A DNA stretch of 64,000 nt, from positions 868,001 to 932,000 of the forward strand of contig NZ_AP027059.1 in assembly GCF_030295325.1 (NCBI RefSeq), read 5' to 3'. The DNA comes from Haliovirga abyssi (lineage in GTDB: Bacteria; Fusobacteriota; Fusobacteriia; Fusobacteriales; Haliovirgaceae). Position 1 is the first letter of the stretch. The number at the start of each line of letters is the position of its first letter. Shown here in pieces: positions 1 to 64,000 of the stretch. The translations under genes and the position numbers were made by a program. The notes beneath the pieces are model-generated. The model was not told the origin of the DNA, ran no database searches, and worked only from the letters and a program-made list of their open reading frames with translations.

Positions 1-212
1 TGGCAACTATTGGAATAGTATCTTTGCCAGGTATGATGACTGGTCAAATATTAAGTGGAGAAAGCCCTATGAATGCTATAAAATATCAAATAGCAATAAC
101 AATAGCGATATTAGTAACAAGAATGTTAGGAATAGTATTAACTTTATTATTTACAATACCAATAGCTTTTGATGAATATGGTGTATTGAAAAAAGATGTG
201 TTTGGAAATTAA
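1..212 (+). CDS. FetB/YbbM-type (UPF0014) ABC permease, C-terminal fragment
   Basis: Open from the left edge (codons begin at base 3) to a TAA at 210-212, so this is only the tail of a gene that starts outside the window. The visible protein contains the segment SLPGMMTGQILSGESP followed by a hydrophobic helix of about 20 residues. This is the signature end of the UPF0014 family (E. coli FetB, linked to iron export; YbbM), where a PGMMTGQ-type motif precedes a last membrane helix. The ATPase partner FetA is not visible and would lie upstream. No clear terminator follows; the hslO promoter starts 20 bases later. The family call is fairly firm, but the substrate is not shown by the sequence. 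Confidence 0.75.
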   Translation, partial: ATIGIVSLPGMMTGQILSGESPMNAIKYQIAITIAILVTRMLGIVLTLLFTIPIAFDEYGVLKKDVFGN

Positions 213-231
213 TTATTTTTAACAATATGAG

Positions 232-260
232 TTGATAAAATATTTAAATTTAAGTATAAT
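232..260 (+). promoter_or_regulatory. Promoter of hslO-purU
   Basis: TTGATA (232-237), a 17-base spacer, then a perfect TATAAT (255-260), 38 bases before the hslO start. This is a textbook housekeeping sigma-70 layout. Confidence 0.7.
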
Positions 261-298
261 CATTATACAATAATTATAAAAAATAACTGGAGGAGAAA

Positions 299-1171
299 AT
301 GGGATATTTAATAAGAGGAATAACAAAAAATAAAAATGCTAGATTTTTTTGCGTAGATTCAAAAAATATAGTAGAAGAAGCACAAAAAATACATAAATGT
401 AGTGCCACAACAATAGCTGCTTTTGGAAGAGTATTGACAGCAGGAGTAATAATGGGAAGTGACTTAAAAGGAGAAAAAGATTTATTAACAATTAAAATAA
501 CTGGAGATGGAGCATTAAAACAAATAATTGTAACAGCAAATAGCAAAGGATATGTAAAAGGATATGTGTCTAATCCATATGCCGATTTACCATTAAATGA
601 AAATGGGAAATTGGATGTTGGTGGGATAATAGGAAGAGGTAATTTACAAATAATAAAGGATATGGGGCTAAAGGAACCATATGTTGGGATTAGTAATCTC
701 GTGAGTGGCGAGATTGGGGAAGATTTAGCAAATTATTTTTTCTATTCTGAGCAAGTTCCGTCAGTAGTTGGAGTAGGAGTTCTTGTAGATAAAGATTTAT
801 CAATTAAAAGAGCAGGTGGTTTTATAATTCAGCTTTTACCTGAAGCAGATGAAGAATTTATAAACAGATTAGAAGAAAAAATTAAAACTATAAAATCTGT
901 GACAGAAATGTTAGAATCGAATATGTCTCCAGAAGATATTATAAATTCAATATTTGAAAATGTTGAGGATATAGAAATATTGGATAAAAAAGAGGTGAAA
1001 TATAATTGTGACTGTGATAAAGATAGATTTTATAGAGGGCTTATAACTTTAGATAAAAACGAAATAAAAGAGATGTTAGAAACAGATAAAGAGATAAAAG
1101 CTAAATGCCATTTTTGTCACAAAGAGTATATTTTTACAGAAGAAGATTTTAAGGAGTTTTTAGAAAATTAG
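299..1171 (+). CDS. hslO: Hsp33 redox-regulated chaperone
   Basis: 290 residues, the usual length for Hsp33, a cytoplasmic holdase that is switched on when oxidation releases zinc from four C-terminal cysteines. Those cysteines are present as a CDCD pair near residue 238 and a CHFC pair near residue 269. The N-terminal half has family motifs such as TKNKNARFF, GRVLTAGVIMG and GYVSNPYADLP. A good Shine-Dalgarno (ggagga) lies just before the ATG. purU follows 17 bases after the stop, so the two are probably cotranscribed from the promoter at 232-260. Confidence 0.95.
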   Translation: MGYLIRGITKNKNARFFCVDSKNIVEEAQKIHKCSATTIAAFGRVLTAGVIMGSDLKGEKDLLTIKITGDGALKQIIVTANSKGYVKGYVSNPYADLPLNENGKLDVGGIIGRGNLQIIKDMGLKEPYVGISNLVSGEIGEDLANYFFYSEQVPSVVGVGVLVDKDLSIKRAGGFIIQLLPEADEEFINRLEEKIKTIKSVTEMLESNMSPEDIINSIFENVEDIEILDKKEVKYNCDCDKDRFYRGLITLDKNEIKEMLETDKEIKAKCHFCHKEYIFTEEDFKEFLEN

Positions 1172-1188
1172 AAAAAGGAGACTAAGAA

Positions 1189-2028
1189 ATGGAAGAAAAA
1201 AGTATTGTATTGATAGAATGTACCGATAAAAAAGGTCTAGTAAATAAAGTAACATCTGTAATATTTGGGCTTGGATTAAATATTGTTAGTAATAATCAAT
1301 TTGTAGATGAAGAATCAAATCATTTTTTTATGAGAACTGAAATTGTAGGAAAAGTCTCAAAAGATATATTAGTTGATAAAATAAAAGAAAATTTACCAGA
1401 TGATGCTATGATAAAAGTAATAGAATCAAAACCTAAAAGAATAGTTATAATGGGAACAAAAGAGCATCACTGTTTTTCTGATATAATAATTAGAAGTGAA
1501 TACAAAGAGATAAATGCAGATATAGTAGGGGCGATAGGGAATTATGATGAATTAAGAGGATTGGCAGAAAAATTTGATATACCATATAGCTTTATTACTC
1601 ATAATGAAAAAACAAAAGAGGAACACGAAGATGAAATAATAAAAAAAATTGAAGAATATAATCCTGATTATATAGTTTTGGCAAAGTATATGAGGATATT
1701 AACGCCTAAATTTGTAGAAAAATATGAACATAAAATAATAAATATACATCATTCATTCTTACCAGCATTTATTGGAGCGAATCCATATAGACAGGCATAT
1801 AATAGAGGGGTAAAAATAATAGGAGCTACAGCACATTTTGTAACAAACGATCTTGATGACGGGCCTATTATAGCTCAAGAAGTTTTAAAGATAGATCATA
1901 CTTATAGTGCAAAAGAGATGAGAAATGCAGGAAGAGATGCAGAAAGAGCAGCTTTTTCAAAAGCATTAAAATTAGTTTTTGAAGATAGAGTGTTTATAAA
2001 TAAAAATAGAACCGTTATATTTGAATAG
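1189..2028 (+). CDS. purU: Formyltetrahydrofolate deformylase
   Basis: 279 residues. It hydrolyses 10-formyl-THF to THF and formate, balancing one-carbon pools. The N-terminal ACT domain (about residues 5-80, opening IVLIECTDKKGLVNKVTSVI) is joined to a formyltransferase fold. The catalytic region is visible as NIHHSFLPAFIGANPY (about residues 184-199) and GATAHFVTNDLDDGPII, which carry the Asn/His/Asp residues of the formyltransferase family. Length and order match PurU. It follows hslO closely and probably shares its transcript. The next 490 bases hold a riboswitch and a repeat. Confidence 0.95.
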   Translation: MEEKSIVLIECTDKKGLVNKVTSVIFGLGLNIVSNNQFVDEESNHFFMRTEIVGKVSKDILVDKIKENLPDDAMIKVIESKPKRIVIMGTKEHHCFSDIIIRSEYKEINADIVGAIGNYDELRGLAEKFDIPYSFITHNEKTKEEHEDEIIKKIEEYNPDYIVLAKYMRILTPKFVEKYEHKIINIHHSFLPAFIGANPYRQAYNRGVKIIGATAHFVTNDLDDGPIIAQEVLKIDHTYSAKEMRNAGRDAERAAFSKALKLVFEDRVFINKNRTVIFE

Positions 2029-2046
2029 GTTGAGATAAATTTATGC

Positions 2047-2075
2047 TTTACTTTAAGTAGGTATTGTGATAAAAT
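2047..2075 (+). promoter_or_regulatory. Probable promoter of the lysine riboswitch transcript
   Basis: TTTACT (2047-2052), 17 bases, TAAAAT (2070-2075). It lies about 25 bases before the first paired bases of the L-box, the right distance for a transcript that begins with the aptamer. Confidence 0.5.
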
Positions 2076-2100
2076 ATGTATACAATTTAATAAAAAAATA

Positions 2101-2320
2101 AGTGAGATAGAGGTTGCAAAGCTCAATAGTAATAATATGGAGAAATGGGTATTTCTGCGAAGTATTATAAAAGGGAGAGTTGCCGAAATATAAAATCCAT
2201 CCAAATTTTATATTGGGAGTATAGAAAATATCTATGCTACTGTCATCATAATGATGGAGGGCTATCTACGGACTTTAATAGTAAAAATAGAGTTGGTGGA
2301 TATCATCAACTTTTTTTGTT
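2101..2320 (+). promoter_or_regulatory. Lysine riboswitch (L-box) with terminator expression platform
   Basis: The aptamer runs about 2101-2270. Its closing stem P1 pairs agatag (2105-2110) with ctatct (2262-2267). L-box consensus blocks follow in order: GATAGAGGTTGCAAAGCTCA, AGTAATA, GGGAGAGTTGCCGAAATA, and a hairpin built on CTGTCATCATAATGATGG. Downstream, agttggtg (2291-2298) pairs with catcaact (2304-2311) and is followed by a T run, giving an intrinsic terminator. Lysine binding should favour this terminator. The target is lysA, the last step of lysine synthesis, then dapA. A short open frame crossing the aptamer is not a gene. Confidence 0.93.
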
Positions 2321-2322
2321 TA

Positions 2323-2460
2323 CTAGGAAAGTATAAATTTATTCAGAAAATAAACTACGCTGTTTTTTTGAAATATGCGATTTTTCAAAGCAAAATTTTT
2401 CAGAAACCAAAAATTTAGAAAAACATTTATATTTTACCAGATGAAGCGTAGCTTATTTTT
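2323..2460 (+). repeat. Dispersed repeat copy with long inverted arms
   Basis: Begins with a sequence also seen at 6614 and 44933 (GTATAAATTTATTCAG core). aataaactacgct (about 2349-2361) is an inverted partner of agcgtagcttatt (about 2444-2456), enclosing about 80 bases. It sits between the riboswitch terminator and lysA, so it is transcribed when the riboswitch reads through. Confidence 0.6.
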
Positions 2461-2518
2461 TTGTTTAATAGAAAATTATATTTATAAAAGATAAATTAAA
2501 AAATAGGAGATGAAAGAT

Positions 2519-3829
2519 ATGGCAGTTTTACACGGGACTATGAAAGTAAAGGATAATGGGCACCTATTAATTGGAGGAGTAGATGTAGTTGAAGTAGCTA
2601 GAGAAAGCGAATTTCCAGTTTATGTTTTAGATGAAGAATTATTAAGAAAAAATATGAGAGAATATAGAAAAACATTTGAAAAATATTATCCAAATAGTAT
2701 GGTGCATTATGCTTCAAAAGCGTTAATGACATTAGCTATGTGCAAAATAGTAGAAAGTGAAGGACTTGGAATTGATGTAGTGTCTGGTGGAGAGCTTTAT
2801 ACAGCAATAAAAGCAGGGTTTCCAATGGATAAAGTAGTAATGCATGGGAATAATAAATCAGTTAATGAGATAAAAATGGGAATTGAAAATGGAGTAAAAA
2901 TAGTAATAGATAATTTTTATGAAATAGAATTAGTAGATAAAATTACAAAAGAATTAAATAAATCAGTAGATGTATTACTTAGAATAAAACCTGGAATTCA
3001 TGCGGATACTCACCATTATGTGAGTACTGGTCATGAAGATTCAAAATTTGGATTTATAATAAAAGAAGATACAGCTAAAAAAGCTATAAAACAAGTTGTT
3101 GAAAAAGAATTGATAAATTTTAAAGGTATTCATATGCATATTGGATCTCAAATATTTAACGTTACAGGTTATGAAAAATCAATAGAAATAATGGCTGATT
3201 TTATAAAAGAGTTAAAAGAGGAAAATATAATAGTAAAAGAATTTGACTTAGGAGGAGGTCTTGGTGTAATATATACACAAGAAGATGATCCTATGTCAAT
3301 AACTGATTTTGTAAAATTATTAATAGAATATGTAAAAAGAGAGTTTGAAAAAAGAGAATTGGAATTACCCAAATTAATGGTTGAACCAGGAAGATCAATA
3401 GTTGGAGAAGCAGGGACTACAGTTTATCAAGTAGGTTCTATTACAGAAGTTCCTGGGATTAGAAAATATATAGCTATAAATGGTGGAATGGGAGATAATA
3501 TAAGACCTGCACTTTATGGATCAAAATATGATGCAGTTATTGCAAATAGAATGAATGGAAAAGAAGAGGAATTAGTAACTGTAGCTGGGAAATGTTGTGA
3601 AACAGGAGATATAATTTTAAAAGATATAAAATTAAATGAACCAAAATCTGGAGATGTATTAGCAGTGTTTACAACTGGAGCATATAATTATACAATGGCT
3701 AGTAATTATAATAGATTGCCAATACCAGGAGTAATGTTAGTAAATAATGGGCAAAAAGAATGGATAGTTAAGCCACAATCATATGAAGATATTTTGAGAA
3801 ATGATATTATTCCTGAAAGACTAAAATGA
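2519..3829 (+). CDS. lysA: Diaminopimelate decarboxylase
   Basis: 436 residues from the ATG at 2519. An in-frame ATG at 2510 is part of the Shine-Dalgarno aggagatg and was rejected. This PLP enzyme (alanine racemase-like fold III) makes lysine from meso-DAP. Seen: the PLP-lysine motif YASKALMTL, GLGIDVVSGGEL, HGNNKS, HMHIGSQI, the phosphate-binding GGGLG, EPGRSI, the CCETGD active-site cysteine motif and GAYNYTMASNYN. It is the first gene after the L-box riboswitch and is followed by dapA 64 bases later, so it is expected to be repressed by lysine. Confidence 0.96.
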   Translation: MAVLHGTMKVKDNGHLLIGGVDVVEVARESEFPVYVLDEELLRKNMREYRKTFEKYYPNSMVHYASKALMTLAMCKIVESEGLGIDVVSGGELYTAIKAGFPMDKVVMHGNNKSVNEIKMGIENGVKIVIDNFYEIELVDKITKELNKSVDVLLRIKPGIHADTHHYVSTGHEDSKFGFIIKEDTAKKAIKQVVEKELINFKGIHMHIGSQIFNVTGYEKSIEIMADFIKELKEENIIVKEFDLGGGLGVIYTQEDDPMSITDFVKLLIEYVKREFEKRELELPKLMVEPGRSIVGEAGTTVYQVGSITEVPGIRKYIAINGGMGDNIRPALYGSKYDAVIANRMNGKEEELVTVAGKCCETGDIILKDIKLNEPKSGDVLAVFTTGAYNYTMASNYNRLPIPGVMLVNNGQKEWIVKPQSYEDILRNDIIPERLK

Positions 3830-3893
3830 ACTAAAAATTAAAAGAATTATATAAATTTGAAAGAGATAAAATAAGAATAGGGAGCGTGTAAAA

Positions 3894-4769
3894 ATGTTTA
3901 AAGGATCATATGTAGCATTAGTAACACCATTTAAAAAAGATGGTACGATTGATGAAAATAAGGTAAGAGAATTAGTTAATTATCATATAGAGAATGGAAC
4001 TTCTGGAATTTCACCTTGTGGGACAACAGGAGAATCTCCAACTTTAACTTATGAAGAACATAAGAAAATGATAAAAATTGTAGTAGAAGAAGCAAAAGGA
4101 AGAATACATATATTAGCTGGAGCAGGGTCTAATTCTACAAGAGAGGCAATAGAATTTACAAAGTTTGCAAAAGAAGTTGGAGCTGATTCTGTTTTGAGTG
4201 TTTGTCCATATTATAATAAACCAACTCAAGAAGGAATTTATGCACATTATGAAGCTATTTCAAAAGAGGTAGACATTCCAATAGTTGTTTATAATGTACC
4301 AGGAAGAAGTGGAGTTAATATTTTACCTGAAACAATTGCGAAATTAGCAGAATTAAAAAATATAAAAGGTGTAAAAGAAGCTGGTGGAAGTGTAGATCAA
4401 GTATGTGAGATAATTGATTTATGTGGAGATAAAATAGATGTATTATCAGGCGATGATGCTTTAACTTTACCAATGTTAAGTGTAGGAGCAAAAGGTGTAG
4501 TATCAGTAACAGCAAATTTTATGGCAAAAGAAGTTAGTGATATGATAAAATATTTTGAAAATGGAGAGATAAAAAAAGCACAAGAATTGCATAAAAAATT
4601 ATTTAGAGTACATAAGACTATGTTTATAGAGACAAATCCTGTGCCTGTAAAGGCTACAATGGAAATGTTAGGAAAAATATCAGGAGACGTAAGATTGCCA
4701 CTTGTTAGATTAAAAGACAAAAACAAAGAAATTCTAACAAAAGTATTAAAAAATGTTGAAATAATATAA
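3894..4769 (+). CDS. dapA: 4-hydroxy-tetrahydrodipicolinate synthase
   Basis: 291 residues, the usual length. It condenses pyruvate with aspartate semialdehyde, the first committed step to DAP and lysine. Motifs: GTTGESPTLTYEEH (substrate site), YYNKPTQEG, the catalytic Tyr in VYNVPGRSGVN, and the Schiff-base Lys in IKGVKEAGGS (near residue 161). The Shine-Dalgarno gggagcg precedes the ATG. It probably shares the riboswitch-controlled lysA transcript. Its last codons overlap a new promoter (4756-4784) for the next two genes. Confidence 0.96.
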   Translation: MFKGSYVALVTPFKKDGTIDENKVRELVNYHIENGTSGISPCGTTGESPTLTYEEHKKMIKIVVEEAKGRIHILAGAGSNSTREAIEFTKFAKEVGADSVLSVCPYYNKPTQEGIYAHYEAISKEVDIPIVVYNVPGRSGVNILPETIAKLAELKNIKGVKEAGGSVDQVCEIIDLCGDKIDVLSGDDALTLPMLSVGAKGVVSVTANFMAKEVSDMIKYFENGEIKKAQELHKKLFRVHKTMFIETNPVPVKATMEMLGKISGDVRLPLVRLKDKNKEILTKVLKNVEII

Positions 4770-4784
4770 CTGTCGTGATATAAT
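4756..4784 (+). promoter_or_regulatory. Promoter at the dapA 3' end, driving STAS-dapL
   Basis: TTGAAA (4756-4761), 17 bases, TATAAT (4779-4784). Both boxes match consensus closely. The -35 lies in the last dapA codons. Confidence 0.7.
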
Positions 4785-4807
4785 ATTGTTGAAAAAGCAA
4801 TATTATA
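4779..4807 (+). promoter_or_regulatory. Perfect 10-bp palindrome over the -10/start region
   Basis: TATAATATTG (4779-4788) and CAATATTATA (4798-4807) are perfect inverted repeats around a 9-base spacer. They cover the -10 box and likely start point and touch the Shine-Dalgarno aaggaggt. It could be a repressor operator. Chance palindromy in AT-rich DNA is possible. Confidence 0.4.
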
Positions 4808-4821
4808 AGGAGGTAATAAAA

Positions 4822-5322
4822 ATGACAGAAAGAAAAGAAGATCAATACTTATATGGTGAAATAGATGGAAAAGGATTTATAAAATTTGTAGGGAATGCTA
4901 CTATGAAAAATAGTAAGACATTAGAAGATTTATTTGAAAAATTATTTAAATCAGATAAAAAAGAAATTGTACTAGATTTTGAAGAATGCAATTATATGGA
5001 TAGCACAATGTTAGGGTTAATTGCTAAAACTGCTATTAAATTTAAAAAAAGTTGGGGATTAGCGATTTATGCTTTGAATACTCCAAATATAATATTAACA
5101 AGTTTAAAATCTACAGGTGTAAATAAACTTATGGAATTTATAGAGGATGAAAATTTAAAAGTTGTAGAAGTAAAAAAATTGGAAACAAAAGATTATGATA
5201 ATAAAGAAGAAAAAACAAAACATATTTTAGAAGCGCATAAAACATTAATGGGATTAAGTGATGAAAATAAAGAAGTATTTAAAAATGTAGTCAATCTGTT
5301 AGAAGGAGAATTAAATAAATAA
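4822..5322 (+). CDS. STAS-domain protein (anti-anti-sigma factor type)
   Basis: 166 residues from the ATG at 4822, chosen because aaggaggt lies 8 bases upstream; an in-frame ATG at 4786 falls in the promoter palindrome. Residues about 10-115 form a STAS domain (KEIVLDFEECNYMDSTMLG), with the Ser/Thr pair at the place where SpoIIAA/RsbV proteins are phosphorylated. The last 50 residues are a charged helical tail outside the standard domain. It lies between dapA and dapL, an unusual place for a partner-switch component. No kinase partner is in the window. A SpoIIE/RsbU-type phosphatase at 15228 is a possible partner (inference). Confidence 0.8.
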   Translation: MTERKEDQYLYGEIDGKGFIKFVGNATMKNSKTLEDLFEKLFKSDKKEIVLDFEECNYMDSTMLGLIAKTAIKFKKSWGLAIYALNTPNIILTSLKSTGVNKLMEFIEDENLKVVEVKKLETKDYDNKEEKTKHILEAHKTLMGLSDENKEVFKNVVNLLEGELNK

Positions 5323-5336
5323 ATAGAGGTGAAATA

Positions 5337-6572
5337 ATGGATAATTATATACAAAATCTATTTGCAGAGAGAATAGGTGGCAAAAATTTTGGAAAAGATA
5401 CTGTAATTTATAAATTTGAAAAAATAAAAAGAGCTAAAAGAGAAGCAATAAAAAAATATCCTAATATGGAATTAATAGATATGGGTGTTGGTGAACCAGA
5501 TTGGATGGCAGAGCCAGAAGTAATTGAAACTTTATATAGTGAAGCCAAGAAGTGGGAGAATAGAGGATATACAGATAATGGAGTTGAAGAATTTAAAATA
5601 GCTGCATCTAATTATATGAAAAAAATATTTAGAGTAAAAGAATTAGATCCTGAAAAAGAAGTAAATCATGGTATTGGGAGTAAACCTATATTAGCATTGT
5701 TGCCATTAGCATTTATTAATCCTGGTGATATAACAATAATGACTGTTCCAGGTTATCCAGTATTAGGAACAACTACAAAATCAGTTGGTGGAGAAGTTGT
5801 AAATCTTCCTTTATTAGAAGAAAATAATTTTTTACCTGATTTAGATAGTTTAACAGAAGATCAAAAGAAAAGAGCAAAATTATTATATTTGAATTATCCT
5901 AATAATCCAACAGGAGCTATAGCAACAGAAGAATTTTATAAAAAAGTTATAAAATTTGCAAAAGAAAATGATATTATAGTTATATCGGATGAAGCATATG
6001 CAGCACTTGTTTTTGATGGTGAAAAACCATTATCATTTTTAAGTGTAGATGGTGCAAAAGAGGTTGGAGTAGCTATACAATCATTGTCGAAAGCTTATAA
6101 TATGACTGGATGGAGAATGGCTTTTATTGCTGGGAATGAACTTGCAGTAAAGGGGTTTGCAACAGTTAAAGATAATAATGATTCTGGGCAATTTGCAGCA
6201 ATTCAAAAAGCTGGAATATATTGCTTAAATCATCCTGAAATTACAGAAAAAACTGTTGAAAAATATTCAAGAAGACATGGCTTATTAGCTAAAGCGTTAC
6301 AAGAAGTTGGATTTAAAACAAAGAAACCAAAAGGAACATTTTATTTATATTTAAAGTCTCCAAAGGGAACAAAAGCAGGGGTAAAATTTAATAATGCAGA
6401 AGAATTTTCGCAATATTTAATAAAAGAAAAGTTAATTTCTACTGTACCTTGGGATGATGCAGGAAACTATGTAAGATTTTCAGTTACTTTTGTAGCAAAA
6501 GATGAAAAAGATGAAGAAAGAGTAATAGAAGAGATTAAAAAAAGATTATCAACAGATGAATATATATTTTAA
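5337..6572 (+). CDS. dapL: LL-diaminopimelate aminotransferase
   Basis: 411 residues, fold-type I PLP aminotransferase. Seen: MGVGEPDW near the N-terminus, NYPNNPTGA, VISDEAYAALVFDG, the PLP-lysine motif SLSKAYNMTGWRMAF, and the C-terminal Arg region NYVRFS. The extended N-terminus with FAERIGGK and YKFEKIKRAK fits DapL rather than aspartate aminotransferase. The lysine-pathway context supports this. DapL converts tetrahydrodipicolinate directly to LL-DAP, bypassing the succinyl or acetyl route. It starts 14 bases after the STAS gene and is followed by a strong terminator. Confidence 0.9.
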   Translation: MDNYIQNLFAERIGGKNFGKDTVIYKFEKIKRAKREAIKKYPNMELIDMGVGEPDWMAEPEVIETLYSEAKKWENRGYTDNGVEEFKIAASNYMKKIFRVKELDPEKEVNHGIGSKPILALLPLAFINPGDITIMTVPGYPVLGTTTKSVGGEVVNLPLLEENNFLPDLDSLTEDQKKRAKLLYLNYPNNPTGAIATEEFYKKVIKFAKENDIIVISDEAYAALVFDGEKPLSFLSVDGAKEVGVAIQSLSKAYNMTGWRMAFIAGNELAVKGFATVKDNNDSGQFAAIQKAGIYCLNHPEITEKTVEKYSRRHGLLAKALQEVGFKTKKPKGTFYLYLKSPKGTKAGVKFNNAEEFSQYLIKEKLISTVPWDDAGNYVRFSVTFVAKDEKDEERVIEEIKKRLSTDEYIF

Positions 6573-6575
6573 GAG

Positions 6576-6605
6576 AAGCACTCATTTTGAGTGCTTTTTT
6601 CTTTT
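6576..6605 (+). terminator. Intrinsic terminator of the dap block
   Basis: aagcactca (6576-6584) pairs with tgagtgctt (6588-6596) and is followed by a T-rich run. Confidence 0.85.
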
Positions 6606-6613
6606 TATTTATT

Positions 6614-6640
6614 GGGGAAGTATAAATTTATTCAGGAAAT
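6614..6640 (+). repeat. Dispersed repeat copy, short
   Basis: Carries GTATAAATTTATTCAG within a GGGGAA...GGAAAT setting, as at 2328 and 44935. It directly follows the terminator of the dap block, like the other copies. Confidence 0.55.
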
Positions 6641-6770
6641 ATTTAGAAGTATTATCTTTATCAAAATTAATTTTTTAATGGTATCATATATTTTTTTAGA
6701 TTTAAAGTAAAATAAAACTAGTTTTTACCGATAATAAAGTAGCCCATAAAAATTCAAAAAGAGAGGAGAG

Positions 6771-8249
6771 ATGATATTGAAGAAAATAATAATTCTATTA
6801 TTATTTATTGTTATTCTTGTGAGTGGATGTATGAAAGAGAATTTTGTACAAGAACAAGCTCAAAAAAGTAAATTTAACATTGTGAAAAATGAAAATAATT
6901 ATGTAGAATTTCATTTTGAGAATAGCGATAAAGTAATAAAAGAAAAGTATATTTTACTAAAAGATGATAAAATAATAAGAGAGGGGGAAAGTTGTAATAG
7001 TACATTGGTTTTAAATGATTTGGTGTCAGGAGAATATACTATAATTTTTGAAGAAGTTCAATCAAATGGAGAAATTTATAGAAAATCGCCGTACAAATTT
7101 AATGTTTCTGGAAATACAGAAGAGTTATTAGTAAATGACATTAGAGCAATAAAAAATAATAATAACATAGATTTATCTTTGAATTTAAAAAATGAGAATA
7201 ATATGGAAGTTTATCTAAAAAATGCTAATTTCAAATTTTTTGATGTGAATGGAAATGAAATTACAAATAAATTTGAAGATAATACTATATTTTTTCCTGA
7301 ATTAATAGAAAAAAACAGTGAAAAACAAGTTGATTTTAAATATTTAACAAATACAAATTTGAATGAAATATATGTAGAAGTAACTGTAAATGGATATACA
7401 GAAAATGAAAGAAAGCTAATATGTCTTGCAAATGAGAAAAGATTGACAAGGGTAATTACTAAAAATTCTATTAAAATTAATACAAATTTTAATAAATCAA
7501 AATATATATTAGGTGAAAATGGTATATTAAATTATAGTATAGATGGTTTGGAAAGTGGAGAATTAATAATAACTTATGGAGATAAAAAGGAGAAAATAGA
7601 ATTTAATAAAGGTGTAGAATATGTATATAATTTTTTAGCATCTGAAGATATAAGTAATATAAAAATTGAAATTGAGGGATTAAATTTAGAAAAAACAGCT
7701 GAATTGTCAGTAATAAATCCAGAAGAGATAAGTTTAAGTTATAATTTGGATAAAGAAAAAATTTATGAATATGAAAATTTTAATTTTAAATTAAATATTC
7801 CTGATTATCTTTCAGAAGATGACATTAATATAAAATTTGACAATAGTATAGAAATAATATCTCAAAATAAGTTTTCATATGAGATAAGGTTAAATAAAAT
7901 TGGAGAAAATAATATTAATATTTATTATAAAGATATATTAATAAAAAATATAAAATTAAATGCAGAAAAAAATCAAAAGATATATTTAGAGAATTTAGCT
8001 ATAGAAAATGGAAATTTTGATTTTACAATATACACGAATGAAAGTTATCTTTATAGATTGAAATATTTAGAAATTAATGGAAAAGAATATAGTTGTGAAA
8101 AAATTGAATTGTTATCTAACAATATGGGAAAAATAGATGTAAAAATACCATTTGATATAGAGATTAAAAATAAAGAAATAAAAATAATAATGTTATATGA
8201 AGAGATAGAGACAAAATCAGATATAAAAATTACTAAAACAATTTCATAA
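6771..8249 (+). CDS. Large lipoprotein of unknown function
   Basis: 492 residues. The signal peptide ends in the lipobox LVSGC (Cys 20), so the protein is probably lipidated and faces the periplasm or cell surface. The rest has no family I recognise. It is rich in Asn, Lys, Ile and Glu and in alternating hydrophobic strands, suggesting several Ig-like beta domains (for example about 40-115, 115-210, 230-310 and 320-400). There is no enzyme motif. The start follows a strong Shine-Dalgarno (gaggagag). It stands alone, between the dapL terminator and metK. Confidence 0.75.
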   Translation: MILKKIIILLLFIVILVSGCMKENFVQEQAQKSKFNIVKNENNYVEFHFENSDKVIKEKYILLKDDKIIREGESCNSTLVLNDLVSGEYTIIFEEVQSNGEIYRKSPYKFNVSGNTEELLVNDIRAIKNNNNIDLSLNLKNENNMEVYLKNANFKFFDVNGNEITNKFEDNTIFFPELIEKNSEKQVDFKYLTNTNLNEIYVEVTVNGYTENERKLICLANEKRLTRVITKNSIKINTNFNKSKYILGENGILNYSIDGLESGELIITYGDKKEKIEFNKGVEYVYNFLASEDISNIKIEIEGLNLEKTAELSVINPEEISLSYNLDKEKIYEYENFNFKLNIPDYLSEDDINIKFDNSIEIISQNKFSYEIRLNKIGENNINIYYKDILIKNIKLNAEKNQKIYLENLAIENGNFDFTIYTNESYLYRLKYLEINGKEYSCEKIELLSNNMGKIDVKIPFDIEIKNKEIKIIMLYEEIETKSDIKITKTIS

Positions 8250-8498
8250 AAAATAAGAAGAGTGGAACCTTTTCTAAGAAATTTAATATATTATGATTAG
8301 ACCAAAAAAGGTGTTATTTATAGTATTTGTTCTTCAGTAACACAATTCTAAATTATTGAATAATTTTTTTATGTAGGGGCGAACCTGTGTGTTCGTCCTT
8401 TTGTTGCATATTTAAATATTTGGGTAGACACATAGGTCGCCCCTACATTATTATATATTCTAAAATACAGTTTTGTGGTCAATTCATATTATTAGTTG
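8250..8498 (+). other. Intergenic region before metK
   Basis: This 317-base gap (8250-8566) holds a weak hairpin (gtgtta near 8313 with taacac near 8337), the palindromic repeat at 8371-8448 and the metK promoter. I see no SAM riboswitch and no gene. Confidence 0.6.
8371..8448. repeat. Palindromic GTAGGGGCGA repeat (MITE-like)
   Basis: The left arm ATGTAGGGGCGAACCTGTGT and the reverse complement of the right arm, ATGTAGGGGCGACCTATGTG, agree except for one inserted A and a G/A change. They enclose about 35 bases. The GC-rich arms stand out sharply from the surroundings. Similar GTAGGGGCGAAC palindromes are, from memory, widespread in unrelated bacteria. No coding capacity. Confidence 0.8.
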
Positions 8499-8527
8499 TT
8501 GAAAATATGTATGTTTTATGATAAAAT
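8499..8527 (+). promoter_or_regulatory. Promoter of metK
   Basis: TTGAAA (8499-8504), 17 bases, TAAAAT (8522-8527), 39 bases before the chosen start. Confidence 0.65.
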
Positions 8528-8566
8528 AAAAAACATTAAATGAATTATTTGAAGGAGGTTAGATTA

Positions 8567-9763
8567 ATGATATCAAAAGGAAGAGTATTATTTACATCAG
8601 AATCAGTAACAGAAGGACATCCAGATAAAATGGCAGATCAAATATCTGATGCTGTATTAGATGCAATATTAGAAAAAGATCCAAATGGAAGAGTAGCATG
8701 TGAGACTATACTTACCACAGGATTAGTAATGTTAGCAGGAGAGATAACAACAAATTGTTATGTAGATATACAAAAGATAGCAAGAGATGTAATAAAAGAT
8801 ATAGGATATACAAGAGCGAAATATGGATTTGATTATGAAACTTGTGCAGTATTAACAAGTCTGCATGAGCAATCATTAGATATAGCAATGGGAGTAGATG
8901 AAGCATTAGAATCAAAAGAAGGAAAAATGACAGAAGAAGATATAGAAGCATTGGGAGCAGGAGACCAAGGAATAATGTTTGGATATGCTGTAAACGAAAC
9001 AGAAGAGTATATGCCATTGCCAATAGTTTTAGCACATAAGTTAGCAAAAAGACTTGCATTTGTAAGGAAAAATAAATTGGTTGATTATTTAAGACCAGAT
9101 GGTAAGACACAAGTTACAGTAGAATATGTAGATGGTAAACCTGTAAAAGTAGATGCAGTAGTTGTATCAACACAACATGAAAAGAATGTATCACAAAAGC
9201 AAATAGAAAAAGATATAATAGAAAAAGTAATAAAAGAGATTATTCCTGCAAGTTTATTAGATGACAAAACAAAATATTATGTAAATCCAACAGGAAGATT
9301 TGTAATAGGTGGACCGCATGGAGATGCAGGTCTTACAGGAAGAAAAATAATAGTAGATACATATGGTGGAATAGGAAGACATGGTGGAGGAGCTTTTTCA
9401 GGAAAAGACCCTACAAAAGTAGATAGATCAGCTTCATATGCAGCGAGATGGGTTGCTAAAAATATGGTAGCAGCAGGTGTTGCAGATAGATGCGAAGTTC
9501 AACTTGCATATGCAATTGGAGTAGCAAAACCAGTATCAATTGCTGTAAATAGTCATGGAACAGGAAAAATAGATGATTCTAAAATGGCAGAAATTGTGGA
9601 AAAAGTATTTGATTTAAGACCAGGAGCAATAATAAGAGATTTAGAATTAAGAAAACCAATTTATAGACAAGTAGCATCTTATGGTCATTTTGGAAGAACT
9701 GATATAGATTTACCTTGGGAAAGGCTTGATAAAGTAGAAGAGATAAAAAAATTAGTTGATTAA
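8567..9763 (+). CDS. metK: S-adenosylmethionine synthetase
   Basis: 398 residues from the ATG at 8567, chosen because gaaggaggtt lies just upstream; an earlier in-frame ATG at 8540 lacks this. It makes S-adenosylmethionine from ATP and methionine. Family signatures are all present: [20 protein letters not shown] at the N-terminus, [12 protein letters not shown] in the middle, and [20 protein letters not shown] plus [17 protein letters not shown] in the C-terminal half. It is a single-gene unit with its own promoter and terminator. Confidence 0.98.
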
Positions 9764-9769
9764 AAATTT

Positions 9770-9805
9770 AGCACGTTGCTATAGTAATAGTAGCGTGCTT
9801 TTGGT
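9770..9805 (+). terminator. Intrinsic terminator of metK
   Basis: agcacgttgctat (9770-9782) pairs with atagtagcgtgct with two G-U pairs, followed by ttttggttttt. Confidence 0.8.
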
Positions 9806-9832
9806 TTTTAAATTAGAAGTTCAAAATTTAAG

Positions 9833-9861
9833 TTGTTTTTCATTATAAATTAAAGTATAAT
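9833..9861 (+). promoter_or_regulatory. Promoter of the FliD-like gene
   Basis: TTGTTT (9833-9838), 17 bases, TATAAT (9856-9861). The transcript would begin right at the short palindromic repeat 9872-9912. Confidence 0.6.
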
Positions 9862-9871
9862 TTATAATAGA

Positions 9872-9912
9872 GGAATGGCTTAAAATATAAAAATATTATT
9901 TTTTAAATATTC
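9872..9912. repeat. Short copy of the GGAATGGCTTAAAA palindromic repeat
   Basis: 41 bases with the GGAATGGCTTAAAA left end and ATTATTTTTTAAATATTC right end of the family, lacking the central stem-loop found at 20603 and 48782. It lies in the leader of the FliD-like gene. Confidence 0.6.
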
Positions 9913-9957
9913 AGAGAAGTAAAGAAACAATTTCCAAATCACAGGGAGGTGTGAACA

Positions 9958-11394
9958 ATGGAAATAAAAGGAAGTGGTAAGCAGTATCTTAATTCTATAA
10001 GAAAAACAGCATTTCTTATGGGGAATAGTAAAGCGAGAGAATCGCAAAAAAAAGTTGTAATAAATAAATCAAAGCAAGATTTACTAACTATTGGTTCTGA
10101 CTTGAAAGGTGAAATAAATTCTGTAGATAATTTAAAGAGTATGCTAGAGGATTTGAAAAACACAAATATTATAAAAGATAAAAATAGTTTAAGTTTATAT
10201 ACAATAGATAATAAAAATAATGATGCTAATGTAAATGTAGAAATATTAGATTATAAAAAACTTTCTAAAAATAGTTTTACACTTTCAATAAAAAAGTTAC
10301 CTCAAAGTGGTATTATATCATCAGATAATATTAATAGTGATAGAGCATTAAATTTAAGAGGACATATAGAGGTTAATGGAGCAAACATTGTAGTGAAAGA
10401 AACAGATACTCTTTCTACAATAAAAAATAAATTAAATTATGGTGAAGATATTAATCAAAACGGAGAGTTGGATAGTGGTGAAGATATTAATTCAGATGAT
10501 GAATTAATGGGAAAAGATGATATGAGGACAAAAAATTATACTTTTGGTGGTAAATTATATTTAGAAACTAAATCTTCTGGGAATGAAAGTTCAATAGATT
10601 TTAATGGAAGTACACAGGATGTAATGTCTGCTTTAGGATTTATATCTGAAAATGGTGATATAAAAAATTTAATACAAAGTGGAGAAAATGGTGAGATTTT
10701 AATAAATAATGATTCTTTCGTCTTGAAAGATAGTTCTTTGGAATATAAAGGGCTAAAATTTGATTTTGCAAATAGTATAGAAGGAAAAACTTCTAAAATT
10801 GAAGTTAATTATAATAAAGAGAGAGTGTTATCAAATATAGAAGAATTTACAAATAAATATAATAAAATAATTGATTATATTAATAATTATGCTAAAAAAT
10901 ATGATAGTAAAATTCAAGATATTAAATATAAATTAGGAACAATAGAAAATAAAAATATCGGTGTTAATTTAAAAGCAGAGAAGTATTATAAAGAATTATT
11001 AAAAGTAAAAAGTGGATTAGGAGAAGTTTTTGGAAATGCTTTAGAAAATAGTGGCTTTGTAAAAGATAAGTCTGGAGAATTGAAAATCGATACAGAAAAA
11101 CTTAATAATGATTTTAGTGATTTAAGAGAATATTTAATTAACACAGGGACAAAAGTAGTGAATAAAAAACTTAATGAATATCTGAATGATGTTAATATAT
11201 TAGATATTAAAAAAGAAGCTTCTATTAAAAATTTATTAAATTCGAATAAAAAAAGTAAAAAAATGTCAATTTTGAAAGATTTTATACTTGAAAATCAAAA
11301 AAATTTAAAATTTTTAAAAAATAATTTAAAGGATATAAAAAATGCAATGAAAAGTTTAAGAAATAATTTTAAGGGGTTATGGGACAGAGAATAG
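9958..11394 (+). CDS. FliD-like flagellar hook-associated protein 2 (filament cap)
   Basis: 478 residues, divergent. The layout fits FliD: a helical N-terminus; a beta region with an ALNLRGHIEVNGANIVV...DTLSTIKNKLN segment resembling the FliD N-terminal domain; a LYLETKSSGNESSI segment; a LGF turn; and a C-terminal helical part (SNIEEFTNKYNKIIDYINNY, typical of FliD_C). An insertion at about residues 164-187 contains two contiguous calcium-loop-like 12-mers, DINQNGELDSGE and DINSDDELMGKD. No other filament gene (fliC, flgK, flgL, fliS) is adjacent. It has its own promoter and a strong terminator. The FliD assignment is moderate. Confidence 0.6.
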   Translation: MEIKGSGKQYLNSIRKTAFLMGNSKARESQKKVVINKSKQDLLTIGSDLKGEINSVDNLKSMLEDLKNTNIIKDKNSLSLYTIDNKNNDANVNVEILDYKKLSKNSFTLSIKKLPQSGIISSDNINSDRALNLRGHIEVNGANIVVKETDTLSTIKNKLNYGEDINQNGELDSGEDINSDDELMGKDDMRTKNYTFGGKLYLETKSSGNESSIDFNGSTQDVMSALGFISENGDIKNLIQSGENGEILINNDSFVLKDSSLEYKGLKFDFANSIEGKTSKIEVNYNKERVLSNIEEFTNKYNKIIDYINNYAKKYDSKIQDIKYKLGTIENKNIGVNLKAEKYYKELLKVKSGLGEVFGNALENSGFVKDKSGELKIDTEKLNNDFSDLREYLINTGTKVVNKKLNEYLNDVNILDIKKEASIKNLLNSNKKSKKMSILKDFILENQKNLKFLKNNLKDIKNAMKSLRNNFKGLWDRE

Positions 11395-11422
11395 CAATTT
11401 ATTATTGCTATTCTCTATTTTA
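11386..11422 (+). terminator. Intrinsic terminator overlapping the FliD-like stop
   Basis: A 13-bp perfect stem, agagaatagcaat (11386-11398) with attgctattctct (11404-11416), then atttta. The stop codon lies in the left arm. The T tract is modest. Confidence 0.75.
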
Positions 11423-11512
11423 TGTTGGGTAATCACAAAATTAAAAAAATTATAAAGAATAGTTACAATTTGGATATTGTAATAAATAATAAGTAAATTA
11501 AGGAAAATAACA

Positions 11513-11541
11513 TTGTGTTTTTAGAATATTTATGATAAAAT
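11513..11541 (+). promoter_or_regulatory. Probable promoter of the CBS-domain gene
   Basis: TTGTGT (11513-11518), 17 bases, TAAAAT (11536-11541). A leader of about 130 bases follows. Confidence 0.5.
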
Positions 11542-11675
11542 TAAAGTAAATAATATTATTAAAATGTGTTTGAAAAGCAATATTCCTATATTAAAAAAAA
11601 ATAGAAATATTCAAAAATAGATTTTTTATTTTGAATGGCTTTGATGCATTTATAATTATAAAATTGGAGGTTAAT

Positions 11676-12119
11676 ATGAAAAAAATAAAAGACATAGTAA
11701 ATAGAGATATTATTACTGTGAAAAAAGATAGTTCTTTAGAAAATATTATAAAAATTATGAAAGAAAATAAAATTGGAAAAATACCAGTTTTAGAAAATGA
11801 AGAAGTAATAGGAATTGTTACAAGAGATGATATATTGGTAAAAGAGGAAAAAGCTCCACTTCCACCAGTATTAGCTTTTTGGGATGTGTTAATTGCTTTA
11901 CCAAGAACAAAAGAATTTGAAGAAAAATTGAAAAAGTTGGCAGGATATACTGCTGAAGAGATAATGAGTGTAGATTTTATGAAAATTGATATTTCAGAAA
12001 AAATAGAAGATGTTTTGACAAAAATAATTGAAGAAAAATATGGATATGCTGTTGTATATGAAAAAGGGAAATTTTGTGGAATTATTACAAAATCAGATTT
12101 TATAGAAAAAAGTTATTAA
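11676..12119 (+). CDS. CBS-domain-pair protein
   Basis: 147 residues from the ATG at 11676, which has ttggagg 6 bases upstream; an in-frame ATG at 11631 has no such site. There are two CBS motifs: residues about 1-55 (IVNRDIITVKKDSS...IPVLENEEVIGIVTRDDIL) and about 90-147 (IMSVDFMKIDISEK...AVVYEKGKFCGIITKSDFI), with a helical insert (AFWDVLIALPR...) between. Such stand-alone pairs bind adenine nucleotides and act as regulatory modules. The target is unknown. The neighbouring CorC/CNNM protein also carries CBS domains but is a separate unit. Confidence 0.85.
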   Translation: MKKIKDIVNRDIITVKKDSSLENIIKIMKENKIGKIPVLENEEVIGIVTRDDILVKEEKAPLPPVLAFWDVLIALPRTKEFEEKLKKLAGYTAEEIMSVDFMKIDISEKIEDVLTKIIEEKYGYAVVYEKGKFCGIITKSDFIEKSY

Positions 12120-12148
12120 AAAATTAAAATTCAAATATTTGTATTTTA

Positions 12149-12243
12149 TTTGCTAAGATTTAGTTTTAGGAATGTTTAATAAATAACGTTCTTATATTTA
12201 ATAAATAAATTTCTAATATGTTAATAATAAAATTCTTAGCAAA
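12149..12243. repeat. Inverted repeat between the CBS gene and the CorC-like gene
   Basis: tttgctaaga (12149-12158) and tcttagcaaa (12234-12243) are perfect 10-bp inverted repeats. Between them is a second structured stretch (aggaatgtttaataaataacgttct) resembling the ends of the GGAATGG repeat family. It may be an eroded copy. Confidence 0.4.
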
Positions 12244-12282
12244 AAATATAAATTATTTTAAAATTATAAGGAAGGTGTATTC

Positions 12283-13572
12283 TTGGAAGAGTATAGGGAA
12301 TTCGCTGTTTTAGCAGTTTTAATAATTTTGTCGGGCTTTTTTTCGGCCTCAGAAACTGCATTAACAGCATTTAAAAGAATTAATTTAAAAGATGTAGGGA
12401 AAAAGAATGCTAAAGTTGCTAAATTATTAAAAAATTGGTTGAGAAAACCAAATGAAATGTTAACTACTATCCTTTTAGGGAATAATATAGTTAATATTTT
12501 GGCTTCTTCAATAGCAACAGTATTTGCATTAAAAGTTATAGGAGATAAAGTTAATGAAACAGATGCAATTTTTATAGTTACATCAGTTTTAACAATTGTA
12601 ATTTTGATTTTTGGAGAAATAACGCCTAAAATCATTGCTAAAAATTATTCTGAAAAGGTATCTAAAGTTGTAATTAGTCCAATATATTATTTAAGTATTC
12701 TATTTTATCCTCTAGTATTGGTGTTGACTTTTATTTCTAAAATTATAAGTAAAATTTTTGGGATAAATCTATCTACAAATAATTTACTTATAACAGAAGA
12801 GGATATAAAGTCAATGGTAAGCGTAGGAGAAGAAGAAGGAGTAATAGAAGAAGAAGAAAAAGAGATGATACATAGTATTTTTGGGTTTGGAGATAGAACT
12901 GCAAGGGAAGTTATGGTACCTAGAGTTTCTGTTTTTGCAATAGAATCCAACAAATTATTAAGTGAAGTATGGGATAAAATTATATCAATGGGTCTTTCTA
13001 GGATTCCTGTATATGAGGGAAGAATAGATAATATTATTGGAGTATTATATTTAAAGGATATTTTAAATGTAATAAAATCTAAAAATATAGATTTACCAGT
13101 AAAAAATTATATAAGAGAAGCTTATTTTATTCCAGAGAGCAAACAAATAATTGAACTTTTACAAGAATTTAAAAGAAGAAGAATCCATATGTCAATTGTA
13201 CTTGATGAATATGGAGGAACTCTAGGAATAGTTACAATAGAGGATGTTTTAGAAGAGATTGTTGGCGAAATTAATGATGAATATGATGAAGGAAGTGAAC
13301 AAATTCAAAAAATTTCAGAAAATGAATTTGAATTGGACGCTGTATTGGACATTGGATTTGTAAATAAAGAGTTAGAGATAGATATACCAGAGCAAGATGA
13401 CTATGATACTTTAGGTGGATATATATATTATAAATTAGGAGATTTACCTCAAAAAGGTACTGAAATTAAAGGTGAAAAATTTGATATTATTGTAAAAGAG
13501 ATTGATAATCATAGAATAGAAAAAGTTGTTTTAAAGAAAAAGAATGAGGATGATGGAGATGAAAAAAATTAA
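12283..13572 (+). CDS. CNNM/CorC-HlyC family membrane protein with CBS pair
   Basis: 429 residues. It starts at a TTG at 12283 with aaggaaggtg upstream. Residues 1-190 form a DUF21/CNNM membrane domain (LSGFFSASETALTAFKRINL is the classic opening; then NEMLTTILLGNNIVNILASS and IFGEITPKIIAKNYS). A CBS pair follows (REVMVPRVSVFAIE... and IPVYEGRIDNIIGVLYLKD...), then a C-terminal CorC_HlyC domain. The family is linked to Mg2+/Co2+ export and resistance; a haemolysin role is a historical label. The next gene starts inside this one (14-base overlap), implying coupling. Confidence 0.93.
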   Translation: MEEYREFAVLAVLIILSGFFSASETALTAFKRINLKDVGKKNAKVAKLLKNWLRKPNEMLTTILLGNNIVNILASSIATVFALKVIGDKVNETDAIFIVTSVLTIVILIFGEITPKIIAKNYSEKVSKVVISPIYYLSILFYPLVLVLTFISKIISKIFGINLSTNNLLITEEDIKSMVSVGEEEGVIEEEEKEMIHSIFGFGDRTAREVMVPRVSVFAIESNKLLSEVWDKIISMGLSRIPVYEGRIDNIIGVLYLKDILNVIKSKNIDLPVKNYIREAYFIPESKQIIELLQEFKRRRIHMSIVLDEYGGTLGIVTIEDVLEEIVGEINDEYDEGSEQIQKISENEFELDAVLDIGFVNKELEIDIPEQDDYDTLGGYIYYKLGDLPQKGTEIKGEKFDIIVKEIDNHRIEKVVLKKKNEDDGDEKN

Positions 13573-14227
13573 AAAATATTTTATAACAGGATTAATTGCG
13601 ATTCTTCCACTTTTTCTAACAATCTTTATTTTACTTAGAATATTGGAAAATATAGTTTTATCTTTAAATACATTTTTACCAATTCAATTAGTAGTTTCTT
13701 TAATAGATAAACTGCCATTGAGCAGTTTATATTTGAAAGAGAGTTTATCATACTTTATAGTATATATTTTCTCTTTTATTTTAATATATGTTTTATTAGT
13801 AGTAATAGGAGTAATAGTATCTCATTTTATAGATGAGAAAAAAGTTAAATGGATAGAAAATATTTTTTTAAAAATACCATTGGCAAAGCCTATATATAGT
13901 ACATTAAAACAGATAAGTGACGTTCTTTTTTCGAAAAATATAAGTTCATATAAAAAAGTTGTAATGTTGGAATATCCAAGGAAAGGGATATATAGTTTGG
14001 GGTTTTTGACTAATGATGATAATGAATATTTTAAAAAAATATTAAGTGATGTTGGACAAAAAATAGATGCTAAGGAAAAAATGGTTAATATTTTTATTCC
14101 TACTTCTCCAAATCCAACATCAGGAATGTTTGTATCAGTAAAAAAAAGAGAGGTTATAGAATTAAATTTAAAAGTAGAGGATGCAATTAAATTAATAATT
14201 TCTGGTGGGGCTATTATGCCAAAATAG
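13559..14227 (+). CDS. DUF502 family membrane protein
   Basis: 222 residues from the ATG at 13559, which overlaps the preceding stop by 14 bases; gagga/gatggag upstream serves as ribosome site. There are two membrane helices (about 7-28 and 60-90), then a cytosolic part with the DUF502 signatures IPLAKPIYSTLKQI, VVMLEYPRKGIYSLGFLTND and FIPTSPNPTSGMF. Function is not established in the family. Coupling with the CNNM/CorC-type gene suggests a joint envelope or ion-related role, but this is inference. Confidence 0.88.
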   Translation: MKKIKKYFITGLIAILPLFLTIFILLRILENIVLSLNTFLPIQLVVSLIDKLPLSSLYLKESLSYFIVYIFSFILIYVLLVVIGVIVSHFIDEKKVKWIENIFLKIPLAKPIYSTLKQISDVLFSKNISSYKKVVMLEYPRKGIYSLGFLTNDDNEYFKKILSDVGQKIDAKEKMVNIFIPTSPNPTSGMFVSVKKREVIELNLKVEDAIKLIISGGAIMPK

Positions 14228-14302
14228 AACTAAAAAATATTATTTTTAAGCTGTTTCTAAATATATTTTAGTTTTGGATTATAAATAGGGGGATAAATAA
14301 AT

Positions 14303-15226
14303 ATGGGTAACAGAAAAAAATGTAAAAAAATATTATTAATATTTATAGTATTACTATTTACTGTAGGATGTAGTAATATAGAGAAAAAGAAAGTGAACAA
14401 AGAGGAAACTTACTATATTATAAAAGGATTAAATTTAATGCAGGCATCTAAGTATGCAGAAGCATTACAAAGCTTTTTTGCAGCATATAAATATGAAAAA
14501 GAGAATGAAACTATTTTGAAAAACATTGGAATAGCTTATAGTGAATTAGGGAGTTATGATAACGGAGAACAATATTTAAAAAGAGCGTTAGAGATAAACG
14601 CAGAAGATGCAGAAGCATTATATAATTTAGCGGTAATATATTATAACCGAAAAGAGTATAAAAGTTCATTGGAAATTTTAAATAAAATTTCTCCAGAATA
14701 TATAAATCAAAAAGTTATTGTTGCAAAAGTATATACTTATTATAGATTAGGAGATTATAATAAGTCGTATAATGAGCTAACTGAAATTTTTAAAACTAAT
14801 AGATATAATTATAATTTAGAATTGGTAAATTTGAATATAAAATTAATGGAAAAATTAAAAAATACAAAACAAATATATAGTTTTGTATATAATATTTATT
14901 CAAAGCATAGAGAAAATGAAAATTATGTTGTGTTTTTTGTAAATTATTTATTGAAAATAAAAGCCTATGATGAGGCATTCAAAACATTAAAAGAATATGG
15001 GATAAAAAATGAATTTAGTTCTAATATTTCATATGAATTAGCAAAGTTGGAATATAAACGTAAAAATTATAATCAAGCTTTGAAATATATGAACTTGGTT
15101 AAGAGTGAAGATGCTCTTAATCACAATATTCTAAAATTAAAAGCAGATATTTATAAAGAAATTGGAGAAATAGAAAAATCTAAAAAAATATATAATATTT
15201 TAGAAAATATAAAAGGGAATGATTAA
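14303..15226 (+). CDS. TPR-repeat lipoprotein
   Basis: 307 residues. The signal peptide ends in the lipobox TVGC (Cys 23). At least three tetratricopeptide repeats are visible from about residue 40 (SKYAEALQSFFAAYKYEKEN, GSYDNGEQYLKRALEINAED, EALYNLAVIYYNRKEYKSSL), with more divergent units to the end. These are helical scaffolds for protein binding, here at the envelope. The phosphatase gene begins one base after its stop (15228), so it may serve as a sensor-side partner for that protein (inference). Confidence 0.85.
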   Translation: MGNRKKCKKILLIFIVLLFTVGCSNIEKKKVNKEETYYIIKGLNLMQASKYAEALQSFFAAYKYEKENETILKNIGIAYSELGSYDNGEQYLKRALEINAEDAEALYNLAVIYYNRKEYKSSLEILNKISPEYINQKVIVAKVYTYYRLGDYNKSYNELTEIFKTNRYNYNLELVNLNIKLMEKLKNTKQIYSFVYNIYSKHRENENYVVFFVNYLLKIKAYDEAFKTLKEYGIKNEFSSNISYELAKLEYKRKNYNQALKYMNLVKSEDALNHNILKLKADIYKEIGEIEKSKKIYNILENIKGND

Positions 15227-15227
15227 T

Positions 15228-17477
15228 ATGACTATATTGAAAAAAAAGCTATTGAATTTTAGTGGGTTAGTAGTTTTGTTTTTGTTGTTTCCAATACTTT
15301 TTATTAAATTGGCTAATTTGCAAAATAAATTTATAACTTTTTATCTGTTTTTTTTGATATTTGAAACAATAACTTATGGGTTTATATATATTTTATTCGA
15401 AGTTAGAATAAGAGGAAGTTATTATGGAATATTAAAATATTTTAAAAAAATAAATAAAAAATTTGATAAAAAAATTGAAATGAATTCTCTTTATATGATG
15501 GCACCATTAAAAAATATAGAATATATTATAAATATAGAAATTGAAAATTTAAATGAAAAAATAGATGATTTACAAAAAAAGTTAGAAGATATAAAAGTTG
15601 GAGGAGAAACAAAATTTAGATTGAAAGAATATCAACTAAAAGGAGTTGTTTCTGAATTGGAAAATATGAATGATATGTTATTAAAAAAAGAAACGTATTT
15701 AGATGATTTTTTAAAAATAATAAAAGAATTAGATAGAAAAGATTTAGATTATGACCTATTTTTTGAAGAGCTATTATTTTATCTAATAAGTTATTTAAAA
15801 ATAAAAGATATAGCAATTTTACAGAAATTAAAAAAAGGTATTAAAGTTTACAGTAATTTTTATTCTGAAGCAAAATTTGATGATGAAATGATAAAGAGGT
15901 TAGACCAAATAGAAGATATAATGATAATGGATAAAAATGTAAATAAGAGTTTGGGGTATAATCTTATTATTAGATTAAAAAAACATGGATATATATTTAT
16001 TAATAATTTTCCAATAAAAGATTTTAAACATAGTTTATTACATACTATTTTTATAACAATAATTTATGAAATAACTAATATAGCGGATAATTTACAACAT
16101 ATAAAAAAATTATCAGGAGATAATTTAAATCAAAAAAAAGAAATTTCTAAATTAAAAAATGAATTACAAGAAGTAGAAAATAGTTTGGAAGTACAATTAG
16201 AACAAATAACAGATATGTATGAAGAAATTGTTACATTATATGAAGCTGGTAAAAGTTTTGGAAAATTATTAAACAAAGAGAGTGCAGAAAAAATAACTTT
16301 AGAGATGTTATTAGAAATATTAGAATGTGAATATGGAGCGGTATTTTGGTATAATAAAAATTCTCTTTCAGTTTCTAATATTTTGGTGAATAGTGAATAT
16401 GATGAAGATAACAGGGAAATGGAAAAAGAGATTAAAAAATTTAGTAAATTATTTAGAGGGTTTGTTGAATTAAAAAGAAAAGGAAGCGAAATAGTTGTAG
16501 ATGATGTGAAAAATTCTATTTATAAAGACGATATAAAAGATTTGGAATTTAGAGTTAAAAATTTTATAATAACTCCATTGTATCATGGTAAAGATATAAT
16601 TGGCGGGGTGGCAATTTTTAATAAAAAAGATAGTTATACAGCTGGAAATATTAATTTGACAATATCCATAACTAATCAACTTGGGATGTCAGTGCAAAAT
16701 ATAGCTTTTTTAGAAAATGAAATTGATAGAAAAAAAGAAGAAGAGCAACTTGTAATTGCAAGTAGAATTCAAGCAGGTTTATTTCCAACAGAAATGCCAA
16801 AAATACCATATTTTGAAGTGTATGGGGAAAATCATCCTGCAAAAGCAGTTGGTGGAGATTATTTTGATTTTGTTAAAGTGTCTGATGATTTGATGGTTGG
16901 AATAATAGCAGATGTGTCAGGGAAGGGAATTCCAGCAGCATTATTAGTTAGTATGATAAGAACGATATTTAGAATGGTTGTAGAAAATATAAAAATATAT
17001 GATCCATCAAAAATTTTGGAATATATTAATGATACAATTTCGAAAGAGGAATTAGATGGAAGATTTGTAACAGCAATTGGATTTTCTATAAATAGTAAAA
17101 CTAAAAAAATAAAATTTGCTAATGCAGGACATGATCCTATTTTATATTATGATTCTAAAGAAAAAGAGATAATGGAATATGATCTAGATGGGCCAGTATT
17201 AGGATTTATGGAAGGAATGGAATTTGAAGAATTAGAAAGAGACTTAAGAAAAGGGGATGTAGCTTTATTGTATACAGATGGAGTTTTAGAAGCAAGAAAT
17301 GATAAAAAGGAATTTTTTGAAGATAAAAGGTTGAAAGACACATTAGATGCAGTAAAAAAATATCCAGTAAGTTATATAGTTAGGACAATACATAAAAATG
17401 TAGTTAAATTTTTAAATGGAAGTTTTCAGAATGATGATATTACTATATTGACAATAAAAGGGGTGGACAAAAATTGA
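15228..17477 (+). CDS. Membrane-bound GAF-PP2C (SpoIIE/RsbU-type) serine phosphatase
   Basis: 749 residues from the ATG at 15228, about 10 bases after aaggga. Order: two membrane helices (about residues 8-60), a coiled coil (about 95-150), a poorly conserved region (about 160-280), a second coiled coil (about 285-340), a GAF domain (about 345-505) and a PP2C/SpoIIE domain (about 515-749). The metal-binding motifs are intact: VGGDYFDF, DVSGKGIPAALL, NAGHDPI, LYTDGVLEA and NDDITIL. Such enzymes dephosphorylate STAS anti-anti-sigma proteins. The gene at 4822 is a candidate substrate. Next is a lone receiver overlapping by 4 bases. Confidence 0.92.
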   Translation: MTILKKKLLNFSGLVVLFLLFPILFIKLANLQNKFITFYLFFLIFETITYGFIYILFEVRIRGSYYGILKYFKKINKKFDKKIEMNSLYMMAPLKNIEYIINIEIENLNEKIDDLQKKLEDIKVGGETKFRLKEYQLKGVVSELENMNDMLLKKETYLDDFLKIIKELDRKDLDYDLFFEELLFYLISYLKIKDIAILQKLKKGIKVYSNFYSEAKFDDEMIKRLDQIEDIMIMDKNVNKSLGYNLIIRLKKHGYIFINNFPIKDFKHSLLHTIFITIIYEITNIADNLQHIKKLSGDNLNQKKEISKLKNELQEVENSLEVQLEQITDMYEEIVTLYEAGKSFGKLLNKESAEKITLEMLLEILECEYGAVFWYNKNSLSVSNILVNSEYDEDNREMEKEIKKFSKLFRGFVELKRKGSEIVVDDVKNSIYKDDIKDLEFRVKNFIITPLYHGKDIIGGVAIFNKKDSYTAGNINLTISITNQLGMSVQNIAFLENEIDRKKEEEQLVIASRIQAGLFPTEMPKIPYFEVYGENHPAKAVGGDYFDFVKVSDDLMVGIIADVSGKGIPAALLVSMIRTIFRMVVENIKIYDPSKILEYINDTISKEELDGRFVTAIGFSINSKTKKIKFANAGHDPILYYDSKEKEIMEYDLDGPVLGFMEGMEFEELERDLRKGDVALLYTDGVLEARNDKKEFFEDKRLKDTLDAVKKYPVSYIVRTIHKNVVKFLNGSFQNDDITILTIKGVDKN

Positions 17478-17830
17478 AAAAAATACTTATTATTGATGAT
17501 GATGACAATATTAGACGATTATTAAAAAGTACTCTTGCTGGAATCGCAGAAGTTTATGAAGCTGATTTTGGTAAATTAGGATTTAATATATTTAGAGAAG
17601 AATCGCCAGATATGATTTTGTTAGATATAATGTTACCAGATACAAGTGGTGTTGAACTTTTACAAAAGATTAGAGATGAAGATATGGATGTAAAAGTAGT
17701 TATGATTACTGCATATGAAACTATAAAATCGGTTATTGAAATTATGAATTTGAAAATATCAGGATATATAACAAAACCGTTTATAGTAAGAGATGTAAGA
17801 CAAAAAATTTCTAAATTATTGGAGAGTTAA
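17474..17830 (+). CDS. Single-domain response regulator (receiver only)
   Basis: 118 residues. It starts with TTG at 17474, overlapping the phosphatase stop (TTGA), a coupled start. The receiver motifs are complete: acidic IIDDDDN, phospho-Asp in MILLDIMLPD, Thr in VVMITAYE and Lys in YITKPF. There is no output domain, so it should act by protein contact, probably on the phosphatase encoded just upstream. The cognate histidine kinase is not in this operon. Confidence 0.92.
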   Translation: MKKILIIDDDDNIRRLLKSTLAGIAEVYEADFGKLGFNIFREESPDMILLDIMLPDTSGVELLQKIRDEDMDVKVVMITAYETIKSVIEIMNLKISGYITKPFIVRDVRQKISKLLES

Positions 17831-17831
17831 T

Positions 17832-18233
17832 ATGTATTTTATGAGAGAAAAGATTATAAAAGTAGAAAAAACTAATAATAATTATATAGCCACATTAGAA
17901 TTTAAAGATGATTCACACCATTTTTTATTAATGGTAAAATCTGACTTAAATTTAAAAATAGAAGAATCAGAAATAGATATAATAAAAAGTCCATATACTA
18001 TTTGTAATAATATAAAAGATTTAGTTAAAAAAGTAAAAAATATAAAAGTAGAAAAAGGATTTACAAAAGCAGTTATAAAATTAGTTGGCGGACGAGAAGG
18101 ATGTACACATTTAATAGATATGTTTACAGAAATAGGACGTGGATTGGTACAAGCAGATTTAAAAAGAACTTATGAGATAAAGGGAAAAGAAGGGCTTAAT
18201 AAAGAATTGGAAAAAAGTTGTTTAGCTTATTGA
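17832..18233 (+). CDS. DUF2889-like protein
   Basis: 133 residues. I recognise only a resemblance to the DUF2889 family through the KLVGGREGCTHLIDMFTE stretch (a conserved GCTHL core) near residues 87-104, and the beta-rich N-terminal half. There is no signal peptide or membrane helix. It starts one base after the receiver stop with ggagag upstream, so it belongs to the phosphatase-receiver operon. Function unknown. A tandem repeat array follows. Confidence 0.6.
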   Translation: MYFMREKIIKVEKTNNNYIATLEFKDDSHHFLLMVKSDLNLKIEESEIDIIKSPYTICNNIKDLVKKVKNIKVEKGFTKAVIKLVGGREGCTHLIDMFTEIGRGLVQADLKRTYEIKGKEGLNKELEKSCLAY

Positions 18234-18242
18234 TGAACGTTT

Positions 18243-18445
18243 CAAGCATTTTTATTTCAAAATAAGAAGAAACTAATTTTTAAACGTTATTGATTAACGG
18301 CTTAAAAACTACCTATATATTTTTAAATAAAACATGCAATGCTTCAAGGATTTTTATTTAAAAATAAGAAGAAATTATTTTTTAAACGTTATTGATTAAC
18401 GGCTTAAAAATTACCGATACATTTAGAAATTATTTTTTAAACGTT
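18243..18445. repeat. Two tandem copies of the AACGGCTTAAAAA...TTTTTTAAACGTT repeat
   Basis: A unit with a period of about 102 bases (CAAGcATTTTTATTT at 18243 and CAAGgATTTTTATTT at 18345) fills almost the whole 237-base gap before the Nudix gene. Each unit carries GGCTTAAAAA, GCAATG and a TTTTTTAAACGTTAT end, as in the 99-bp copies at 20603 and 48782, so these are older members of one family. A third partial right end lies at about 18427-18446. Confidence 0.65.
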
Positions 18446-18470
18446 ATTTATATAAAGGGGAAATGTTATT

Positions 18471-18911
18471 ATGAAAGAGCCAAGAGTTAGAGTTGCGGGG
18501 ATTTTAACAGATGAAAATGGAGCGATATTATTCGTAAAGCATAAAAAAAAGGTTAAAGAATATTGGCTTTTACCTGGTGGTGGAGTAGATTATGGAGAAA
18601 CATTTCAAGAATCTTTAAAAAGAGAGTTTATAGAGGAAACGAACCTTGAAATAGAAGTAGAAAATATGGTTATGATATTTGAGTCAATAGATCCTAAATT
18701 ATCCAGACATATTATAAATATAATTTTTGTGGTAAAAAGAGTAGGTGGGAAATTAAAAGTAGGAGATGAAGAGATATTAAAAGAGGTTAAATTTATAAAA
18801 AGGGAAGATATAAATGATATATTATTATATCCAAATATAAAAGAAGAGCTTATAAAAAATAGTTATAATAAAGAAACGGAAATTAAATATTTAAAAAATA
18901 GGTGGGAATAA
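18471..18911 (+). CDS. Nudix hydrolase
   Basis: 146 residues. A complete Nudix box spans about residues 37-59: GGGVDYGETFQESLKREF followed by IEETNLEI, matching G-x5-E-x7-R-E-U-x-E-E-x-x-U. It cleaves nucleoside diphosphates linked to another moiety; the substrate cannot be read from the sequence. The stop overlaps the next start by one base (TAATG), so it is coupled to the PilB-like ATPase gene. Its leader is made of palindromic repeats. Confidence 0.9.
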   Translation: MKEPRVRVAGILTDENGAILFVKHKKKVKEYWLLPGGGVDYGETFQESLKREFIEETNLEIEVENMVMIFESIDPKLSRHIINIIFVVKRVGGKLKVGDEEILKEVKFIKREDINDILLYPNIKEELIKNSYNKETEIKYLKNRWE

Positions 18912-20599
18912 TGAAGAAGAAAAAAAGATTAGGTGATGCTCTTGTAGAGACAGGTGTAATAAGTGGAGAGCAATTACAAATTGCTTTAGAAGAGCATAAA
19001 AAATCAGGGGAAAAATTAGGAGAAGCAATAGTAAGACTTGGATTTTGTACAAAAGATCAGATGATAGAGACTCTTAGTACTCAAATGGGATTTCCATTTA
19101 TTAGATTAGAAAGACAAGTTATAGACCCTAAAGTTATTCAGCTTATTAGTGAAGATATGGCAAGACGATATAAATTAATCCCTATATTTAAAACAAATAA
19201 TAGATTAAATTTAGCAATGGCAGATCCATTAGATTATTTTGCAATAGATGAGATAGAATTTCAAACTGGGTTTGAAGTAGTACCTTCTATTGCAGTAGAA
19301 GATGATGTTTTAGAAGCTATTGATAAATATTATAGTAGTGGAAGAGAAAAAACTAAATTATCAGAATTTAAATATGATAAAAATTCTACTAATAAAAAGG
19401 TAGAAAGTGGGAAAATAGATATAACTGAAGAAGGAGATGATTCTCCTGCTGTTGAATTAGTAAATGTAGTGTTAAAACAAGCTATAGAAGATAAAGCAAG
19501 TGATATACATATTGAGCCAGAAGAGGATGAACTTAGGATAAGATTTCGTATTGATGGAATTTTGCATGAAGTAATGAAAACACCTAAAAATTTAGAATCT
19601 TCTGTAATGACAAGATTAAAAATAATGTCTAAATTAGATATTGCAGAAAAAAGGATTCCACAAGATGGAAGAATTGAATTAAAATATAAAGAAAAAGATA
19701 TTGACGTAAGAATATCAACTTTGCCTACAGTAAATGGTGAAAAAATAGTTATGAGAATTTTGGATAAAAGTAATGTAATGATAAATTTAGAAAATTTAGG
19801 ATTTGAAAAAGAGAATTTGGAAAAATTTAGAAAATTAATAAGAAAACCACATGGAATAATACTTGTAACAGGTCCTACTGGGAGTGGAAAAACTTCAACA
19901 TTATATGGAGCGTTAAATGAAATTAATACTCTTGATAAAAATATAATAACATTAGAAGATCCAGTAGAATATCAACTTAAAATAATAAATCAAGTACAGG
20001 TTAAATCAGATGTAGGATTAACATTTGCTTCAGGATTGAGATCTATATTAAGGCAAGATCCAGATGTAATAATGGTAGGAGAAATTAGAGATAAAGAAAC
20101 TGCAGAAATTGCAATTGAATCTGCAATGACAGGACATCTTGTGTTTAGTACATTACATACAAATAGTGCAGCAGGAACTATAACAAGGCTTATAGATATG
20201 GGAGTAGAGCCATTTTTAATCTCTTCATCAATAATAGGAATTGTGGGGCAAAGATTAGTAAGAAAAATATGTAATAGTTGTAAAACAGAGCATACAGCAG
20301 AAAAAGAAGAGATGTTAGAATTAAATTTGGATGCTACAAAAGAGTATAAGATATCAAGTGGAGAAGGTTGTAATTCTTGTAAAAAAACAGGATATAAAGG
20401 AAGAACTGCAATTCATGAGCTTTTAATACCAAATGAAAAAATTAGAAAATTAATAATAGAAAAAGAGAGTTCAGGAGCTATAAATAAAGAAGCTATAAAA
20501 AGTGGAATGAAAACAATGAGAGATGATGGAGTTACAAAAATATTAAAAGGAATAACTACAATAGAAGAGGTAATAAGAGTAACTCAAGAAGAGTTATAA
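18911..20599 (+). CDS. PilB/GspE-type secretion or pilus assembly ATPase
   Basis: 562 residues from the ATG at 18911, after ggtggga. The N-terminal GspE/MshE domain (LGDALVETGVISGEQLQIAL) is followed by the ATPase core with Walker A GPTGSGKTSTLYG, Asp box and Walker B (ILRQDPDVIMVGEIRD), and His box (TGHLVFSTLHTN). A zinc tetracysteine is formed by CNSC and GCNSC pairs (about residues 453-499). It powers a type IV pilus or type II secretion machine. No pilin, PilC/GspF or secretin gene is nearby. A 99-bp repeat begins 4 bases after its stop. Confidence 0.92.
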   Translation: MKKKKRLGDALVETGVISGEQLQIALEEHKKSGEKLGEAIVRLGFCTKDQMIETLSTQMGFPFIRLERQVIDPKVIQLISEDMARRYKLIPIFKTNNRLNLAMADPLDYFAIDEIEFQTGFEVVPSIAVEDDVLEAIDKYYSSGREKTKLSEFKYDKNSTNKKVESGKIDITEEGDDSPAVELVNVVLKQAIEDKASDIHIEPEEDELRIRFRIDGILHEVMKTPKNLESSVMTRLKIMSKLDIAEKRIPQDGRIELKYKEKDIDVRISTLPTVNGEKIVMRILDKSNVMINLENLGFEKENLEKFRKLIRKPHGIILVTGPTGSGKTSTLYGALNEINTLDKNIITLEDPVEYQLKIINQVQVKSDVGLTFASGLRSILRQDPDVIMVGEIRDKETAEIAIESAMTGHLVFSTLHTNSAAGTITRLIDMGVEPFLISSSIIGIVGQRLVRKICNSCKTEHTAEKEEMLELNLDATKEYKISSGEGCNSCKKTGYKGRTAIHELLIPNEKIRKLIIEKESSGAINKEAIKSGMKTMRDDGVTKILKGITTIEEVIRVTQEEL

Positions 20600-20602
20600 T
20601 AA

Positions 20603-20701
20603 GGAATGGCTTAAAAATAACATTCCTATTTTGTTATAAAATACGCAATGTTTTAAGCGTTTTTATAACAAAATATGAGAACATTATTTTTTAAACGTTC
20701 C
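20603..20701. repeat. Full-length 99-bp palindromic repeat, copy A
   Basis: Outer arms GGAATGGCTTAAAAATAACATTC and the reverse complement of the right end pair with several G-U pairs. A central hairpin pairs ttttgttataaaa with tttttataacaaaa and extends through acgc/gcgt. It is 95/99 identical to the copy at 48782. It lies in the leader of apt. Confidence 0.85.
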
Positions 20702-20727
20702 TAAAAAAATATAAAAAGGAGATAGAG

Positions 20728-21243
20728 ATGGAAAAAATTAAAGATTTAATAAGAAATATACCAGATTTTCCAAAAGAAGGGATATTATTTAGGGATATAA
20801 CAACTTTATTGAAAGATAGTGATGGATTTAAAAAAGTGATAGATATTTTAGCCGAAAGATACAAAGATAAAAAAATTGATTATATATTAGGAGCAGAGTC
20901 TCGTGGATTTATATTTGGTGCACCACTTGCATATGCTATAGGAGCTGGATTTATTCCTGTTAGAAAACCTGGAAAATTACCATATAATATAGTACAAGCT
21001 TTTTATGAACTAGAATATGGGACAGATTCATTGGAAATGCATACTGACGCAATTGAAAAAGGAAAAAAAGTTTTAATAATAGATGATCTGTTAGCTACTG
21101 GCGGGACAGCAAAAGCTATCATAGAGTTAGTGGAAAAGTTAGAAGGAGATATTGAAGAGATTGCATTTATAATAGAATTAGAAGGATTAAATGGAAGAAA
21201 AAAATTAAAAGATTATGATATTTATTCAATGATAAAATATTAG
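20728..21243 (+). CDS. apt: Adenine phosphoribosyltransferase
   Basis: 171 residues, the family's usual length. It salvages adenine to AMP using PRPP. Motifs: IPDFPKEGILFRDITTLL at the N-terminus, GAESRGFIFGAPLA, the Lys/Pro loop VRKPGKLPY, and the PRPP-binding VLIIDDLLATGGTAKA near residue 115. aaaaaggaga precedes the ATG. It is followed by rel and preceded by a palindromic repeat, so at least two nucleotide-metabolism genes here sit beside members of that repeat family. Confidence 0.97.
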   Translation: MEKIKDLIRNIPDFPKEGILFRDITTLLKDSDGFKKVIDILAERYKDKKIDYILGAESRGFIFGAPLAYAIGAGFIPVRKPGKLPYNIVQAFYELEYGTDSLEMHTDAIEKGKKVLIIDDLLATGGTAKAIIELVEKLEGDIEEIAFIIELEGLNGRKKLKDYDIYSMIKY

Positions 21244-21250
21244 GTGGTAG

Positions 21251-21282
21251 ATAAGCGATGCTTTTATAAGTGTCGCTTATTC
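21251..21282 (+). terminator. Possible weak terminator after apt
   Basis: ataagcga (21251-21258) pairs with tcgcttat (21273-21280). The T tract is poor (tcataata), so termination may be partial. Confidence 0.4.
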
Positions 21283-21290
21283 ATAATAGA

Positions 21291-21324
21291 GGAATATTTA
21301 AAAAAATTATTTTTTGAATATTCC
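21291..21324. repeat. Minimal palindromic repeat before rel
   Basis: GGAATATT...GAATATTCC ends around a TTATTTTTT core, resembling the two ends of the 99-bp family without its centre. It lies 32 bases upstream of the rel start. Confidence 0.5.
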
Positions 21325-21355
21325 ATTAATAGAGCAGTGATGGGAGATGAGAAAA

Positions 21356-23512
21356 ATGGGATATGCTAGCAAACTTTTTTTTAAAATAAAAGAAGAGGAT
21401 TTACCAGTTGATGTAGATAAAATTAAATTAGCATATGAATTTGCAAAAGAGGCACATACCGATCAATATAGAAAATCAGGGGAAGAATATATTATACATC
21501 CAATAGCTGTAGCTATGACGTTAGTTGAAATGAAAATGGACACTGATACGATAGTTGCGGGATTATTGCATGATGTGGTAGAAGATACTTTAATACCATT
21601 AGAAGAGATCAAATTAAACTTTGGAGAAACAGTAGCATATCTTGTTGAAGGTGTAACAAAATTAAGAAATTTACCAGCAGGAACTAAAAAACAAACAGAA
21701 AATATTAGAAAAATGATTGTAGCAATGGCAAAAGATGTAAGAGTTGTAATAATTAAATTGGCAGATAGGCTTCATAATATGTCAACGTTAAAACATATGA
21801 CACCAGAAAAGCAACAAAGAATAGCAGATGAAACTTTAAAGATTTATGCACCAATTGCACATAGGCTTGGAATGGCAAAAGTAAAATGGGAATTGGAAGA
21901 TTTATGTCTTTATTATTTAAAGCCAGAGGAGTATAGAAAAATAATATCTTTAATATCTTCTAAAAGAAAAGAGAGAGAAGAATATACAGAAGAAGTAAAG
22001 AAAAAACTGTTGGAAGAGATGAAAAAAAGTAATATAGCAGGAGAAGTAACAGGAAGGCCAAAACATTTTTATAGTATTTATAAAAAAATGACAGAAAAAG
22101 GGAAAAGTTTTGCTGATATTTATGATTTGATAGCTATAAGAGTAGTAGTGGATACAGAAGGAGAATGCTATAACGTTTTAGGAATATTGCATAATATATG
22201 GAAACCAGTTCCAGGAAGATTTAAAGATTATATAGCTGTTCCAAAGTCTAATGGATATCAGTCAATACACACAACTATAGTAGGTCCAAGTGGTAAATTT
22301 GTAGAGATACAAATAAGGACTTTAGAGATGCACAAAATAGCAGAAGATGGAATAGCGGCACATTGGAAATATAAAGAAAAAATAAAAAAAGATAAAAGTG
22401 AACATATATATTCGTGGCTTAAAAAAATATTAGAATGGCAAGATGATGCAAGTAGTTCAGAAGAATTTGTACAAACTGTAACAGGAGATATATTAAGTGA
22501 AGAGGTTTTTATTTTTAGTCCAAAAGGAGATGTAGTAGAACTTCCAAATGGCTCTACACCTCTTGATTTTGCATTTAGAATACATACTCAAATAGGATAT
22601 AAATGTATAGGAGCAAAAGTAAATGGATGTATTGTATCGTTGGATTATAAGCTACAAAGTGGAGATAAAGTAGATATAATTACATCAAAAACAGCAAAAG
22701 GGCCTGGAAAAGATTGGATGAATTTAGTTGTTACACATGGAGCAAAAGCAAAAATAAAAAAATGGTTTAAAGAAAAAGAGTTTGATGAAAGAGTAAAAGA
22801 GGGAAGATTTTTATTAGAAAAAGAGCTTATAAATTTTAATATAAAATCAAAAGATATTGAAGATTTGGAAGAAGTAAAAGAATATATAAAAAAACATAAT
22901 ATTCCAAGTTATAATGAATTTTTATTTAAAATTGGGATTGGGAAAATTGATGTTACTAGAATTAGTGAAAAATTCAAATCTATAAAAGAGATGGAAGAAG
23001 AAGAAAAAATATTAACTCAAATAGATGAAAAACCTAAAAGAAGAAGAAAAAATCAAAATCAAGGTATAGTTATAAAAGGAGTAGAAAATACCGTAATAAG
23101 ATTTGCAAAATGTTGTACACCATTACCAGGTGATGAGATTGGAGGATTTATTACAAAAGGGAATGGAATTGCAATTCATAGGAAAGATTGTAAAAATTTT
23201 AAAGAATTAAAAGAAAAAAGTTCAGATAGAGTTATAAAAGTTAGCTGGGAAGAAGATAATACTAAAAGTTATTACAGCGTATCTTTTGTAATTATAGTGG
23301 CAGATAGGTCAAATTTATTAAGTGAAATAATTAGAATTATTGGAGAACATAGAATAAATATTACTGGTGTAAACAGTATGAGCTTTAAAGAAAATGGAGA
23401 AAAAAGAGCAAATATAAAAATGACTATAGAAATTAGAGAAAAAGAGCAGTTTGAAAGATTAACGCAAGCTTTAAATAGAACAAAAGACGTTATTGAAATA
23501 AGAAGAAGTTAA
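21356..23512 (+). CDS. rel: Bifunctional (p)ppGpp synthetase/hydrolase (Rel/SpoT)
   Basis: 718 residues from the ATG at 21356; the ATG at 21347 abuts the Shine-Dalgarno gggag and is rejected. Domains in order: HD hydrolase (LLHDVVEDT near residue 63, intact); RelA/SpoT synthetase (YDLIAIRVVV, VPGRFKDYIAVPKSNGYQS); TGS (VFIFSPKGDVVELP); helical; zinc-finger region (FAKCCTPLPGDEIGGFIT...HRKDC); ACT at the end. Both active sites look functional, so it should make and degrade the stringent-response alarmone. It is read downstream of apt. Confidence 0.96.
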   Translation: MGYASKLFFKIKEEDLPVDVDKIKLAYEFAKEAHTDQYRKSGEEYIIHPIAVAMTLVEMKMDTDTIVAGLLHDVVEDTLIPLEEIKLNFGETVAYLVEGVTKLRNLPAGTKKQTENIRKMIVAMAKDVRVVIIKLADRLHNMSTLKHMTPEKQQRIADETLKIYAPIAHRLGMAKVKWELEDLCLYYLKPEEYRKIISLISSKRKEREEYTEEVKKKLLEEMKKSNIAGEVTGRPKHFYSIYKKMTEKGKSFADIYDLIAIRVVVDTEGECYNVLGILHNIWKPVPGRFKDYIAVPKSNGYQSIHTTIVGPSGKFVEIQIRTLEMHKIAEDGIAAHWKYKEKIKKDKSEHIYSWLKKILEWQDDASSSEEFVQTVTGDILSEEVFIFSPKGDVVELPNGSTPLDFAFRIHTQIGYKCIGAKVNGCIVSLDYKLQSGDKVDIITSKTAKGPGKDWMNLVVTHGAKAKIKKWFKEKEFDERVKEGRFLLEKELINFNIKSKDIEDLEEVKEYIKKHNIPSYNEFLFKIGIGKIDVTRISEKFKSIKEMEEEEKILTQIDEKPKRRRKNQNQGIVIKGVENTVIRFAKCCTPLPGDEIGGFITKGNGIAIHRKDCKNFKELKEKSSDRVIKVSWEEDNTKSYYSVSFVIIVADRSNLLSEIIRIIGEHRINITGVNSMSFKENGEKRANIKMTIEIREKEQFERLTQALNRTKDVIEIRRS

Positions 23513-23518
23513 AAATAA

Positions 23519-24682
<1,164 letters not shown>

Positions 24683-25972
24683 ATGAATGTAAAAGTAAGG
24701 GTAATAGATATATTAAATAGTGTTGATGAAGGTAAATATAGTAATATAGTTTTAAATGCGTATTTTAATTCTAATAGTGTGGAAGAAAAAGAAAAAGGAT
24801 TTATGACAGAACTATTTTATGGAGTTATAAGAAATAAAATATTTATTGAATACATTATAGGCAAATTTACTAAAAAAGTAAAAAAAAAGTGGATGTATAA
24901 TTTATTAAAAATATCTATTTATCAAGGGTTTTATATGAATTCAGATATAAAAGGTGTAGTTTGGGAAGCCGCAGAAGTTACTAAAAATAAATATGGAATT
25001 GAAATGTCAAAATTTATAAATGCAGTTTTAAGAAATATATTTAGAAATATAGATAATATAAGAGAAGAGCTAGAAAACGAGGAAAGATATGATATTTTAT
25101 ACTCATATCCAGAATGGATCTATAAAAAATTAAAAAAAGAGTATCCAGAAAACTTTTTAGAGGTAATGGAAAGTTATAAAAAAGTAGCAAAAATGAGTTT
25201 TAGAGTAAACAGATTAAAATATAGTGAAGTTGAATTTGAAGAATATTTAGAGAAAAATGGAATAAATATTTTAAAAAAAGTAGATTCGGTATATTATGTT
25301 GATTCAGGTAAAATTATTAATACAGATATTTTTCGTTCTGGAAAAGTTATAGTTCAAGATGGAAGCTCATATTATGCAGCTAAATTATTAGGAGCTAAAC
25401 AAGGAGAAAAGATATTGGATTGTTGTAGTGCACCAGGCTCTAAAGCTATGGTTATGGCAGAAAATATGAATAATATTGGTGAAATAACAGCAATAGATAT
25501 ATATAAGCATAAGATAAAGTTAATAAAACAAAACAAAAAGAAATGTGGAGCAGAGATTGTATTGCCAAGATTACATGATGCGACTAAAATAAAAGGAGAA
25601 TTTGACAAAATTTTAGTGGATGCACCTTGTAGTAGTATTGGGGTTATAAGAAAAAAGCCAGAAACTTTATATAATAAAGAATATAAAAATATAAAAGAAT
25701 TAGCTAAACTTCAAGAAGAGATATTAGAAAATGTGTCTAAATCACTAAAAGTGGGCGGAGAATTAATTTATAGCACTTGTACTATTTTTAATGAAGAAAA
25801 TGGAGATAATATAAAAAAATTCTTAGAGAATAATAAAGAATTTAAAGTAGAGAAGATTGAATTAGATGATAATATAAATTATTCATATGATGAAATTGGT
25901 GGAATAAAAATAGGTTATAAAGAAGAATTTTTAGATGGATTTTATATTATAAAATTAGTTAGAGGTGAATAA
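24683..25972 (+). CDS. rsmB: 16S rRNA (cytosine-967-C5)-methyltransferase
   Basis: 429 residues. The N-terminal NusB-like RNA-binding domain spans about residues 1-135, then a SAM-dependent methyltransferase domain. Motifs: VQDGSSYYAAKLLGAKQG, ILDCCSAPGSKAMVMAE (SAM loop), VDAPCSSIGVIRKKPE (PC motif cysteine) and YSTCTIFNEEN (catalytic TC cysteine). It starts on the base after the tgt stop. Members of this tRNA/rRNA modification run (23.5-27.3 kb) are tightly packed and probably form one operon. Confidence 0.94.
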   Translation: MNVKVRVIDILNSVDEGKYSNIVLNAYFNSNSVEEKEKGFMTELFYGVIRNKIFIEYIIGKFTKKVKKKWMYNLLKISIYQGFYMNSDIKGVVWEAAEVTKNKYGIEMSKFINAVLRNIFRNIDNIREELENEERYDILYSYPEWIYKKLKKEYPENFLEVMESYKKVAKMSFRVNRLKYSEVEFEEYLEKNGINILKKVDSVYYVDSGKIINTDIFRSGKVIVQDGSSYYAAKLLGAKQGEKILDCCSAPGSKAMVMAENMNNIGEITAIDIYKHKIKLIKQNKKKCGAEIVLPRLHDATKIKGEFDKILVDAPCSSIGVIRKKPETLYNKEYKNIKELAKLQEEILENVSKSLKVGGELIYSTCTIFNEENGDNIKKFLENNKEFKVEKIELDDNINYSYDEIGGIKIGYKEEFLDGFYIIKLVRGE

Positions 25973-25977
25973 AAATA

Positions 25978-26607
25978 ATGATTGAAGAATTAAATGAATT
26001 AAATAGTTATATTATAGATAAAATAGAAGAAAATGATGAGTTACTGTTGGAATTAGAAAAATATGCAGTTGAAAATAGAGTTCCAATAGTAACAAAAGAA
26101 GTAGCAAAATATTTGGAATTTATGGCTGAAATTTTAAAAAGTAAAAATATATTGGAAATAGGGAGTGCAATAGGATATTCTGGTATAATTTTAGCAAAAG
26201 TGGCAAAAAAATATAATGGGAAATTAACAACAATTGAAATTGACGAAGATAGATATAACATAGCAAAAATAAATTTTGAAAAAGCTAAATTAACCAATGT
26301 GAATATAATATTAGGAGATGCGCTAGATGTAATTAGTGGCTTGGATGAAAAATATGATTTTATATTTTTAGATGCAGCAAAAGGAAAATATATGGATTTT
26401 TTTAAAAAAAGTTATGAAAAACTAAATGCAGGTGGAGTAGTTTTTATTGATAATATTTTATTTAGAGGTTATGTAAATAAAATAGATTATCCAAAACGAT
26501 ATAAAACAATTGTAAAGAGACTTAATGAATTTATAGATTATTTGTATAAAAATCATGATTTTGTATTGTTGCCATTTGGAGATGGGATAGGGTTGGTAAA
26601 AAAATGA
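25978..26607 (+). CDS. Class I SAM O-methyltransferase, TrmR/YrrM-like
   Basis: 209 residues. The family-3 O-methyltransferase pattern is clear: PIVTKEVAKYLEFMAEI, SAM loop ILEIGSAIGYSGIILAK (about residues 57-73), TIEIDEDRYNIAK, and the metal/catalytic Asp in IFLDAAKGKY with FIDNILFRGYV. Bacillus YrrM (TrmR) methylates 5-hydroxyuridine 34 of tRNA. The neighbours tgt, rsmB and an rsuA-like gene make that role plausible. Small-molecule methyltransferases share the fold, so the symbol is left blank. Its last four bases overlap the next start (ATGA). Confidence 0.85.
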   Translation: MIEELNELNSYIIDKIEENDELLLELEKYAVENRVPIVTKEVAKYLEFMAEILKSKNILEIGSAIGYSGIILAKVAKKYNGKLTTIEIDEDRYNIAKINFEKAKLTNVNIILGDALDVISGLDEKYDFIFLDAAKGKYMDFFKKSYEKLNAGGVVFIDNILFRGYVNKIDYPKRYKTIVKRLNEFIDYLYKNHDFVLLPFGDGIGLVKK

Positions 26608-27317
26608 GATTAGATAAATTTTTGACAGAATGTGGATTAGGAAGCAGAACTGAAGTTAAAAAGATTATAAAAAAAGGTATTAGAATTAATGGAAAAATTG
26701 TAAAAAATGGAAAATTTCAACTAGATGAATTTAATTCAGAAGTGGAAGTAGATAATAAAAGAGTAGAATATAAAAAATATAGATATTATATTCTGAATAA
26801 ACCGCAGGGAGTAATTACAGCTACAGAAGATGCAAGAGAAAAAACAGTTATGGATATATTACCTACAGATGTTATAAAGAAAAATTTAATACCTGTTGGA
26901 AGATTAGATAAAGATACAGAAGGATTATTATTATTAACAAATAATGGAGAATTGGCGCATAATGTGTTATCTCCTAAAAAACATGTTAAAAAGAAATATT
27001 TTGTAAAATGTGAAAAAGAGGTTAATTTAGCAGATATTAAATTATTAGAAAACGGTGTAGATATAGGGAATTATATAACAAAGCCAGCAAAAGTAGAACT
27101 TTTAAATGAAAAAGAGATTAATTTAGAGATTTCAGAAGGTAAATTTCATCAAATAAAAAGAATGTTAAAAGCAGTGGATAATGAAGTTATATATTTAAAA
27201 AGAGTTGAATTTGGGGAATTAAAATTGAAAGATTTTAATTTAGGATTAGGAGAAGTTGTAGAGGTTAGTGAAAAAGATATAATTGGAAAAGATATAATAG
27301 AGAAAGAAGGGGAGTAA
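26604..27317 (+). CDS. RsuA/RluB-family pseudouridine synthase
   Basis: 237 residues. The S4 RNA-binding domain spans about 1-60 (MRLDKFLTECGLGSRTEVKK), then the synthase domain with catalytic Asp in VGRLDKDTEGLLLLTNNGEL (near residue 102). ILNKPQGVITATED and EGKFHQIKRML are typical of the RsuA/RluB/E/F group. It modifies 16S or 23S rRNA; the exact site cannot be assigned. It overlaps the preceding methyltransferase by four bases and is followed 6 bases later by a transporter. Confidence 0.92.
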   Translation: MRLDKFLTECGLGSRTEVKKIIKKGIRINGKIVKNGKFQLDEFNSEVEVDNKRVEYKKYRYYILNKPQGVITATEDAREKTVMDILPTDVIKKNLIPVGRLDKDTEGLLLLTNNGELAHNVLSPKKHVKKKYFVKCEKEVNLADIKLLENGVDIGNYITKPAKVELLNEKEINLEISEGKFHQIKRMLKAVDNEVIYLKRVEFGELKLKDFNLGLGEVVEVSEKDIIGKDIIEKEGE

Positions 27318-27323
27318 ATAAAT

Positions 27324-28661
27324 ATGGGCGAAATAAAAAGAGAAGGGTTTGCAAATAAAATAGGAGCAATAGCAGCAATAGCAGGTTCAGCAATTGGTCT
27401 TGGAAATATATGGAGATTTCCATATATGGCAGGTTCTAATGGCGGTGGAGCATTTTTATTTGTATATTTAATTTGTATAGCAATTTTAGGATTTTCAGTA
27501 ATGATGGCAGAATTTATATTAGGGCGAGCAGCACAAAGAAATGTAGTGGGAGCTTATGGAAAGTTTGGAAATAAAAACTGGAAAATAGTTGGATATATAG
27601 CAAATATTACAGGGTTTGTTTTACTTAGTTTTTATGGAATAATAGGTGGATGGGCATTAAAATATATTTATCTTTCAATTACAAATAGTTTTAGTGGGAA
27701 AACATCTACTCAATTAGGAGCGATTTTTAGTTCTTTTATTGGTAAAGGAATGCAGCCACTGTTTTGGTATATATTATTTATGGCATTAACAGCAATAATC
27801 ATTTTGTCTGGAGTTCAAAAAGGGATAGAGAAAGCTAGTGAAATTATGATGCCTTTACTATTTGGAATAATAATAATATTAGCTGTTCGAGCACTGTTTT
27901 TACCAGGAGCAAAAGAGGGATTAAAATTTTTATTTGCAGTTGATTTTTCAAAAATAACAGGAAAAGTTATTTTAAGTGCTTTGGGACATTCATTTTTCAC
28001 ATTAAGTTTGGGAATGGGTACAATGGTAATTTATGGTTCTTATATAAAAGAAAAAACAAAGCTTGAGAATGTGGCATTACAAGTTATAATTGCAGATACA
28101 TTAGTTGCAATTTTAGCAGGGATAGTTATTTTTCCAGCAATATTTACTTTTGGTATTAATCCTGCAGGTGGACCTGGATTAGCATTTATTACATTACCAA
28201 ATGTATTTTTAAAAATAACTGGTGGATATTTTATAGCAATATTATTTTTTGCACTGTTATCAATAGCAGCACTTACTTCTTCAATATCTATATTAGAAGT
28301 TTTAGTAGCATATTTTGTAGAAGAAAAAAATATAGATAGAAAAAAAGCAACTATAGTTACAACAATTGTTATGATTATGGTAGGTATCCCAGCATCATTG
28401 TCATTAAATCCAAGTAGACATCTTATTTTTGGTGGAAAATCAATTTTTGATTGGTTTGATTTTTTTACAGGAACATTAATGTTACCTGTAGGTGGATTAT
28501 TTGTTTCAATTTTTGTAGGATGGTTTTTAGATAAAAATATTATAAAAAAAGAGTTGAAAGATAACCAATTGCTTATGAAATTTTTAAGTTTTACATTGAA
28601 ATTTATAGCACCAATAACTGTTTTTATAGTTTTGATTAATGGATTGGGGATAATTAAATAG
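27324..28661 (+). CDS. SNF-family sodium-dependent transporter
   Basis: 445 residues with about 11-12 membrane helices. The neurotransmitter:sodium symporter signature is at the N-terminus: KIGAIAAIAGSAIGLGNIWR followed by FPYMAGSNGGGAFLFVYL, which lines the Na1/Na2 and substrate sites. Bacterial members (LeuT, TnaT, MhsT) import amino acids with Na+. The substrate is not predictable here. The start has ggagt 7 bases upstream. It is the last gene before a terminator. Confidence 0.93.
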   Translation: MGEIKREGFANKIGAIAAIAGSAIGLGNIWRFPYMAGSNGGGAFLFVYLICIAILGFSVMMAEFILGRAAQRNVVGAYGKFGNKNWKIVGYIANITGFVLLSFYGIIGGWALKYIYLSITNSFSGKTSTQLGAIFSSFIGKGMQPLFWYILFMALTAIIILSGVQKGIEKASEIMMPLLFGIIIILAVRALFLPGAKEGLKFLFAVDFSKITGKVILSALGHSFFTLSLGMGTMVIYGSYIKEKTKLENVALQVIIADTLVAILAGIVIFPAIFTFGINPAGGPGLAFITLPNVFLKITGGYFIAILFFALLSIAALTSSISILEVLVAYFVEEKNIDRKKATIVTTIVMIMVGIPASLSLNPSRHLIFGGKSIFDWFDFFTGTLMLPVGGLFVSIFVGWFLDKNIIKKELKDNQLLMKFLSFTLKFIAPITVFIVLINGLGIIK

Positions 28662-28775
28662 CATAAGTTTAGAAAAATATTTTTTGGAGATTATAATTAT
28701 AAATAGATGTAAGAGATATTCTATTGTGATTTGGATTACAGAAATTTTATAAAGAAAATAGTATTATTAATTTAT

Positions 28776-28846
28776 AAAGCAGGAATAGAATTCAAAAATA
28801 GTCAAGTTTAGGCTATTTCAAAATCTATCTCTGCTTTTGTTTTTGA
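28776..28846 (+). terminator. Long hairpin terminator after the SNF transporter
   Basis: aaagcaggaataga (about 28776-28789) pairs with tctatctctgctttt, with an inner aaatag/ctattt stem, then tgttttt. A 284-base gap (28662-28945) otherwise holds only the aroC promoter. Confidence 0.7.
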
Positions 28847-28874
28847 TAAATTTATTTTTTTAAACTCCCTTATC

Positions 28875-28903
28875 TTGAAATAAAATTAAAATTAATGTAT
28901 AAT
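28875..28903 (+). promoter_or_regulatory. Promoter of aroC
   Basis: TTGAAA (28875-28880), 17 bases, TATAAT (28898-28903), 42 bases before the start codon. Confidence 0.72.
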
Positions 28904-28945
28904 AGATAAAGTTGTACTATTAGGATAATATAAAGGAGTGATAAT

Positions 28946-30112
28946 ATGTTGAGATATTTAATGGCTGGAGAATCACATGGAAAAGCACTGACTGCAATTT
29001 TAGATGGATTACCAGCAGGATTAGAAATTTTGGAAGAGGATATAAATAAAGATTTAGCTAGGCGACAAAAAGGATATGGTCGTGGAGATAGAATGAAAAT
29101 AGAAACTGATAAAGTGGAAATATTAAATGGAGTTAGATGGAAAAAAAGTTTAGGCGACCCAATTACACTTATGATAAGAAACAAAGATTGGGAAAATTGG
29201 TCAATGAAAATGTCAAGTGGGGAAGATTATTTTGAAAGTATGAAAGATATCATAATAACAAAACCAAGACCAGGACACGCAGATTTAACAGGATATATAA
29301 AATATAATCAATATGATGTTAGGAATATATTAGAATTTGCAAGTGCAAGGAATTCTGCAATTAGAGTGGCAATAGGTGCTGTTTGTAAAAAGTTTTTATC
29401 AGAATTTGGAGTAGAAATATTTAGTTATGTTACGGAAATAGGAGGAATAGAAGCAGATTACAAAAATATGAGCTATGATGAAATATTAAATAATATTGAT
29501 GAAGATATGTTAAAGACACCAGATAAAAGTGCAGAAAAGATTATGATAGAAAAAATTAGGAAAGCTAAAAAAGATGGAGATACAGTAGGTGGAGTTTTTG
29601 AAGTCGTCGCAAGAAATTTGCCAATAGGATTAGGAACTTATACACAATGGGATAAAAGATTAGATGGTAATTTAGCAGCTTCATTAATGAGTATTCAAGC
29701 TATAAAAGGTGTAGAGATAGGAATGGGATTTGAAACAGCTAAAAAACTTGGTTCAGAAGTACATGATGAGATATTTTATAGTGAAGATGAAAAATTTTAT
29801 AGAAAAACAAATAGAGCAGGTGGTTTAGAGGGTGGAATGAGTAATGGAGAAGATATTGTAGTTCGTGCTGCAATGAAACCAATTCCTACATTATATACTC
29901 CATTAAATTCGGTAGATATAGAAACAAAAGAGCCATTTGAAGCTTCTGTAGAAAGATCGGATGCGTCAGCAGTTCCAGCAGCTTCTGTAATAGGAGAAGC
30001 GGTAGTTGCTTATGAATTAGCAAAATCTTTTATAGAAAAATTTGGTGGAGATTCTATGGAAGAGATAAAAAGAAATTATGAATCATATAAAAATTATGTA
30101 AAAAATATATAG
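28946..30112 (+). CDS. aroC: Chorismate synthase
   Basis: 388 residues, the bacterial long form. It converts EPSP to chorismate using reduced FMN, the last shikimate step. Motifs: GESHGKALTAILDGLPAG, RRQKGYGRGDRMKIETD, the catalytic-region RPGHADLTG, ASARNSAIRVAIG and SNGEDIVVRAAMKPIPTL. taaaggag lies before the ATG. The next gene begins 9 bases after the stop, but no other shikimate gene is in view. Confidence 0.97.
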   Translation: MLRYLMAGESHGKALTAILDGLPAGLEILEEDINKDLARRQKGYGRGDRMKIETDKVEILNGVRWKKSLGDPITLMIRNKDWENWSMKMSSGEDYFESMKDIIITKPRPGHADLTGYIKYNQYDVRNILEFASARNSAIRVAIGAVCKKFLSEFGVEIFSYVTEIGGIEADYKNMSYDEILNNIDEDMLKTPDKSAEKIMIEKIRKAKKDGDTVGGVFEVVARNLPIGLGTYTQWDKRLDGNLAASLMSIQAIKGVEIGMGFETAKKLGSEVHDEIFYSEDEKFYRKTNRAGGLEGGMSNGEDIVVRAAMKPIPTLYTPLNSVDIETKEPFEASVERSDASAVPAASVIGEAVVAYELAKSFIEKFGGDSMEEIKRNYESYKNYVKNI

Positions 30113-30121
30113 GGGATATAA

Positions 30122-31912
30122 ATGGATATAAGAGAATATTTGAAAGAAAACAGGTATTTAATTACAGATGGAGCAATGGGAACTTACTATTCTCAAATTA
30201 CAAAAAAATATACAACTTTTTCTGAAGTTGCTAATTTAGATGAGCCTGAAATTATAGAAGAAATTCATAAAGAATATATAAAAGCAGGTGCAAAATTAAT
30301 AAGAACTAATACTTTTTCAGCTAATTCTTATGTATTAAGATGTGATATGGAAAAAGTAAAAAAAATAATAGAAGCAGCATCTAATATAGCAAAAAAAGCA
30401 GTTGGAGAAAAAGAGATATTAATTGCAGCTGATATTGGTCCAATTATTTCAACAAAAGAAGAAGAATCAAATGAAGTTATAAAAGAATATAAAGTTATAA
30501 TAGATAGTTTTATAGAGCAAAATTTGGATATTTTTATATTTGAAACTTTTAGTAGCTATGAATATTTAGAAGAATTGTCTAAATATATAAAAGAGAAAAA
30601 GTCCAACGCATTTATATTAACACAATTTGCTTTAATGCCAAATGGTTATACAAGAAAAGGTATTAGCGGAGATAGATTAATTAAAAATGTAAAAAAGATA
30701 AGTACCATAGATGCTTATGGTTTTAATTGTGGGACAGGTCCAATGCACTTATATAATAATTTGAAAAAGCTTAATTTTAATAATGATATAATTTCTGTGT
30801 TGCCCAATGCAGGATTTCCAGAAATTGTAAATGAAAGAACAGTATATACTCAAAATCCAGAATATTTTTCTGAATTAATGAAGGATATTGCAGGATTAGG
30901 AGCAAAAATTATTGGTGGGTGTTGTGGGACAACACCAGAACATATAAAGGCAATAAGTGAAAAATTAATAGGGACATCAATAGAAATAGAACTAAAAGAA
31001 AAAAGATATAAAAAGAAAGAAGTAAAGATTGAAAAAGAGAATAAAAATAATTTTAGAGAAAAATTACAAAAAGGAAAGTTTGTGATTGCAGTAGAATTAG
31101 ACCCACCTTTTGGAATTGATACTTCTAAAATTATGAATGCTGCAAGAATTTTTTCAGAAAGTGGGAAAATTGATACAATTACAGTGTCTGATTCACCAAT
31201 TGGAAAAGTAAGAATAAATTCACTAATGATTGCTAATAAAATAAAAAGAGAATTAGGAATGGAAGTTATACCGCATATTTGTTGCAGAGATAGAAATATA
31301 ATTGCATTAAAGTCTGATTTATTAGGAGCAAATATTGAGAATTTACAAAATATATTAATTGTTACAGGGGACCCAATACCAAGTGAAGATAGAAATGAAA
31401 TAAAAAGCGTATTTAATCTAAACTCTATGGAATTGATAAAATTAGCGAATGAATTAAACAAAGAAAAATTTTCAGATAATAAATTTTTTATAGGTGGGGC
31501 CTTAAATTTAAATGTATTAAATAAAGGCGTAGAGTGGAAAAGGATGAAAAAGAAAAGAAGTTTAGGAGCAGAATTTTTCTTAACTCAACCTATTTACGAT
31601 GACACTGCAATTGAATATTTAAAGAGTAAAAATCATAAAAGTGATACAAAAATATTAGCAGGAATAATGCCGCTTGTTAGTTATAGAAATGCACAATTTT
31701 TAAATAACGAAATACCAGGCATAACAATTCCAGAGTATTACTTGTCGCAATTTAAAAATAACATGACAAGAGAAGAAGCACAAGAAGTAGGGATAAAAAT
31801 AGCAGTAGAAATTGGTCAAAAGTTGAAAAAATATGTAGATGGATTTTATTTTATAACTCCATTTAATAGAGCAAATATGATATTAGATATTATAAAAAGA
31901 CTAGAAATATAA
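30122..31912 (+). CDS. Bifunctional homocysteine S-methyltransferase / methylenetetrahydrofolate reductase
   Basis: 596 residues, a fusion like Bacillus YitJ. The N-terminal half (about 1-285) is a homocysteine methyltransferase barrel with DGAMGTYYSQ and zinc cysteines in GFNCGTGP and the CC of IIGGCCGTTPEH. The C-terminal half (about 310-596) is MTHFR-like: FVIAVELDPPFGID, ILIVTGDPIPSEDR (folate/FAD region), FFLTQPIYDD and GIMPLVSYRNAQF. It can reduce methylene-THF and remethylate homocysteine, feeding metK. A strong terminator follows. Confidence 0.9.
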   Translation: MDIREYLKENRYLITDGAMGTYYSQITKKYTTFSEVANLDEPEIIEEIHKEYIKAGAKLIRTNTFSANSYVLRCDMEKVKKIIEAASNIAKKAVGEKEILIAADIGPIISTKEEESNEVIKEYKVIIDSFIEQNLDIFIFETFSSYEYLEELSKYIKEKKSNAFILTQFALMPNGYTRKGISGDRLIKNVKKISTIDAYGFNCGTGPMHLYNNLKKLNFNNDIISVLPNAGFPEIVNERTVYTQNPEYFSELMKDIAGLGAKIIGGCCGTTPEHIKAISEKLIGTSIEIELKEKRYKKKEVKIEKENKNNFREKLQKGKFVIAVELDPPFGIDTSKIMNAARIFSESGKIDTITVSDSPIGKVRINSLMIANKIKRELGMEVIPHICCRDRNIIALKSDLLGANIENLQNILIVTGDPIPSEDRNEIKSVFNLNSMELIKLANELNKEKFSDNKFFIGGALNLNVLNKGVEWKRMKKKRSLGAEFFLTQPIYDDTAIEYLKSKNHKSDTKILAGIMPLVSYRNAQFLNNEIPGITIPEYYLSQFKNNMTREEAQEVGIKIAVEIGQKLKKYVDGFYFITPFNRANMILDIIKRLEI

Positions 31913-31913
31913 A

Positions 31914-31953
31914 AAAGAAGTACAGGATAAATTTTATCTTGTACTTCTTTTGG
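31914..31953 (+). terminator. Terminator between convergent units
   Basis: aagaagtacaggataaa (about 31915-31931) pairs with the following tatcttgtacttctt, ending in tttt. It has an A run on the left and a T run on the right, so it may also stop minus-strand transcripts from 31974-34011. Confidence 0.82.
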
Positions 31954-31973
31954 TTAGGGGAAGAGTTTATTCT

Positions 31974-32162
31974 TTATCCGTAAATATCCAGATGCATATT
32001 TGCATAAGATTTATTTACTTGATTAACAAGCTTTTGATTAGTTGGAGCTTGTTTAATTTGATTTCCAGCTTGAATCAATTGTTCCATTTCACTTCTTGAA
32101 AGATTGTTAGACTGATTAAGACTAAAATAACCAGCTTGAGAACTTACACTACCTATATTCAC
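31974..32162 (-). CDS. Small 62-residue protein, unknown
   Basis: Starts at a GTG with aaagaggtg about 8 bases upstream, which argues for a real gene. The sequence opens MNIGSVSSQAGYFSLNQSNN and ends MHLDIYG. It is polar, Gln/Asn-rich and helical, with no signal or membrane segment. The short length, Met-Asn-Ile-Gly start and a hydrophobic-Asp-Ile-Tyr end loosely resemble the YjfB-type 'putative motility protein' family. That link is weak. It lies 37 bases downstream of the lytic transglycosylase gene on the same strand and is probably cotranscribed. Confidence 0.55.
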   Translation of the reverse strand: MNIGSVSSQAGYFSLNQSNNLSRSEMEQLIQAGNQIKQAPTNQKLVNQVNKSYANMHLDIYG

Positions 32163-32199
32163 AAAAAATCACCTCTTTGTAATCTTCCCCTAGTTTCTA

Positions 32200-34011
32200 C
32201 TATCGGTATAACTCCTTATATTTATAATAGTTATTTAGAACTTTTTTTACGTAATTTTTAGTTTCTGCAAATGGGATATCATCAATAGTTAATTTTTTAT
32301 GCTTTTTTATCCACCTATTTACATTTGTTTCGCCAGCGTTATAAGAAGCAATAATTGGAATTAAATTTCCGTTATATTTTTTATATAATAATTTTAAATA
32401 TTTAGTTCCTATTTTTATATTTAATTCAGGGTCTAATAAATCCTCATATAAAATATTTTTTTGAAATGATTTTGCAGTTGGTAAAATTAGCTGCATTAAT
32501 CCATATGCACTAGAATTAGATATCTCATCATCTTTAAAATTACTTTCTTGTTTTATTATGCTATAAATAAGTTCTGGCTCTAAATTGGATTTAGAAGCAT
32601 AATATTCAACAAATTCTTTATAATACTTTGGATAAAGATATTGTGTGAATTCATTATATCTTGAAAAAGAATAATAATATTTATAACTTTGTTTTAAAGC
32701 TAAATGATAGAAGTTAGATTTTTCTAAATATTTAACTTTAAGATAATTTTTTAAAACACCTTCATTTTTATTAAATTTAAACTGGTTTATTTCAATTAAA
32801 CAACCTTCATAAAAATCTAAATCAGCAATTGCGTTAAGCTTTAAGATTAAGTGAGAATATGTTTTTAATTTATCCTCTAAATTATATTTTTTCTTAATAT
32901 GTTGCTTTTCTAATATATTTTTTGCCAACTCGTAATAATAAGAATTATAATTGTATTTAATTATCTCTTCAATATATTTTTTTTCTTTAGTCTTTAAATA
33001 TGTTTTATATCTATATTCTGCTGACAAATCAGAATATAAAGATTTTTTTAACATTTCATTTAAAACAATATAATATTCTTTACTGTTTTTTAGTTTAGAA
33101 TATATTTTTAATTTATATCCATATGCTTCTAAATAATTTGATAAATTTAAATATTTCAAACTTTTATCATATTTATGCTCAAAATAATATAATTTTCCAA
33201 TAATATAATTTACTTTTGGAAGTAAAGAAGTAATTTTAACCTTTTTTAAATATAAAATTGCTTTGTCTAATTTTCCAACTCTTCTATATGAGCTTCCAAT
33301 ATAATAATATATTTTAGATTTATAGATATTATTTTTCAAAATATTGTTTGCATATAAAATAGTGTTGGGATATTCTTTTTTAGAAAAAAGAGTCTTAATA
33401 ATTTTTATTTCCAAACTATTAGTTGGTTTTAATTTTTCTGCAAATTTATATAATTTCTTTGAATAATTATATTTTCCAACAGAAAAGAAAAAGTCGGAAA
33501 TATCAATTAGTTGATTATAACTCAATTTTTTTATATTTTTAAAATTGTGTAGATATTTTATCTGATAAATATTCTTATACTTATTAGAAGATAAGGCTAA
33601 ATCTTGGAGAGCTAATTTTTCATATTTCACTTTTTTAGAGTTATATTTTTTAGAGAAAAGTTTAGAGTAGTAAGATAAACTTAAATCTTTATTTATATTT
33701 GAATAAGATTTCCCAAGTAAAAAATATACCTCATATTTATGGTATGTTGTTTGTTTTAAATATTTAATAGCATTTTTATAATCTTTCTTTTGAAATAAAA
33801 TTTTTCCTAAAAAATAATGAGGATATGTTGATTTAATTAAGTTGCTATCTGAATAATTTTTAAATAAATTTTCAAGCAATGTTTCGCTCACATCAAACTT
33901 ATTGCTTTCATATAATTTTTCAGCTTTGGAAAATATAACGTAATCATTAATATTAATTGCATAAATATTAATATTAAATATAATGAAAATAGATATTAAT
34001 ATATATTTCAT
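32200..34011 (-). CDS. Slt-type lytic transglycosylase with TPR-like superhelix
   Basis: 603 residues from the ATG at 34011, just after ggaggtga; a TTG start at 34026 would lie inside that site. Signal peptide about 1-18 (ends INIYA). Residues about 20-430 form many helical TPR-like repeats (YFLGKILFQKKDYKNAIKYL, YYIGSSYRRVGKLDKAILYL). The last ~150 residues are a SLT domain with the catalytic Glu in SIIKQESNF, then SSAYGLMQLILPTA and IASYNAGETNVNRW. It cleaves murein in the periplasm. It is on the minus strand, with its own divergent promoter. Confidence 0.92.
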   Translation of the reverse strand: MKYILISIFIIFNINIYAININDYVIFSKAEKLYESNKFDVSETLLENLFKNYSDSNLIKSTYPHYFLGKILFQKKDYKNAIKYLKQTTYHKYEVYFLLGKSYSNINKDLSLSYYSKLFSKKYNSKKVKYEKLALQDLALSSNKYKNIYQIKYLHNFKNIKKLSYNQLIDISDFFFSVGKYNYSKKLYKFAEKLKPTNSLEIKIIKTLFSKKEYPNTILYANNILKNNIYKSKIYYYIGSSYRRVGKLDKAILYLKKVKITSLLPKVNYIIGKLYYFEHKYDKSLKYLNLSNYLEAYGYKLKIYSKLKNSKEYYIVLNEMLKKSLYSDLSAEYRYKTYLKTKEKKYIEEIIKYNYNSYYYELAKNILEKQHIKKKYNLEDKLKTYSHLILKLNAIADLDFYEGCLIEINQFKFNKNEGVLKNYLKVKYLEKSNFYHLALKQSYKYYYSFSRYNEFTQYLYPKYYKEFVEYYASKSNLEPELIYSIIKQESNFKDDEISNSSAYGLMQLILPTAKSFQKNILYEDLLDPELNIKIGTKYLKLLYKKYNGNLIPIIASYNAGETNVNRWIKKHKKLTIDDIPFAETKNYVKKVLNNYYKYKELYR

Positions 34012-34030
34012 GTGATTCACCTCCAAAGTT

Positions 34031-34059
34031 ATTATAGTTTATTTTTTTATATAAATCAA
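34031..34059 (-). promoter_or_regulatory. Promoter of the lytic transglycosylase gene
   Basis: On the minus strand, TTGATT (34059-34054), 17 bases, TATAAT (34036-34031), 20 bases before the ATG. Confidence 0.65.
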
Positions 34060-34115
34060 ATTAAATTTTTTTGAATTTATATTTGATATTTTTTTAATAT
34101 AAGTTTAATATGACT

Positions 34116-34143
34116 TTGAAATATGCAAAAATTGTGATATAAT
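34116..34143 (+). promoter_or_regulatory. Promoter of yqeK and the two-component genes
   Basis: TTGAAA (34116-34121), 16 bases, TATAAT (34138-34143), 57 bases before the yqeK start. Confidence 0.6.
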
Positions 34144-34199
34144 TATAAAAATATAAACACTTTATTTGACACTAACCTATTAAATTTAGGAGGTATTTT

Positions 34200-34793
34200 A
34201 TGAAAAAGTTAAATATAAAAAAACACTTAAAAAATATTTTATCCGAAAAAAGATATGAACACACTATTGCTGTAGCAGAAACATCAGTAAAACTTGCTAA
34301 AATATATGGCGAGGATATAAATAAAATTGAAATTGCAGCATTACTTCATGATTGTGCAAAAAATTTAAAATTATCAGAAATGAAAAGGCTAATAGGAAGG
34401 GAAAGTGAATTGACCAAAGTAGAATATAATCTTCCTGAAATATTGCATGGATTCGCAGGTGCTATTTATGCAAGAAATATATTTAAAATAGAGGATAAAG
34501 ATATATTAAATGCAATAAAATATCATACAATAGGCAGAAAAAATATGACAATGATAGAAAAAATAATTTATATTGCTGATGTAATAGAACCTGGAAGAAA
34601 ATGCGGGAATGTAGATAAAGTTAGAAAATTAGCATATAAAGATATAGACTGTGCAATATTACAAGAGATGAAAAACAAAATAAATTACTTGTTATCAACT
34701 AATAGAGTAATTCATACTAATACAATTGATATGAGAAATAGTATATTATTAAAAAAAAGGAATGGTAAAAAAGATGAGAATATTAGTTGTTGA
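34200..34793 (+). CDS. yqeK: YqeK-type HD hydrolase
   Basis: 197 residues. HD-domain motifs are intact: RYEHTIAVAETSVKLA (first His), ALLHDCAKNL (HD), EILHGFAGAIYA (His), IKYHTIGR, and the closing YIADVIEPGRKC typical of YqeK. The family hydrolyses diadenosine tetraphosphate symmetrically to ADP. It usually sits with nadD and rsfS, but neither is adjacent here. The response-regulator gene begins inside it (20-base overlap). taggaggtat precedes the ATG. Confidence 0.93.
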   Translation: MKKLNIKKHLKNILSEKRYEHTIAVAETSVKLAKIYGEDINKIEIAALLHDCAKNLKLSEMKRLIGRESELTKVEYNLPEILHGFAGAIYARNIFKIEDKDILNAIKYHTIGRKNMTMIEKIIYIADVIEPGRKCGNVDKVRKLAYKDIDCAILQEMKNKINYLLSTNRVIHTNTIDMRNSILLKKRNGKKDENISC

Positions 34794-35442
34794 AGATGAA
34801 AAAAATATTGCGGAGTATTTAAAAAAAGGATTACAAGAATCAGGATATGTAGTGGATACTGTTTTTGATGGTGAAGAGGCAGTATATATGGCTTCAATTT
34901 ATGAATATGACTTAATACTTTTAGATGTTATGATTCCTAAATTGGATGGAGTAGGCGTGATAAAAGAACTTAGAAAAAATAAAAATAGTTCATATGTTAT
35001 TATGGTAACAGCAAAGGATAAAATAGAAGATAGAGTGAAAGGGCTTGATGCAGGAGCAGATGATTATATTACAAAACCATTTGCATTTGCAGAACTTTTA
35101 GCAAGAATAAGGGCTGTCCTGAGAAGAGGAAGCGATGATAAGGAAAATATATTAAAAGTAAAAAATTTAGAGATGGATTTAGTAAAAAGAGAAGTAAAAA
35201 GAGAAGGGAAATTAATAGAACTTACTTCTAGAGAATTTTCTTTATTAGAATATTTTTTGCGAAATAAAAATATGGTGCTAACTAGAATAATGATTTCAGA
35301 ACGAGTTTGGGATATAGATTTTATAACGGAAACGAATGTTGTAGATGTATATATAAATCATTTACGAAAAAAAATAGATAATAATTTTAAAGATAAACTT
35401 ATACATACTATAAGGGGGGTAGGATACATATTAAAAGATTAA
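34774..35442 (+). CDS. OmpR-family response regulator
   Basis: 222 residues from the ATG at 34774 (an alternative ATG at 34762 is one base from the aagg). The receiver domain (1-115) has VVEDEK, phospho-Asp in DLILLDVMIPKLDG, VMVTAKD and DYITKPFAFAELLARI. The winged-helix output domain (about 128-222) has TSREFSLLEYFLRNKN and VDVYINHLRKKID...IRGVGYILKD. It binds DNA as a phosphorylated dimer. It overlaps yqeK upstream and the histidine kinase gene downstream. Confidence 0.95.
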   Translation: MRILVVEDEKNIAEYLKKGLQESGYVVDTVFDGEEAVYMASIYEYDLILLDVMIPKLDGVGVIKELRKNKNSSYVIMVTAKDKIEDRVKGLDAGADDYITKPFAFAELLARIRAVLRRGSDDKENILKVKNLEMDLVKREVKREGKLIELTSREFSLLEYFLRNKNMVLTRIMISERVWDIDFITETNVVDVYINHLRKKIDNNFKDKLIHTIRGVGYILKD

Positions 35443-36806
35443 AAATTGGAATAAAAAAGAAAATACTAATTATAAATATAACTATAATATTTTTTATATT
35501 AGGGTTATCTAGTTTTCTGTTTTTTATTATGCTGAAAAAATATACTTTTTCAGATGTAGATTCTAATTTAAAAACTACAAGTCAAATTATAAAAAATAGT
35601 ATTCAGAAAAAATTTACACCTTTTGATTTTTATTTTGGAGATATAAAAGATTTAATTCCGAAAGATATCTCTGTAGCAATTGTAGATGAAAATGGAGCTA
35701 TTTTATATAAAAATAACAATAAATTAAAAATAAAATTTTCAAAAGAAGATTTATCTAAAATATTTAATTATAAGTTGATTTATAAAGATTTGAATGATTA
35801 TAGAATAATAATTAATCCATATAAATTTTATGGAAGAATAAATTTTTTGATTTTAGGTAAAAATACAAAGAGATTAACAGAACTTAATAGAAATATAATT
35901 TTTTTATTTTTTATAATAATGTTTTTTATAGCAGTTTTGTTAATTATATTAACGACAGATACAATTAATAGGATATTAAAATCAATTCAAAACATAACAA
36001 AAGTTGCAGAAAAGGTTGAAAATAATAGCTTACAATATAGAATAGAAAATAGATATAATACAAAAGAAATTGATGAACTTGTAAAGACTTTAAATAATAT
36101 GTTAGATAGAATAGAAGATGGATTTTTAAAAGTAAAACAATTTACTTCTGATGTTTCTCATGAATTAAAAACTCCGATTTCATCAATAAAAAATATGCTG
36201 GAAGTTGAACTTTTAGAAACGAGAACAGCAAAGGAATATAAAGAGGTTATAATTAAAACTTTAGAACAAATAAATTGGTTGTCAAATATTGTAAATGACT
36301 TGTTATTGATGACTAGAATTGAGTCTGGAAAAGAAAGCTTAAATATAGAAAAATTCAATTTATCTAATGTAATTATAGAATTGATTGAATTAATGGAAGG
36401 AATAGCTGAAGAAAAAGAGGTAACAATATTATTTGAGGGAGAAAAAAATATTTTTATAGAAGCTGATAATAATAAATTAAAAAGAGTTATTTTAAATATG
36501 ATGTCAAATGGAATAAAGTATAATAAAAAAAATGGAGAATTAAAAATAGAAATTAAAGAATTAGAGAATAATATAGAAATAATATTTGGAGATACTGGAA
36601 TTGGTATGAAAAAGGAAAATTTGAATAAAATTTTTGAAAGATTTTATAGAGAAGATAAAGTAAGAACAATAAGAAAATCAGGAACGGGATTGGGATTATC
36701 TATTGTTAAATTTATAATAGAAAAGCATAAAGGAAAAATAGAAGTGGAGAGTATTGAAGGATTTGGAAGTAAATTTAGAATAATTTTACCCAAAAATTAT
36801 AATTGA
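35430..36806 (+). CDS. Sensor histidine kinase, probable ATT start
   Basis: The first in-frame ATG (35529) would cut off the first membrane helix. The frame is open upstream and encodes KRLKIGIKKKILI then INITIIFFILGLSSFLFF, a standard kinase N-terminus. No ATG, GTG or TTG is available there. An ATT at 35430 lies 9 bases after aaggggggt and overlaps the regulator stop by 13 bases, so I start it there (458 residues). TM1 is about 10-34, an extracytoplasmic domain about 35-150, TM2 about 152-174, then HAMP, the phospho-His motif VSHELKTPISSIKN, and the ATPase boxes NMMSNGIKYN, FGDTGIGM and GTGLGLSIVKF. Stimulus unknown. Confidence 0.85.
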   Translation: MKRLKIGIKKKILIINITIIFFILGLSSFLFFIMLKKYTFSDVDSNLKTTSQIIKNSIQKKFTPFDFYFGDIKDLIPKDISVAIVDENGAILYKNNNKLKIKFSKEDLSKIFNYKLIYKDLNDYRIIINPYKFYGRINFLILGKNTKRLTELNRNIIFLFFIIMFFIAVLLIILTTDTINRILKSIQNITKVAEKVENNSLQYRIENRYNTKEIDELVKTLNNMLDRIEDGFLKVKQFTSDVSHELKTPISSIKNMLEVELLETRTAKEYKEVIIKTLEQINWLSNIVNDLLLMTRIESGKESLNIEKFNLSNVIIELIELMEGIAEEKEVTILFEGEKNIFIEADNNKLKRVILNMMSNGIKYNKKNGELKIEIKELENNIEIIFGDTGIGMKKENLNKIFERFYREDKVRTIRKSGTGLGLSIVKFIIEKHKGKIEVESIEGFGSKFRIILPKNYN

Positions 36807-36908
36807 AAGTACTTTTTATAAAAAAATTCAGCACAAAGAAAAAGCATTTAAAATCATGGGAGAACATTGGTAAAAGAATATTTATGTGGGGGAATTAAGG
36901 AGGAAATA

Positions 36909-38372
36909 ATGATAAGAATTTTGAAAACACTGCTACTGTTTTTTTTGCTAATAGTAAGTTTAGTGGGATGTGGTGGGACAAAAGAAAAGAAAGTGGCTGT
37001 AATTTTTACAAGTTCAATTGAGGGAAGAATAGATGGAATTAACACTGATAAAGGAAAGTTTGGTGGAATAGTTAATATTGCAGAAGAGATAAGAATTAAG
37101 AGAAAAGAGTTAGAAGAAAATGGGTATAAAGTATTATTAATGGATACAGGCAATAGTCTAAGTGGTACATATTATGGCTCTGGTGATAATATATATAATA
37201 TATATGAAAAAATAGGATATCAAGTAATAGGAATAGGGGCTAGAGAATTAGAGCTTGGAATAGATAAAGTAGGAGAATTTAATAAAAAAGGAAAATTAAA
37301 ATTTGTTTTAACAAATATTAGTGAAATAGATAAATATGCAAATGAAGAAGTAACTATAAAAATTAATGATGTTAAAATTTCAATTTTAAATTTTATAGAT
37401 TATGAATCGCAAAATAATTATAAAAGAGAATTAAAAGGGTTGAAGGCATATTCCGCAATAGGAGAAGTGGCTTTAAAAAAAGTTGATGATGTATCTAAAA
37501 AGAGCGATGTAGTATTAGTTATTAATAATGGTACCCCTGTAATGAAATATAAATATTTAAATACAAATATAAAAAATTTAATTAATATATCTAGACATGA
37601 TTTTAAAAATAGGAATATATATAATTTAAAAAGATATGGTCAAGAATTAGGCGTAATTACATTTGCGTATAATAGAAATGGAAAAATAATAAAGAATTTT
37701 AAGATCGAAAAATTTCCAATAACAGAAATGAAAATAAATAATGCAAAAGATATAGAAAAACTTTTGGAATATGAAAAACAATCAAAACAGCAAGAAGGAG
37801 AAACAGTTTTAGGAAAATCTAATATTATATTAGATAGAGATAACAGTTATAAAGAAGAATCGCCAATAACAAATTTTGTTTGTGATGTTTTATATGAGAA
37901 ATATAAAAATAAAGGAGTAAAATTTGTTTTAATAAATAATGGTTCAGTAAGAAAACCGCTATTAAAAGGAAATATAACTAAAAAAGATATTTTTAATGTA
38001 ATACCGTTTTTTAATTATTCAACAATTTTGGATTTAAAAGGTAAAGATATACAAAGAATTTTAGAAAAGCAAAATGAATTTTATGGTAGAATAAGAATGC
38101 AATCAAATTTAGGTGTGATACAAAAAATAAGCAAAAATAAACTAGAAGTTTATTTAAATGGAAAAAAGCTTGAAGATGAAAAATATTATAGGATATTAAC
38201 AACTAATTATTTAGCAAATGGAGGGGATGATTGCACTGAATTTGCTAATAAAATAAATACTGAATATGGAAATTTATTAAGAGAAGATGTGGAAGAATAT
38301 GTAAGAAAGAAAAAAATCATTGATTATAAATTCAAAAAAAGAATACTAAAATTAGGAGGACAAAATGATTGA
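36909..38372 (+). CDS. 5'-nucleotidase-family lipoprotein with degenerate catalytic site
   Basis: 487 residues from the ATG at 36909 (ttaaggagga upstream). Lipobox LVGC (Cys 21). The N-terminal metallophosphatase fold is recognisable but its metal ligands are gone: TNDxHG is TSSIEG (34-39), DxGD is DTGN (79-82), GNHE is GARE (110-113), and the later His motifs read VINNGTP and ISRHDF. The C-terminal 5'-nucleotidase domain keeps TNFVCDVLYEKY, LINNGSVRKPL and TNYLANGGDDC. It may therefore bind nucleotides without cleaving them (inference). It overlaps the adenosine deaminase gene by 8 bases. Confidence 0.82.
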   Translation: MIRILKTLLLFFLLIVSLVGCGGTKEKKVAVIFTSSIEGRIDGINTDKGKFGGIVNIAEEIRIKRKELEENGYKVLLMDTGNSLSGTYYGSGDNIYNIYEKIGYQVIGIGARELELGIDKVGEFNKKGKLKFVLTNISEIDKYANEEVTIKINDVKISILNFIDYESQNNYKRELKGLKAYSAIGEVALKKVDDVSKKSDVVLVINNGTPVMKYKYLNTNIKNLINISRHDFKNRNIYNLKRYGQELGVITFAYNRNGKIIKNFKIEKFPITEMKINNAKDIEKLLEYEKQSKQQEGETVLGKSNIILDRDNSYKEESPITNFVCDVLYEKYKNKGVKFVLINNGSVRKPLLKGNITKKDIFNVIPFFNYSTILDLKGKDIQRILEKQNEFYGRIRMQSNLGVIQKISKNKLEVYLNGKKLEDEKYYRILTTNYLANGGDDCTEFANKINTEYGNLLREDVEEYVRKKKIIDYKFKKRILKLGGQND

Positions 38373-39366
38373 TTTTAAAAAAGTAAAAAAGATGAAAAAG
38401 GCAGAAATACATTTACATTTAGATGGTTCTATGAGAATAGAAACTATTTTAGACTTGGCTAAAAAAGATGGAATAGAATTACCAACTTATAATTTTGATG
38501 AATTTAGAAAATATGTCGAGGTAGAAAAAGATAATAGTTCTTTAATAGAATATCTTAAAAAATTTGAATTGCCATTAATGGTATTACAAGATAGTAAAGC
38601 ATTAGAAAGAACCGCTTATGAATTAATTGAAGATTTGGCAAAAGATAATTATATATATGTAGAGATAAGATTTGCTCCATTACTACATTTAAATAATGGA
38701 ATGAAGGCAGAAGAAGTTGTAGAATCAGTTTTGAGAGGATTAAAAAAAGCAAAAGAAAAATTTGGAGTTGAATCTGGATTATTATTATCAGTTATGAGGC
38801 ATATGTCAGTTGAAGATGGGAAAAAAGTTTTAGAATTAGGTAAAAAATATAAAGATAGTGGCGTTGTTGGATTGGATATGGCAGGAGATGAAAAAAATTA
38901 TTCGCCATTAATATTTAAAGAAGTTTTTGAGGAAGCAAGAGAAGCAGGAATAAATTTTACTATACATGCAGGAGAAGCAGCAGGAGTAAAGAGTATAAGA
39001 GAAGCAATTGAATTAGGAGCAAAACGACTAGGACATGGGATAAGAGCTTTTGAAGATGAAGAACTATTAAAAGAGATAAAAGAAAAAAATATTGTATTGG
39101 AAGTTTGCCCAATTAGTAATTTTCAAACTAAAGTATTGGCGGATTTCCATGATTATCCTATAAAAAAATATTTGAAAATGGGAATAAAATTAAGCTTAAA
39201 CACAGATAATAGAACTGTATCAAATACCAATTTTATAAAAGAATTGAAATTTTTAGAGAAATATTTTGATTTTGAAAATGAAGAAATTGAAGAGATGGTA
39301 AGAAATAGCGTGAGGTTTAGTTTTGCAAAAGAAGAGACAAAAAAAAGATTATTAGAGGAGTTATAA
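38365..39366 (+). CDS. add: Adenosine deaminase
   Basis: 333 residues. It deaminates adenosine to inosine. Zinc and catalytic residues are present: HLHLDGSM (near residue 17), FTIHAGEAAG (zinc His and Glu; about 199-208), RLGHGIRAF, VCPISNFQTKV and the Asp in SLNTDNRTVSNT. Family members include adenine deaminases, but the last motif and length favour Add. It is translationally coupled to the 5'-nucleotidase-like lipoprotein, suggesting a shared nucleoside-related role. rnr starts one base after its stop. Confidence 0.92.
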   Translation: MIDFKKVKKMKKAEIHLHLDGSMRIETILDLAKKDGIELPTYNFDEFRKYVEVEKDNSSLIEYLKKFELPLMVLQDSKALERTAYELIEDLAKDNYIYVEIRFAPLLHLNNGMKAEEVVESVLRGLKKAKEKFGVESGLLLSVMRHMSVEDGKKVLELGKKYKDSGVVGLDMAGDEKNYSPLIFKEVFEEAREAGINFTIHAGEAAGVKSIREAIELGAKRLGHGIRAFEDEELLKEIKEKNIVLEVCPISNFQTKVLADFHDYPIKKYLKMGIKLSLNTDNRTVSNTNFIKELKFLEKYFDFENEEIEEMVRNSVRFSFAKEETKKRLLEEL

Positions 39367-39367
39367 A

Positions 39368-41482
39368 ATGAGAGATGATAAAGATATAATATATTTTTTA
39401 TCAGAAAACAAAGCAAAAGGGATAAATGAAATAATAGATTCACTTGGAATGTCCAGAAAAAATAAAAAAAAGATATCTAAAAAATTGGAAGAGTTAGAAG
39501 AAGCAGGGGAAATAGTTAAAATAAAAGGGAATAGATATACAACACCAGAAAAGGCAGGATATTTAAAAGGAAAATTTCAAATATCAAGAGGAAGCTTTGG
39601 ATTTGTAGATGGAGAAAATGAATCTGTTTTTATTCCAAGAGGAAAATTTGGAACTGCAATGTCAGGAGATACTGTGTTAGTTAATATTACTGTACAAGGC
39701 ACAGCTAGAAAAAAAAGCGAAGGTGAAATAGTAAAAATAGTAAAACGAAGTTCTGATAAAGTAATTGGAATATTTCAAGAAAATAGAAACTTTGGATTTG
39801 TAGTTCCAACAACTAAAATGGGAAAAGATATATTTATAAGTAGAAAATATTTTAAAAATGCTAAAAATGATGATCTTGTTTTAGTAGAGGTATTAAATTG
39901 GGGTGAAAAAGCTAAAAAACCAGAAGGAAAAATAATTGAAGTATTAGGAGATCCATATGATACAAATGTAATGATAGATGCTTTAATAAAACGAAATGGA
40001 TATAGCGAAGAGTTTCCAGAAGAGGTAAAAAAAGAGTTAGAAAATATAACTGAACCATCTGAAGAAGAAAAGAAAAAAAGAAGAGATTTGAGAGAATTAG
40101 CATTAATCACAATCGATGGAGAAGATGCTAGAGATTTGGATGATGCTGTTTATGTAGAAAAATTAGAAAATAATAATTACAAATTAATAGTAAGTATAGC
40201 AGATGTATCTTATTATGTAAAAGAAGGCTCAGAGCTAGATAAAGAAGCTTTAAATAGAGGGAATAGCGTTTATTTAGTAGATAGAGTAATACCAATGTTT
40301 CCAAGAAAATTATCAAATGGCATATGTTCGCTAAATGAAAAAGTTGATAGATTAGCATATACAGTGGAAATGGAAATAAATGAAAAAGGAAAAGTCTTGT
40401 TTGTAGATACATATAAATCTGTTATAAATGTAAAACATAGAATGACATATGGTTCTGTTAATAAAATATTAAAAGATGACAGTAGTGAAATTGAGAAATA
40501 TAGAGATATTTATGATATGCTAAAGAAAATGAGAAAATTATCAGATATTTTAAGAAATAAAAGATTAAAAAGAGGGAGTATAGATTTTGATTTTAAAGAA
40601 AAAAAAGTTGTATTAAATAAAAAAGAAAAAGTTGAATATATAAAGGTAAGAAGTAGAGATTTATCTGAAAGTTTAATAGAGGAATTTATGTTATCAGCAA
40701 ATGAAGCTGTAGCTGAAAAACTATTTTGGTATGAAATTCCTTCAATATATAGAATTCATGAAAAACCAGATCTAGATGACATAAAAGCTCTTAATAAAAT
40801 ATTAATGAATTTTGGATATAAAATATCTAATATAAATGAATTACATCCTGGAAAATTTCAAAAGATAATAGAGGATGTAAAAGATAAAGAATATAGTATG
40901 TTAGTAAATAAAGTAATCTTAATGTCGTTAAAACAAGCTAAATATAATTTAGAAAATTTAGGACATTTTGGATTAGCAGCAAGTTATTATACACATTTTA
41001 CTTCCCCAATAAGAAGATATTCTGATCTGATTGTACACAGAATATTAGATGAAGTGGAAAGTGGAAAAATCAATAAAAAAAGAAGCTTATATTTAGAAAA
41101 ATTTATTGATAAAGCTGCAAAACATATCTCAACGACAGAAAGAGATGCAGAAAAAGCAGAGAGAGAAAGTGTTAGAATAAAAATAGTAGAGTATATGATA
41201 GATAAAGTTGGGAATGAATATAACGGAATCATTACAGGATTAAATAAAAATGGAATGTTTATAGAATTAGAAAACTATGTAGAGTGTTTTTTTAATACAA
41301 ATAATGCTAAAGATGAATACATTTTTGACGAAAATAAAAATAAAGTACTTGAAAAAAATAGGAATAAGAGTTATAATATAGGCGATGCAATAAAAATTTT
41401 AGTAGTTAGAGCGGAATTAAAAGATTTATCAGTTGAAGTGATTCCTTTCGAAGGAGAAGAAAATGGCGATAGCAGCAAATAA
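39368..41482 (+). CDS. rnr: Ribonuclease R
   Basis: 704 residues, a 3'-5' exoribonuclease that degrades structured RNA. Order: N-terminal winged helix (about 1-60), cold-shock domains (about 65-210: GYLKGKFQISRGSFGFVDG, GIFQENRNFGFVVP), the RNB catalytic domain with DGEDARDLDDAVYVEK (metal-binding aspartates near 253-259) and HFTSPIRRYSDLIVHR, and a C-terminal S1 domain. It overlaps smpB by 20 bases. RNase R acts with SmpB and tmRNA in trans-translation, and all three are consecutive here. Confidence 0.97.
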   Translation: MRDDKDIIYFLSENKAKGINEIIDSLGMSRKNKKKISKKLEELEEAGEIVKIKGNRYTTPEKAGYLKGKFQISRGSFGFVDGENESVFIPRGKFGTAMSGDTVLVNITVQGTARKKSEGEIVKIVKRSSDKVIGIFQENRNFGFVVPTTKMGKDIFISRKYFKNAKNDDLVLVEVLNWGEKAKKPEGKIIEVLGDPYDTNVMIDALIKRNGYSEEFPEEVKKELENITEPSEEEKKKRRDLRELALITIDGEDARDLDDAVYVEKLENNNYKLIVSIADVSYYVKEGSELDKEALNRGNSVYLVDRVIPMFPRKLSNGICSLNEKVDRLAYTVEMEINEKGKVLFVDTYKSVINVKHRMTYGSVNKILKDDSSEIEKYRDIYDMLKKMRKLSDILRNKRLKRGSIDFDFKEKKVVLNKKEKVEYIKVRSRDLSESLIEEFMLSANEAVAEKLFWYEIPSIYRIHEKPDLDDIKALNKILMNFGYKISNINELHPGKFQKIIEDVKDKEYSMLVNKVILMSLKQAKYNLENLGHFGLAASYYTHFTSPIRRYSDLIVHRILDEVESGKINKKRSLYLEKFIDKAAKHISTTERDAEKAERESVRIKIVEYMIDKVGNEYNGIITGLNKNGMFIELENYVECFFNTNNAKDEYIFDENKNKVLEKNRNKSYNIGDAIKILVVRAELKDLSVEVIPFEGEENGDSSK

Positions 41483-41906
41483 AAAAGCATATCATGATTA
41501 TACCATTTTAGAAAAACTTGAAGTTGGGATAGAATTAAAAGGAACAGAAGTAAAATCGGTAAAAGCAGGAAAAACTAGCATAAAAGAAAGCTATGTAAAA
41601 ATATTAAAAGATGAAGTATTCATTTTAAATATGTATATTGGAAGTTATGAGTTTGGAAATATACATAATGTAGATGAGAGAAGAACTAGAAAATTATTTT
41701 TACATAAGAAAGAGATATCAAAATTGGCTGGTAAAGTTTCTGCAAAAGGATTTACACTTGTGCCATTAAAAGTATATCAGAAGAAAAGATTAATTAAATT
41801 AGAAATTGGTTTGGCACAAGGAAAAAAATTACATGATAAAAGAGAAGTATTAGCAAAAAGAGATCAACTAAGAGATATCAATAGAGAATTAAAAAATTAT
41901 AGGTAA
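41463..41906 (+). CDS. smpB: SsrA-binding protein
   Basis: 147 residues. It binds the tRNA-like domain of tmRNA for ribosome rescue. Motifs: NKKAYHDYTILEKLEVGIEL, GTEVKSVKAGKTSIKESYV, HLHKKEI-like LFLHKKEISKLAGKV, LKVYQKKRLIKLEIGLAQGK and the C-terminal basic tail KKLHDKREVLAKRD. The Shine-Dalgarno gaaggagaag lies within the rnr tail. The tmRNA gene begins 7 bases after the stop. Confidence 0.97.
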   Translation: MAIAANKKAYHDYTILEKLEVGIELKGTEVKSVKAGKTSIKESYVKILKDEVFILNMYIGSYEFGNIHNVDERRTRKLFLHKKEISKLAGKVSAKGFTLVPLKVYQKKRLIKLEIGLAQGKKLHDKREVLAKRDQLRDINRELKNYR

Positions 41907-41912
41907 TATTTT

Positions 41913-42258
41913 GGGGGTGTTCTGGTTTCGACAGGGGTGGATATTTTATAATAAGCAAGCTAGGGTGACTCCTATAAAAAGTCAAAACTTAAAATTAAAC
42001 GCAAATAATAATAATTACGCTTTAGCTGCCTAGTCAGCTAGCCATTGGTTGTCCTTGTCAGGGTGGATTAAATCAATGCTAACTTTACCTGACTACCTAT
42101 TATTAGGTTCTCTGAATTAATAGGGAAATTTAGGAGATAGTTTTATCAAATCTTGCTTTTGGGAGTTGATAAAATGAATTTAAATCAAAAGATAAGCTTG
42201 TAGAAAGTTATAGATGATTTGTCTCTGGACATGGGTTCGATTCCCATCACCTCCACCA
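41913..42258 (+). ncRNA. ssrA: Transfer-messenger RNA (tmRNA)
   Basis: The 5' end GGGGGTG (41913-41919) pairs with CACCTCC near the 3' end, with encoded ACCA finishing at 42258. The T-loop hexamer GGTTCGATTCCC is present and the 5' segment has the canonical CTGGTTTCGACAG. The reading frame starts at GCA 42001 and encodes ANNNNYALAA before TAG at 42031-42033. GC-richer pseudoknot segments follow. Directly downstream of smpB. Confidence 0.97.
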
Positions 42259-42366
42259 AAATTTATATATAAATAAGTACTTAAATAGAATACAATAAAA
42301 GTTATATTAGACTTAGCAGTTTTTTCATTTCTATGAGAAAAAAATAAAAAATAGGGGGATTGCTTT

Positions 42367-44883
42367 ATGAAAAGAATAAAAACAACATTATATGTATTAT
42401 TATTTTTATCAATTAATTTATTAGGATTTGGAAATGTTAATAAAGAATTAGTTCGTTTAGAAATAAATGAAACAGCAAGAGGATTTACAAAAGACCAGGT
42501 TTGGAAAAAGATACCCTTTACAGTTCCTTATGAAACAGAAATAAAAATAACAGTTATAGCTTCTACTGATTCCAATGGAAAAAGAAATGATGATGATTTA
42601 AAATGGGCATTAGATGAAAATGACTTTGGATGGGCTACAGAAAGAGCATGGGATGGAAGAACATTAAATGGAAAGAAGAAAACAGTAGTTGTAACAACTA
42701 GATTAAATGCGGGAGATCACTATTTGAAGTTTTGGGCTGATCAAACGCCGACTTTATATTCAATAAAAATTGAATATAAAGCTAAAAATACTATAAAAGA
42801 ATTAAAAATGAAAGATTATAGATATATAGATGGAATGGGTATTAAGCTTTTATGGGAACCTGTAGAAAAAGCAAATGGATATAAGATATTTAAAAAATCT
42901 AAAAAATATTCAAAATATTCAGAAGTTGCAGAAGTAAAAGTTCCATTTTTTATGGATGCGTTTGTTACTCCTGGAGATATTTATGATTATAAAATAGCAG
43001 TTTTGAATAAAGCTAAAAGAATAAGTTTTTATTCAAAATCAATGACAATTGAAGTTTCAGAAAAGATACCGCCAAAAGTAGTATCAGATTTAAAAGTTAT
43101 ATCTAAAAAGGGTGTAGTATATTTAGACTGGAATCAAAATACAGAACCCGATTTTGCAAGTTACAATATATATAGAAAGGGTAAAAATGATTTAAGATAT
43201 TCAAAATATGCAATAGCCTTAGATAATAGATATGAGGATAAAAAAGCTAGTGAAATGAAAAAATATTCTTATAGAATTACTGCTGTAGATATGAATGGAA
43301 ATGAAAGTGGAATGTCAAAAGAGGTGACAGTATTAGTAAAGCCTAAATTTTATAGACCACAAGGTGTTGGAGATATATATCCAAAGGAATTTTATCCTGG
43401 GGATACAATAACAATATATTTTTCACCTAGAAAAAGTACTCAAATAAGAAAAAGAAGATTAAGAGCAAAAAGAAGAGATCCAAAGATAAGACCGTTGCCA
43501 AAACAAATGTATGTACATTATGGATTAAATAACTGGGATCCAGATTATACTATAGCAGAAGCAAAAGACCCTAAAATGACTTATGATAAATCTATTTCCG
43601 CTTGGAAATACGAGATGAAAGTTCCTATTATTACTAAAGAGATAGATTTTGTATTTAAAGATGAGTTAGATAATTGGGATACTAACTGGTCAAAAGATTA
43701 TAAATATAAAGCTGCAAAAGATAAAGTACCTCCAAGTGCTCCAACTAAATTAACATCAATACCAAAATATAAATTAGTTTATTTAGAATGGGCACCAAAT
43801 GAAGAGGCAGATTTAAGCTATTATAAAATTTTTAGAAGTTCAACAAAAAATGGAAAGTTTGTTCCTATAACAGCAAAATTGAAATCAAATTATTATAGGG
43901 ATATAGATTTAACACCTAGAAGTACACATTTTTATAAGATTAAGGCTTATGATGTTAATGATAATGAAAGTGAATTTTCTAATATGACTGAAGCCAAAGT
44001 ATTAGAAAAAGGGATAGAGCTTAATAAACCATGTACTTGGAATCCAAAAGTTCCAGGGATGGGTGAAAAAGTTAAGATATATTATTCGCAGCATTTAGGA
44101 GCTTTAAAAGAGTCAAAAAAAGTTATGATAAAAATAGGTGTTAATGATTGGGATACTCTTAAAAAGCCTATAAAAAATTATGATATGAAATATGATAAAA
44201 TTTTAGATGGATGGTATTATGAATATAATGTAGAGCCAGGGGTATATACTGTAAATGTTGCATTTACAGATGGTCTTTTATGGGATACAAATTTTGGAAT
44301 GAATTGGAATATAAAAGTTATGCCAGATAAAGAGCCGCCAACAAATGTAGTAGGATTAAAAGCAATTCCAGAAGCAGATAGAATCAACTTGTTATGGAAA
44401 GCTAATACAGAAAAAGATTTGGCAGGATATAATGTTTATAAAAATGGAAATAAATTAAATAATGCTTTGATAAAAGAAGCTAAATATGAAGATGTAGCGG
44501 TAGAATCAGGAGTTGATTTGAATTATTCTGTTACGGCGGTTGATATGTATGGAAATGAAAGTATACAAACAGCAATAACAACAAAGACTTTGAGAGATAT
44601 TATAACTGTTCCAGAAACAGTATACATGTCAACTTTAGCCAATAATAGGTTAAGACTAATAGCTTCATTTGATACTATTGTTGCTTGGGAAATAAAAGTA
44701 GTTGATTCAAATGGAAATTTAGTAAATAAATTTAATGGTAGAGGTTCAAATGCAATTGCGGTATGGTATTTAAATGATATAAATGGAAAAAGAATAAAAG
44801 TAGGAAAATATAAGTATATAGTTAGTGTTATGGGCGATGAAAGTATAATGAAAAAAGAAGTTCAAATACAAATTATAAAATAA
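42367..44883 (+). CDS. Secreted multi-domain protein: FN3 repeats, starch-binding-like modules, FlgD-type Ig domain
   Basis: 838 residues with a signal peptide (about 1-21). N-terminal beta domain (about 30-140, with WALDENDFGWATERAWDG). Fibronectin type III domains at about 145-230, 235-325, 455-550 and 655-745 (repeated KANGYKIFKKS, DWNQNTEPDFASYNIYRKG, EWAPNEEADLSYYKIFRSS, LWKANTEKDLAGYNVYKNG). Modules at about 330-450 and 555-650 resemble CBM25/53 (VHYGLNNWDPDYTI; MIKIGVNDWDT) with paired NWD motifs. The C-terminus (about 750-838) looks like a FlgD/Por-type Ig fold (VVDSNGNLVNKF...WYLNDINGKRIKVGKYKY). No catalytic domain: a surface or periplasmic binding protein. Single-gene unit with a perfect terminator. 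Confidence 0.78.
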   Translation: MKRIKTTLYVLLFLSINLLGFGNVNKELVRLEINETARGFTKDQVWKKIPFTVPYETEIKITVIASTDSNGKRNDDDLKWALDENDFGWATERAWDGRTLNGKKKTVVVTTRLNAGDHYLKFWADQTPTLYSIKIEYKAKNTIKELKMKDYRYIDGMGIKLLWEPVEKANGYKIFKKSKKYSKYSEVAEVKVPFFMDAFVTPGDIYDYKIAVLNKAKRISFYSKSMTIEVSEKIPPKVVSDLKVISKKGVVYLDWNQNTEPDFASYNIYRKGKNDLRYSKYAIALDNRYEDKKASEMKKYSYRITAVDMNGNESGMSKEVTVLVKPKFYRPQGVGDIYPKEFYPGDTITIYFSPRKSTQIRKRRLRAKRRDPKIRPLPKQMYVHYGLNNWDPDYTIAEAKDPKMTYDKSISAWKYEMKVPIITKEIDFVFKDELDNWDTNWSKDYKYKAAKDKVPPSAPTKLTSIPKYKLVYLEWAPNEEADLSYYKIFRSSTKNGKFVPITAKLKSNYYRDIDLTPRSTHFYKIKAYDVNDNESEFSNMTEAKVLEKGIELNKPCTWNPKVPGMGEKVKIYYSQHLGALKESKKVMIKIGVNDWDTLKKPIKNYDMKYDKILDGWYYEYNVEPGVYTVNVAFTDGLLWDTNFGMNWNIKVMPDKEPPTNVVGLKAIPEADRINLLWKANTEKDLAGYNVYKNGNKLNNALIKEAKYEDVAVESGVDLNYSVTAVDMYGNESIQTAITTKTLRDIITVPETVYMSTLANNRLRLIASFDTIVAWEIKVVDSNGNLVNKFNGRGSNAIAVWYLNDINGKRIKVGKYKYIVSVMGDESIMKKEVQIQIIK

Positions 44884-44912
44884 AAAAGTCGGCGTATGCC
44901 GACTTTTTTATT
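44883..44912 (+). terminator. Strong intrinsic terminator
   Basis: aaaaagtcggc (44883-44893) and gccgacttttt (44898-44908) form a perfect 11-bp stem with a 4-base loop and T tail, starting at the stop codon. Confidence 0.93.
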
Positions 44913-44932
44913 TTATATATGTTTAAACTAAT

Positions 44933-44969
44933 AGGAAAAGATAAATTTATTCAGAAAATAAGCTACGCC
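44933..44969 (+). repeat. Dispersed repeat copy
   Basis: AGGAAAAGATAAATTTATTC followed by AGAAAATAAGCTACGCC matches 2326-2361 with few changes. It follows a terminator, as do the copies at 2326 and 6614. Confidence 0.65.
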
Positions 44970-45048
44970 ATTTTTTTACTAAAGATTAATTTTAAAACTC
45001 CGATATTTATGTTATAAAGTATAAATATTATTTAGGAGATGATTTATT

Positions 45049-45837
45049 ATGATGAATTCGTTATGGAGTGCAGCTTCAGGAATGTTAGCACAAGAATTAA
45101 ATATGGATGTAATTTCTAATAATTTGGCAAATACTGATTCAGTTGGATATAAAAAAAGTAGAGTAGATTTTCAAGATTTATTATACCAAACAAAATCTGT
45201 TCCAGGTTCTTTGAATGCAGAAGGGACATCATTACCAATAGGAATACAAGTTGGGAACGGAGTAAGAGCTATTGGGACTCAAAAAATATTTACAGATGGG
45301 GAATATACAGAAACAGGAAATGATTATGATTTGGCCATACAAGGACAAGGATTTTTTCAAGTATTAATGCCTGATGGAAGTATGTCATATACAAGAAATG
45401 GTTCTTTTAAAATAACAGATACAGGGCAATTAGTTACTGCTGATGGATTTCCATTAGAACCATCAATAACTATACCAAGTGATGGGACAAAAATGTCAGT
45501 AGGCTCAGATGGGACAGTATCAGTAATGAGAGGGAATAGTAATACTTCAGAAGAAATTGGGAAAATAGAATTAGCAAAATTTATTAATCCATCAGGACTA
45601 ATGAATATAGGAAAAAATTTACTAACAAAAACATCTGCAAGTGGAGATGCAGAAATAGGTACAGCTGGAGATAATGGCTTTGGTTCGTTGTCTCAAAGAA
45701 CTTTAGAAACATCAAATGTAAAAGTGGTAGAAGAGATGGTAAAAATGATTACAGCACAAAGAGCGTATGAGGTAAACACAAAATCTATTCAGACTGCTGA
45801 TAGTATGCTTCAAATGGCAAATAATTTGAAACGATAG
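45049..45837 (+). CDS. flgG: Flagellar distal rod protein FlgG
   Basis: 262 residues (the next codon, at 45052, is also ATG and could be the start). The rod-family N-terminus SLWSAASGMLAQELNMDVIS then NNLANTDSVGYKKSRVDFQD, the core DLAIQGQGFFQV and TRNGSFKITDTGQLVTADG, and the C-terminus VVEEMVKMITAQRAYEVNTK are typical of FlgG. It forms the distal rod of the basal body across the periplasm. flgA follows 8 bases later. Many bacteria keep flgF directly upstream; here flgF is 7 kb away at 52240. Confidence 0.95.
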   Translation: MMNSLWSAASGMLAQELNMDVISNNLANTDSVGYKKSRVDFQDLLYQTKSVPGSLNAEGTSLPIGIQVGNGVRAIGTQKIFTDGEYTETGNDYDLAIQGQGFFQVLMPDGSMSYTRNGSFKITDTGQLVTADGFPLEPSITIPSDGTKMSVGSDGTVSVMRGNSNTSEEIGKIELAKFINPSGLMNIGKNLLTKTSASGDAEIGTAGDNGFGSLSQRTLETSNVKVVEEMVKMITAQRAYEVNTKSIQTADSMLQMANNLKR

Positions 45838-45845
45838 GTGATATT

Positions 45846-46805
45846 ATGAAAAAATATTTTCTTATAATAATGTTTTTTTTCTTATTGTTTTTTTTAGGAG
45901 AAGTTACTTTTGGAGAAGAGATTAAAATAAAAAATTCGATTAGAGTAACAAATAATATAATAATGTTAAGTGATATATTAAAAACTGATAATAAAAATAT
46001 ATTGGAGAAAGCAAAAGAAGTTCAGATAGGATATTCTCCTAAAGTTGGAGAAGAAAAGAAAATAGAAAAAGAATATATTAATTTAAAAATAAAGCAACTA
46101 AACTTAGATGATAAGATTAAAATTAAAATTCCTGACTATATAACAATAACTAGAAATTATCAAATATTAACAAAAAAAATATTTAAGTATATGGTTTTGG
46201 AGGAATTAAACAGTATATATAAAAATAGTGGATTCTCTTTAGAGTTAAAATTAGATATGAATGAGGAACTAAAATTACCAGTTGGCAATATAAAAGTTAA
46301 ATTTGGAAATAATAGATTAAGTGATATAAAAATAGGAAATTATAATTTCACAGTAAAAATATTTGTTAATGATAAAGTAGAGAAAATAATTAGAACAAAT
46401 TTAAAAGTAGGAATCTTAAAAGAAGTATATATATTGAATAGAGATGTAAAAAGAAATGAAAAATTTTCGATTGAAGATGTCATTAAAATAAAGAAAATAT
46501 TTATTAATAATTATTATAGTGCTAATATAGAAGGCGTTAATGAGATAAAAGGAAAATTATATAGAAGAAATTTAAGAAAAGGAGAAATATTAAAATACAA
46601 AGATTTTATAAAAGAAAAAATATTTAAAAGAAATTCTTTAGTTACTATTTATGTTGATTATAACGGAATAAAATTAAAAGCTACAGGAAAAGCTTTAGAA
46701 GATGGATATATAGGAGATAATATTAGGGTATTAAATATAAACTCTAAAAAAATAATAAATGGAATAGTAACAAAAGAAGGAATGATAAAATTAGAGATAA
46801 AATAA
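45846..46805 (+). CDS. flgA: P-ring assembly chaperone FlgA
   Basis: 319 residues with a signal peptide (about 1-24, ending TFG). The C-terminal 120 residues form an SAF domain (VYILNRDVKRNEKFSIEDVI, GKLYRRNLRKGEILKYKDF) and close with GDNIRVLNINSKKIINGIVT, characteristic of FlgA. It helps FlgI polymerise around the rod in the periplasm, so it implies a diderm envelope. The N-terminal part is poorly conserved. A hairpin terminator follows. Confidence 0.88.
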   Translation: MKKYFLIIMFFFLLFFLGEVTFGEEIKIKNSIRVTNNIIMLSDILKTDNKNILEKAKEVQIGYSPKVGEEKKIEKEYINLKIKQLNLDDKIKIKIPDYITITRNYQILTKKIFKYMVLEELNSIYKNSGFSLELKLDMNEELKLPVGNIKVKFGNNRLSDIKIGNYNFTVKIFVNDKVEKIIRTNLKVGILKEVYILNRDVKRNEKFSIEDVIKIKKIFINNYYSANIEGVNEIKGKLYRRNLRKGEILKYKDFIKEKIFKRNSLVTIYVDYNGIKLKATGKALEDGYIGDNIRVLNINSKKIINGIVTKEGMIKLEIK

Positions 46806-46825
46806 CAAAAAAATATAAAATTTGG

Positions 46826-46866
46826 AAAATAGAGATAAAAAAATAAAATCTCTATTTTTTTTATTG
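46826..46866 (+). terminator. Terminator after flgA
   Basis: aaaatagagat (46826-46836) and atctctatttt pair around aaaaaataaa, followed by a long T run. Confidence 0.78.
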
Positions 46867-46891
46867 ATTTTTTTTCAAAAATAGAGTAAAA

Positions 46892-46927
46892 TATAATCAA
46901 AGTGGTAAAAAGTGGTAAAAAGTGGTA
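46892..46927 (+). promoter_or_regulatory. mraZ promoter -10 and three MraZ boxes
   Basis: A TATAAT at 46892-46897 is followed at once by three direct repeats of AAAGTGGTA starting at 46899, 46909 and 46919, exactly 10 bp apart. MraZ proteins bind tandem GTGG-type repeats at their own promoter (AAAGTG-type boxes in Mollicutes). Covering the start point, they should allow autorepression. No good -35 is visible. Confidence 0.85.
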
Positions 46928-46945
46928 TGAAAAGGGATGATGCTG

Positions 46946-47374
46946 ATGTTTATGGGAGAATTCAAACATAATATGGATTCAAAAGGCAGAGTTATGATGC
47001 CATCTAAATTTCGAGAAGAAATAAAAGATGGAAATTTTGTCTTGACTCGTGGACTTGAGAACTGTCTATTTTTATATCCTATAGAAGAATGGGAAAAATT
47101 AGAAGAAAAAATAAAAGGTTTACCACTTACAAAAAAAGATGCAAGAGCTTTTGTTAGATTTTTGTTTTCAGGAGCTATAAAAGAGAATTTAGACAAACAG
47201 GGTAGAATAAAAATACCGGATAATTTATTACAGTTTTCAAAAATAGAAAAAGAAGTGATAATAACAGGTGCTCTAAATAGAATTGAAATATGGAGCTTTG
47301 ATAACTGGAATTCTTATATAAAAGAAGCAGAAAATTCTTTTGAAGAAATTGCAGAAAATTTGATTGATTTATAG
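46946..47374 (+). CDS. mraZ: MraZ transcriptional regulator
   Basis: 142 residues from the ATG at 46946, about 10 bases after aaaaggga; upstream in-frame ATGs at 46937 and 46940 are closer to that site and are rejected. There are two AbrB-like repeats with DxxGR motifs: [17 protein letters not shown] (about 10-26) and [16 protein letters not shown] (about 84-99). It is a ring-forming DNA-binding regulator of the division and cell wall cluster, and three boxes lie at its promoter. rsmH follows 9 bases later. Confidence 0.96.
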
Positions 47375-47383
47375 GAGAGAAAA

Positions 47384-48313
47384 ATGGAAAAAGAATATCA
47401 CATACCAGTTTTGTATAAAGAAGTAATAGATAATTTAGTTATAAATAAAAATGGAGTTTTTGTTGACTGCACTCTTGGTGGTGGTGGCCATTCAGAAGGA
47501 ATTTTAAAAAACCTATCTGAAAAAGGACATTTAATAGCAATGGATCAGGATGAAGAAGCTATAAAGTTTTCAAAAGAAAGATTAGAAAAATTTAAAGATA
47601 AAATATCTATTTATAGAGATAATTTTTCTAATATAGATACTGTTGTATATATGGCTGGATATGATAAAGTTGATGGTATATTAATGGATATAGGAGTTTC
47701 TTCAAAGCAATTAGACGATGGAGAAAGAGGATTTTCATATAGATATAATGCTAAATTGGATATGAGAATGGATAAAAGGCAAGAATTAACAGCTTATAAA
47801 GTTGTAAATGAATATCCAGAGGAAAAATTAGTAGAAATATTATATAAGTATGGAGAAGAAAGATTTGCAAAAAGAATTGCTCATTTTATTATAGAAAAAA
47901 GAAAAGAAAAACCAATAGAAACTACATTTGAACTGTCTGAAGTTATAAAAAGAGGTGTAAAGGGAAAAAGCAAAAAACATCCTTCAAGAAAAACGTTTCA
48001 AGCAATTAGAATAGAAGTGAATAAAGAATTAGAAGTTTTAGAAAAAACAATAGATAAATCAATAGATTTATTAAAAAAAGGTGGAAGGCTAGCTATAATT
48101 ACATTTCATTCATTAGAGGATAGAATAGTTAAAGAAAAATTTAGAAATTTAGAAAATGGATGCACTTGTCCACCAGATTTTCCAATATGTGTGTGTGGAT
48201 TTGAGCCTAAAGTAAAGGTAATAACTAGAAAACCGATAATTCCAAATGAAAATGAAGTAGAAGAAAATTTTAGAGCTCACTCTTCAAAACTTAGAGTGGT
48301 GGAAAGGGTGTAA
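47384..48313 (+). CDS. rsmH: 16S rRNA (cytosine-1402-N4)-methyltransferase
   Basis: 309 residues. Motifs: HIPVLYKEVIDNL, the SAM loop FVDCTLGGGGHSEGIL, DQDEEAIKFS, GILMDIGVSSKQLDDGERGF, AIRIEVNKELEVLE, LAIITFHSLEDRIVK and HSSKLRVVERV at the end. All are standard for RsmH (MraW). It follows mraZ and is followed 4 bases later by an FtsL-like gene, the usual opening order of the dcw cluster. Confidence 0.97.
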   Translation: MEKEYHIPVLYKEVIDNLVINKNGVFVDCTLGGGGHSEGILKNLSEKGHLIAMDQDEEAIKFSKERLEKFKDKISIYRDNFSNIDTVVYMAGYDKVDGILMDIGVSSKQLDDGERGFSYRYNAKLDMRMDKRQELTAYKVVNEYPEEKLVEILYKYGEERFAKRIAHFIIEKRKEKPIETTFELSEVIKRGVKGKSKKHPSRKTFQAIRIEVNKELEVLEKTIDKSIDLLKKGGRLAIITFHSLEDRIVKEKFRNLENGCTCPPDFPICVCGFEPKVKVITRKPIIPNENEVEENFRAHSSKLRVVERV

Positions 48314-48317
48314 TAAA

Positions 48318-48680
48318 ATGAGAGATAATACAGCCAGAAAAGAGGAATATTTTTATTCATATGATAATGAAAATATAACAAATAAAAATAATGTAGTAAA
48401 TAAAAGTCAGAAACAAAAAAATAATTTTGTGGCTGTTTTGTTTTTTTCAATTTTAATATCTTTGGTTTCTTGTATTTATGTAAATTTAATTATGAAAGAA
48501 ATAGAGGCTGGAAAGCAATTATATAAATTAAAAATAGAAAAGAAAAATCTTATAAAAAATATATCATTATTACAATCTAAAATAGATGGGAAAATGGATT
48601 TGAATAAAATAAGGAAAATTGCAGAAAAAGAGTTAGGTATGGAAATATATAATCAAATACAGTATTTAGCAGTAAAATAG
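48318..48680 (+). CDS. FtsL-like cell division protein
   Basis: 120 residues: a polar Asn/Lys-rich N-terminus (about 1-36), one membrane helix (about 37-58, FVAVLFFSILISLVSCIYVN), then a coiled coil (about 60-95) and the end LNKIRKIAEKELGMEI typical of FtsL/DivIC proteins. Sequence similarity within this family is low; position after rsmH supports FtsL. It would join the divisome at the cytoplasmic membrane. ftsI and mur genes normally follow but a terminator and ndk come next. Confidence 0.75.
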   Translation: MRDNTARKEEYFYSYDNENITNKNNVVNKSQKQKNNFVAVLFFSILISLVSCIYVNLIMKEIEAGKQLYKLKIEKKNLIKNISLLQSKIDGKMDLNKIRKIAEKELGMEIYNQIQYLAVK

Positions 48681-48718
48681 ATCAAAGAAATTATAATTAT
48701 TTTGGTCTATTTTTTTTT
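48678..48718 (+). terminator. Terminator closing the short dcw unit
   Basis: tagatcaaa (48678-48686) pairs with tttggtcta with one G-U, followed by eight T. It overlaps the FtsL-like stop codon. Confidence 0.75.
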
Positions 48719-48781
48719 GAAAAAAAGGAAATATTAGTTTTTGTTGTATATTATAATTAAGGAGCATTAAACAATTACTTA

Positions 48782-48880
48782 GGAATGGCTTAAAAATAAC
48801 ATTCCCATTTTGTTTTAAAATACGCAATAATTTAAGCGTTTTTATAACAAAATATGAGAACATTATTTTTTAAACGTTCC
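48782..48880. repeat. Full-length 99-bp palindromic repeat, copy B
   Basis: Same length and ends as 20603-20701 with four substitutions (two adjacent in the loop). One of them (A to T in the central stem) weakens pairing rather than being compensated. It lies in the 301-base gap 48681-48981, before ndk; a TATAAT at 48752-48757 may start transcription upstream of it. The remaining bases to 48981 hold the ndk ribosome site. Confidence 0.85.
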
Positions 48881-48981
48881 TTACTTTTTTATGAGAACTA
48901 TTGAGTATGTTATTGTTTTATGAGCCGGAAGAGAAACATATTTTCAAGAACAAATAAAAAATAAGGATAAGGAGGATATTT

Positions 48982-49446
48982 ATGGAAAAAAGTTTTGTAA
49001 TGGTAAAGCCAGATGGGGTACAAAGAGAGTTAGTAGGGGAAATAATTGGTAGATTTGAAAAAAAAGGAGTTAAAGTAATAGGATTGAAATTAATGGTTAT
49101 TAGTGAAGAGTTAGCGAGAAAACATTATGCGGTTCATGAAGGAAAATCTTTTTTTGAAGAATTAATAAAATTTATAACATCAGGTCCAGTTGTAGCAATG
49201 GTTATGGAGGGAGAAGGAGTTATTGGTGTAATTAGAAAAATGGTAGGGGCAACAAAGCCAGGAGATGCTGATCCAGGAACGATTAGAGGAGATTTTGTAT
49301 TGGATGCAGGACAAAATATAATACATGCTTCTGATTCTAAGGAAAATGCAGAAAGAGAAATAGATCTATTTTTTGCAAAAGAAGAGATTATTGAGTATAG
49401 TCTAGCTGTAAGACCTTGGATATACTCTTTGCCAAAAATAGATTAA
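48982..49446 (+). CDS. ndk: Nucleoside diphosphate kinase
   Basis: 154 residues. It transfers the gamma phosphate from ATP to other NDPs. Motifs: [19 protein letters not shown] at the N-terminus, [43 protein letters not shown], and the phospho-histidine in QNIIHASDS (near residue 115). The start follows ataaggagga. Its leader contains the 99-bp palindromic repeat and its end a terminator. Confidence 0.97.
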
Positions 49447-49470
49447 TTAAAAATCATATATTTTTAAGAT

Positions 49471-49500
49471 AAGGACAGATTTTGTATCTGTTCTTTTTTT
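49471..49500 (+). terminator. Terminator of ndk
   Basis: aaggacagat (49471-49480) pairs with atctgttctt, followed by a T run. Confidence 0.85.
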
Positions 49501-49528
49501 ACCTGCTAGAAAAGTATAAATTGCACTC

Positions 49529-49557
49529 TTGATTAATTGTGAATAATCGAGTATAAT
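49529..49557 (+). promoter_or_regulatory. Promoter of thiB-thiP
   Basis: TTGATT (49529-49534), 17 bases, TATAAT (49552-49557). I see no TPP riboswitch in the leader. Confidence 0.68.
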
Positions 49558-49611
49558 AGTGTGGTAATTTAAAAAAAAGTAGTGAAAAAATATAAAATAG
49601 GAGATGAAGTA

Positions 49612-50589
49612 ATGAAAAAAACACTAGTATTATTAGGGACACTATTTATGATGACGTTGTTATTTGCACAAGAAGAAGTTACAATTTACACTTATGACAG
49701 TATGGGATGGATAAATGATAAAGTAGTAACTCAATTTGAAAAAGAAAATAATTGTAAGGTAAAAGTAGTGAAATTTAGCAGCACAGGAAATATTGTAGCA
49801 AGATTAAAAATGGAAAAGAAACATAATAAAGCGGATTTAGTAATTGGAGTAACTCCAGTTATGTTAAATGCTTTAAAAAAAGAAGATTTATTAGTATCTT
49901 ATAAGTCAAAATTTATAAAAAATATAAAAGAAAAAGAAATTATATTTGATAATGAATTTTATGTAACACCATATGATTATGGAGCAATTGCAATTGTATA
50001 CAATCCAGAAAATATGAAAAGTATCCCTAAAAATTTTAAAGATTTGACTAAATTAAAGAAAAAACTTATAATAGAAGATCCAAGGACATCTACTACAGGA
50101 CAGGATTTTCTTTTGTGGACAATAGCAGTATATGGTGAAAATTGGGAACAATATTGGAAAGAATTAAAACCTGCAATTTTAACAGTAGCACCTGGTTGGA
50201 GTGAAGCATTTAGTAAATTTGAAGCAGGAGAAGCTCCTATGATGGTTAGTTATGGAACTGACGGAGCTTATTCATATCAATATTATAAAAGTACAAAATA
50301 TAAAGCGTTAATACCTGATGATGGGGGATTTATAGAGGTAGAAGGAGTGGGAATAGTAAATGGTTCTAAAAATATAGAACTGTCTAAAAAGTTTATTGAT
50401 TTTATGTTAGGGAATAAATTTCAAAAAGAGATACCTCTTAATCAATGGATGTTTCCTGTTACAAATATAAAATTACCAGAATCATTCAAATATGCGGTTT
50501 CTCCTAAAAAAGTGGTGTTAGTATCAGGAGAAGAGATATCTAAAAATATGAAAAAATGGCTTGGAAAATGGGAAAAAATTATGGAATAA
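49612..50589 (+). CDS. Thiamine-type ABC transporter substrate-binding protein
   Basis: 325 residues from the ATG at 49612, with aggagatga upstream; a start at 49582 lacks a site and a proper signal sequence. Signal peptide about 1-19 (LLFAQ). The start of the mature protein, VTIYTYDSMGWINDKVV, and later YDYGAIAIVYNP, DPRTSTTGQDFLLW, VAPGWSEAFSKFEAGEAPMM and QWMFPVTN follow the ThiB/TbpA family closely. It binds thiamine or its phosphates in the periplasm. The permease gene follows 12 bases later. There is no ATPase gene. Confidence 0.85.
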   Translation: MKKTLVLLGTLFMMTLLFAQEEVTIYTYDSMGWINDKVVTQFEKENNCKVKVVKFSSTGNIVARLKMEKKHNKADLVIGVTPVMLNALKKEDLLVSYKSKFIKNIKEKEIIFDNEFYVTPYDYGAIAIVYNPENMKSIPKNFKDLTKLKKKLIIEDPRTSTTGQDFLLWTIAVYGENWEQYWKELKPAILTVAPGWSEAFSKFEAGEAPMMVSYGTDGAYSYQYYKSTKYKALIPDDGGFIEVEGVGIVNGSKNIELSKKFIDFMLGNKFQKEIPLNQWMFPVTNIKLPESFKYAVSPKKVVLVSGEEISKNMKKWLGKWEKIME

Positions 50590-50601
50590 TGGAGAAATAA
50601 T

Positions 50602-52140
50602 ATGAAGAAAAAATCTTTTTCAATAAATATGATTGTATTAATAATTTGGACAATACCTTTTATATTTTTTTTAAAGGATTTTTTTAAAGTATCAGAATTA
50701 ATTAAATTATTTAATTATAAATTGTTAAAAATTTTATATTATACAGTATTACAGTCTGCAATTTCAACAGTAGGAGCATTTGTTATATCACTTGCTCCTG
50801 CTTATTTTTTTTCTAAAAAAGAAAATTTATTATCAAAATTATTAGGCAGTACAATAGTAATACCATTTTTTTTTCCAGTGGTATCTGCAATAGTCTCATT
50901 TTCTATAATATTTTCATTTCCGTTATTGAAAAAAATTGGACTTATGTATAGCTTTTGGGCTATAATAATTGTTCATATATTTTATAATTCTCCAATTTAT
51001 GTGAAATATCTTGGGGAGGGATTAAAAAAAATACCAAGAAACATAATAGAAGAAGCTGAAATTATAGGTGCGAAAAAAAGAGATATATTTTTTAAAATAG
51101 AATTGCCAATATTAGCTTCAGCAATATTAAAAGCTACTTTTTTAGTTTTTACATATTGTTTTATGAGTTTTGCAGTTGTTTTAGCATTAGGTGGAATCAA
51201 ATATAGTACTTTTGAAGTTGCAATAGTAACTTCTCTTATGGGAGAATTCAATTTTTCAAAGGCATTTATATATGCTTTTATTCAGTTTTTATTTCTTTTT
51301 TTGTTTAACAGTTTATTAAATAGAGTTGGAAATGAGAATTATGAATTAGGAATGGAAAATAAAAAAGAGAAAAAAATAAATGTCATTATATTAATTATAT
51401 CTATATTTTATTTAATGTTTGAATTTGGAGTAATAATAATCTCTGTTATATATTCGTTTTATGATTTTTTTAATAGCAGATTTGATTTTTCTGCTGTTAA
51501 TAGAGTTTTTTTTGGAGATATATCAAAAAAATTTAGAGTATACAGTTCGTTTTGGAATTCTATTTCTATATCTTTTTTTGTGGCATTTATAGTGGTTATA
51601 TTTGTATATTTGATATTAAAAAACAAAAATAAATTTATTTCTAAATTTGTTGTTGCAGCAATAAGCATATCACCAGCTTTTTTAGCTATGGCTTTGTTAT
51701 ACATGAATATATTATTTGATATTAATTTCTTTATTCTATTATTTTGGGGATATTTATTAATTACAGTTCCAATAGGATACTCTTTTTTGTATCAACATAT
51801 AACAGGATTTGACAAAGAGATTATAGAGGCAGCAAAATTAGACGGTGCAACAAATTTTAAGATGTTTTATTATATTGAGGCGCCTATATTATTTCCAGTA
51901 TTTATAGGAACTTTTTTGCAGCTATTTGCTATTATATACGGTGAATTTACATTAGCATATGCAATGCAGGTTCAAGAATATGTGCCACTTGTATCAATAT
52001 TAAATTATAGTTTATCTTCACGTAGATTATTTAAAGAAAGTGCGGTAATTAGTGCGGTAAATATTGTTATAATCTTGTCTATTTTTGTTATTAGCGAAAT
52101 GATGATTAGTGGGGAAAAGAAAAGTAGAAAAGAGAAATAG
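50602..52140 (+). CDS. Thiamine-type ABC transporter permease (duplicated domain)
   Basis: 512 residues with about 12 membrane helices in two halves, each a binding-protein-dependent permease domain. The EAA loops are visible as EEAEIIGAKKRDIFFKIELP (about residues 150-170) and EAAKLDGATNFKMFYYIEAP (about 410-430). This two-in-one layout matches ThiP and the FbpB iron permeases; the adjacent ThiB-like protein favours thiamine. The usual ThiQ ATPase is missing downstream, where a flagellar operon begins. Confidence 0.82.
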   Translation: MKKKSFSINMIVLIIWTIPFIFFLKDFFKVSELIKLFNYKLLKILYYTVLQSAISTVGAFVISLAPAYFFSKKENLLSKLLGSTIVIPFFFPVVSAIVSFSIIFSFPLLKKIGLMYSFWAIIIVHIFYNSPIYVKYLGEGLKKIPRNIIEEAEIIGAKKRDIFFKIELPILASAILKATFLVFTYCFMSFAVVLALGGIKYSTFEVAIVTSLMGEFNFSKAFIYAFIQFLFLFLFNSLLNRVGNENYELGMENKKEKKINVIILIISIFYLMFEFGVIIISVIYSFYDFFNSRFDFSAVNRVFFGDISKKFRVYSSFWNSISISFFVAFIVVIFVYLILKNKNKFISKFVVAAISISPAFLAMALLYMNILFDINFFILLFWGYLLITVPIGYSFLYQHITGFDKEIIEAAKLDGATNFKMFYYIEAPILFPVFIGTFLQLFAIIYGEFTLAYAMQVQEYVPLVSILNYSLSSRRLFKESAVISAVNIVIILSIFVISEMMISGEKKSRKEK

Positions 52141-52170
52141 AAAGGAGTTTAAGTCATTTCTAAATATTAA

Positions 52171-52199
52171 TTGAAATAAGATGTTTTGTATGGTAAAAT
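52171..52199 (+). promoter_or_regulatory. Promoter of the flgF operon
   Basis: TTGAAA (52171-52176), 17 bases, TAAAAT (52194-52199). This is a housekeeping-type promoter, not a sigma-28 or sigma-54 flagellar promoter. Confidence 0.6.
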
Positions 52200-52239
52200 A
52201 AAGTATTAAATAGCCGATAATTGGATAGAGGTGATATAA

Positions 52240-53073
52240 ATGTTAAGAGGAATATATACATCAGCATCAGGAATGATTGCACAAATGGAAAGGCAAGATA
52301 CAATAGCTAATAATTTAGCAAATGTAAATACTACAGGTTTTAAAAAAGATCAATCAGTTATAAAACAATTTCCAGAGCTTATGTTATACAGAAAAGATGA
52401 TGAAAAAGAGATAACAAATTTTGGAGAAACTTCAATTTTAACAAAAATAGGTGCACTTGGTACAGGAGCATCATTAGAAGGAGTATACACTGAATTTTCA
52501 CAAGGAAGTTTAGAGAAAACTGATAATAATTTAGATTTTGCAATTTCGGGAGATGGATTATTTGCAGTGGAATCAAAAGGAAGTGTCAAATTAACAAGAA
52601 GCGGTGATTTTGCATTAAGTCCAGAGGGATATTTAATAACTAAAAATGGCGAAAAAGTTTTAGGGAGTTCAGGCAGTCAATTAGGTTATATTAAAGTTTC
52701 AAATTCAAATTTTAAAATAACTAAAAGTGGAATTTTGAAAAATGCTAAAATAGAAGCAAGCAATATAAGTGCTAAGAATATAAGTTTAGATGGAAATAGC
52801 GGGGATTCATTATTATTATTGAAAGTATCTGATAATAAAAACTTAAAAAAAATAGGGGATAATCTTTTTGATATTTCAAATGTAAAAACAATTACACAAG
52901 ATAATAGTTCTAAGATGGAGCAAGGATTTATAGAACATTCAAATGTTAGTAGTATAAAAGAGATGGTAGAAATGATAGAGGTTTCAAGAGCTTATGAAAC
53001 TAATCAAAAGGTGTTGACATCTCAAGATGAAACGTTGGGAAAAGTTGTGAATGAAGTTGGAAAATGGGGGTAG
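52240..53073 (+). CDS. flgF: Flagellar rod protein FlgF
   Basis: 277 residues. The N-terminus LRGIYTSASGMIAQMERQDT then IANNLANVNTTGFKKDQSVI, the middle DFAISGDGLFAVESKG and LTRSGDFALSPEGYL, and the end SSIKEMVEMIEVSRAYETNQ show a proximal/distal rod or hook-basal body protein. The lower similarity to FlgG proper and placement before flgH fit FlgF. It builds the rod in the periplasm. A sigma-70 promoter lies 41 bases upstream. flgH follows after 37 bases. Confidence 0.88.
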   Translation: MLRGIYTSASGMIAQMERQDTIANNLANVNTTGFKKDQSVIKQFPELMLYRKDDEKEITNFGETSILTKIGALGTGASLEGVYTEFSQGSLEKTDNNLDFAISGDGLFAVESKGSVKLTRSGDFALSPEGYLITKNGEKVLGSSGSQLGYIKVSNSNFKITKSGILKNAKIEASNISAKNISLDGNSGDSLLLLKVSDNKNLKKIGDNLFDISNVKTITQDNSSKMEQGFIEHSNVSSIKEMVEMIEVSRAYETNQKVLTSQDETLGKVVNEVGKWG

Positions 53074-53110
53074 ATAATTTTAAATTATTTTAAGAATAGG
53101 AGAAAGTAAA

Positions 53111-53818
53111 ATGAAGAGAATTTTAAAATTAACAATTTTAGTTACATTTATATTAAATATTTTTTTATTTTCTGGTTGTACTCTTTTTAAGAAGAAGGAA
53201 AAGAAAGTTGTAAAACTTCCCGTAGAAAAGCCAATAGAAGAAAAATATGATGAATTATATAAACAGCCAATAGAAAAAGAAAAAACAGAAGAGGAAAGAT
53301 TGTCTTATGCAAGTCAGTATAACTCATTATTTTCAGATAACAAAGCTAGACATGTAGGAGATTTAGTAGCTGTAATTATAAGAGAAAACGCTTCAGCACA
53401 ACAAACTACAAGTGATAGCAGAAATAAAAATGGGACATTAACAGGAGCTGCAGGGACAGGATTTTTAAATTTTTTGCCAGAAATGAGTGCATCTGGAAAA
53501 ACATCTTTGGCAAATTCAGGTACAACAAAAAGAAGTGGGAACTTAACAGCAAGAGTATCAGCTCGTATAATAAAAATTGATAAATATGGAAATTTATTAT
53601 TAAAAGGTAATAGAAAAGTATTGATAAATAATGAAATACAAGAAATAGAGATAGAGGGTTTTGTAAGAAGTGAAGATATAGCAGTGGATAATTCTATAGA
53701 ATCTAGTTATTTAGCAGATGCAAGAGTAAAATATAATGGAAAATTAGTTTTTGATGGAAAAGCAAATCCAGGCGTGATATCTAATGTATTAGGATCTTTG
53801 GTGGGATTTTTCTTTTAG
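53111..53818 (+). CDS. flgH: Flagellar L-ring lipoprotein FlgH
   Basis: 235 residues with lipobox FSGC (Cys 23). The conserved parts follow a charged spacer: SLFSDNKARHVGDLVAVIIR, ENASAQQTT, then SARIIKIDKYGNLLLKGNRK and VRSEDIAVDNSIESSYLADA (about 70-215). It polymerises as the L-ring in the outer membrane around the rod, which is the clearest evidence here for an outer membrane. It lies between flgF and flgI. Confidence 0.95.
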   Translation: MKRILKLTILVTFILNIFLFSGCTLFKKKEKKVVKLPVEKPIEEKYDELYKQPIEKEKTEEERLSYASQYNSLFSDNKARHVGDLVAVIIRENASAQQTTSDSRNKNGTLTGAAGTGFLNFLPEMSASGKTSLANSGTTKRSGNLTARVSARIIKIDKYGNLLLKGNRKVLINNEIQEIEIEGFVRSEDIAVDNSIESSYLADARVKYNGKLVFDGKANPGVISNVLGSLVGFFF

Positions 53819-53883
53819 AAAAGGCTAAAAAACAGATTATATAAAGTGATGAAATGGTTAAGGTTCTTTAGGAGGAAAAATAA

Positions 53884-54879
53884 ATGGGGAAGAAAATAAA
53901 ATTTCTAATATTAATTATGCTAATAATAAATACAATATCTGTATATTCGGCAGAAAAAGTTAGATTAAAAGAAATCGCTAGAATTCAAGGAGTAAGAAGT
54001 GTACAGCTCATAGGAATGGGAATTGTTATAGGTCTAAATGGAACTGGAGATAAATCATCCTTAACTCCTCAAATGTTACAAAATTTATTTAAATATTTTG
54101 GGACAAATATAGCAAGAGCACAAATAAAGTCTAGTAATGTAGCAGCAGTAATGGTAACTACTACATTACCACCATTTAAAAAAGTAGGTGATACAATAGA
54201 TGTAACGGTTTCTTCGATAAATGATGCGAAAAGTTTGGAAGGTGGAATATTAATTCAGACATTATTAAAAGGTCCTGATGGAAGTGTATATGCTGCTGCT
54301 CAAGGGAGCTTAACAAAAGTAAATAATAAGACTACAAATAAAGTAAATGGATTTTTATCTAATGGAGCAATAGTAGAAAAAGAGATAAAAGCAGAGATAG
54401 AACATAATGATAAATTAGTTTTAGTATTAAATAATCCTGATTTTACAACTTCTTCAAGAGTGGCTGATGTTATTAATAAAAGATTTGGATTAGATAGTGC
54501 AAAAGCAGTAGATGCAGCAAGAATAGAGATAAAAAAGCCTTATTCATTTGAAAATGATATAGTAAGCTTTATATCTTCACTTGAAAGTATAGAGGTAGAG
54601 CCAGACAGGATTTCTATAATTGTAATAAATGAAAAGACGGGAACAATAGTGTTAGGAGAAAATATTAAGGTTGCACCAGTTGCAATTTCACAGGGGAATC
54701 TAAACATAACAATACCAGGTAGTTCTAGTTCTGGGAATAGCTTTTATTTTAATGGACCAACAGTAAAAGATATAGTAAAAGTATTAAATTCAGTTGGAGC
54801 AACCCCAAATGATATTATATCAATATTACAATCTTTAAAAGTAGCAGGGGCAATAGATGCTAAAATAAAAATTATGTAG
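53884..54879 (+). CDS. flgI: Flagellar P-ring protein FlgI
   Basis: 331 residues. Signal peptide about 1-22 (ISVYSA). Conserved: VRLKEIARIQGVRSVQLIGM then GIVIGLNGTGDK, SSNVAAVMVTTTLPPF, GDTIDVTVSSINDAKSLEGG, GPDGSVYAAAQGSL, TGTIVLGENIKVAPVAISQG and the final NSVGATPNDIISILQSLKVA. It forms the periplasmic P-ring, helped by FlgA. A strong Shine-Dalgarno (taggagg) precedes it. flgJ follows 13 bases later. Confidence 0.96.
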   Translation: MGKKIKFLILIMLIINTISVYSAEKVRLKEIARIQGVRSVQLIGMGIVIGLNGTGDKSSLTPQMLQNLFKYFGTNIARAQIKSSNVAAVMVTTTLPPFKKVGDTIDVTVSSINDAKSLEGGILIQTLLKGPDGSVYAAAQGSLTKVNNKTTNKVNGFLSNGAIVEKEIKAEIEHNDKLVLVLNNPDFTTSSRVADVINKRFGLDSAKAVDAARIEIKKPYSFENDIVSFISSLESIEVEPDRISIIVINEKTGTIVLGENIKVAPVAISQGNLNITIPGSSSSGNSFYFNGPTVKDIVKVLNSVGATPNDIISILQSLKVAGAIDAKIKIM

Positions 54880-54892
54880 GGAAGTGAAAAGG

Positions 54893-55201
54893 ATGAAAAT
54901 AGATTATTTGAAATTAACAATGCCTAATAAAATAGATGTTCCTAAAACAAAACAAGAAAAAGCATTAAAAAAGACAACAGAAGAGTTTGAGAGTATATTT
55001 TTGAAGATGATGATGGATGAAATGGATAAAACAGTTGATAGGAAAAATAGTATGTTTTATGGAGGAAATGCAGAAGATGTTTTTAGAGGAATGTTAAACC
55101 AGAAAAGAGCGGATAGCTGGTCTAAAAGCGGTGGGGTAGGGTTAGCAAAAGTTATGTATGAGCAGTTATCAAAAGGATTGCATGAAGGAGGAAAGAAATG
55201 A
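54893..55201 (+). CDS. flgJ: Rod-binding protein, FlgJ N-terminal domain only
   Basis: 102 residues from the ATG at 54893, 10 bases after aggga; a GTG at 54884 is less well placed. It contains the rod-binding domain (KTTEEFESIFLKMMMDEMDK, then FYGGNAEDVFRGMLNQ) of FlgJ and lacks the C-terminal muramidase of the gammaproteobacterial form. That is normal in other phyla, where a separate lytic enzyme drills the wall. The stop overlaps the next start by four bases (ATGA). Confidence 0.9.
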   Translation: MKIDYLKLTMPNKIDVPKTKQEKALKKTTEEFESIFLKMMMDEMDKTVDRKNSMFYGGNAEDVFRGMLNQKRADSWSKSGGVGLAKVMYEQLSKGLHEGGKK

Positions 55202-56616
55202 AAAAAAATTTTCTTTTTTTCTTTTTTTTGATACAAATATCTGTTTTCTCAGTTGAAATTATGAATTTAGATGAGATTATGCCAAATATGGATGGGTATG
55301 GTTATACAGTTTTTGAAAATAAATTTATAGAAAAATTTAACGTAAAATTATTAAAAATAGTAAAAGGAAAAGGAACAATACCATATTATATTTTAGCAAA
55401 AGTATATGGGGACAATATTTATAAAGCAGGTGGAATAATTGAAGGAATGAGTGGAGCACCTATATACGTTAATAAAAAATTAGTAGGAGCATTAAGCTAT
55501 ACTTTAAATTCAATAAATAATGATATAGGAATAATTACTCCAATAAAATATATGCTCTCTTTGGGAGAAGGCAATTCAAATAAAGATAGCGAATATGTAA
55601 GGCCTGGGACGGCAATATCAATAACTCCCTTTAGAGGTGATATATATATGGATAATATAGGGACTTTAACTTATGTGAAAAATGGAGAATTTTATGCACT
55701 GGGACATTCATTTCAAAATTTAGGAGATATAAAATATTTTTTAAATAAAGCAGTAATTGAATATAGTTTAAATGCAAAATCAAACCCTTTTAAAACGGGA
55801 TATTCAACAGAAACAATAGGGAGTGTATTAGAAGATAAAAGCTCTGGAATATATGGAGTATTAACAGATAATATTGAGACATATAAATTTAATTTAAATA
55901 TTAATGGAAAAAAGTGTAAGTTTGAAATGCCAAAAGATAAAGTCACATTGAATAAATTTTTGAGTAAAGGGATAGAGTTAGCGTTAAATAGTAAATTAGA
56001 TAATATAGGGTTTTATACATTAACATACAAATATGATATTTTAAAGAAAGATAAGAAAATAGCTAGTAAAGAGAATATCTATACTTTTGATAATAATTTT
56101 TTTGAGAATTCAGGGATGATAATTGGAAGTGAAATACTAAATGAAGTTGATAATCAATATAAATTTTTAGATTTTGATAGAGTCAACATTAATATTAATG
56201 CTGACAAAAATATAAAAATTATATATATAAATGATTTTACATTAGATAAGGAGATCTATAAATTAGGAGATACTGCTATTTTAAGTTTAAAATATCATAT
56301 TTATCAAGGAAAGGATCTGAAAAAGAATATTCCTATACTTATACCAAGTGACTTTCAAGTTGGAAGTTTTGTAATAGAAATTTCACCTTTAAATTCACAA
56401 GGTAATGATACTGAACAAACTGGTAATAATAATCAAAATAGTAATAATGGCTTAAATAATATATTAAAGATAGAGATAAAAGATGGAGATTCTAAATCAA
56501 TTTTTTCTAAAAAAATAAAATTTTCATATAAAATTGATTTAGAAAATAATTTAACAAAAAACATAGTTATTGATAGTTTTGAAGCAAATAGTAATAGTAG
56601 TGAGGAGAAAAATTAA
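55198..56616 (+). CDS. SpoIVB-type (S55) peptidase domain protein
   Basis: 472 residues with a signal peptide (about 1-19). Residues about 20-235 match the S55 family: LDEIMPNMDGYGYTVFENKF, the serine motif GIIEGMSGAPIYVNKKLVGA (about 80-100), GIITPIKYML, and a conserved YALGHSF block (about 168). A linker-rich tail about 300-472 looks beta-structured with a Gln/Asn/Gly stretch (about 400-420). SpoIVB is a sporulation signalling protease, but homologues occur in non-sporulating bacteria. Coupled to flgJ (4 bases) and mlaE (1 base). Role unknown. Confidence 0.78.
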   Translation: MKKNFLFFFFLIQISVFSVEIMNLDEIMPNMDGYGYTVFENKFIEKFNVKLLKIVKGKGTIPYYILAKVYGDNIYKAGGIIEGMSGAPIYVNKKLVGALSYTLNSINNDIGIITPIKYMLSLGEGNSNKDSEYVRPGTAISITPFRGDIYMDNIGTLTYVKNGEFYALGHSFQNLGDIKYFLNKAVIEYSLNAKSNPFKTGYSTETIGSVLEDKSSGIYGVLTDNIETYKFNLNINGKKCKFEMPKDKVTLNKFLSKGIELALNSKLDNIGFYTLTYKYDILKKDKKIASKENIYTFDNNFFENSGMIIGSEILNEVDNQYKFLDFDRVNININADKNIKIIYINDFTLDKEIYKLGDTAILSLKYHIYQGKDLKKNIPILIPSDFQVGSFVIEISPLNSQGNDTEQTGNNNQNSNNGLNNILKIEIKDGDSKSIFSKKIKFSYKIDLENNLTKNIVIDSFEANSNSSEEKN

Positions 56617-57374
56617 TGGTATTTTTTTTTGAAAAGTTAGGCGCTATTTTTATATTTTTAATGAAGGCATTGGTTGGAGTGATAACATATTTTTTTAATA
56701 AAAATAAGTTGATAAAAAAGAGTTTTATTGAGCAGATATATTCAATAGGAGTTCTTTCATTTCCAATGGTTGCAATTGTATCTATTTTTATGGGAATGGT
56801 AATGATAATACAATTAGTACCAGCATTTAAAGAATTTGGAGCAGAGAGTTTTGTAAGTGGAGCTGTTTCTCTTGCAATAACAAGAGAATTAGGGCCAGTA
56901 ATAACGGCACTTATTATGGCTGGAAGAGTTGGGTCTGCAATTACAGCAGAGCTAGGCAGTATGAAAGTAACCGAACAAATATCAGCATTAGAAGTTATGG
57001 CAGTAGATCCAATATCATATTTAGTTTCACCTAGAATATTTGCAGGAATGATAATGTTGCCGTTGCTTTCTATTATTTCAGATGTTTTTTCTATATTTGG
57101 AGGATATTTTATAGGGGTTTATGCTACAGGGTTAGTTTCAGGAATATATTTTTCTAATATGAGATTATTAATAACATCAACTGATATATTTGGTGGAGTA
57201 TTAAAAGCTTTATTTTTTGGAATCATAATAGCAGCGGTTTCTAGTTATAAAGGAATAAATGTAAAAGGCGGAGCAGAAGAAGTTGGGAAAGCAACAACTG
57301 ATTCAGTTGTTATCTCAATTGTATTAATCTTAATATTTAACTTTTTTTTATCATATTTGATATTTGCACAATAA
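56616..57374 (+). CDS. MlaE-family ABC permease
   Basis: 252 residues with about five to six membrane helices. Family motifs: MGMVMIIQLVPAFKEFGAES, ITRELGPVITALIMAGRVG, SAITAELGSMKVTEQISALE (the MlaE coupling helix) and VDPISYLVSPRIFAGMIMLP. It would move phospholipids across the periplasm together with an MlaF ATPase and an MCE protein (MlaD), but neither follows. It overlaps the S55 gene by one base (TAATG). Confidence 0.92.
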   Translation: MVFFFEKLGAIFIFLMKALVGVITYFFNKNKLIKKSFIEQIYSIGVLSFPMVAIVSIFMGMVMIIQLVPAFKEFGAESFVSGAVSLAITRELGPVITALIMAGRVGSAITAELGSMKVTEQISALEVMAVDPISYLVSPRIFAGMIMLPLLSIISDVFSIFGGYFIGVYATGLVSGIYFSNMRLLITSTDIFGGVLKALFFGIIIAAVSSYKGINVKGGAEEVGKATTDSVVISIVLILIFNFFLSYLIFAQ

Positions 57375-57406
57375 TTTTAAAATTAACTTAAAGAGGAGGA
57401 ATTTAT

Positions 57407-58048
57407 ATGATTTTAGTGTTTGTTATGATATTTTTGTTAGGGGCATCTGTTGGAATTACTGTATATAAAAAAAATAAAAATAAAGAATTGGAGGTTTTAT
57501 CCTCTGTACTAAAAGAAACAGCAATAGAATTAGATGCAAAAGATCCATATTTTAATGGTCATACAAAAAGAGTGATTGAGGGAGCAATTAAAATAGCTAA
57601 AGAGATTGGATTGAAGAAAAAAGATATTACAGAAATAGAGTTAAGTGGGTATTTATCGGAAATAGGGAAAATAAGGATTCCAGAAAAAATATTACTTAAA
57701 AGAGACAAATTAACAGAAGAAGAGTATAATATAATAAAAAAGCATCCAGTTATAGCTTATAAAATGATTGAAAATGTAAAAGAATTAAATAAAGTTGGTA
57801 AAATTGTAAGAGCACATCATGAAAGATATGATGGAACTGGATATCCAGATGGATTAGAAGGAGATTATATTCCTGTAGGAGCAAGAATTTTGTCATTAGT
57901 AGATGCATATGATGCAATGATTTCAGATAGACCATATAAAGAGAAAATGACAGAAGTAGAAGTTATAAGCGAATTGGAAAAAGGGAAAGGAAAACAGTTT
58001 GATCCAAAACTTGTGGATATATATTTAGAAATATTAAAAAAGTCTTAA
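57407..58048 (+). CDS. HD-GYP-like protein with altered HD motif
   Basis: 213 residues: an N-terminal membrane helix (about 1-20), then an HD-GYP fold. Many family residues stand (NGHTKRV, IRIPEKILLKRDKLTEEEY, KKHPVIAYKMIE, HHERYDGTGYPDGLEG at about 137, LVDAYDAMISDRPYKE), but the HD pair in LHDIGK is SE (LSEIGK, residues 84-85). The metal-binding site should be damaged. Most members cleave cyclic di-GMP; this one may bind it or be inactive (inference). It lies 32 bases after mlaE with taaagaggagg upstream. Confidence 0.88.
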   Translation: MILVFVMIFLLGASVGITVYKKNKNKELEVLSSVLKETAIELDAKDPYFNGHTKRVIEGAIKIAKEIGLKKKDITEIELSGYLSEIGKIRIPEKILLKRDKLTEEEYNIIKKHPVIAYKMIENVKELNKVGKIVRAHHERYDGTGYPDGLEGDYIPVGARILSLVDAYDAMISDRPYKEKMTEVEVISELEKGKGKQFDPKLVDIYLEILKKS

Positions 58049-58111
58049 AAATGAGATTTCTTTAGATTATTTTTAAAACATTCACAAATAATTAATGTTG
58101 GGGTGATGGGA

Positions 58112-59953
58112 TTGAAAAAATATTTAGTTAAGGGGAATAATAAGGGAGAAGTTTTAGAAAAAGTATCAAAACATTTTAAAACGAAAATAGAAAATGTAAA
58201 ATATGAAATTTTGAATGAAAAAAAAGGATTATTTGGAAAAGTAAAAGAGATAGAAATGAGAGTATGGGTAGAAGAATTAGAAGAAAAAGCAAGTAATAAA
58301 AAAAATGCAGTAAAAAAAGATAAAAATAAAGAAAAGAAAAGCGAAGAGCCAAACAAATTTTTTGAAATAAAGATATTAAAAAGTGGAATTTATTTAAATG
58401 TGAAAAGTGAGTTTTTAGAATATGGTTTAGATCAATCGGTGCTTATGGATGAATTAGCAATGAGAGAAATAAAAAATCCAGATGTAGAGTCTATTTTAGA
58501 AGCAGTATCAAGTAAAAATAATGAATTTGTAAAAATAGCAGAATACGATCCTGAATATTATATAGATGCTAATGTAAAAGTAGATATTTTAAAAAAAGGG
58601 ATGAAGGCAGTTGTAAATGTATCACCTCCAAATAGAGGAAATCATGTTACATATGAAAAAATTATATCAGAATTAAAATTAAAAGGTATAATTTTTGGAG
58701 TAAATGATAATGAAATAAAGAAAATATCAAAAGAAAAAATATATAATCAAGATATTTTATTAGCAGAGGGGAAACAACCTGAAAATGGAGAAGATGCAAA
58801 AATAATATATCTTTTTGATACAGACACAGAAATAAATATATCAAAAGATGAAAAAGGTAATGTAGATTATAAGGAATTAGATATAATTCAAAATGTCACG
58901 AAAGGACAAGTGCTAGCGAGAAAAGTACCTGCGACTAATGGAGAACCTGGAATGAATATTTTAGGAGAAATAGTTCCTCCTAAAAAAGGAAAAGATAAAA
59001 AATTACCTAAAGGAAAAAATACTTTAATAGGGGAAAGCGAAGAATATCTCGTGGCAGAAAAAGATGGTTATGTATCTCTTGTAGGAAATCTAATTACAGT
59101 GTCTGATGTCTTTATTATAAATGAAAATGTAGATTATTCAACTGGAAACATATCTTTTAATGGAACAGTTTTTGTAAAAGGTAATGTAATAGATGGATTT
59201 AAAGTAGAGGCTAATTATGATATAATAGTAAATGGTATTGTTGAAAATTCATACTTAGAATCAAAAGGGAATGTATCAGTAAAAAATGGAATTATAGGAA
59301 AAGAAGAAGGAATTGGAAAAGTAATTGCAGAAGGAAATATAAAATCAAAATTTATAGAAAATGGAGAGATAATTTCTGGAGGAATGGTTTTTGCAAATAA
59401 TATACTGTATAGTAAAGTAAATGCAAAAGATACTATTAATGTTACATCTAAAAAAGGGAAAATAATAGGTGGGAAAATAGTAGCAGGAAGAGAAGTAATA
59501 GCAAGAGTTATTGGTTCTAAAATGGGAGGAGCTGTAACAGAAGTTGAAGTTGGAGTTTTTCCAGAATATAGAGAAAGATTAAAAGAGATAGAAAACGATT
59601 TGTTGAAAAAATTAAAAGAAAGAGAGAAAAACACAGTAGAATTGAATACACTTAAAAAATTAAAAGAGAATAATAAGTTGCCTGATGATAAAAATAAATT
59701 ATTATTACAAAGAACAAAGCAACAATTTGTATATGCAAAGGATATATTTTCGTTAGAAAAAGAAAAAGAAAAGTTAAAAGAAATATTAAAAAAGGGTAAA
59801 AATGGGAAAATACATGTTTTAGACGAAATATATGAAGGGACAATAATTAGGATAGGAGACCATCAACTACTAATAAAAGATAGTTTTAAATATGTAACAT
59901 TTTATGTAGATATCGAAAGAGATGAGATAGCTATTTTACCTTGTGAGGTGTAA
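58112..59953 (+). CDS. FapA family protein with N-terminal Jag domain
   Basis: 613 residues from a TTG at 58112 preceded by ggggtgatggga; the ATG at 58106 is too close to the site. Residues about 1-55 are a Jag_N domain (GNNKGEVLEKVSKHFKTKIE, KKGLFGKVKEIEMRVWV). The rest is FapA/DUF342: a charged linker (about 60-85), a domain rich in beta strands, a right-handed beta-helix with repeated G-N-V turns (about 340-470), and a coiled coil (about 485-560). FapA of Vibrio affects glucose-type PTS signalling; other members are uncharacterised. M6 protease gene follows 2 bases later. Confidence 0.8.
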   Translation: MKKYLVKGNNKGEVLEKVSKHFKTKIENVKYEILNEKKGLFGKVKEIEMRVWVEELEEKASNKKNAVKKDKNKEKKSEEPNKFFEIKILKSGIYLNVKSEFLEYGLDQSVLMDELAMREIKNPDVESILEAVSSKNNEFVKIAEYDPEYYIDANVKVDILKKGMKAVVNVSPPNRGNHVTYEKIISELKLKGIIFGVNDNEIKKISKEKIYNQDILLAEGKQPENGEDAKIIYLFDTDTEINISKDEKGNVDYKELDIIQNVTKGQVLARKVPATNGEPGMNILGEIVPPKKGKDKKLPKGKNTLIGESEEYLVAEKDGYVSLVGNLITVSDVFIINENVDYSTGNISFNGTVFVKGNVIDGFKVEANYDIIVNGIVENSYLESKGNVSVKNGIIGKEEGIGKVIAEGNIKSKFIENGEIISGGMVFANNILYSKVNAKDTINVTSKKGKIIGGKIVAGREVIARVIGSKMGGAVTEVEVGVFPEYRERLKEIENDLLKKLKEREKNTVELNTLKKLKENNKLPDDKNKLLLQRTKQQFVYAKDIFSLEKEKEKLKEILKKGKNGKIHVLDEIYEGTIIRIGDHQLLIKDSFKYVTFYVDIERDEIAILPCEV

Positions 59954-59955
59954 TA

Positions 59956-61482
59956 ATGAAAGGAATAGTTGTACTGTTATTTATTGTAGTAAGTAATTTA
60001 GGTTTTGCGTTACCTAATTATGCACCAATAAATCCTAAACTTTTAGAAAAAAAAAGAGTTTTAAATAGAAATATGGGTACTACAAGAATGCAGGAAAATA
60101 TAAAAAAGAATTTAGAAAAATCAGTTACAACAGGAGAATTAAAAGCTCCAGTAATATTAATAGAATTTTCTGATAAGAAGCATTCAAATTTACATGATAA
60201 AGAATATTATTCGAACTTGCTTTTTTCTGATAAAGAAGGGAGTATGAAGGATTATTACGAAAAAAATTCATATGGAAAGTTAAATAATATACATGGTGAA
60301 ATAGTAAATTGGGTAGAGTCAGATAAAACTATGGGTTATTATGGATTGAAAGATGATTCAGCAGATATTCAAAATTTAGTTATAGAAGCTATAAAAAAAG
60401 CAGCTCAATATATAAATTTTTCAAATTATGATTTAAATAATGATGGTTATGTAGATCAATTAATAGTTATTCATTCTGGTGAAGGAGAGGAAAAAAGTGG
60501 AATAGCAACAGACATTTGGTCTCATGAATGGAATTTGAAAACTCCATATGAAGTTGATGGAGTGAAAATATCAAAATATACAATGCAGTCAGAATATTCT
60601 CCAGTAGGAATATTTGCACATGAATTTGGACATGCGTTAGGACTACCGGATCTATATAATACAACAACTGGAGGAACTGCAGTAGGAAAATATTCATTGA
60701 TGGATTATGGTTCTTGGAATGGACCTAATGCAGATGGAACCTCTCCATCATATATGAGTGCTTGGGAAAAGGTTTTTTTAGGATGGATTACTCCAATTGA
60801 TTTGAACTATGCAGATAGAAATGGTACATATATGATAAAAGATATAGAAGAGAATAATATAAATTCTGTATATAGAATTTATATAAAAGGCAAAGAAGAA
60901 TATCTTTTAATAGCAAATAGGCAGAAGAAAGGATATGATAAATATTTACCAGGAAGCGGATTGTTAGTATATCATATATATGAAGGAGAAATTAATGGAG
61001 AATCCCTTGAACAGTCACTTAAATCAAATGATATAAATGGGAAAATTCCAATGAGAGTGAAAGTTTTAGAGGCTAATGGAAAAAATGATTTAGGACAGAG
61101 TGGAAATGATGGAATGAATTATGGAGATGCAGGTGATTATTTTAATTCTTCAGCTTTTACTCAGTTGTTATCTATGAAAAATAATGGCGTAAATAGCTGT
61201 ATTTGGAATTTTTCTAATAATAGTTATGGATTAAATAGTGGAGTATCATTAACAGAAATATCTTCTTCAAAAAGTGTTATGAGTTTTAAATTTTCTGATA
61301 TTGGGTTAGACTTTAATGGAGATGGGAAAGTTGATGGTAATGATATAAAAAAGGTTATATCAACTGCAGATAATTTAGGTACAGATTTAGATTATGATTA
61401 CGATAAGAAATTAGATGAAAATGATTTAGAGGGATATAAAGATAGATTTATAAGAGGATTAGAGAATGCAAAAATTTGGTAG
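59956..61482 (+). CDS. M6-family metalloprotease with C-terminal dockerin
   Basis: 508 residues with a signal peptide (about 1-19, LGFA). The M6 (immune inhibitor A-like) domain spans about 50-400: KAPVILIEFSDKKH, SYGKLNNIHGEIVNWV, the zinc motif HEFGHALGLPD (His 222, Glu 223, His 226, Asp 232), and a Met-turn-like SLMDYG. A dockerin type I-like pair closes the protein: DFNGDGKVDGND (452-463) and DYDYDKKLDEND (479-490), both matching calcium-loop spacing. The next gene encodes a cohesin-like lipoprotein. It is secreted and probably surface-tethered. Confidence 0.88.
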   Translation: MKGIVVLLFIVVSNLGFALPNYAPINPKLLEKKRVLNRNMGTTRMQENIKKNLEKSVTTGELKAPVILIEFSDKKHSNLHDKEYYSNLLFSDKEGSMKDYYEKNSYGKLNNIHGEIVNWVESDKTMGYYGLKDDSADIQNLVIEAIKKAAQYINFSNYDLNNDGYVDQLIVIHSGEGEEKSGIATDIWSHEWNLKTPYEVDGVKISKYTMQSEYSPVGIFAHEFGHALGLPDLYNTTTGGTAVGKYSLMDYGSWNGPNADGTSPSYMSAWEKVFLGWITPIDLNYADRNGTYMIKDIEENNINSVYRIYIKGKEEYLLIANRQKKGYDKYLPGSGLLVYHIYEGEINGESLEQSLKSNDINGKIPMRVKVLEANGKNDLGQSGNDGMNYGDAGDYFNSSAFTQLLSMKNNGVNSCIWNFSNNSYGLNSGVSLTEISSSKSVMSFKFSDIGLDFNGDGKVDGNDIKKVISTADNLGTDLDYDYDKKLDENDLEGYKDRFIRGLENAKIW

Positions 61483-61491
61483 GTGTGTAAT

Positions 61492-61941
61492 ATGAAAAAT
61501 ATAAAAATTAATATATATATTTTTGTAATAATAACATTACTTTTTTCTGGTTGTTTAAAAGATTCTAAATTGCAAGTAAATTTAGAAAAAAATGATCAAA
61601 TTTCTGGAAATATGGAAGCTGCAATGAGTAATGTATCAAAAGATGGAAAATATTCTTTTGGAGATATAGTTAATATTGATTTGAAAGCAATAACTGATAC
61701 AAAATTTATGAGTTTTGATATAATTTGTAATACAAATAATTTAATACTTACGAATATAAAAAAAGATGGATTTAGTGATTCAAATTTTGTATCATCTTAT
61801 CAAATAAAAAATGGATATAGACTGTTTTTCTGGGATTTAAAAAACAATTTGAAAAAAGATGATAATTTTGCTAAAATATCTTTGTCAGTTAGGAATTATG
61901 GAGTAGAAAATATTAAAATAGATAATTTTATTAAGGAGTGA
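61492..61941 (+). CDS. Lipoprotein with cohesin-like domain
   Basis: 149 residues from the ATG at 61492, 6 bases after aggtg. Lipobox LFSGC (Cys 21). Residues about 45-147 resemble a cohesin or related Ig-like fold: YSFGDIVNIDLKAITDTKFM, SFDIICNTNNLILTNIKK, GYRLFFWDLK, FAKISLSVRNYGVENIKID, which follow the cohesin order (G-D strand, D/N turn, I-K-K-D, W-region, closing strand). The match is by pattern, not by identity. It starts 9 bases after the dockerin-bearing protease, which makes a cohesin-dockerin pair likely. A general carbohydrate-binding or Ig-like lipoprotein is the alternative. Confidence 0.6.
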   Translation: MKNIKINIYIFVIITLLFSGCLKDSKLQVNLEKNDQISGNMEAAMSNVSKDGKYSFGDIVNIDLKAITDTKFMSFDIICNTNNLILTNIKKDGFSDSNFVSSYQIKNGYRLFFWDLKNNLKKDDNFAKISLSVRNYGVENIKIDNFIKE

Positions 61942-61943
61942 TT

Positions 61944-62543
61944 ATGCAGAAACGAATTTTTTACAACAAATATGGTAGAATGAAGTATGTAGCACATTTG
62001 GATACAATAAGTTTTTTTGAAAGATTATTTAAACTATCCAAAATAAAAATAAAATTTTCAGGAGGATTTCATCCGAGACCAAAATTTTCTTTTGGAGACC
62101 CAGTCTCCTTAGGAGTGGCTATGTATAATGAACCACTTGATTTTGAAACATTAGAGGATATAAGTAATGATGAAATATTAAAAAGATTAAATGATGTGAC
62201 TCCTAATGAATTTGATATTATAAAAGTAATTGATAGAGGAGATAAAAGTTCAATAGTAAAAGATTATGATTCAGTAAAATATAGCGTAGAATTTGAAACT
62301 GTTGAAGATTTAAAAAAAATAGAATCAATAATAAAAAGAGACGAAATTATTGTAACAAAAGAAAAAAAAGGAAAAACTACTCAAAGAGATATAAAAAAAT
62401 TTATAAGAAAATATGAAATAGATAATAATATTATGTTTTTATATTTAGAGAGAATATCTCCTAATGCAATTTTAAGATTAGAAGAATTATCAAAAGAATA
62501 TATAATAAAAAGATGTGGATATATAGAAAAAAAGATATTATAA
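61944..62543 (+). CDS. DUF2344 (radical SAM-linked) protein
   Basis: 199 residues from the ATG at 61944, after aaggagtg. Conserved KYGRMKYVAHLDTISFFERL, IKFSGGFHPRPKFSFGDPVS and LGVAMYNEP belong to the TIGR03936/DUF2344 family, which is usually fused to or adjacent to a radical SAM protein. No radical SAM gene is next to it here. Function unknown. It starts 2 bases after the lipoprotein stop; serS follows after 48 bases. Confidence 0.87.
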   Translation: MQKRIFYNKYGRMKYVAHLDTISFFERLFKLSKIKIKFSGGFHPRPKFSFGDPVSLGVAMYNEPLDFETLEDISNDEILKRLNDVTPNEFDIIKVIDRGDKSSIVKDYDSVKYSVEFETVEDLKKIESIIKRDEIIVTKEKKGKTTQRDIKKFIRKYEIDNNIMFLYLERISPNAILRLEELSKEYIIKRCGYIEKKIL

Positions 62544-62591
62544 TTTTAGAATAAGAATTAGAGAATTTAAATTATATGGGAGGAATTATAG

Positions 62592-64000
<1,409 letters not shown>

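What the first reader, a model, noticed from the sequence alone, without database searches (positions are those of the whole stretch)
59956..61941. Candidate two-gene cohesin-dockerin system anchoring an M6 protease
The protease ends in two DxNxDGxxDxxD-type loops (452-463, 479-490) arranged like a dockerin. The very next gene, 9 bases away, is a small lipoprotein whose single domain follows a cohesin-like strand pattern. In cellulosome biology a cohesin on the surface holds a dockerin on an enzyme. Here the enzyme would be a secreted protease and the anchor a 149-residue lipoprotein, a minimal one-to-one system. I know of no described example in a non-cellulolytic flagellated diderm of this type. 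The cohesin call rests on pattern only.
Basis: partly seen in the sequence, partly recalled or inferred. Interest (0 to 1): 0.8.

Follow-up and report, generated by a model that had tools for sequence, protein, structure and literature searches.

The report
Possible dockerin protease and lipoprotein anchor
Next to flagellar genes in a deep-branching fusobacterium, a secreted protease ends in a small calcium-loop module that resembles a dockerin plug, and the next gene makes an orphan lipoprotein that faintly resembles the matching cohesin socket, so the pair may be a two-gene clip holding one enzyme to the cell envelope, though the socket half is not proven.

Summary
An M6 metalloprotease (59956-61482) carries two Asp-rich loops at exactly residues 452-463 and 479-490. 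Nine bases on starts a 149-residue lipoprotein (61492-61941). No other stretch in any frame of the window has such a loop. Homology to other M6 proteases stops at about residue 447, so the loop module is an add-on; the closest relatives (40% identical, phylum Zixiibacteriota) carry a type IX secretion tail there.

The dockerin half is likely: best PDB match is the Clostridium perfringens NagH dockerin, aligned over both loops with nearly the same short spacing, and five other dockerins are among the fifteen hits. It falls below Pfam's cut-off.

The cohesin half is plausible but unproven. The lipoprotein's only PDB match is the C. perfringens NanJ cohesin (E 0.075-0.11), from the same known cohesin-dockerin system; a reversed and two shuffled copies gave no comparable hit. 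But Pfam cohesin does not match, profile tests put it only in the top 1-6% of decoys, structure prediction failed for lack of relatives, and no homologue was found.

Best reading: a minimal cohesin-dockerin-like tether for one protease, probability about 0.5. No contact between the two could be tested here.

The parts
59956..61482 (+). Exported M6 (immune inhibitor A-like) metalloprotease, 508 aa: signal peptide about 1-18, catalytic region 63-340, further conserved region to about 447
   Evidence: homologues align to about residue 447; signal peptide by inspection
61297..61479 (+). C-terminal dockerin-like add-on module (residues 448-508) with two F-hand-type calcium loops
   Evidence: best PDB hit the NagH dockerin 2jnk/2ozn, E 0.034; Dockerin_1 11.9 bits, below the 22.9 cut-off; loop-helix-loop-helix in a low-confidence model
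61309..61344 (+). Loop 1, DFNGDGKVDGND (452-463)
61390..61425 (+). Loop 2, DYDYDKKLDEND (479-490)
61492..61941 (+). Orphan lipoprotein, 149 aa; lipobox LFSGC with Cys21; candidate single cohesin-like domain about residues 49-149
   Evidence: only PDB hit the NanJ cohesin 2vo8; weak profile matches in the same register; no relatives found

Best explanation
The protease is exported and, through its C-terminal module of two calcium loops each followed by a helix, plugs into a single divergent cohesin-like domain displayed by the lipoprotein made from the next gene. The lipid anchor would keep the protease in the envelope, one enzyme per anchor and no multi-site scaffold, and calcium would make the grip conditional. 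Shown: gene order, loops, lipobox, domain boundary at about 447, weak similarity of both halves to the two partners of the C. perfringens system. Inferred: cohesin fold of the lipoprotein, binding, calcium dependence, and which side of which membrane.
For: Two separate searches of 177,635 PDB sequences, one per gene, both came out at the C. perfringens hydrolase cohesin-dockerin system: dockerin module to NagH dockerin 2jnk/2ozn, E 0.034, 48 residues across both loops with one gap; lipoprotein to NanJ cohesin 2vo8 alone, E 0.11, or as best hit at 0.075 with the core. About 40 of the 177,635 sequences answer to a cohesin profile, so a chance top hit on a cohesin would be rare. Reversed and shuffled lipoprotein gave 0, 0 and 1 hit (Erbin, E 0.82) up to E 10. 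Cohesin profile A1 aligns the lipoprotein in the same register (YSFGDIVNIDLKA...FMSFDIICNTNNLIL) and ranks it third of about 390 predicted proteins sampled from its own genome. Loop position 12 is Asp in both repeats, as in dockerins, and spacing is 27 against 28 in NagH (counted from the alignment). The add-on begins where M6 homology ends, and relatives carry a different attachment module there. The genome shows no other convincing dockerin or cohesin by Pfam search, so the adjacent gene is the natural partner.
Against: No Pfam or NCBIfam cohesin match. Known cohesins score 8-58 bits against profiles that exclude their relatives; this one scores 4-6. Profile ranks against decoys are only the top 1-6%, with unrelated proteins (a HAD phosphatase, an acyltransferase) ranking above it, and pairwise alignments to 33 cohesins are at chance level. 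Orphan, so no conservation of the pair. AlphaFold2 model of the lipoprotein at pLDDT 33 is useless, and the dockerin model (pLDDT 52) matched no dockerin fold. In a larger database the lipoprotein also collects spurious hits of up to 24 bits.
Confidence: 0.5

Rival explanations
1. The C-terminal module is a calcium-binding EF-hand-like pair that stabilises or regulates the protease on its own, and the lipoprotein is an unrelated orphan that happens to be transcribed with it.
For: Pfam EF-hand models score as well as or better than Dockerin_1; the lipoprotein is an orphan with only marginal cohesin signal; genes here lie in a dense same-strand run with FapA, DUF2344 and SerS, where adjacency is cheap.
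Against: Position 12 is Asp, not Glu, in both loops; dockerins are the top four PDB hits and six of fifteen; the lipoprotein's only or best PDB hit is a cohesin.
Confidence: 0.28
2. The module is a dockerin, but its partner is a different, undetected cohesin in the genome or on another organism, and the lipoprotein does something else.
For: The lipoprotein is not recognised by any cohesin profile; divergent cohesins elsewhere in the genome could be missed by the same profiles.
Against: Pfam cohesin search of the whole genome finds only a false positive in LptD; the adjacent lipoprotein is the only candidate seen.
Confidence: 0.1
3. The lipoprotein is an envelope-bound inhibitor or folding helper of the protease that protects the producing cell, acting on the catalytic domain and not on the C-terminal module.
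For: A small exported protein co-encoded with a protease is a common inhibitor arrangement (general knowledge, no tool result); a folded core of about 100 residues would be large enough.
Against: No match to any inhibitor family; this leaves the dockerin-like module unexplained.
Confidence: 0.1

Closest known systems
Clostridium perfringens cohesin (X82)-dockerin system of secreted glycoside hydrolases (NanJ, NagJ, NagH; PDB 2vo8, 2ozn, 2jnk)
   Same: Non-cellulosomal; one cohesin per protein; closest PDB relatives of both halves; short spacing between dockerin loops (28 against 27)
   Different: There both modules sit on glycoside hydrolases (PMC12997984); here the enzyme is a protease and the cohesin candidate is a stand-alone lipoprotein
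Classical cellulosome cohesin-dockerin (type I) with anchoring scaffoldins
   Same: Enzyme carries a C-terminal dockerin; cohesin partner on the cell
   Different: No multi-cohesin scaffoldin, no cellulose-binding module, no SLH anchor; one enzyme and one candidate cohesin
Limousia mucinolysome with dockerin-bearing peptidases (PMC12997984)
   Same: Dockerin-bearing secreted peptidases in a non-cellulosic cohesin-dockerin system
   Different: Many dockerin enzymes on scaffoldins there; a single pair here
Noncellulosomal cohesin and dockerin modules of archaea (Archaeoglobus; ANME, PMC9012536)
   Same: Cohesin-dockerin used outside cellulose breakdown
   Different: Other carrier proteins, such as solute-binding proteins in ANME
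Zixiibacteriota M6 proteases with a T9SS type A tail (e.g. L056, L063)
   Same: Closest catalytic relatives, 38-43% identity, the same M6 core ending at about residue 447
   Different: A type IX secretion/FlgD-like tail (TIGR04183) in place of the dockerin-like module

Membership tests
M6 metalloprotease (TIGR03296/PF05547) | Profile match above curated cut-off and HExxHxxGxxD zinc motif | tested here: met
   234.1 bits against cut-off 110.8; 105.9 against 22; HEFGHALGLPD at 222-232
Dockerin (PF00404) | Two duplicated calcium loops with ligands at 1, 3, 5, 9 and 12, and Asp at 12 | tested here: met
   DFNGDGKVDGND and DYDYDKKLDEND; loop 2 lacks Gly at position 6
Dockerin (PF00404) | Profile score above gathering cut-off | tested here: not met
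   11.4-12.6 bits against 22.9
Dockerin (PF00404) | Each loop followed by a helix (F-hand) and a compact dockerin fold | tested here: inconclusive
   Helices after both loops in a pLDDT 52 model; no dockerin match by fold search
Dockerin (PF00404) | Binds a cohesin, calcium dependent | not testable with these tools
   needs a complex prediction or a binding assay
Cohesin (PF00963) | Profile score above gathering cut-off | tested here: not met
   No PF00963 match in hmmscan or in the whole-genome search apart from a false positive in LptD
Cohesin (PF00963) | Detectable sequence similarity to known cohesins | tested here: inconclusive
   2vo8 is the only or best PDB hit, E 0.075-0.11; own cohesin profiles give 4-6 bits, top 1-6% of decoys; hhalign P 0.044
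Cohesin (PF00963) | Nine-stranded jelly-roll fold | tested here: inconclusive
   Model pLDDT 33, not interpretable
Bacterial lipoprotein | Signal peptide with lipobox and Cys | tested here: met
   MKNIKINIYIFVIITLLFSGC by pattern; same FSGC as FlgH in this window. No dedicated predictor was available

The most novel reading that the evidence does not exclude
A minimal cohesin-dockerin tether: one envelope lipoprotein that is nothing but a single divergent cohesin holds one dockerin-bearing protease, in a flagellated fusobacterium, a phylum for which no cohesin-dockerin pair turned up in the papers searched. A protease of a family that uses type IX secretion tails in its closest relatives would have been re-fitted with a plug-in calcium clip.
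Probability: 0.42. Interest if true: 0.62.

Novelty: new variant of a known kind. Interest (0 to 1): 0.47.

Why it matters
If true, it shows the cohesin-dockerin clip reduced to two genes and used to hold a protease, outside Clostridia, archaea and cellulose breakdown. It would offer a small, possibly calcium-switchable protein pair for display and assembly work, and suggest that orphan lipoproteins beside dockerin-bearing enzymes may hide cohesins that present profiles miss.

Tried and rejected
Lipoprotein as a standard cohesin by Pfam, NCBIfam, two home-made HMMs and hhalign: no confident match. Pairwise alignment to 33 cohesins: no better than shuffles. Relatives of the lipoprotein in plasmids, phages, viral contigs, 391 genomes of the class around G098 and 98 Fusobacteriota: none; the best-scoring hits that were read out (L099, L100, L130, L131) lie in or overlap unrelated genes such as a transposase and a LysR regulator. 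Other dockerins or cohesins in the genome: hits fall in LptD, an RTX-like giant protein, lipoprotein/outer-membrane type proteins and an esterase-like protein, none a dockerin pair. Single-sequence AlphaFold2 of the lipoprotein: uninformative. Other M6 genes in the phylum (5 further genomes of 98): the two read out carry no such loops.

Full report
What is there. The 508-residue protein at 59956-61482 is an M6 metalloprotease (TIGR03296 E 2.9e-69; PF05547 E 3.1e-30) with an intact HEFGHALGLPD zinc motif and, by inspection, a signal peptide. Its last 61 residues hold two Asp-rich loops, DFNGDGKVDGND and DYDYDKKLDEND, at residues 452-463 and 479-490. No other such loop occurs in any of the six frames of the window, and the two repeats resemble each other. 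Nine bases after its stop an ATG opens a 149-residue lipoprotein with lipobox LFSGC, the same FSGC that the window's FlgH carries. FapA lies just upstream and a DUF2344 gene and SerS just downstream, all on one strand.

The loop module is an add-on. The protease has few and distant relatives in Fusobacteriota (6 of 98 genomes, its own included), but 123 of 133 genomes of the Zixiibacteriota group hold M6 proteins of up to 220 bits and about 40% identity, more than the best of 391 genomes of the class around a Clostridiaceae MAG (172 bits). Many of the alignments end near residue 447. Beyond that point the Zixiibacteriota relatives read out carry a type IX secretion / FlgD-like tail, and another relative, L001, ends at a contig break in what looks by eye like the start of a dockerin. 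So the C-terminus of this protease family looks like an exchangeable attachment slot, and here the slot is filled with the loop module. That is an inference from domain boundaries; no tree was built.

Is the module a dockerin? Dockerin_1 scores 11-13 bits, below the 22.9 cut-off, and EF-hand models score similarly or better. But both loops have Asp at position 12, the dockerin habit (general knowledge of the families), and in a search of 177,635 PDB sequences the module's best hit is the dockerin of C. perfringens NagH (2jnk/2ozn, E 0.034), aligned over both loops with one gap; the next three and two later hits are also dockerins. Counting from that alignment, NagH spaces its loops by 28 residues, this protein by 27. 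A single-sequence model (pLDDT 52) puts a helix after each loop but is too poor for a fold match. I put a dockerin-type module at about 0.75.

Is the lipoprotein a cohesin? Against: no Pfam or NCBIfam match. A profile of 33 cohesins gathered here gives 3.9 bits, while real cohesins score 8-58 bits even against profiles without close relatives. Those test cohesins were themselves found by Pfam, which flatters them. Against decoys the lipoprotein sits in the top 1-6% in most of these tests (26 of 300 shuffles beat it in one hhalign test), and the two proteins of its own genome that score higher are plainly unrelated. Pairwise alignments are at chance level. For: its only PDB hit up to E 10 is the NanJ cohesin 2vo8 (E 0.11; still the best hit at 0.075 for the core alone). 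Only about 40 PDB sequences answer to a cohesin profile, and reversed or shuffled copies gave 0, 0 and 1 hit, the one being Erbin at E 0.82. The profile alignments, though weak, fall in the same register as the 2vo8 match. And 2vo8 and 2ozn belong to the same cohesin-dockerin system, so two genes side by side point to the two partners of one known complex type. A caution: in larger searches this AT-rich sequence collects hits of up to 24 bits to a transposase, so E-values near 0.1 deserve little weight alone. Overall I put cohesin-type at about 0.55 and the tether as a whole at 0.5.

The lipoprotein is an orphan: nothing in 98 Fusobacteriota, 391 genomes of the class around G098, plasmids, phages or viral contigs. 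It also starves structure prediction (pLDDT 33).

How it would work. Both proteins are exported. The lipoprotein is lipid-anchored at Cys21; the residue after it is Leu, which by the E. coli rule means outer membrane, but this is not established for fusobacteria. The protease docks through its calcium loops. Whether this happens on the cell surface or in the periplasm is open: the genome has four secretins, so an export route across the outer membrane may exist, but none is tied to this protease.

Compared with what is known. Cohesin-dockerin pairs outside cellulosomes are established in C. perfringens, archaea and Limousia (PMC12997984, PMC9012536), and dockerin-bearing peptidases exist in Limousia (PMC12997984). 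What would be new is a one-to-one pair with a stand-alone lipoprotein cohesin holding a protease in Fusobacteriota. A library search for Fusobacteria with cohesin and dockerin returned 17 papers; the titles and abstracts listed do not describe such a pair. The library is open-access only, and Peer et al. 2009, the main survey, could not be read. Because the cohesin profile test was run and not met, I do not file the lipoprotein as a cohesin; I say it may work like one.

Organism. The genome is the only member of its family among 98 Fusobacteriota searched and carries FlgG-type, FlgH and FlgI genes in this window. Haliovirga (Fusobacteriales, Haliovirgaceae, one species) would fit, but this is a guess.

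Noticed in passing
45049-54879: Flagellar genes (FlgG-type rod protein, FlgH, FlgI by Pfam; a FlgA-like gene by eye) in a Fusobacteriales genome, a group generally regarded as non-flagellated.
   Followed up: partly
55198-56616: Directly after flgI lies a protein with an S55 (SpoIVB-type) peptidase domain and an added C-terminal region, in an organism not expected to sporulate.
   Followed up: no
58103-59953: FapA (DUF342) with a weak Jag-N match at its N-terminus, directly upstream of the protease.
   Followed up: no
L005 (second contig, 7742-10888): Open frame of about 8,567 residues with RTX-like repeats and a weak dockerin/EF-hand-like stretch on the 297-kb second contig.
   Followed up: partly
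L053 559-1842 and 1844-2710: Outer-membrane type protein (resembles PorV/UPF0164 by eye) with one EF-hand-like loop, next to a lipoprotein that also has one such loop.
   Followed up: no
L056-L085: M6 proteases close to this one are nearly universal in the Zixiibacteriota group (123 of 133 genomes), those read out mostly with a type IX secretion-type tail.
   Followed up: partly
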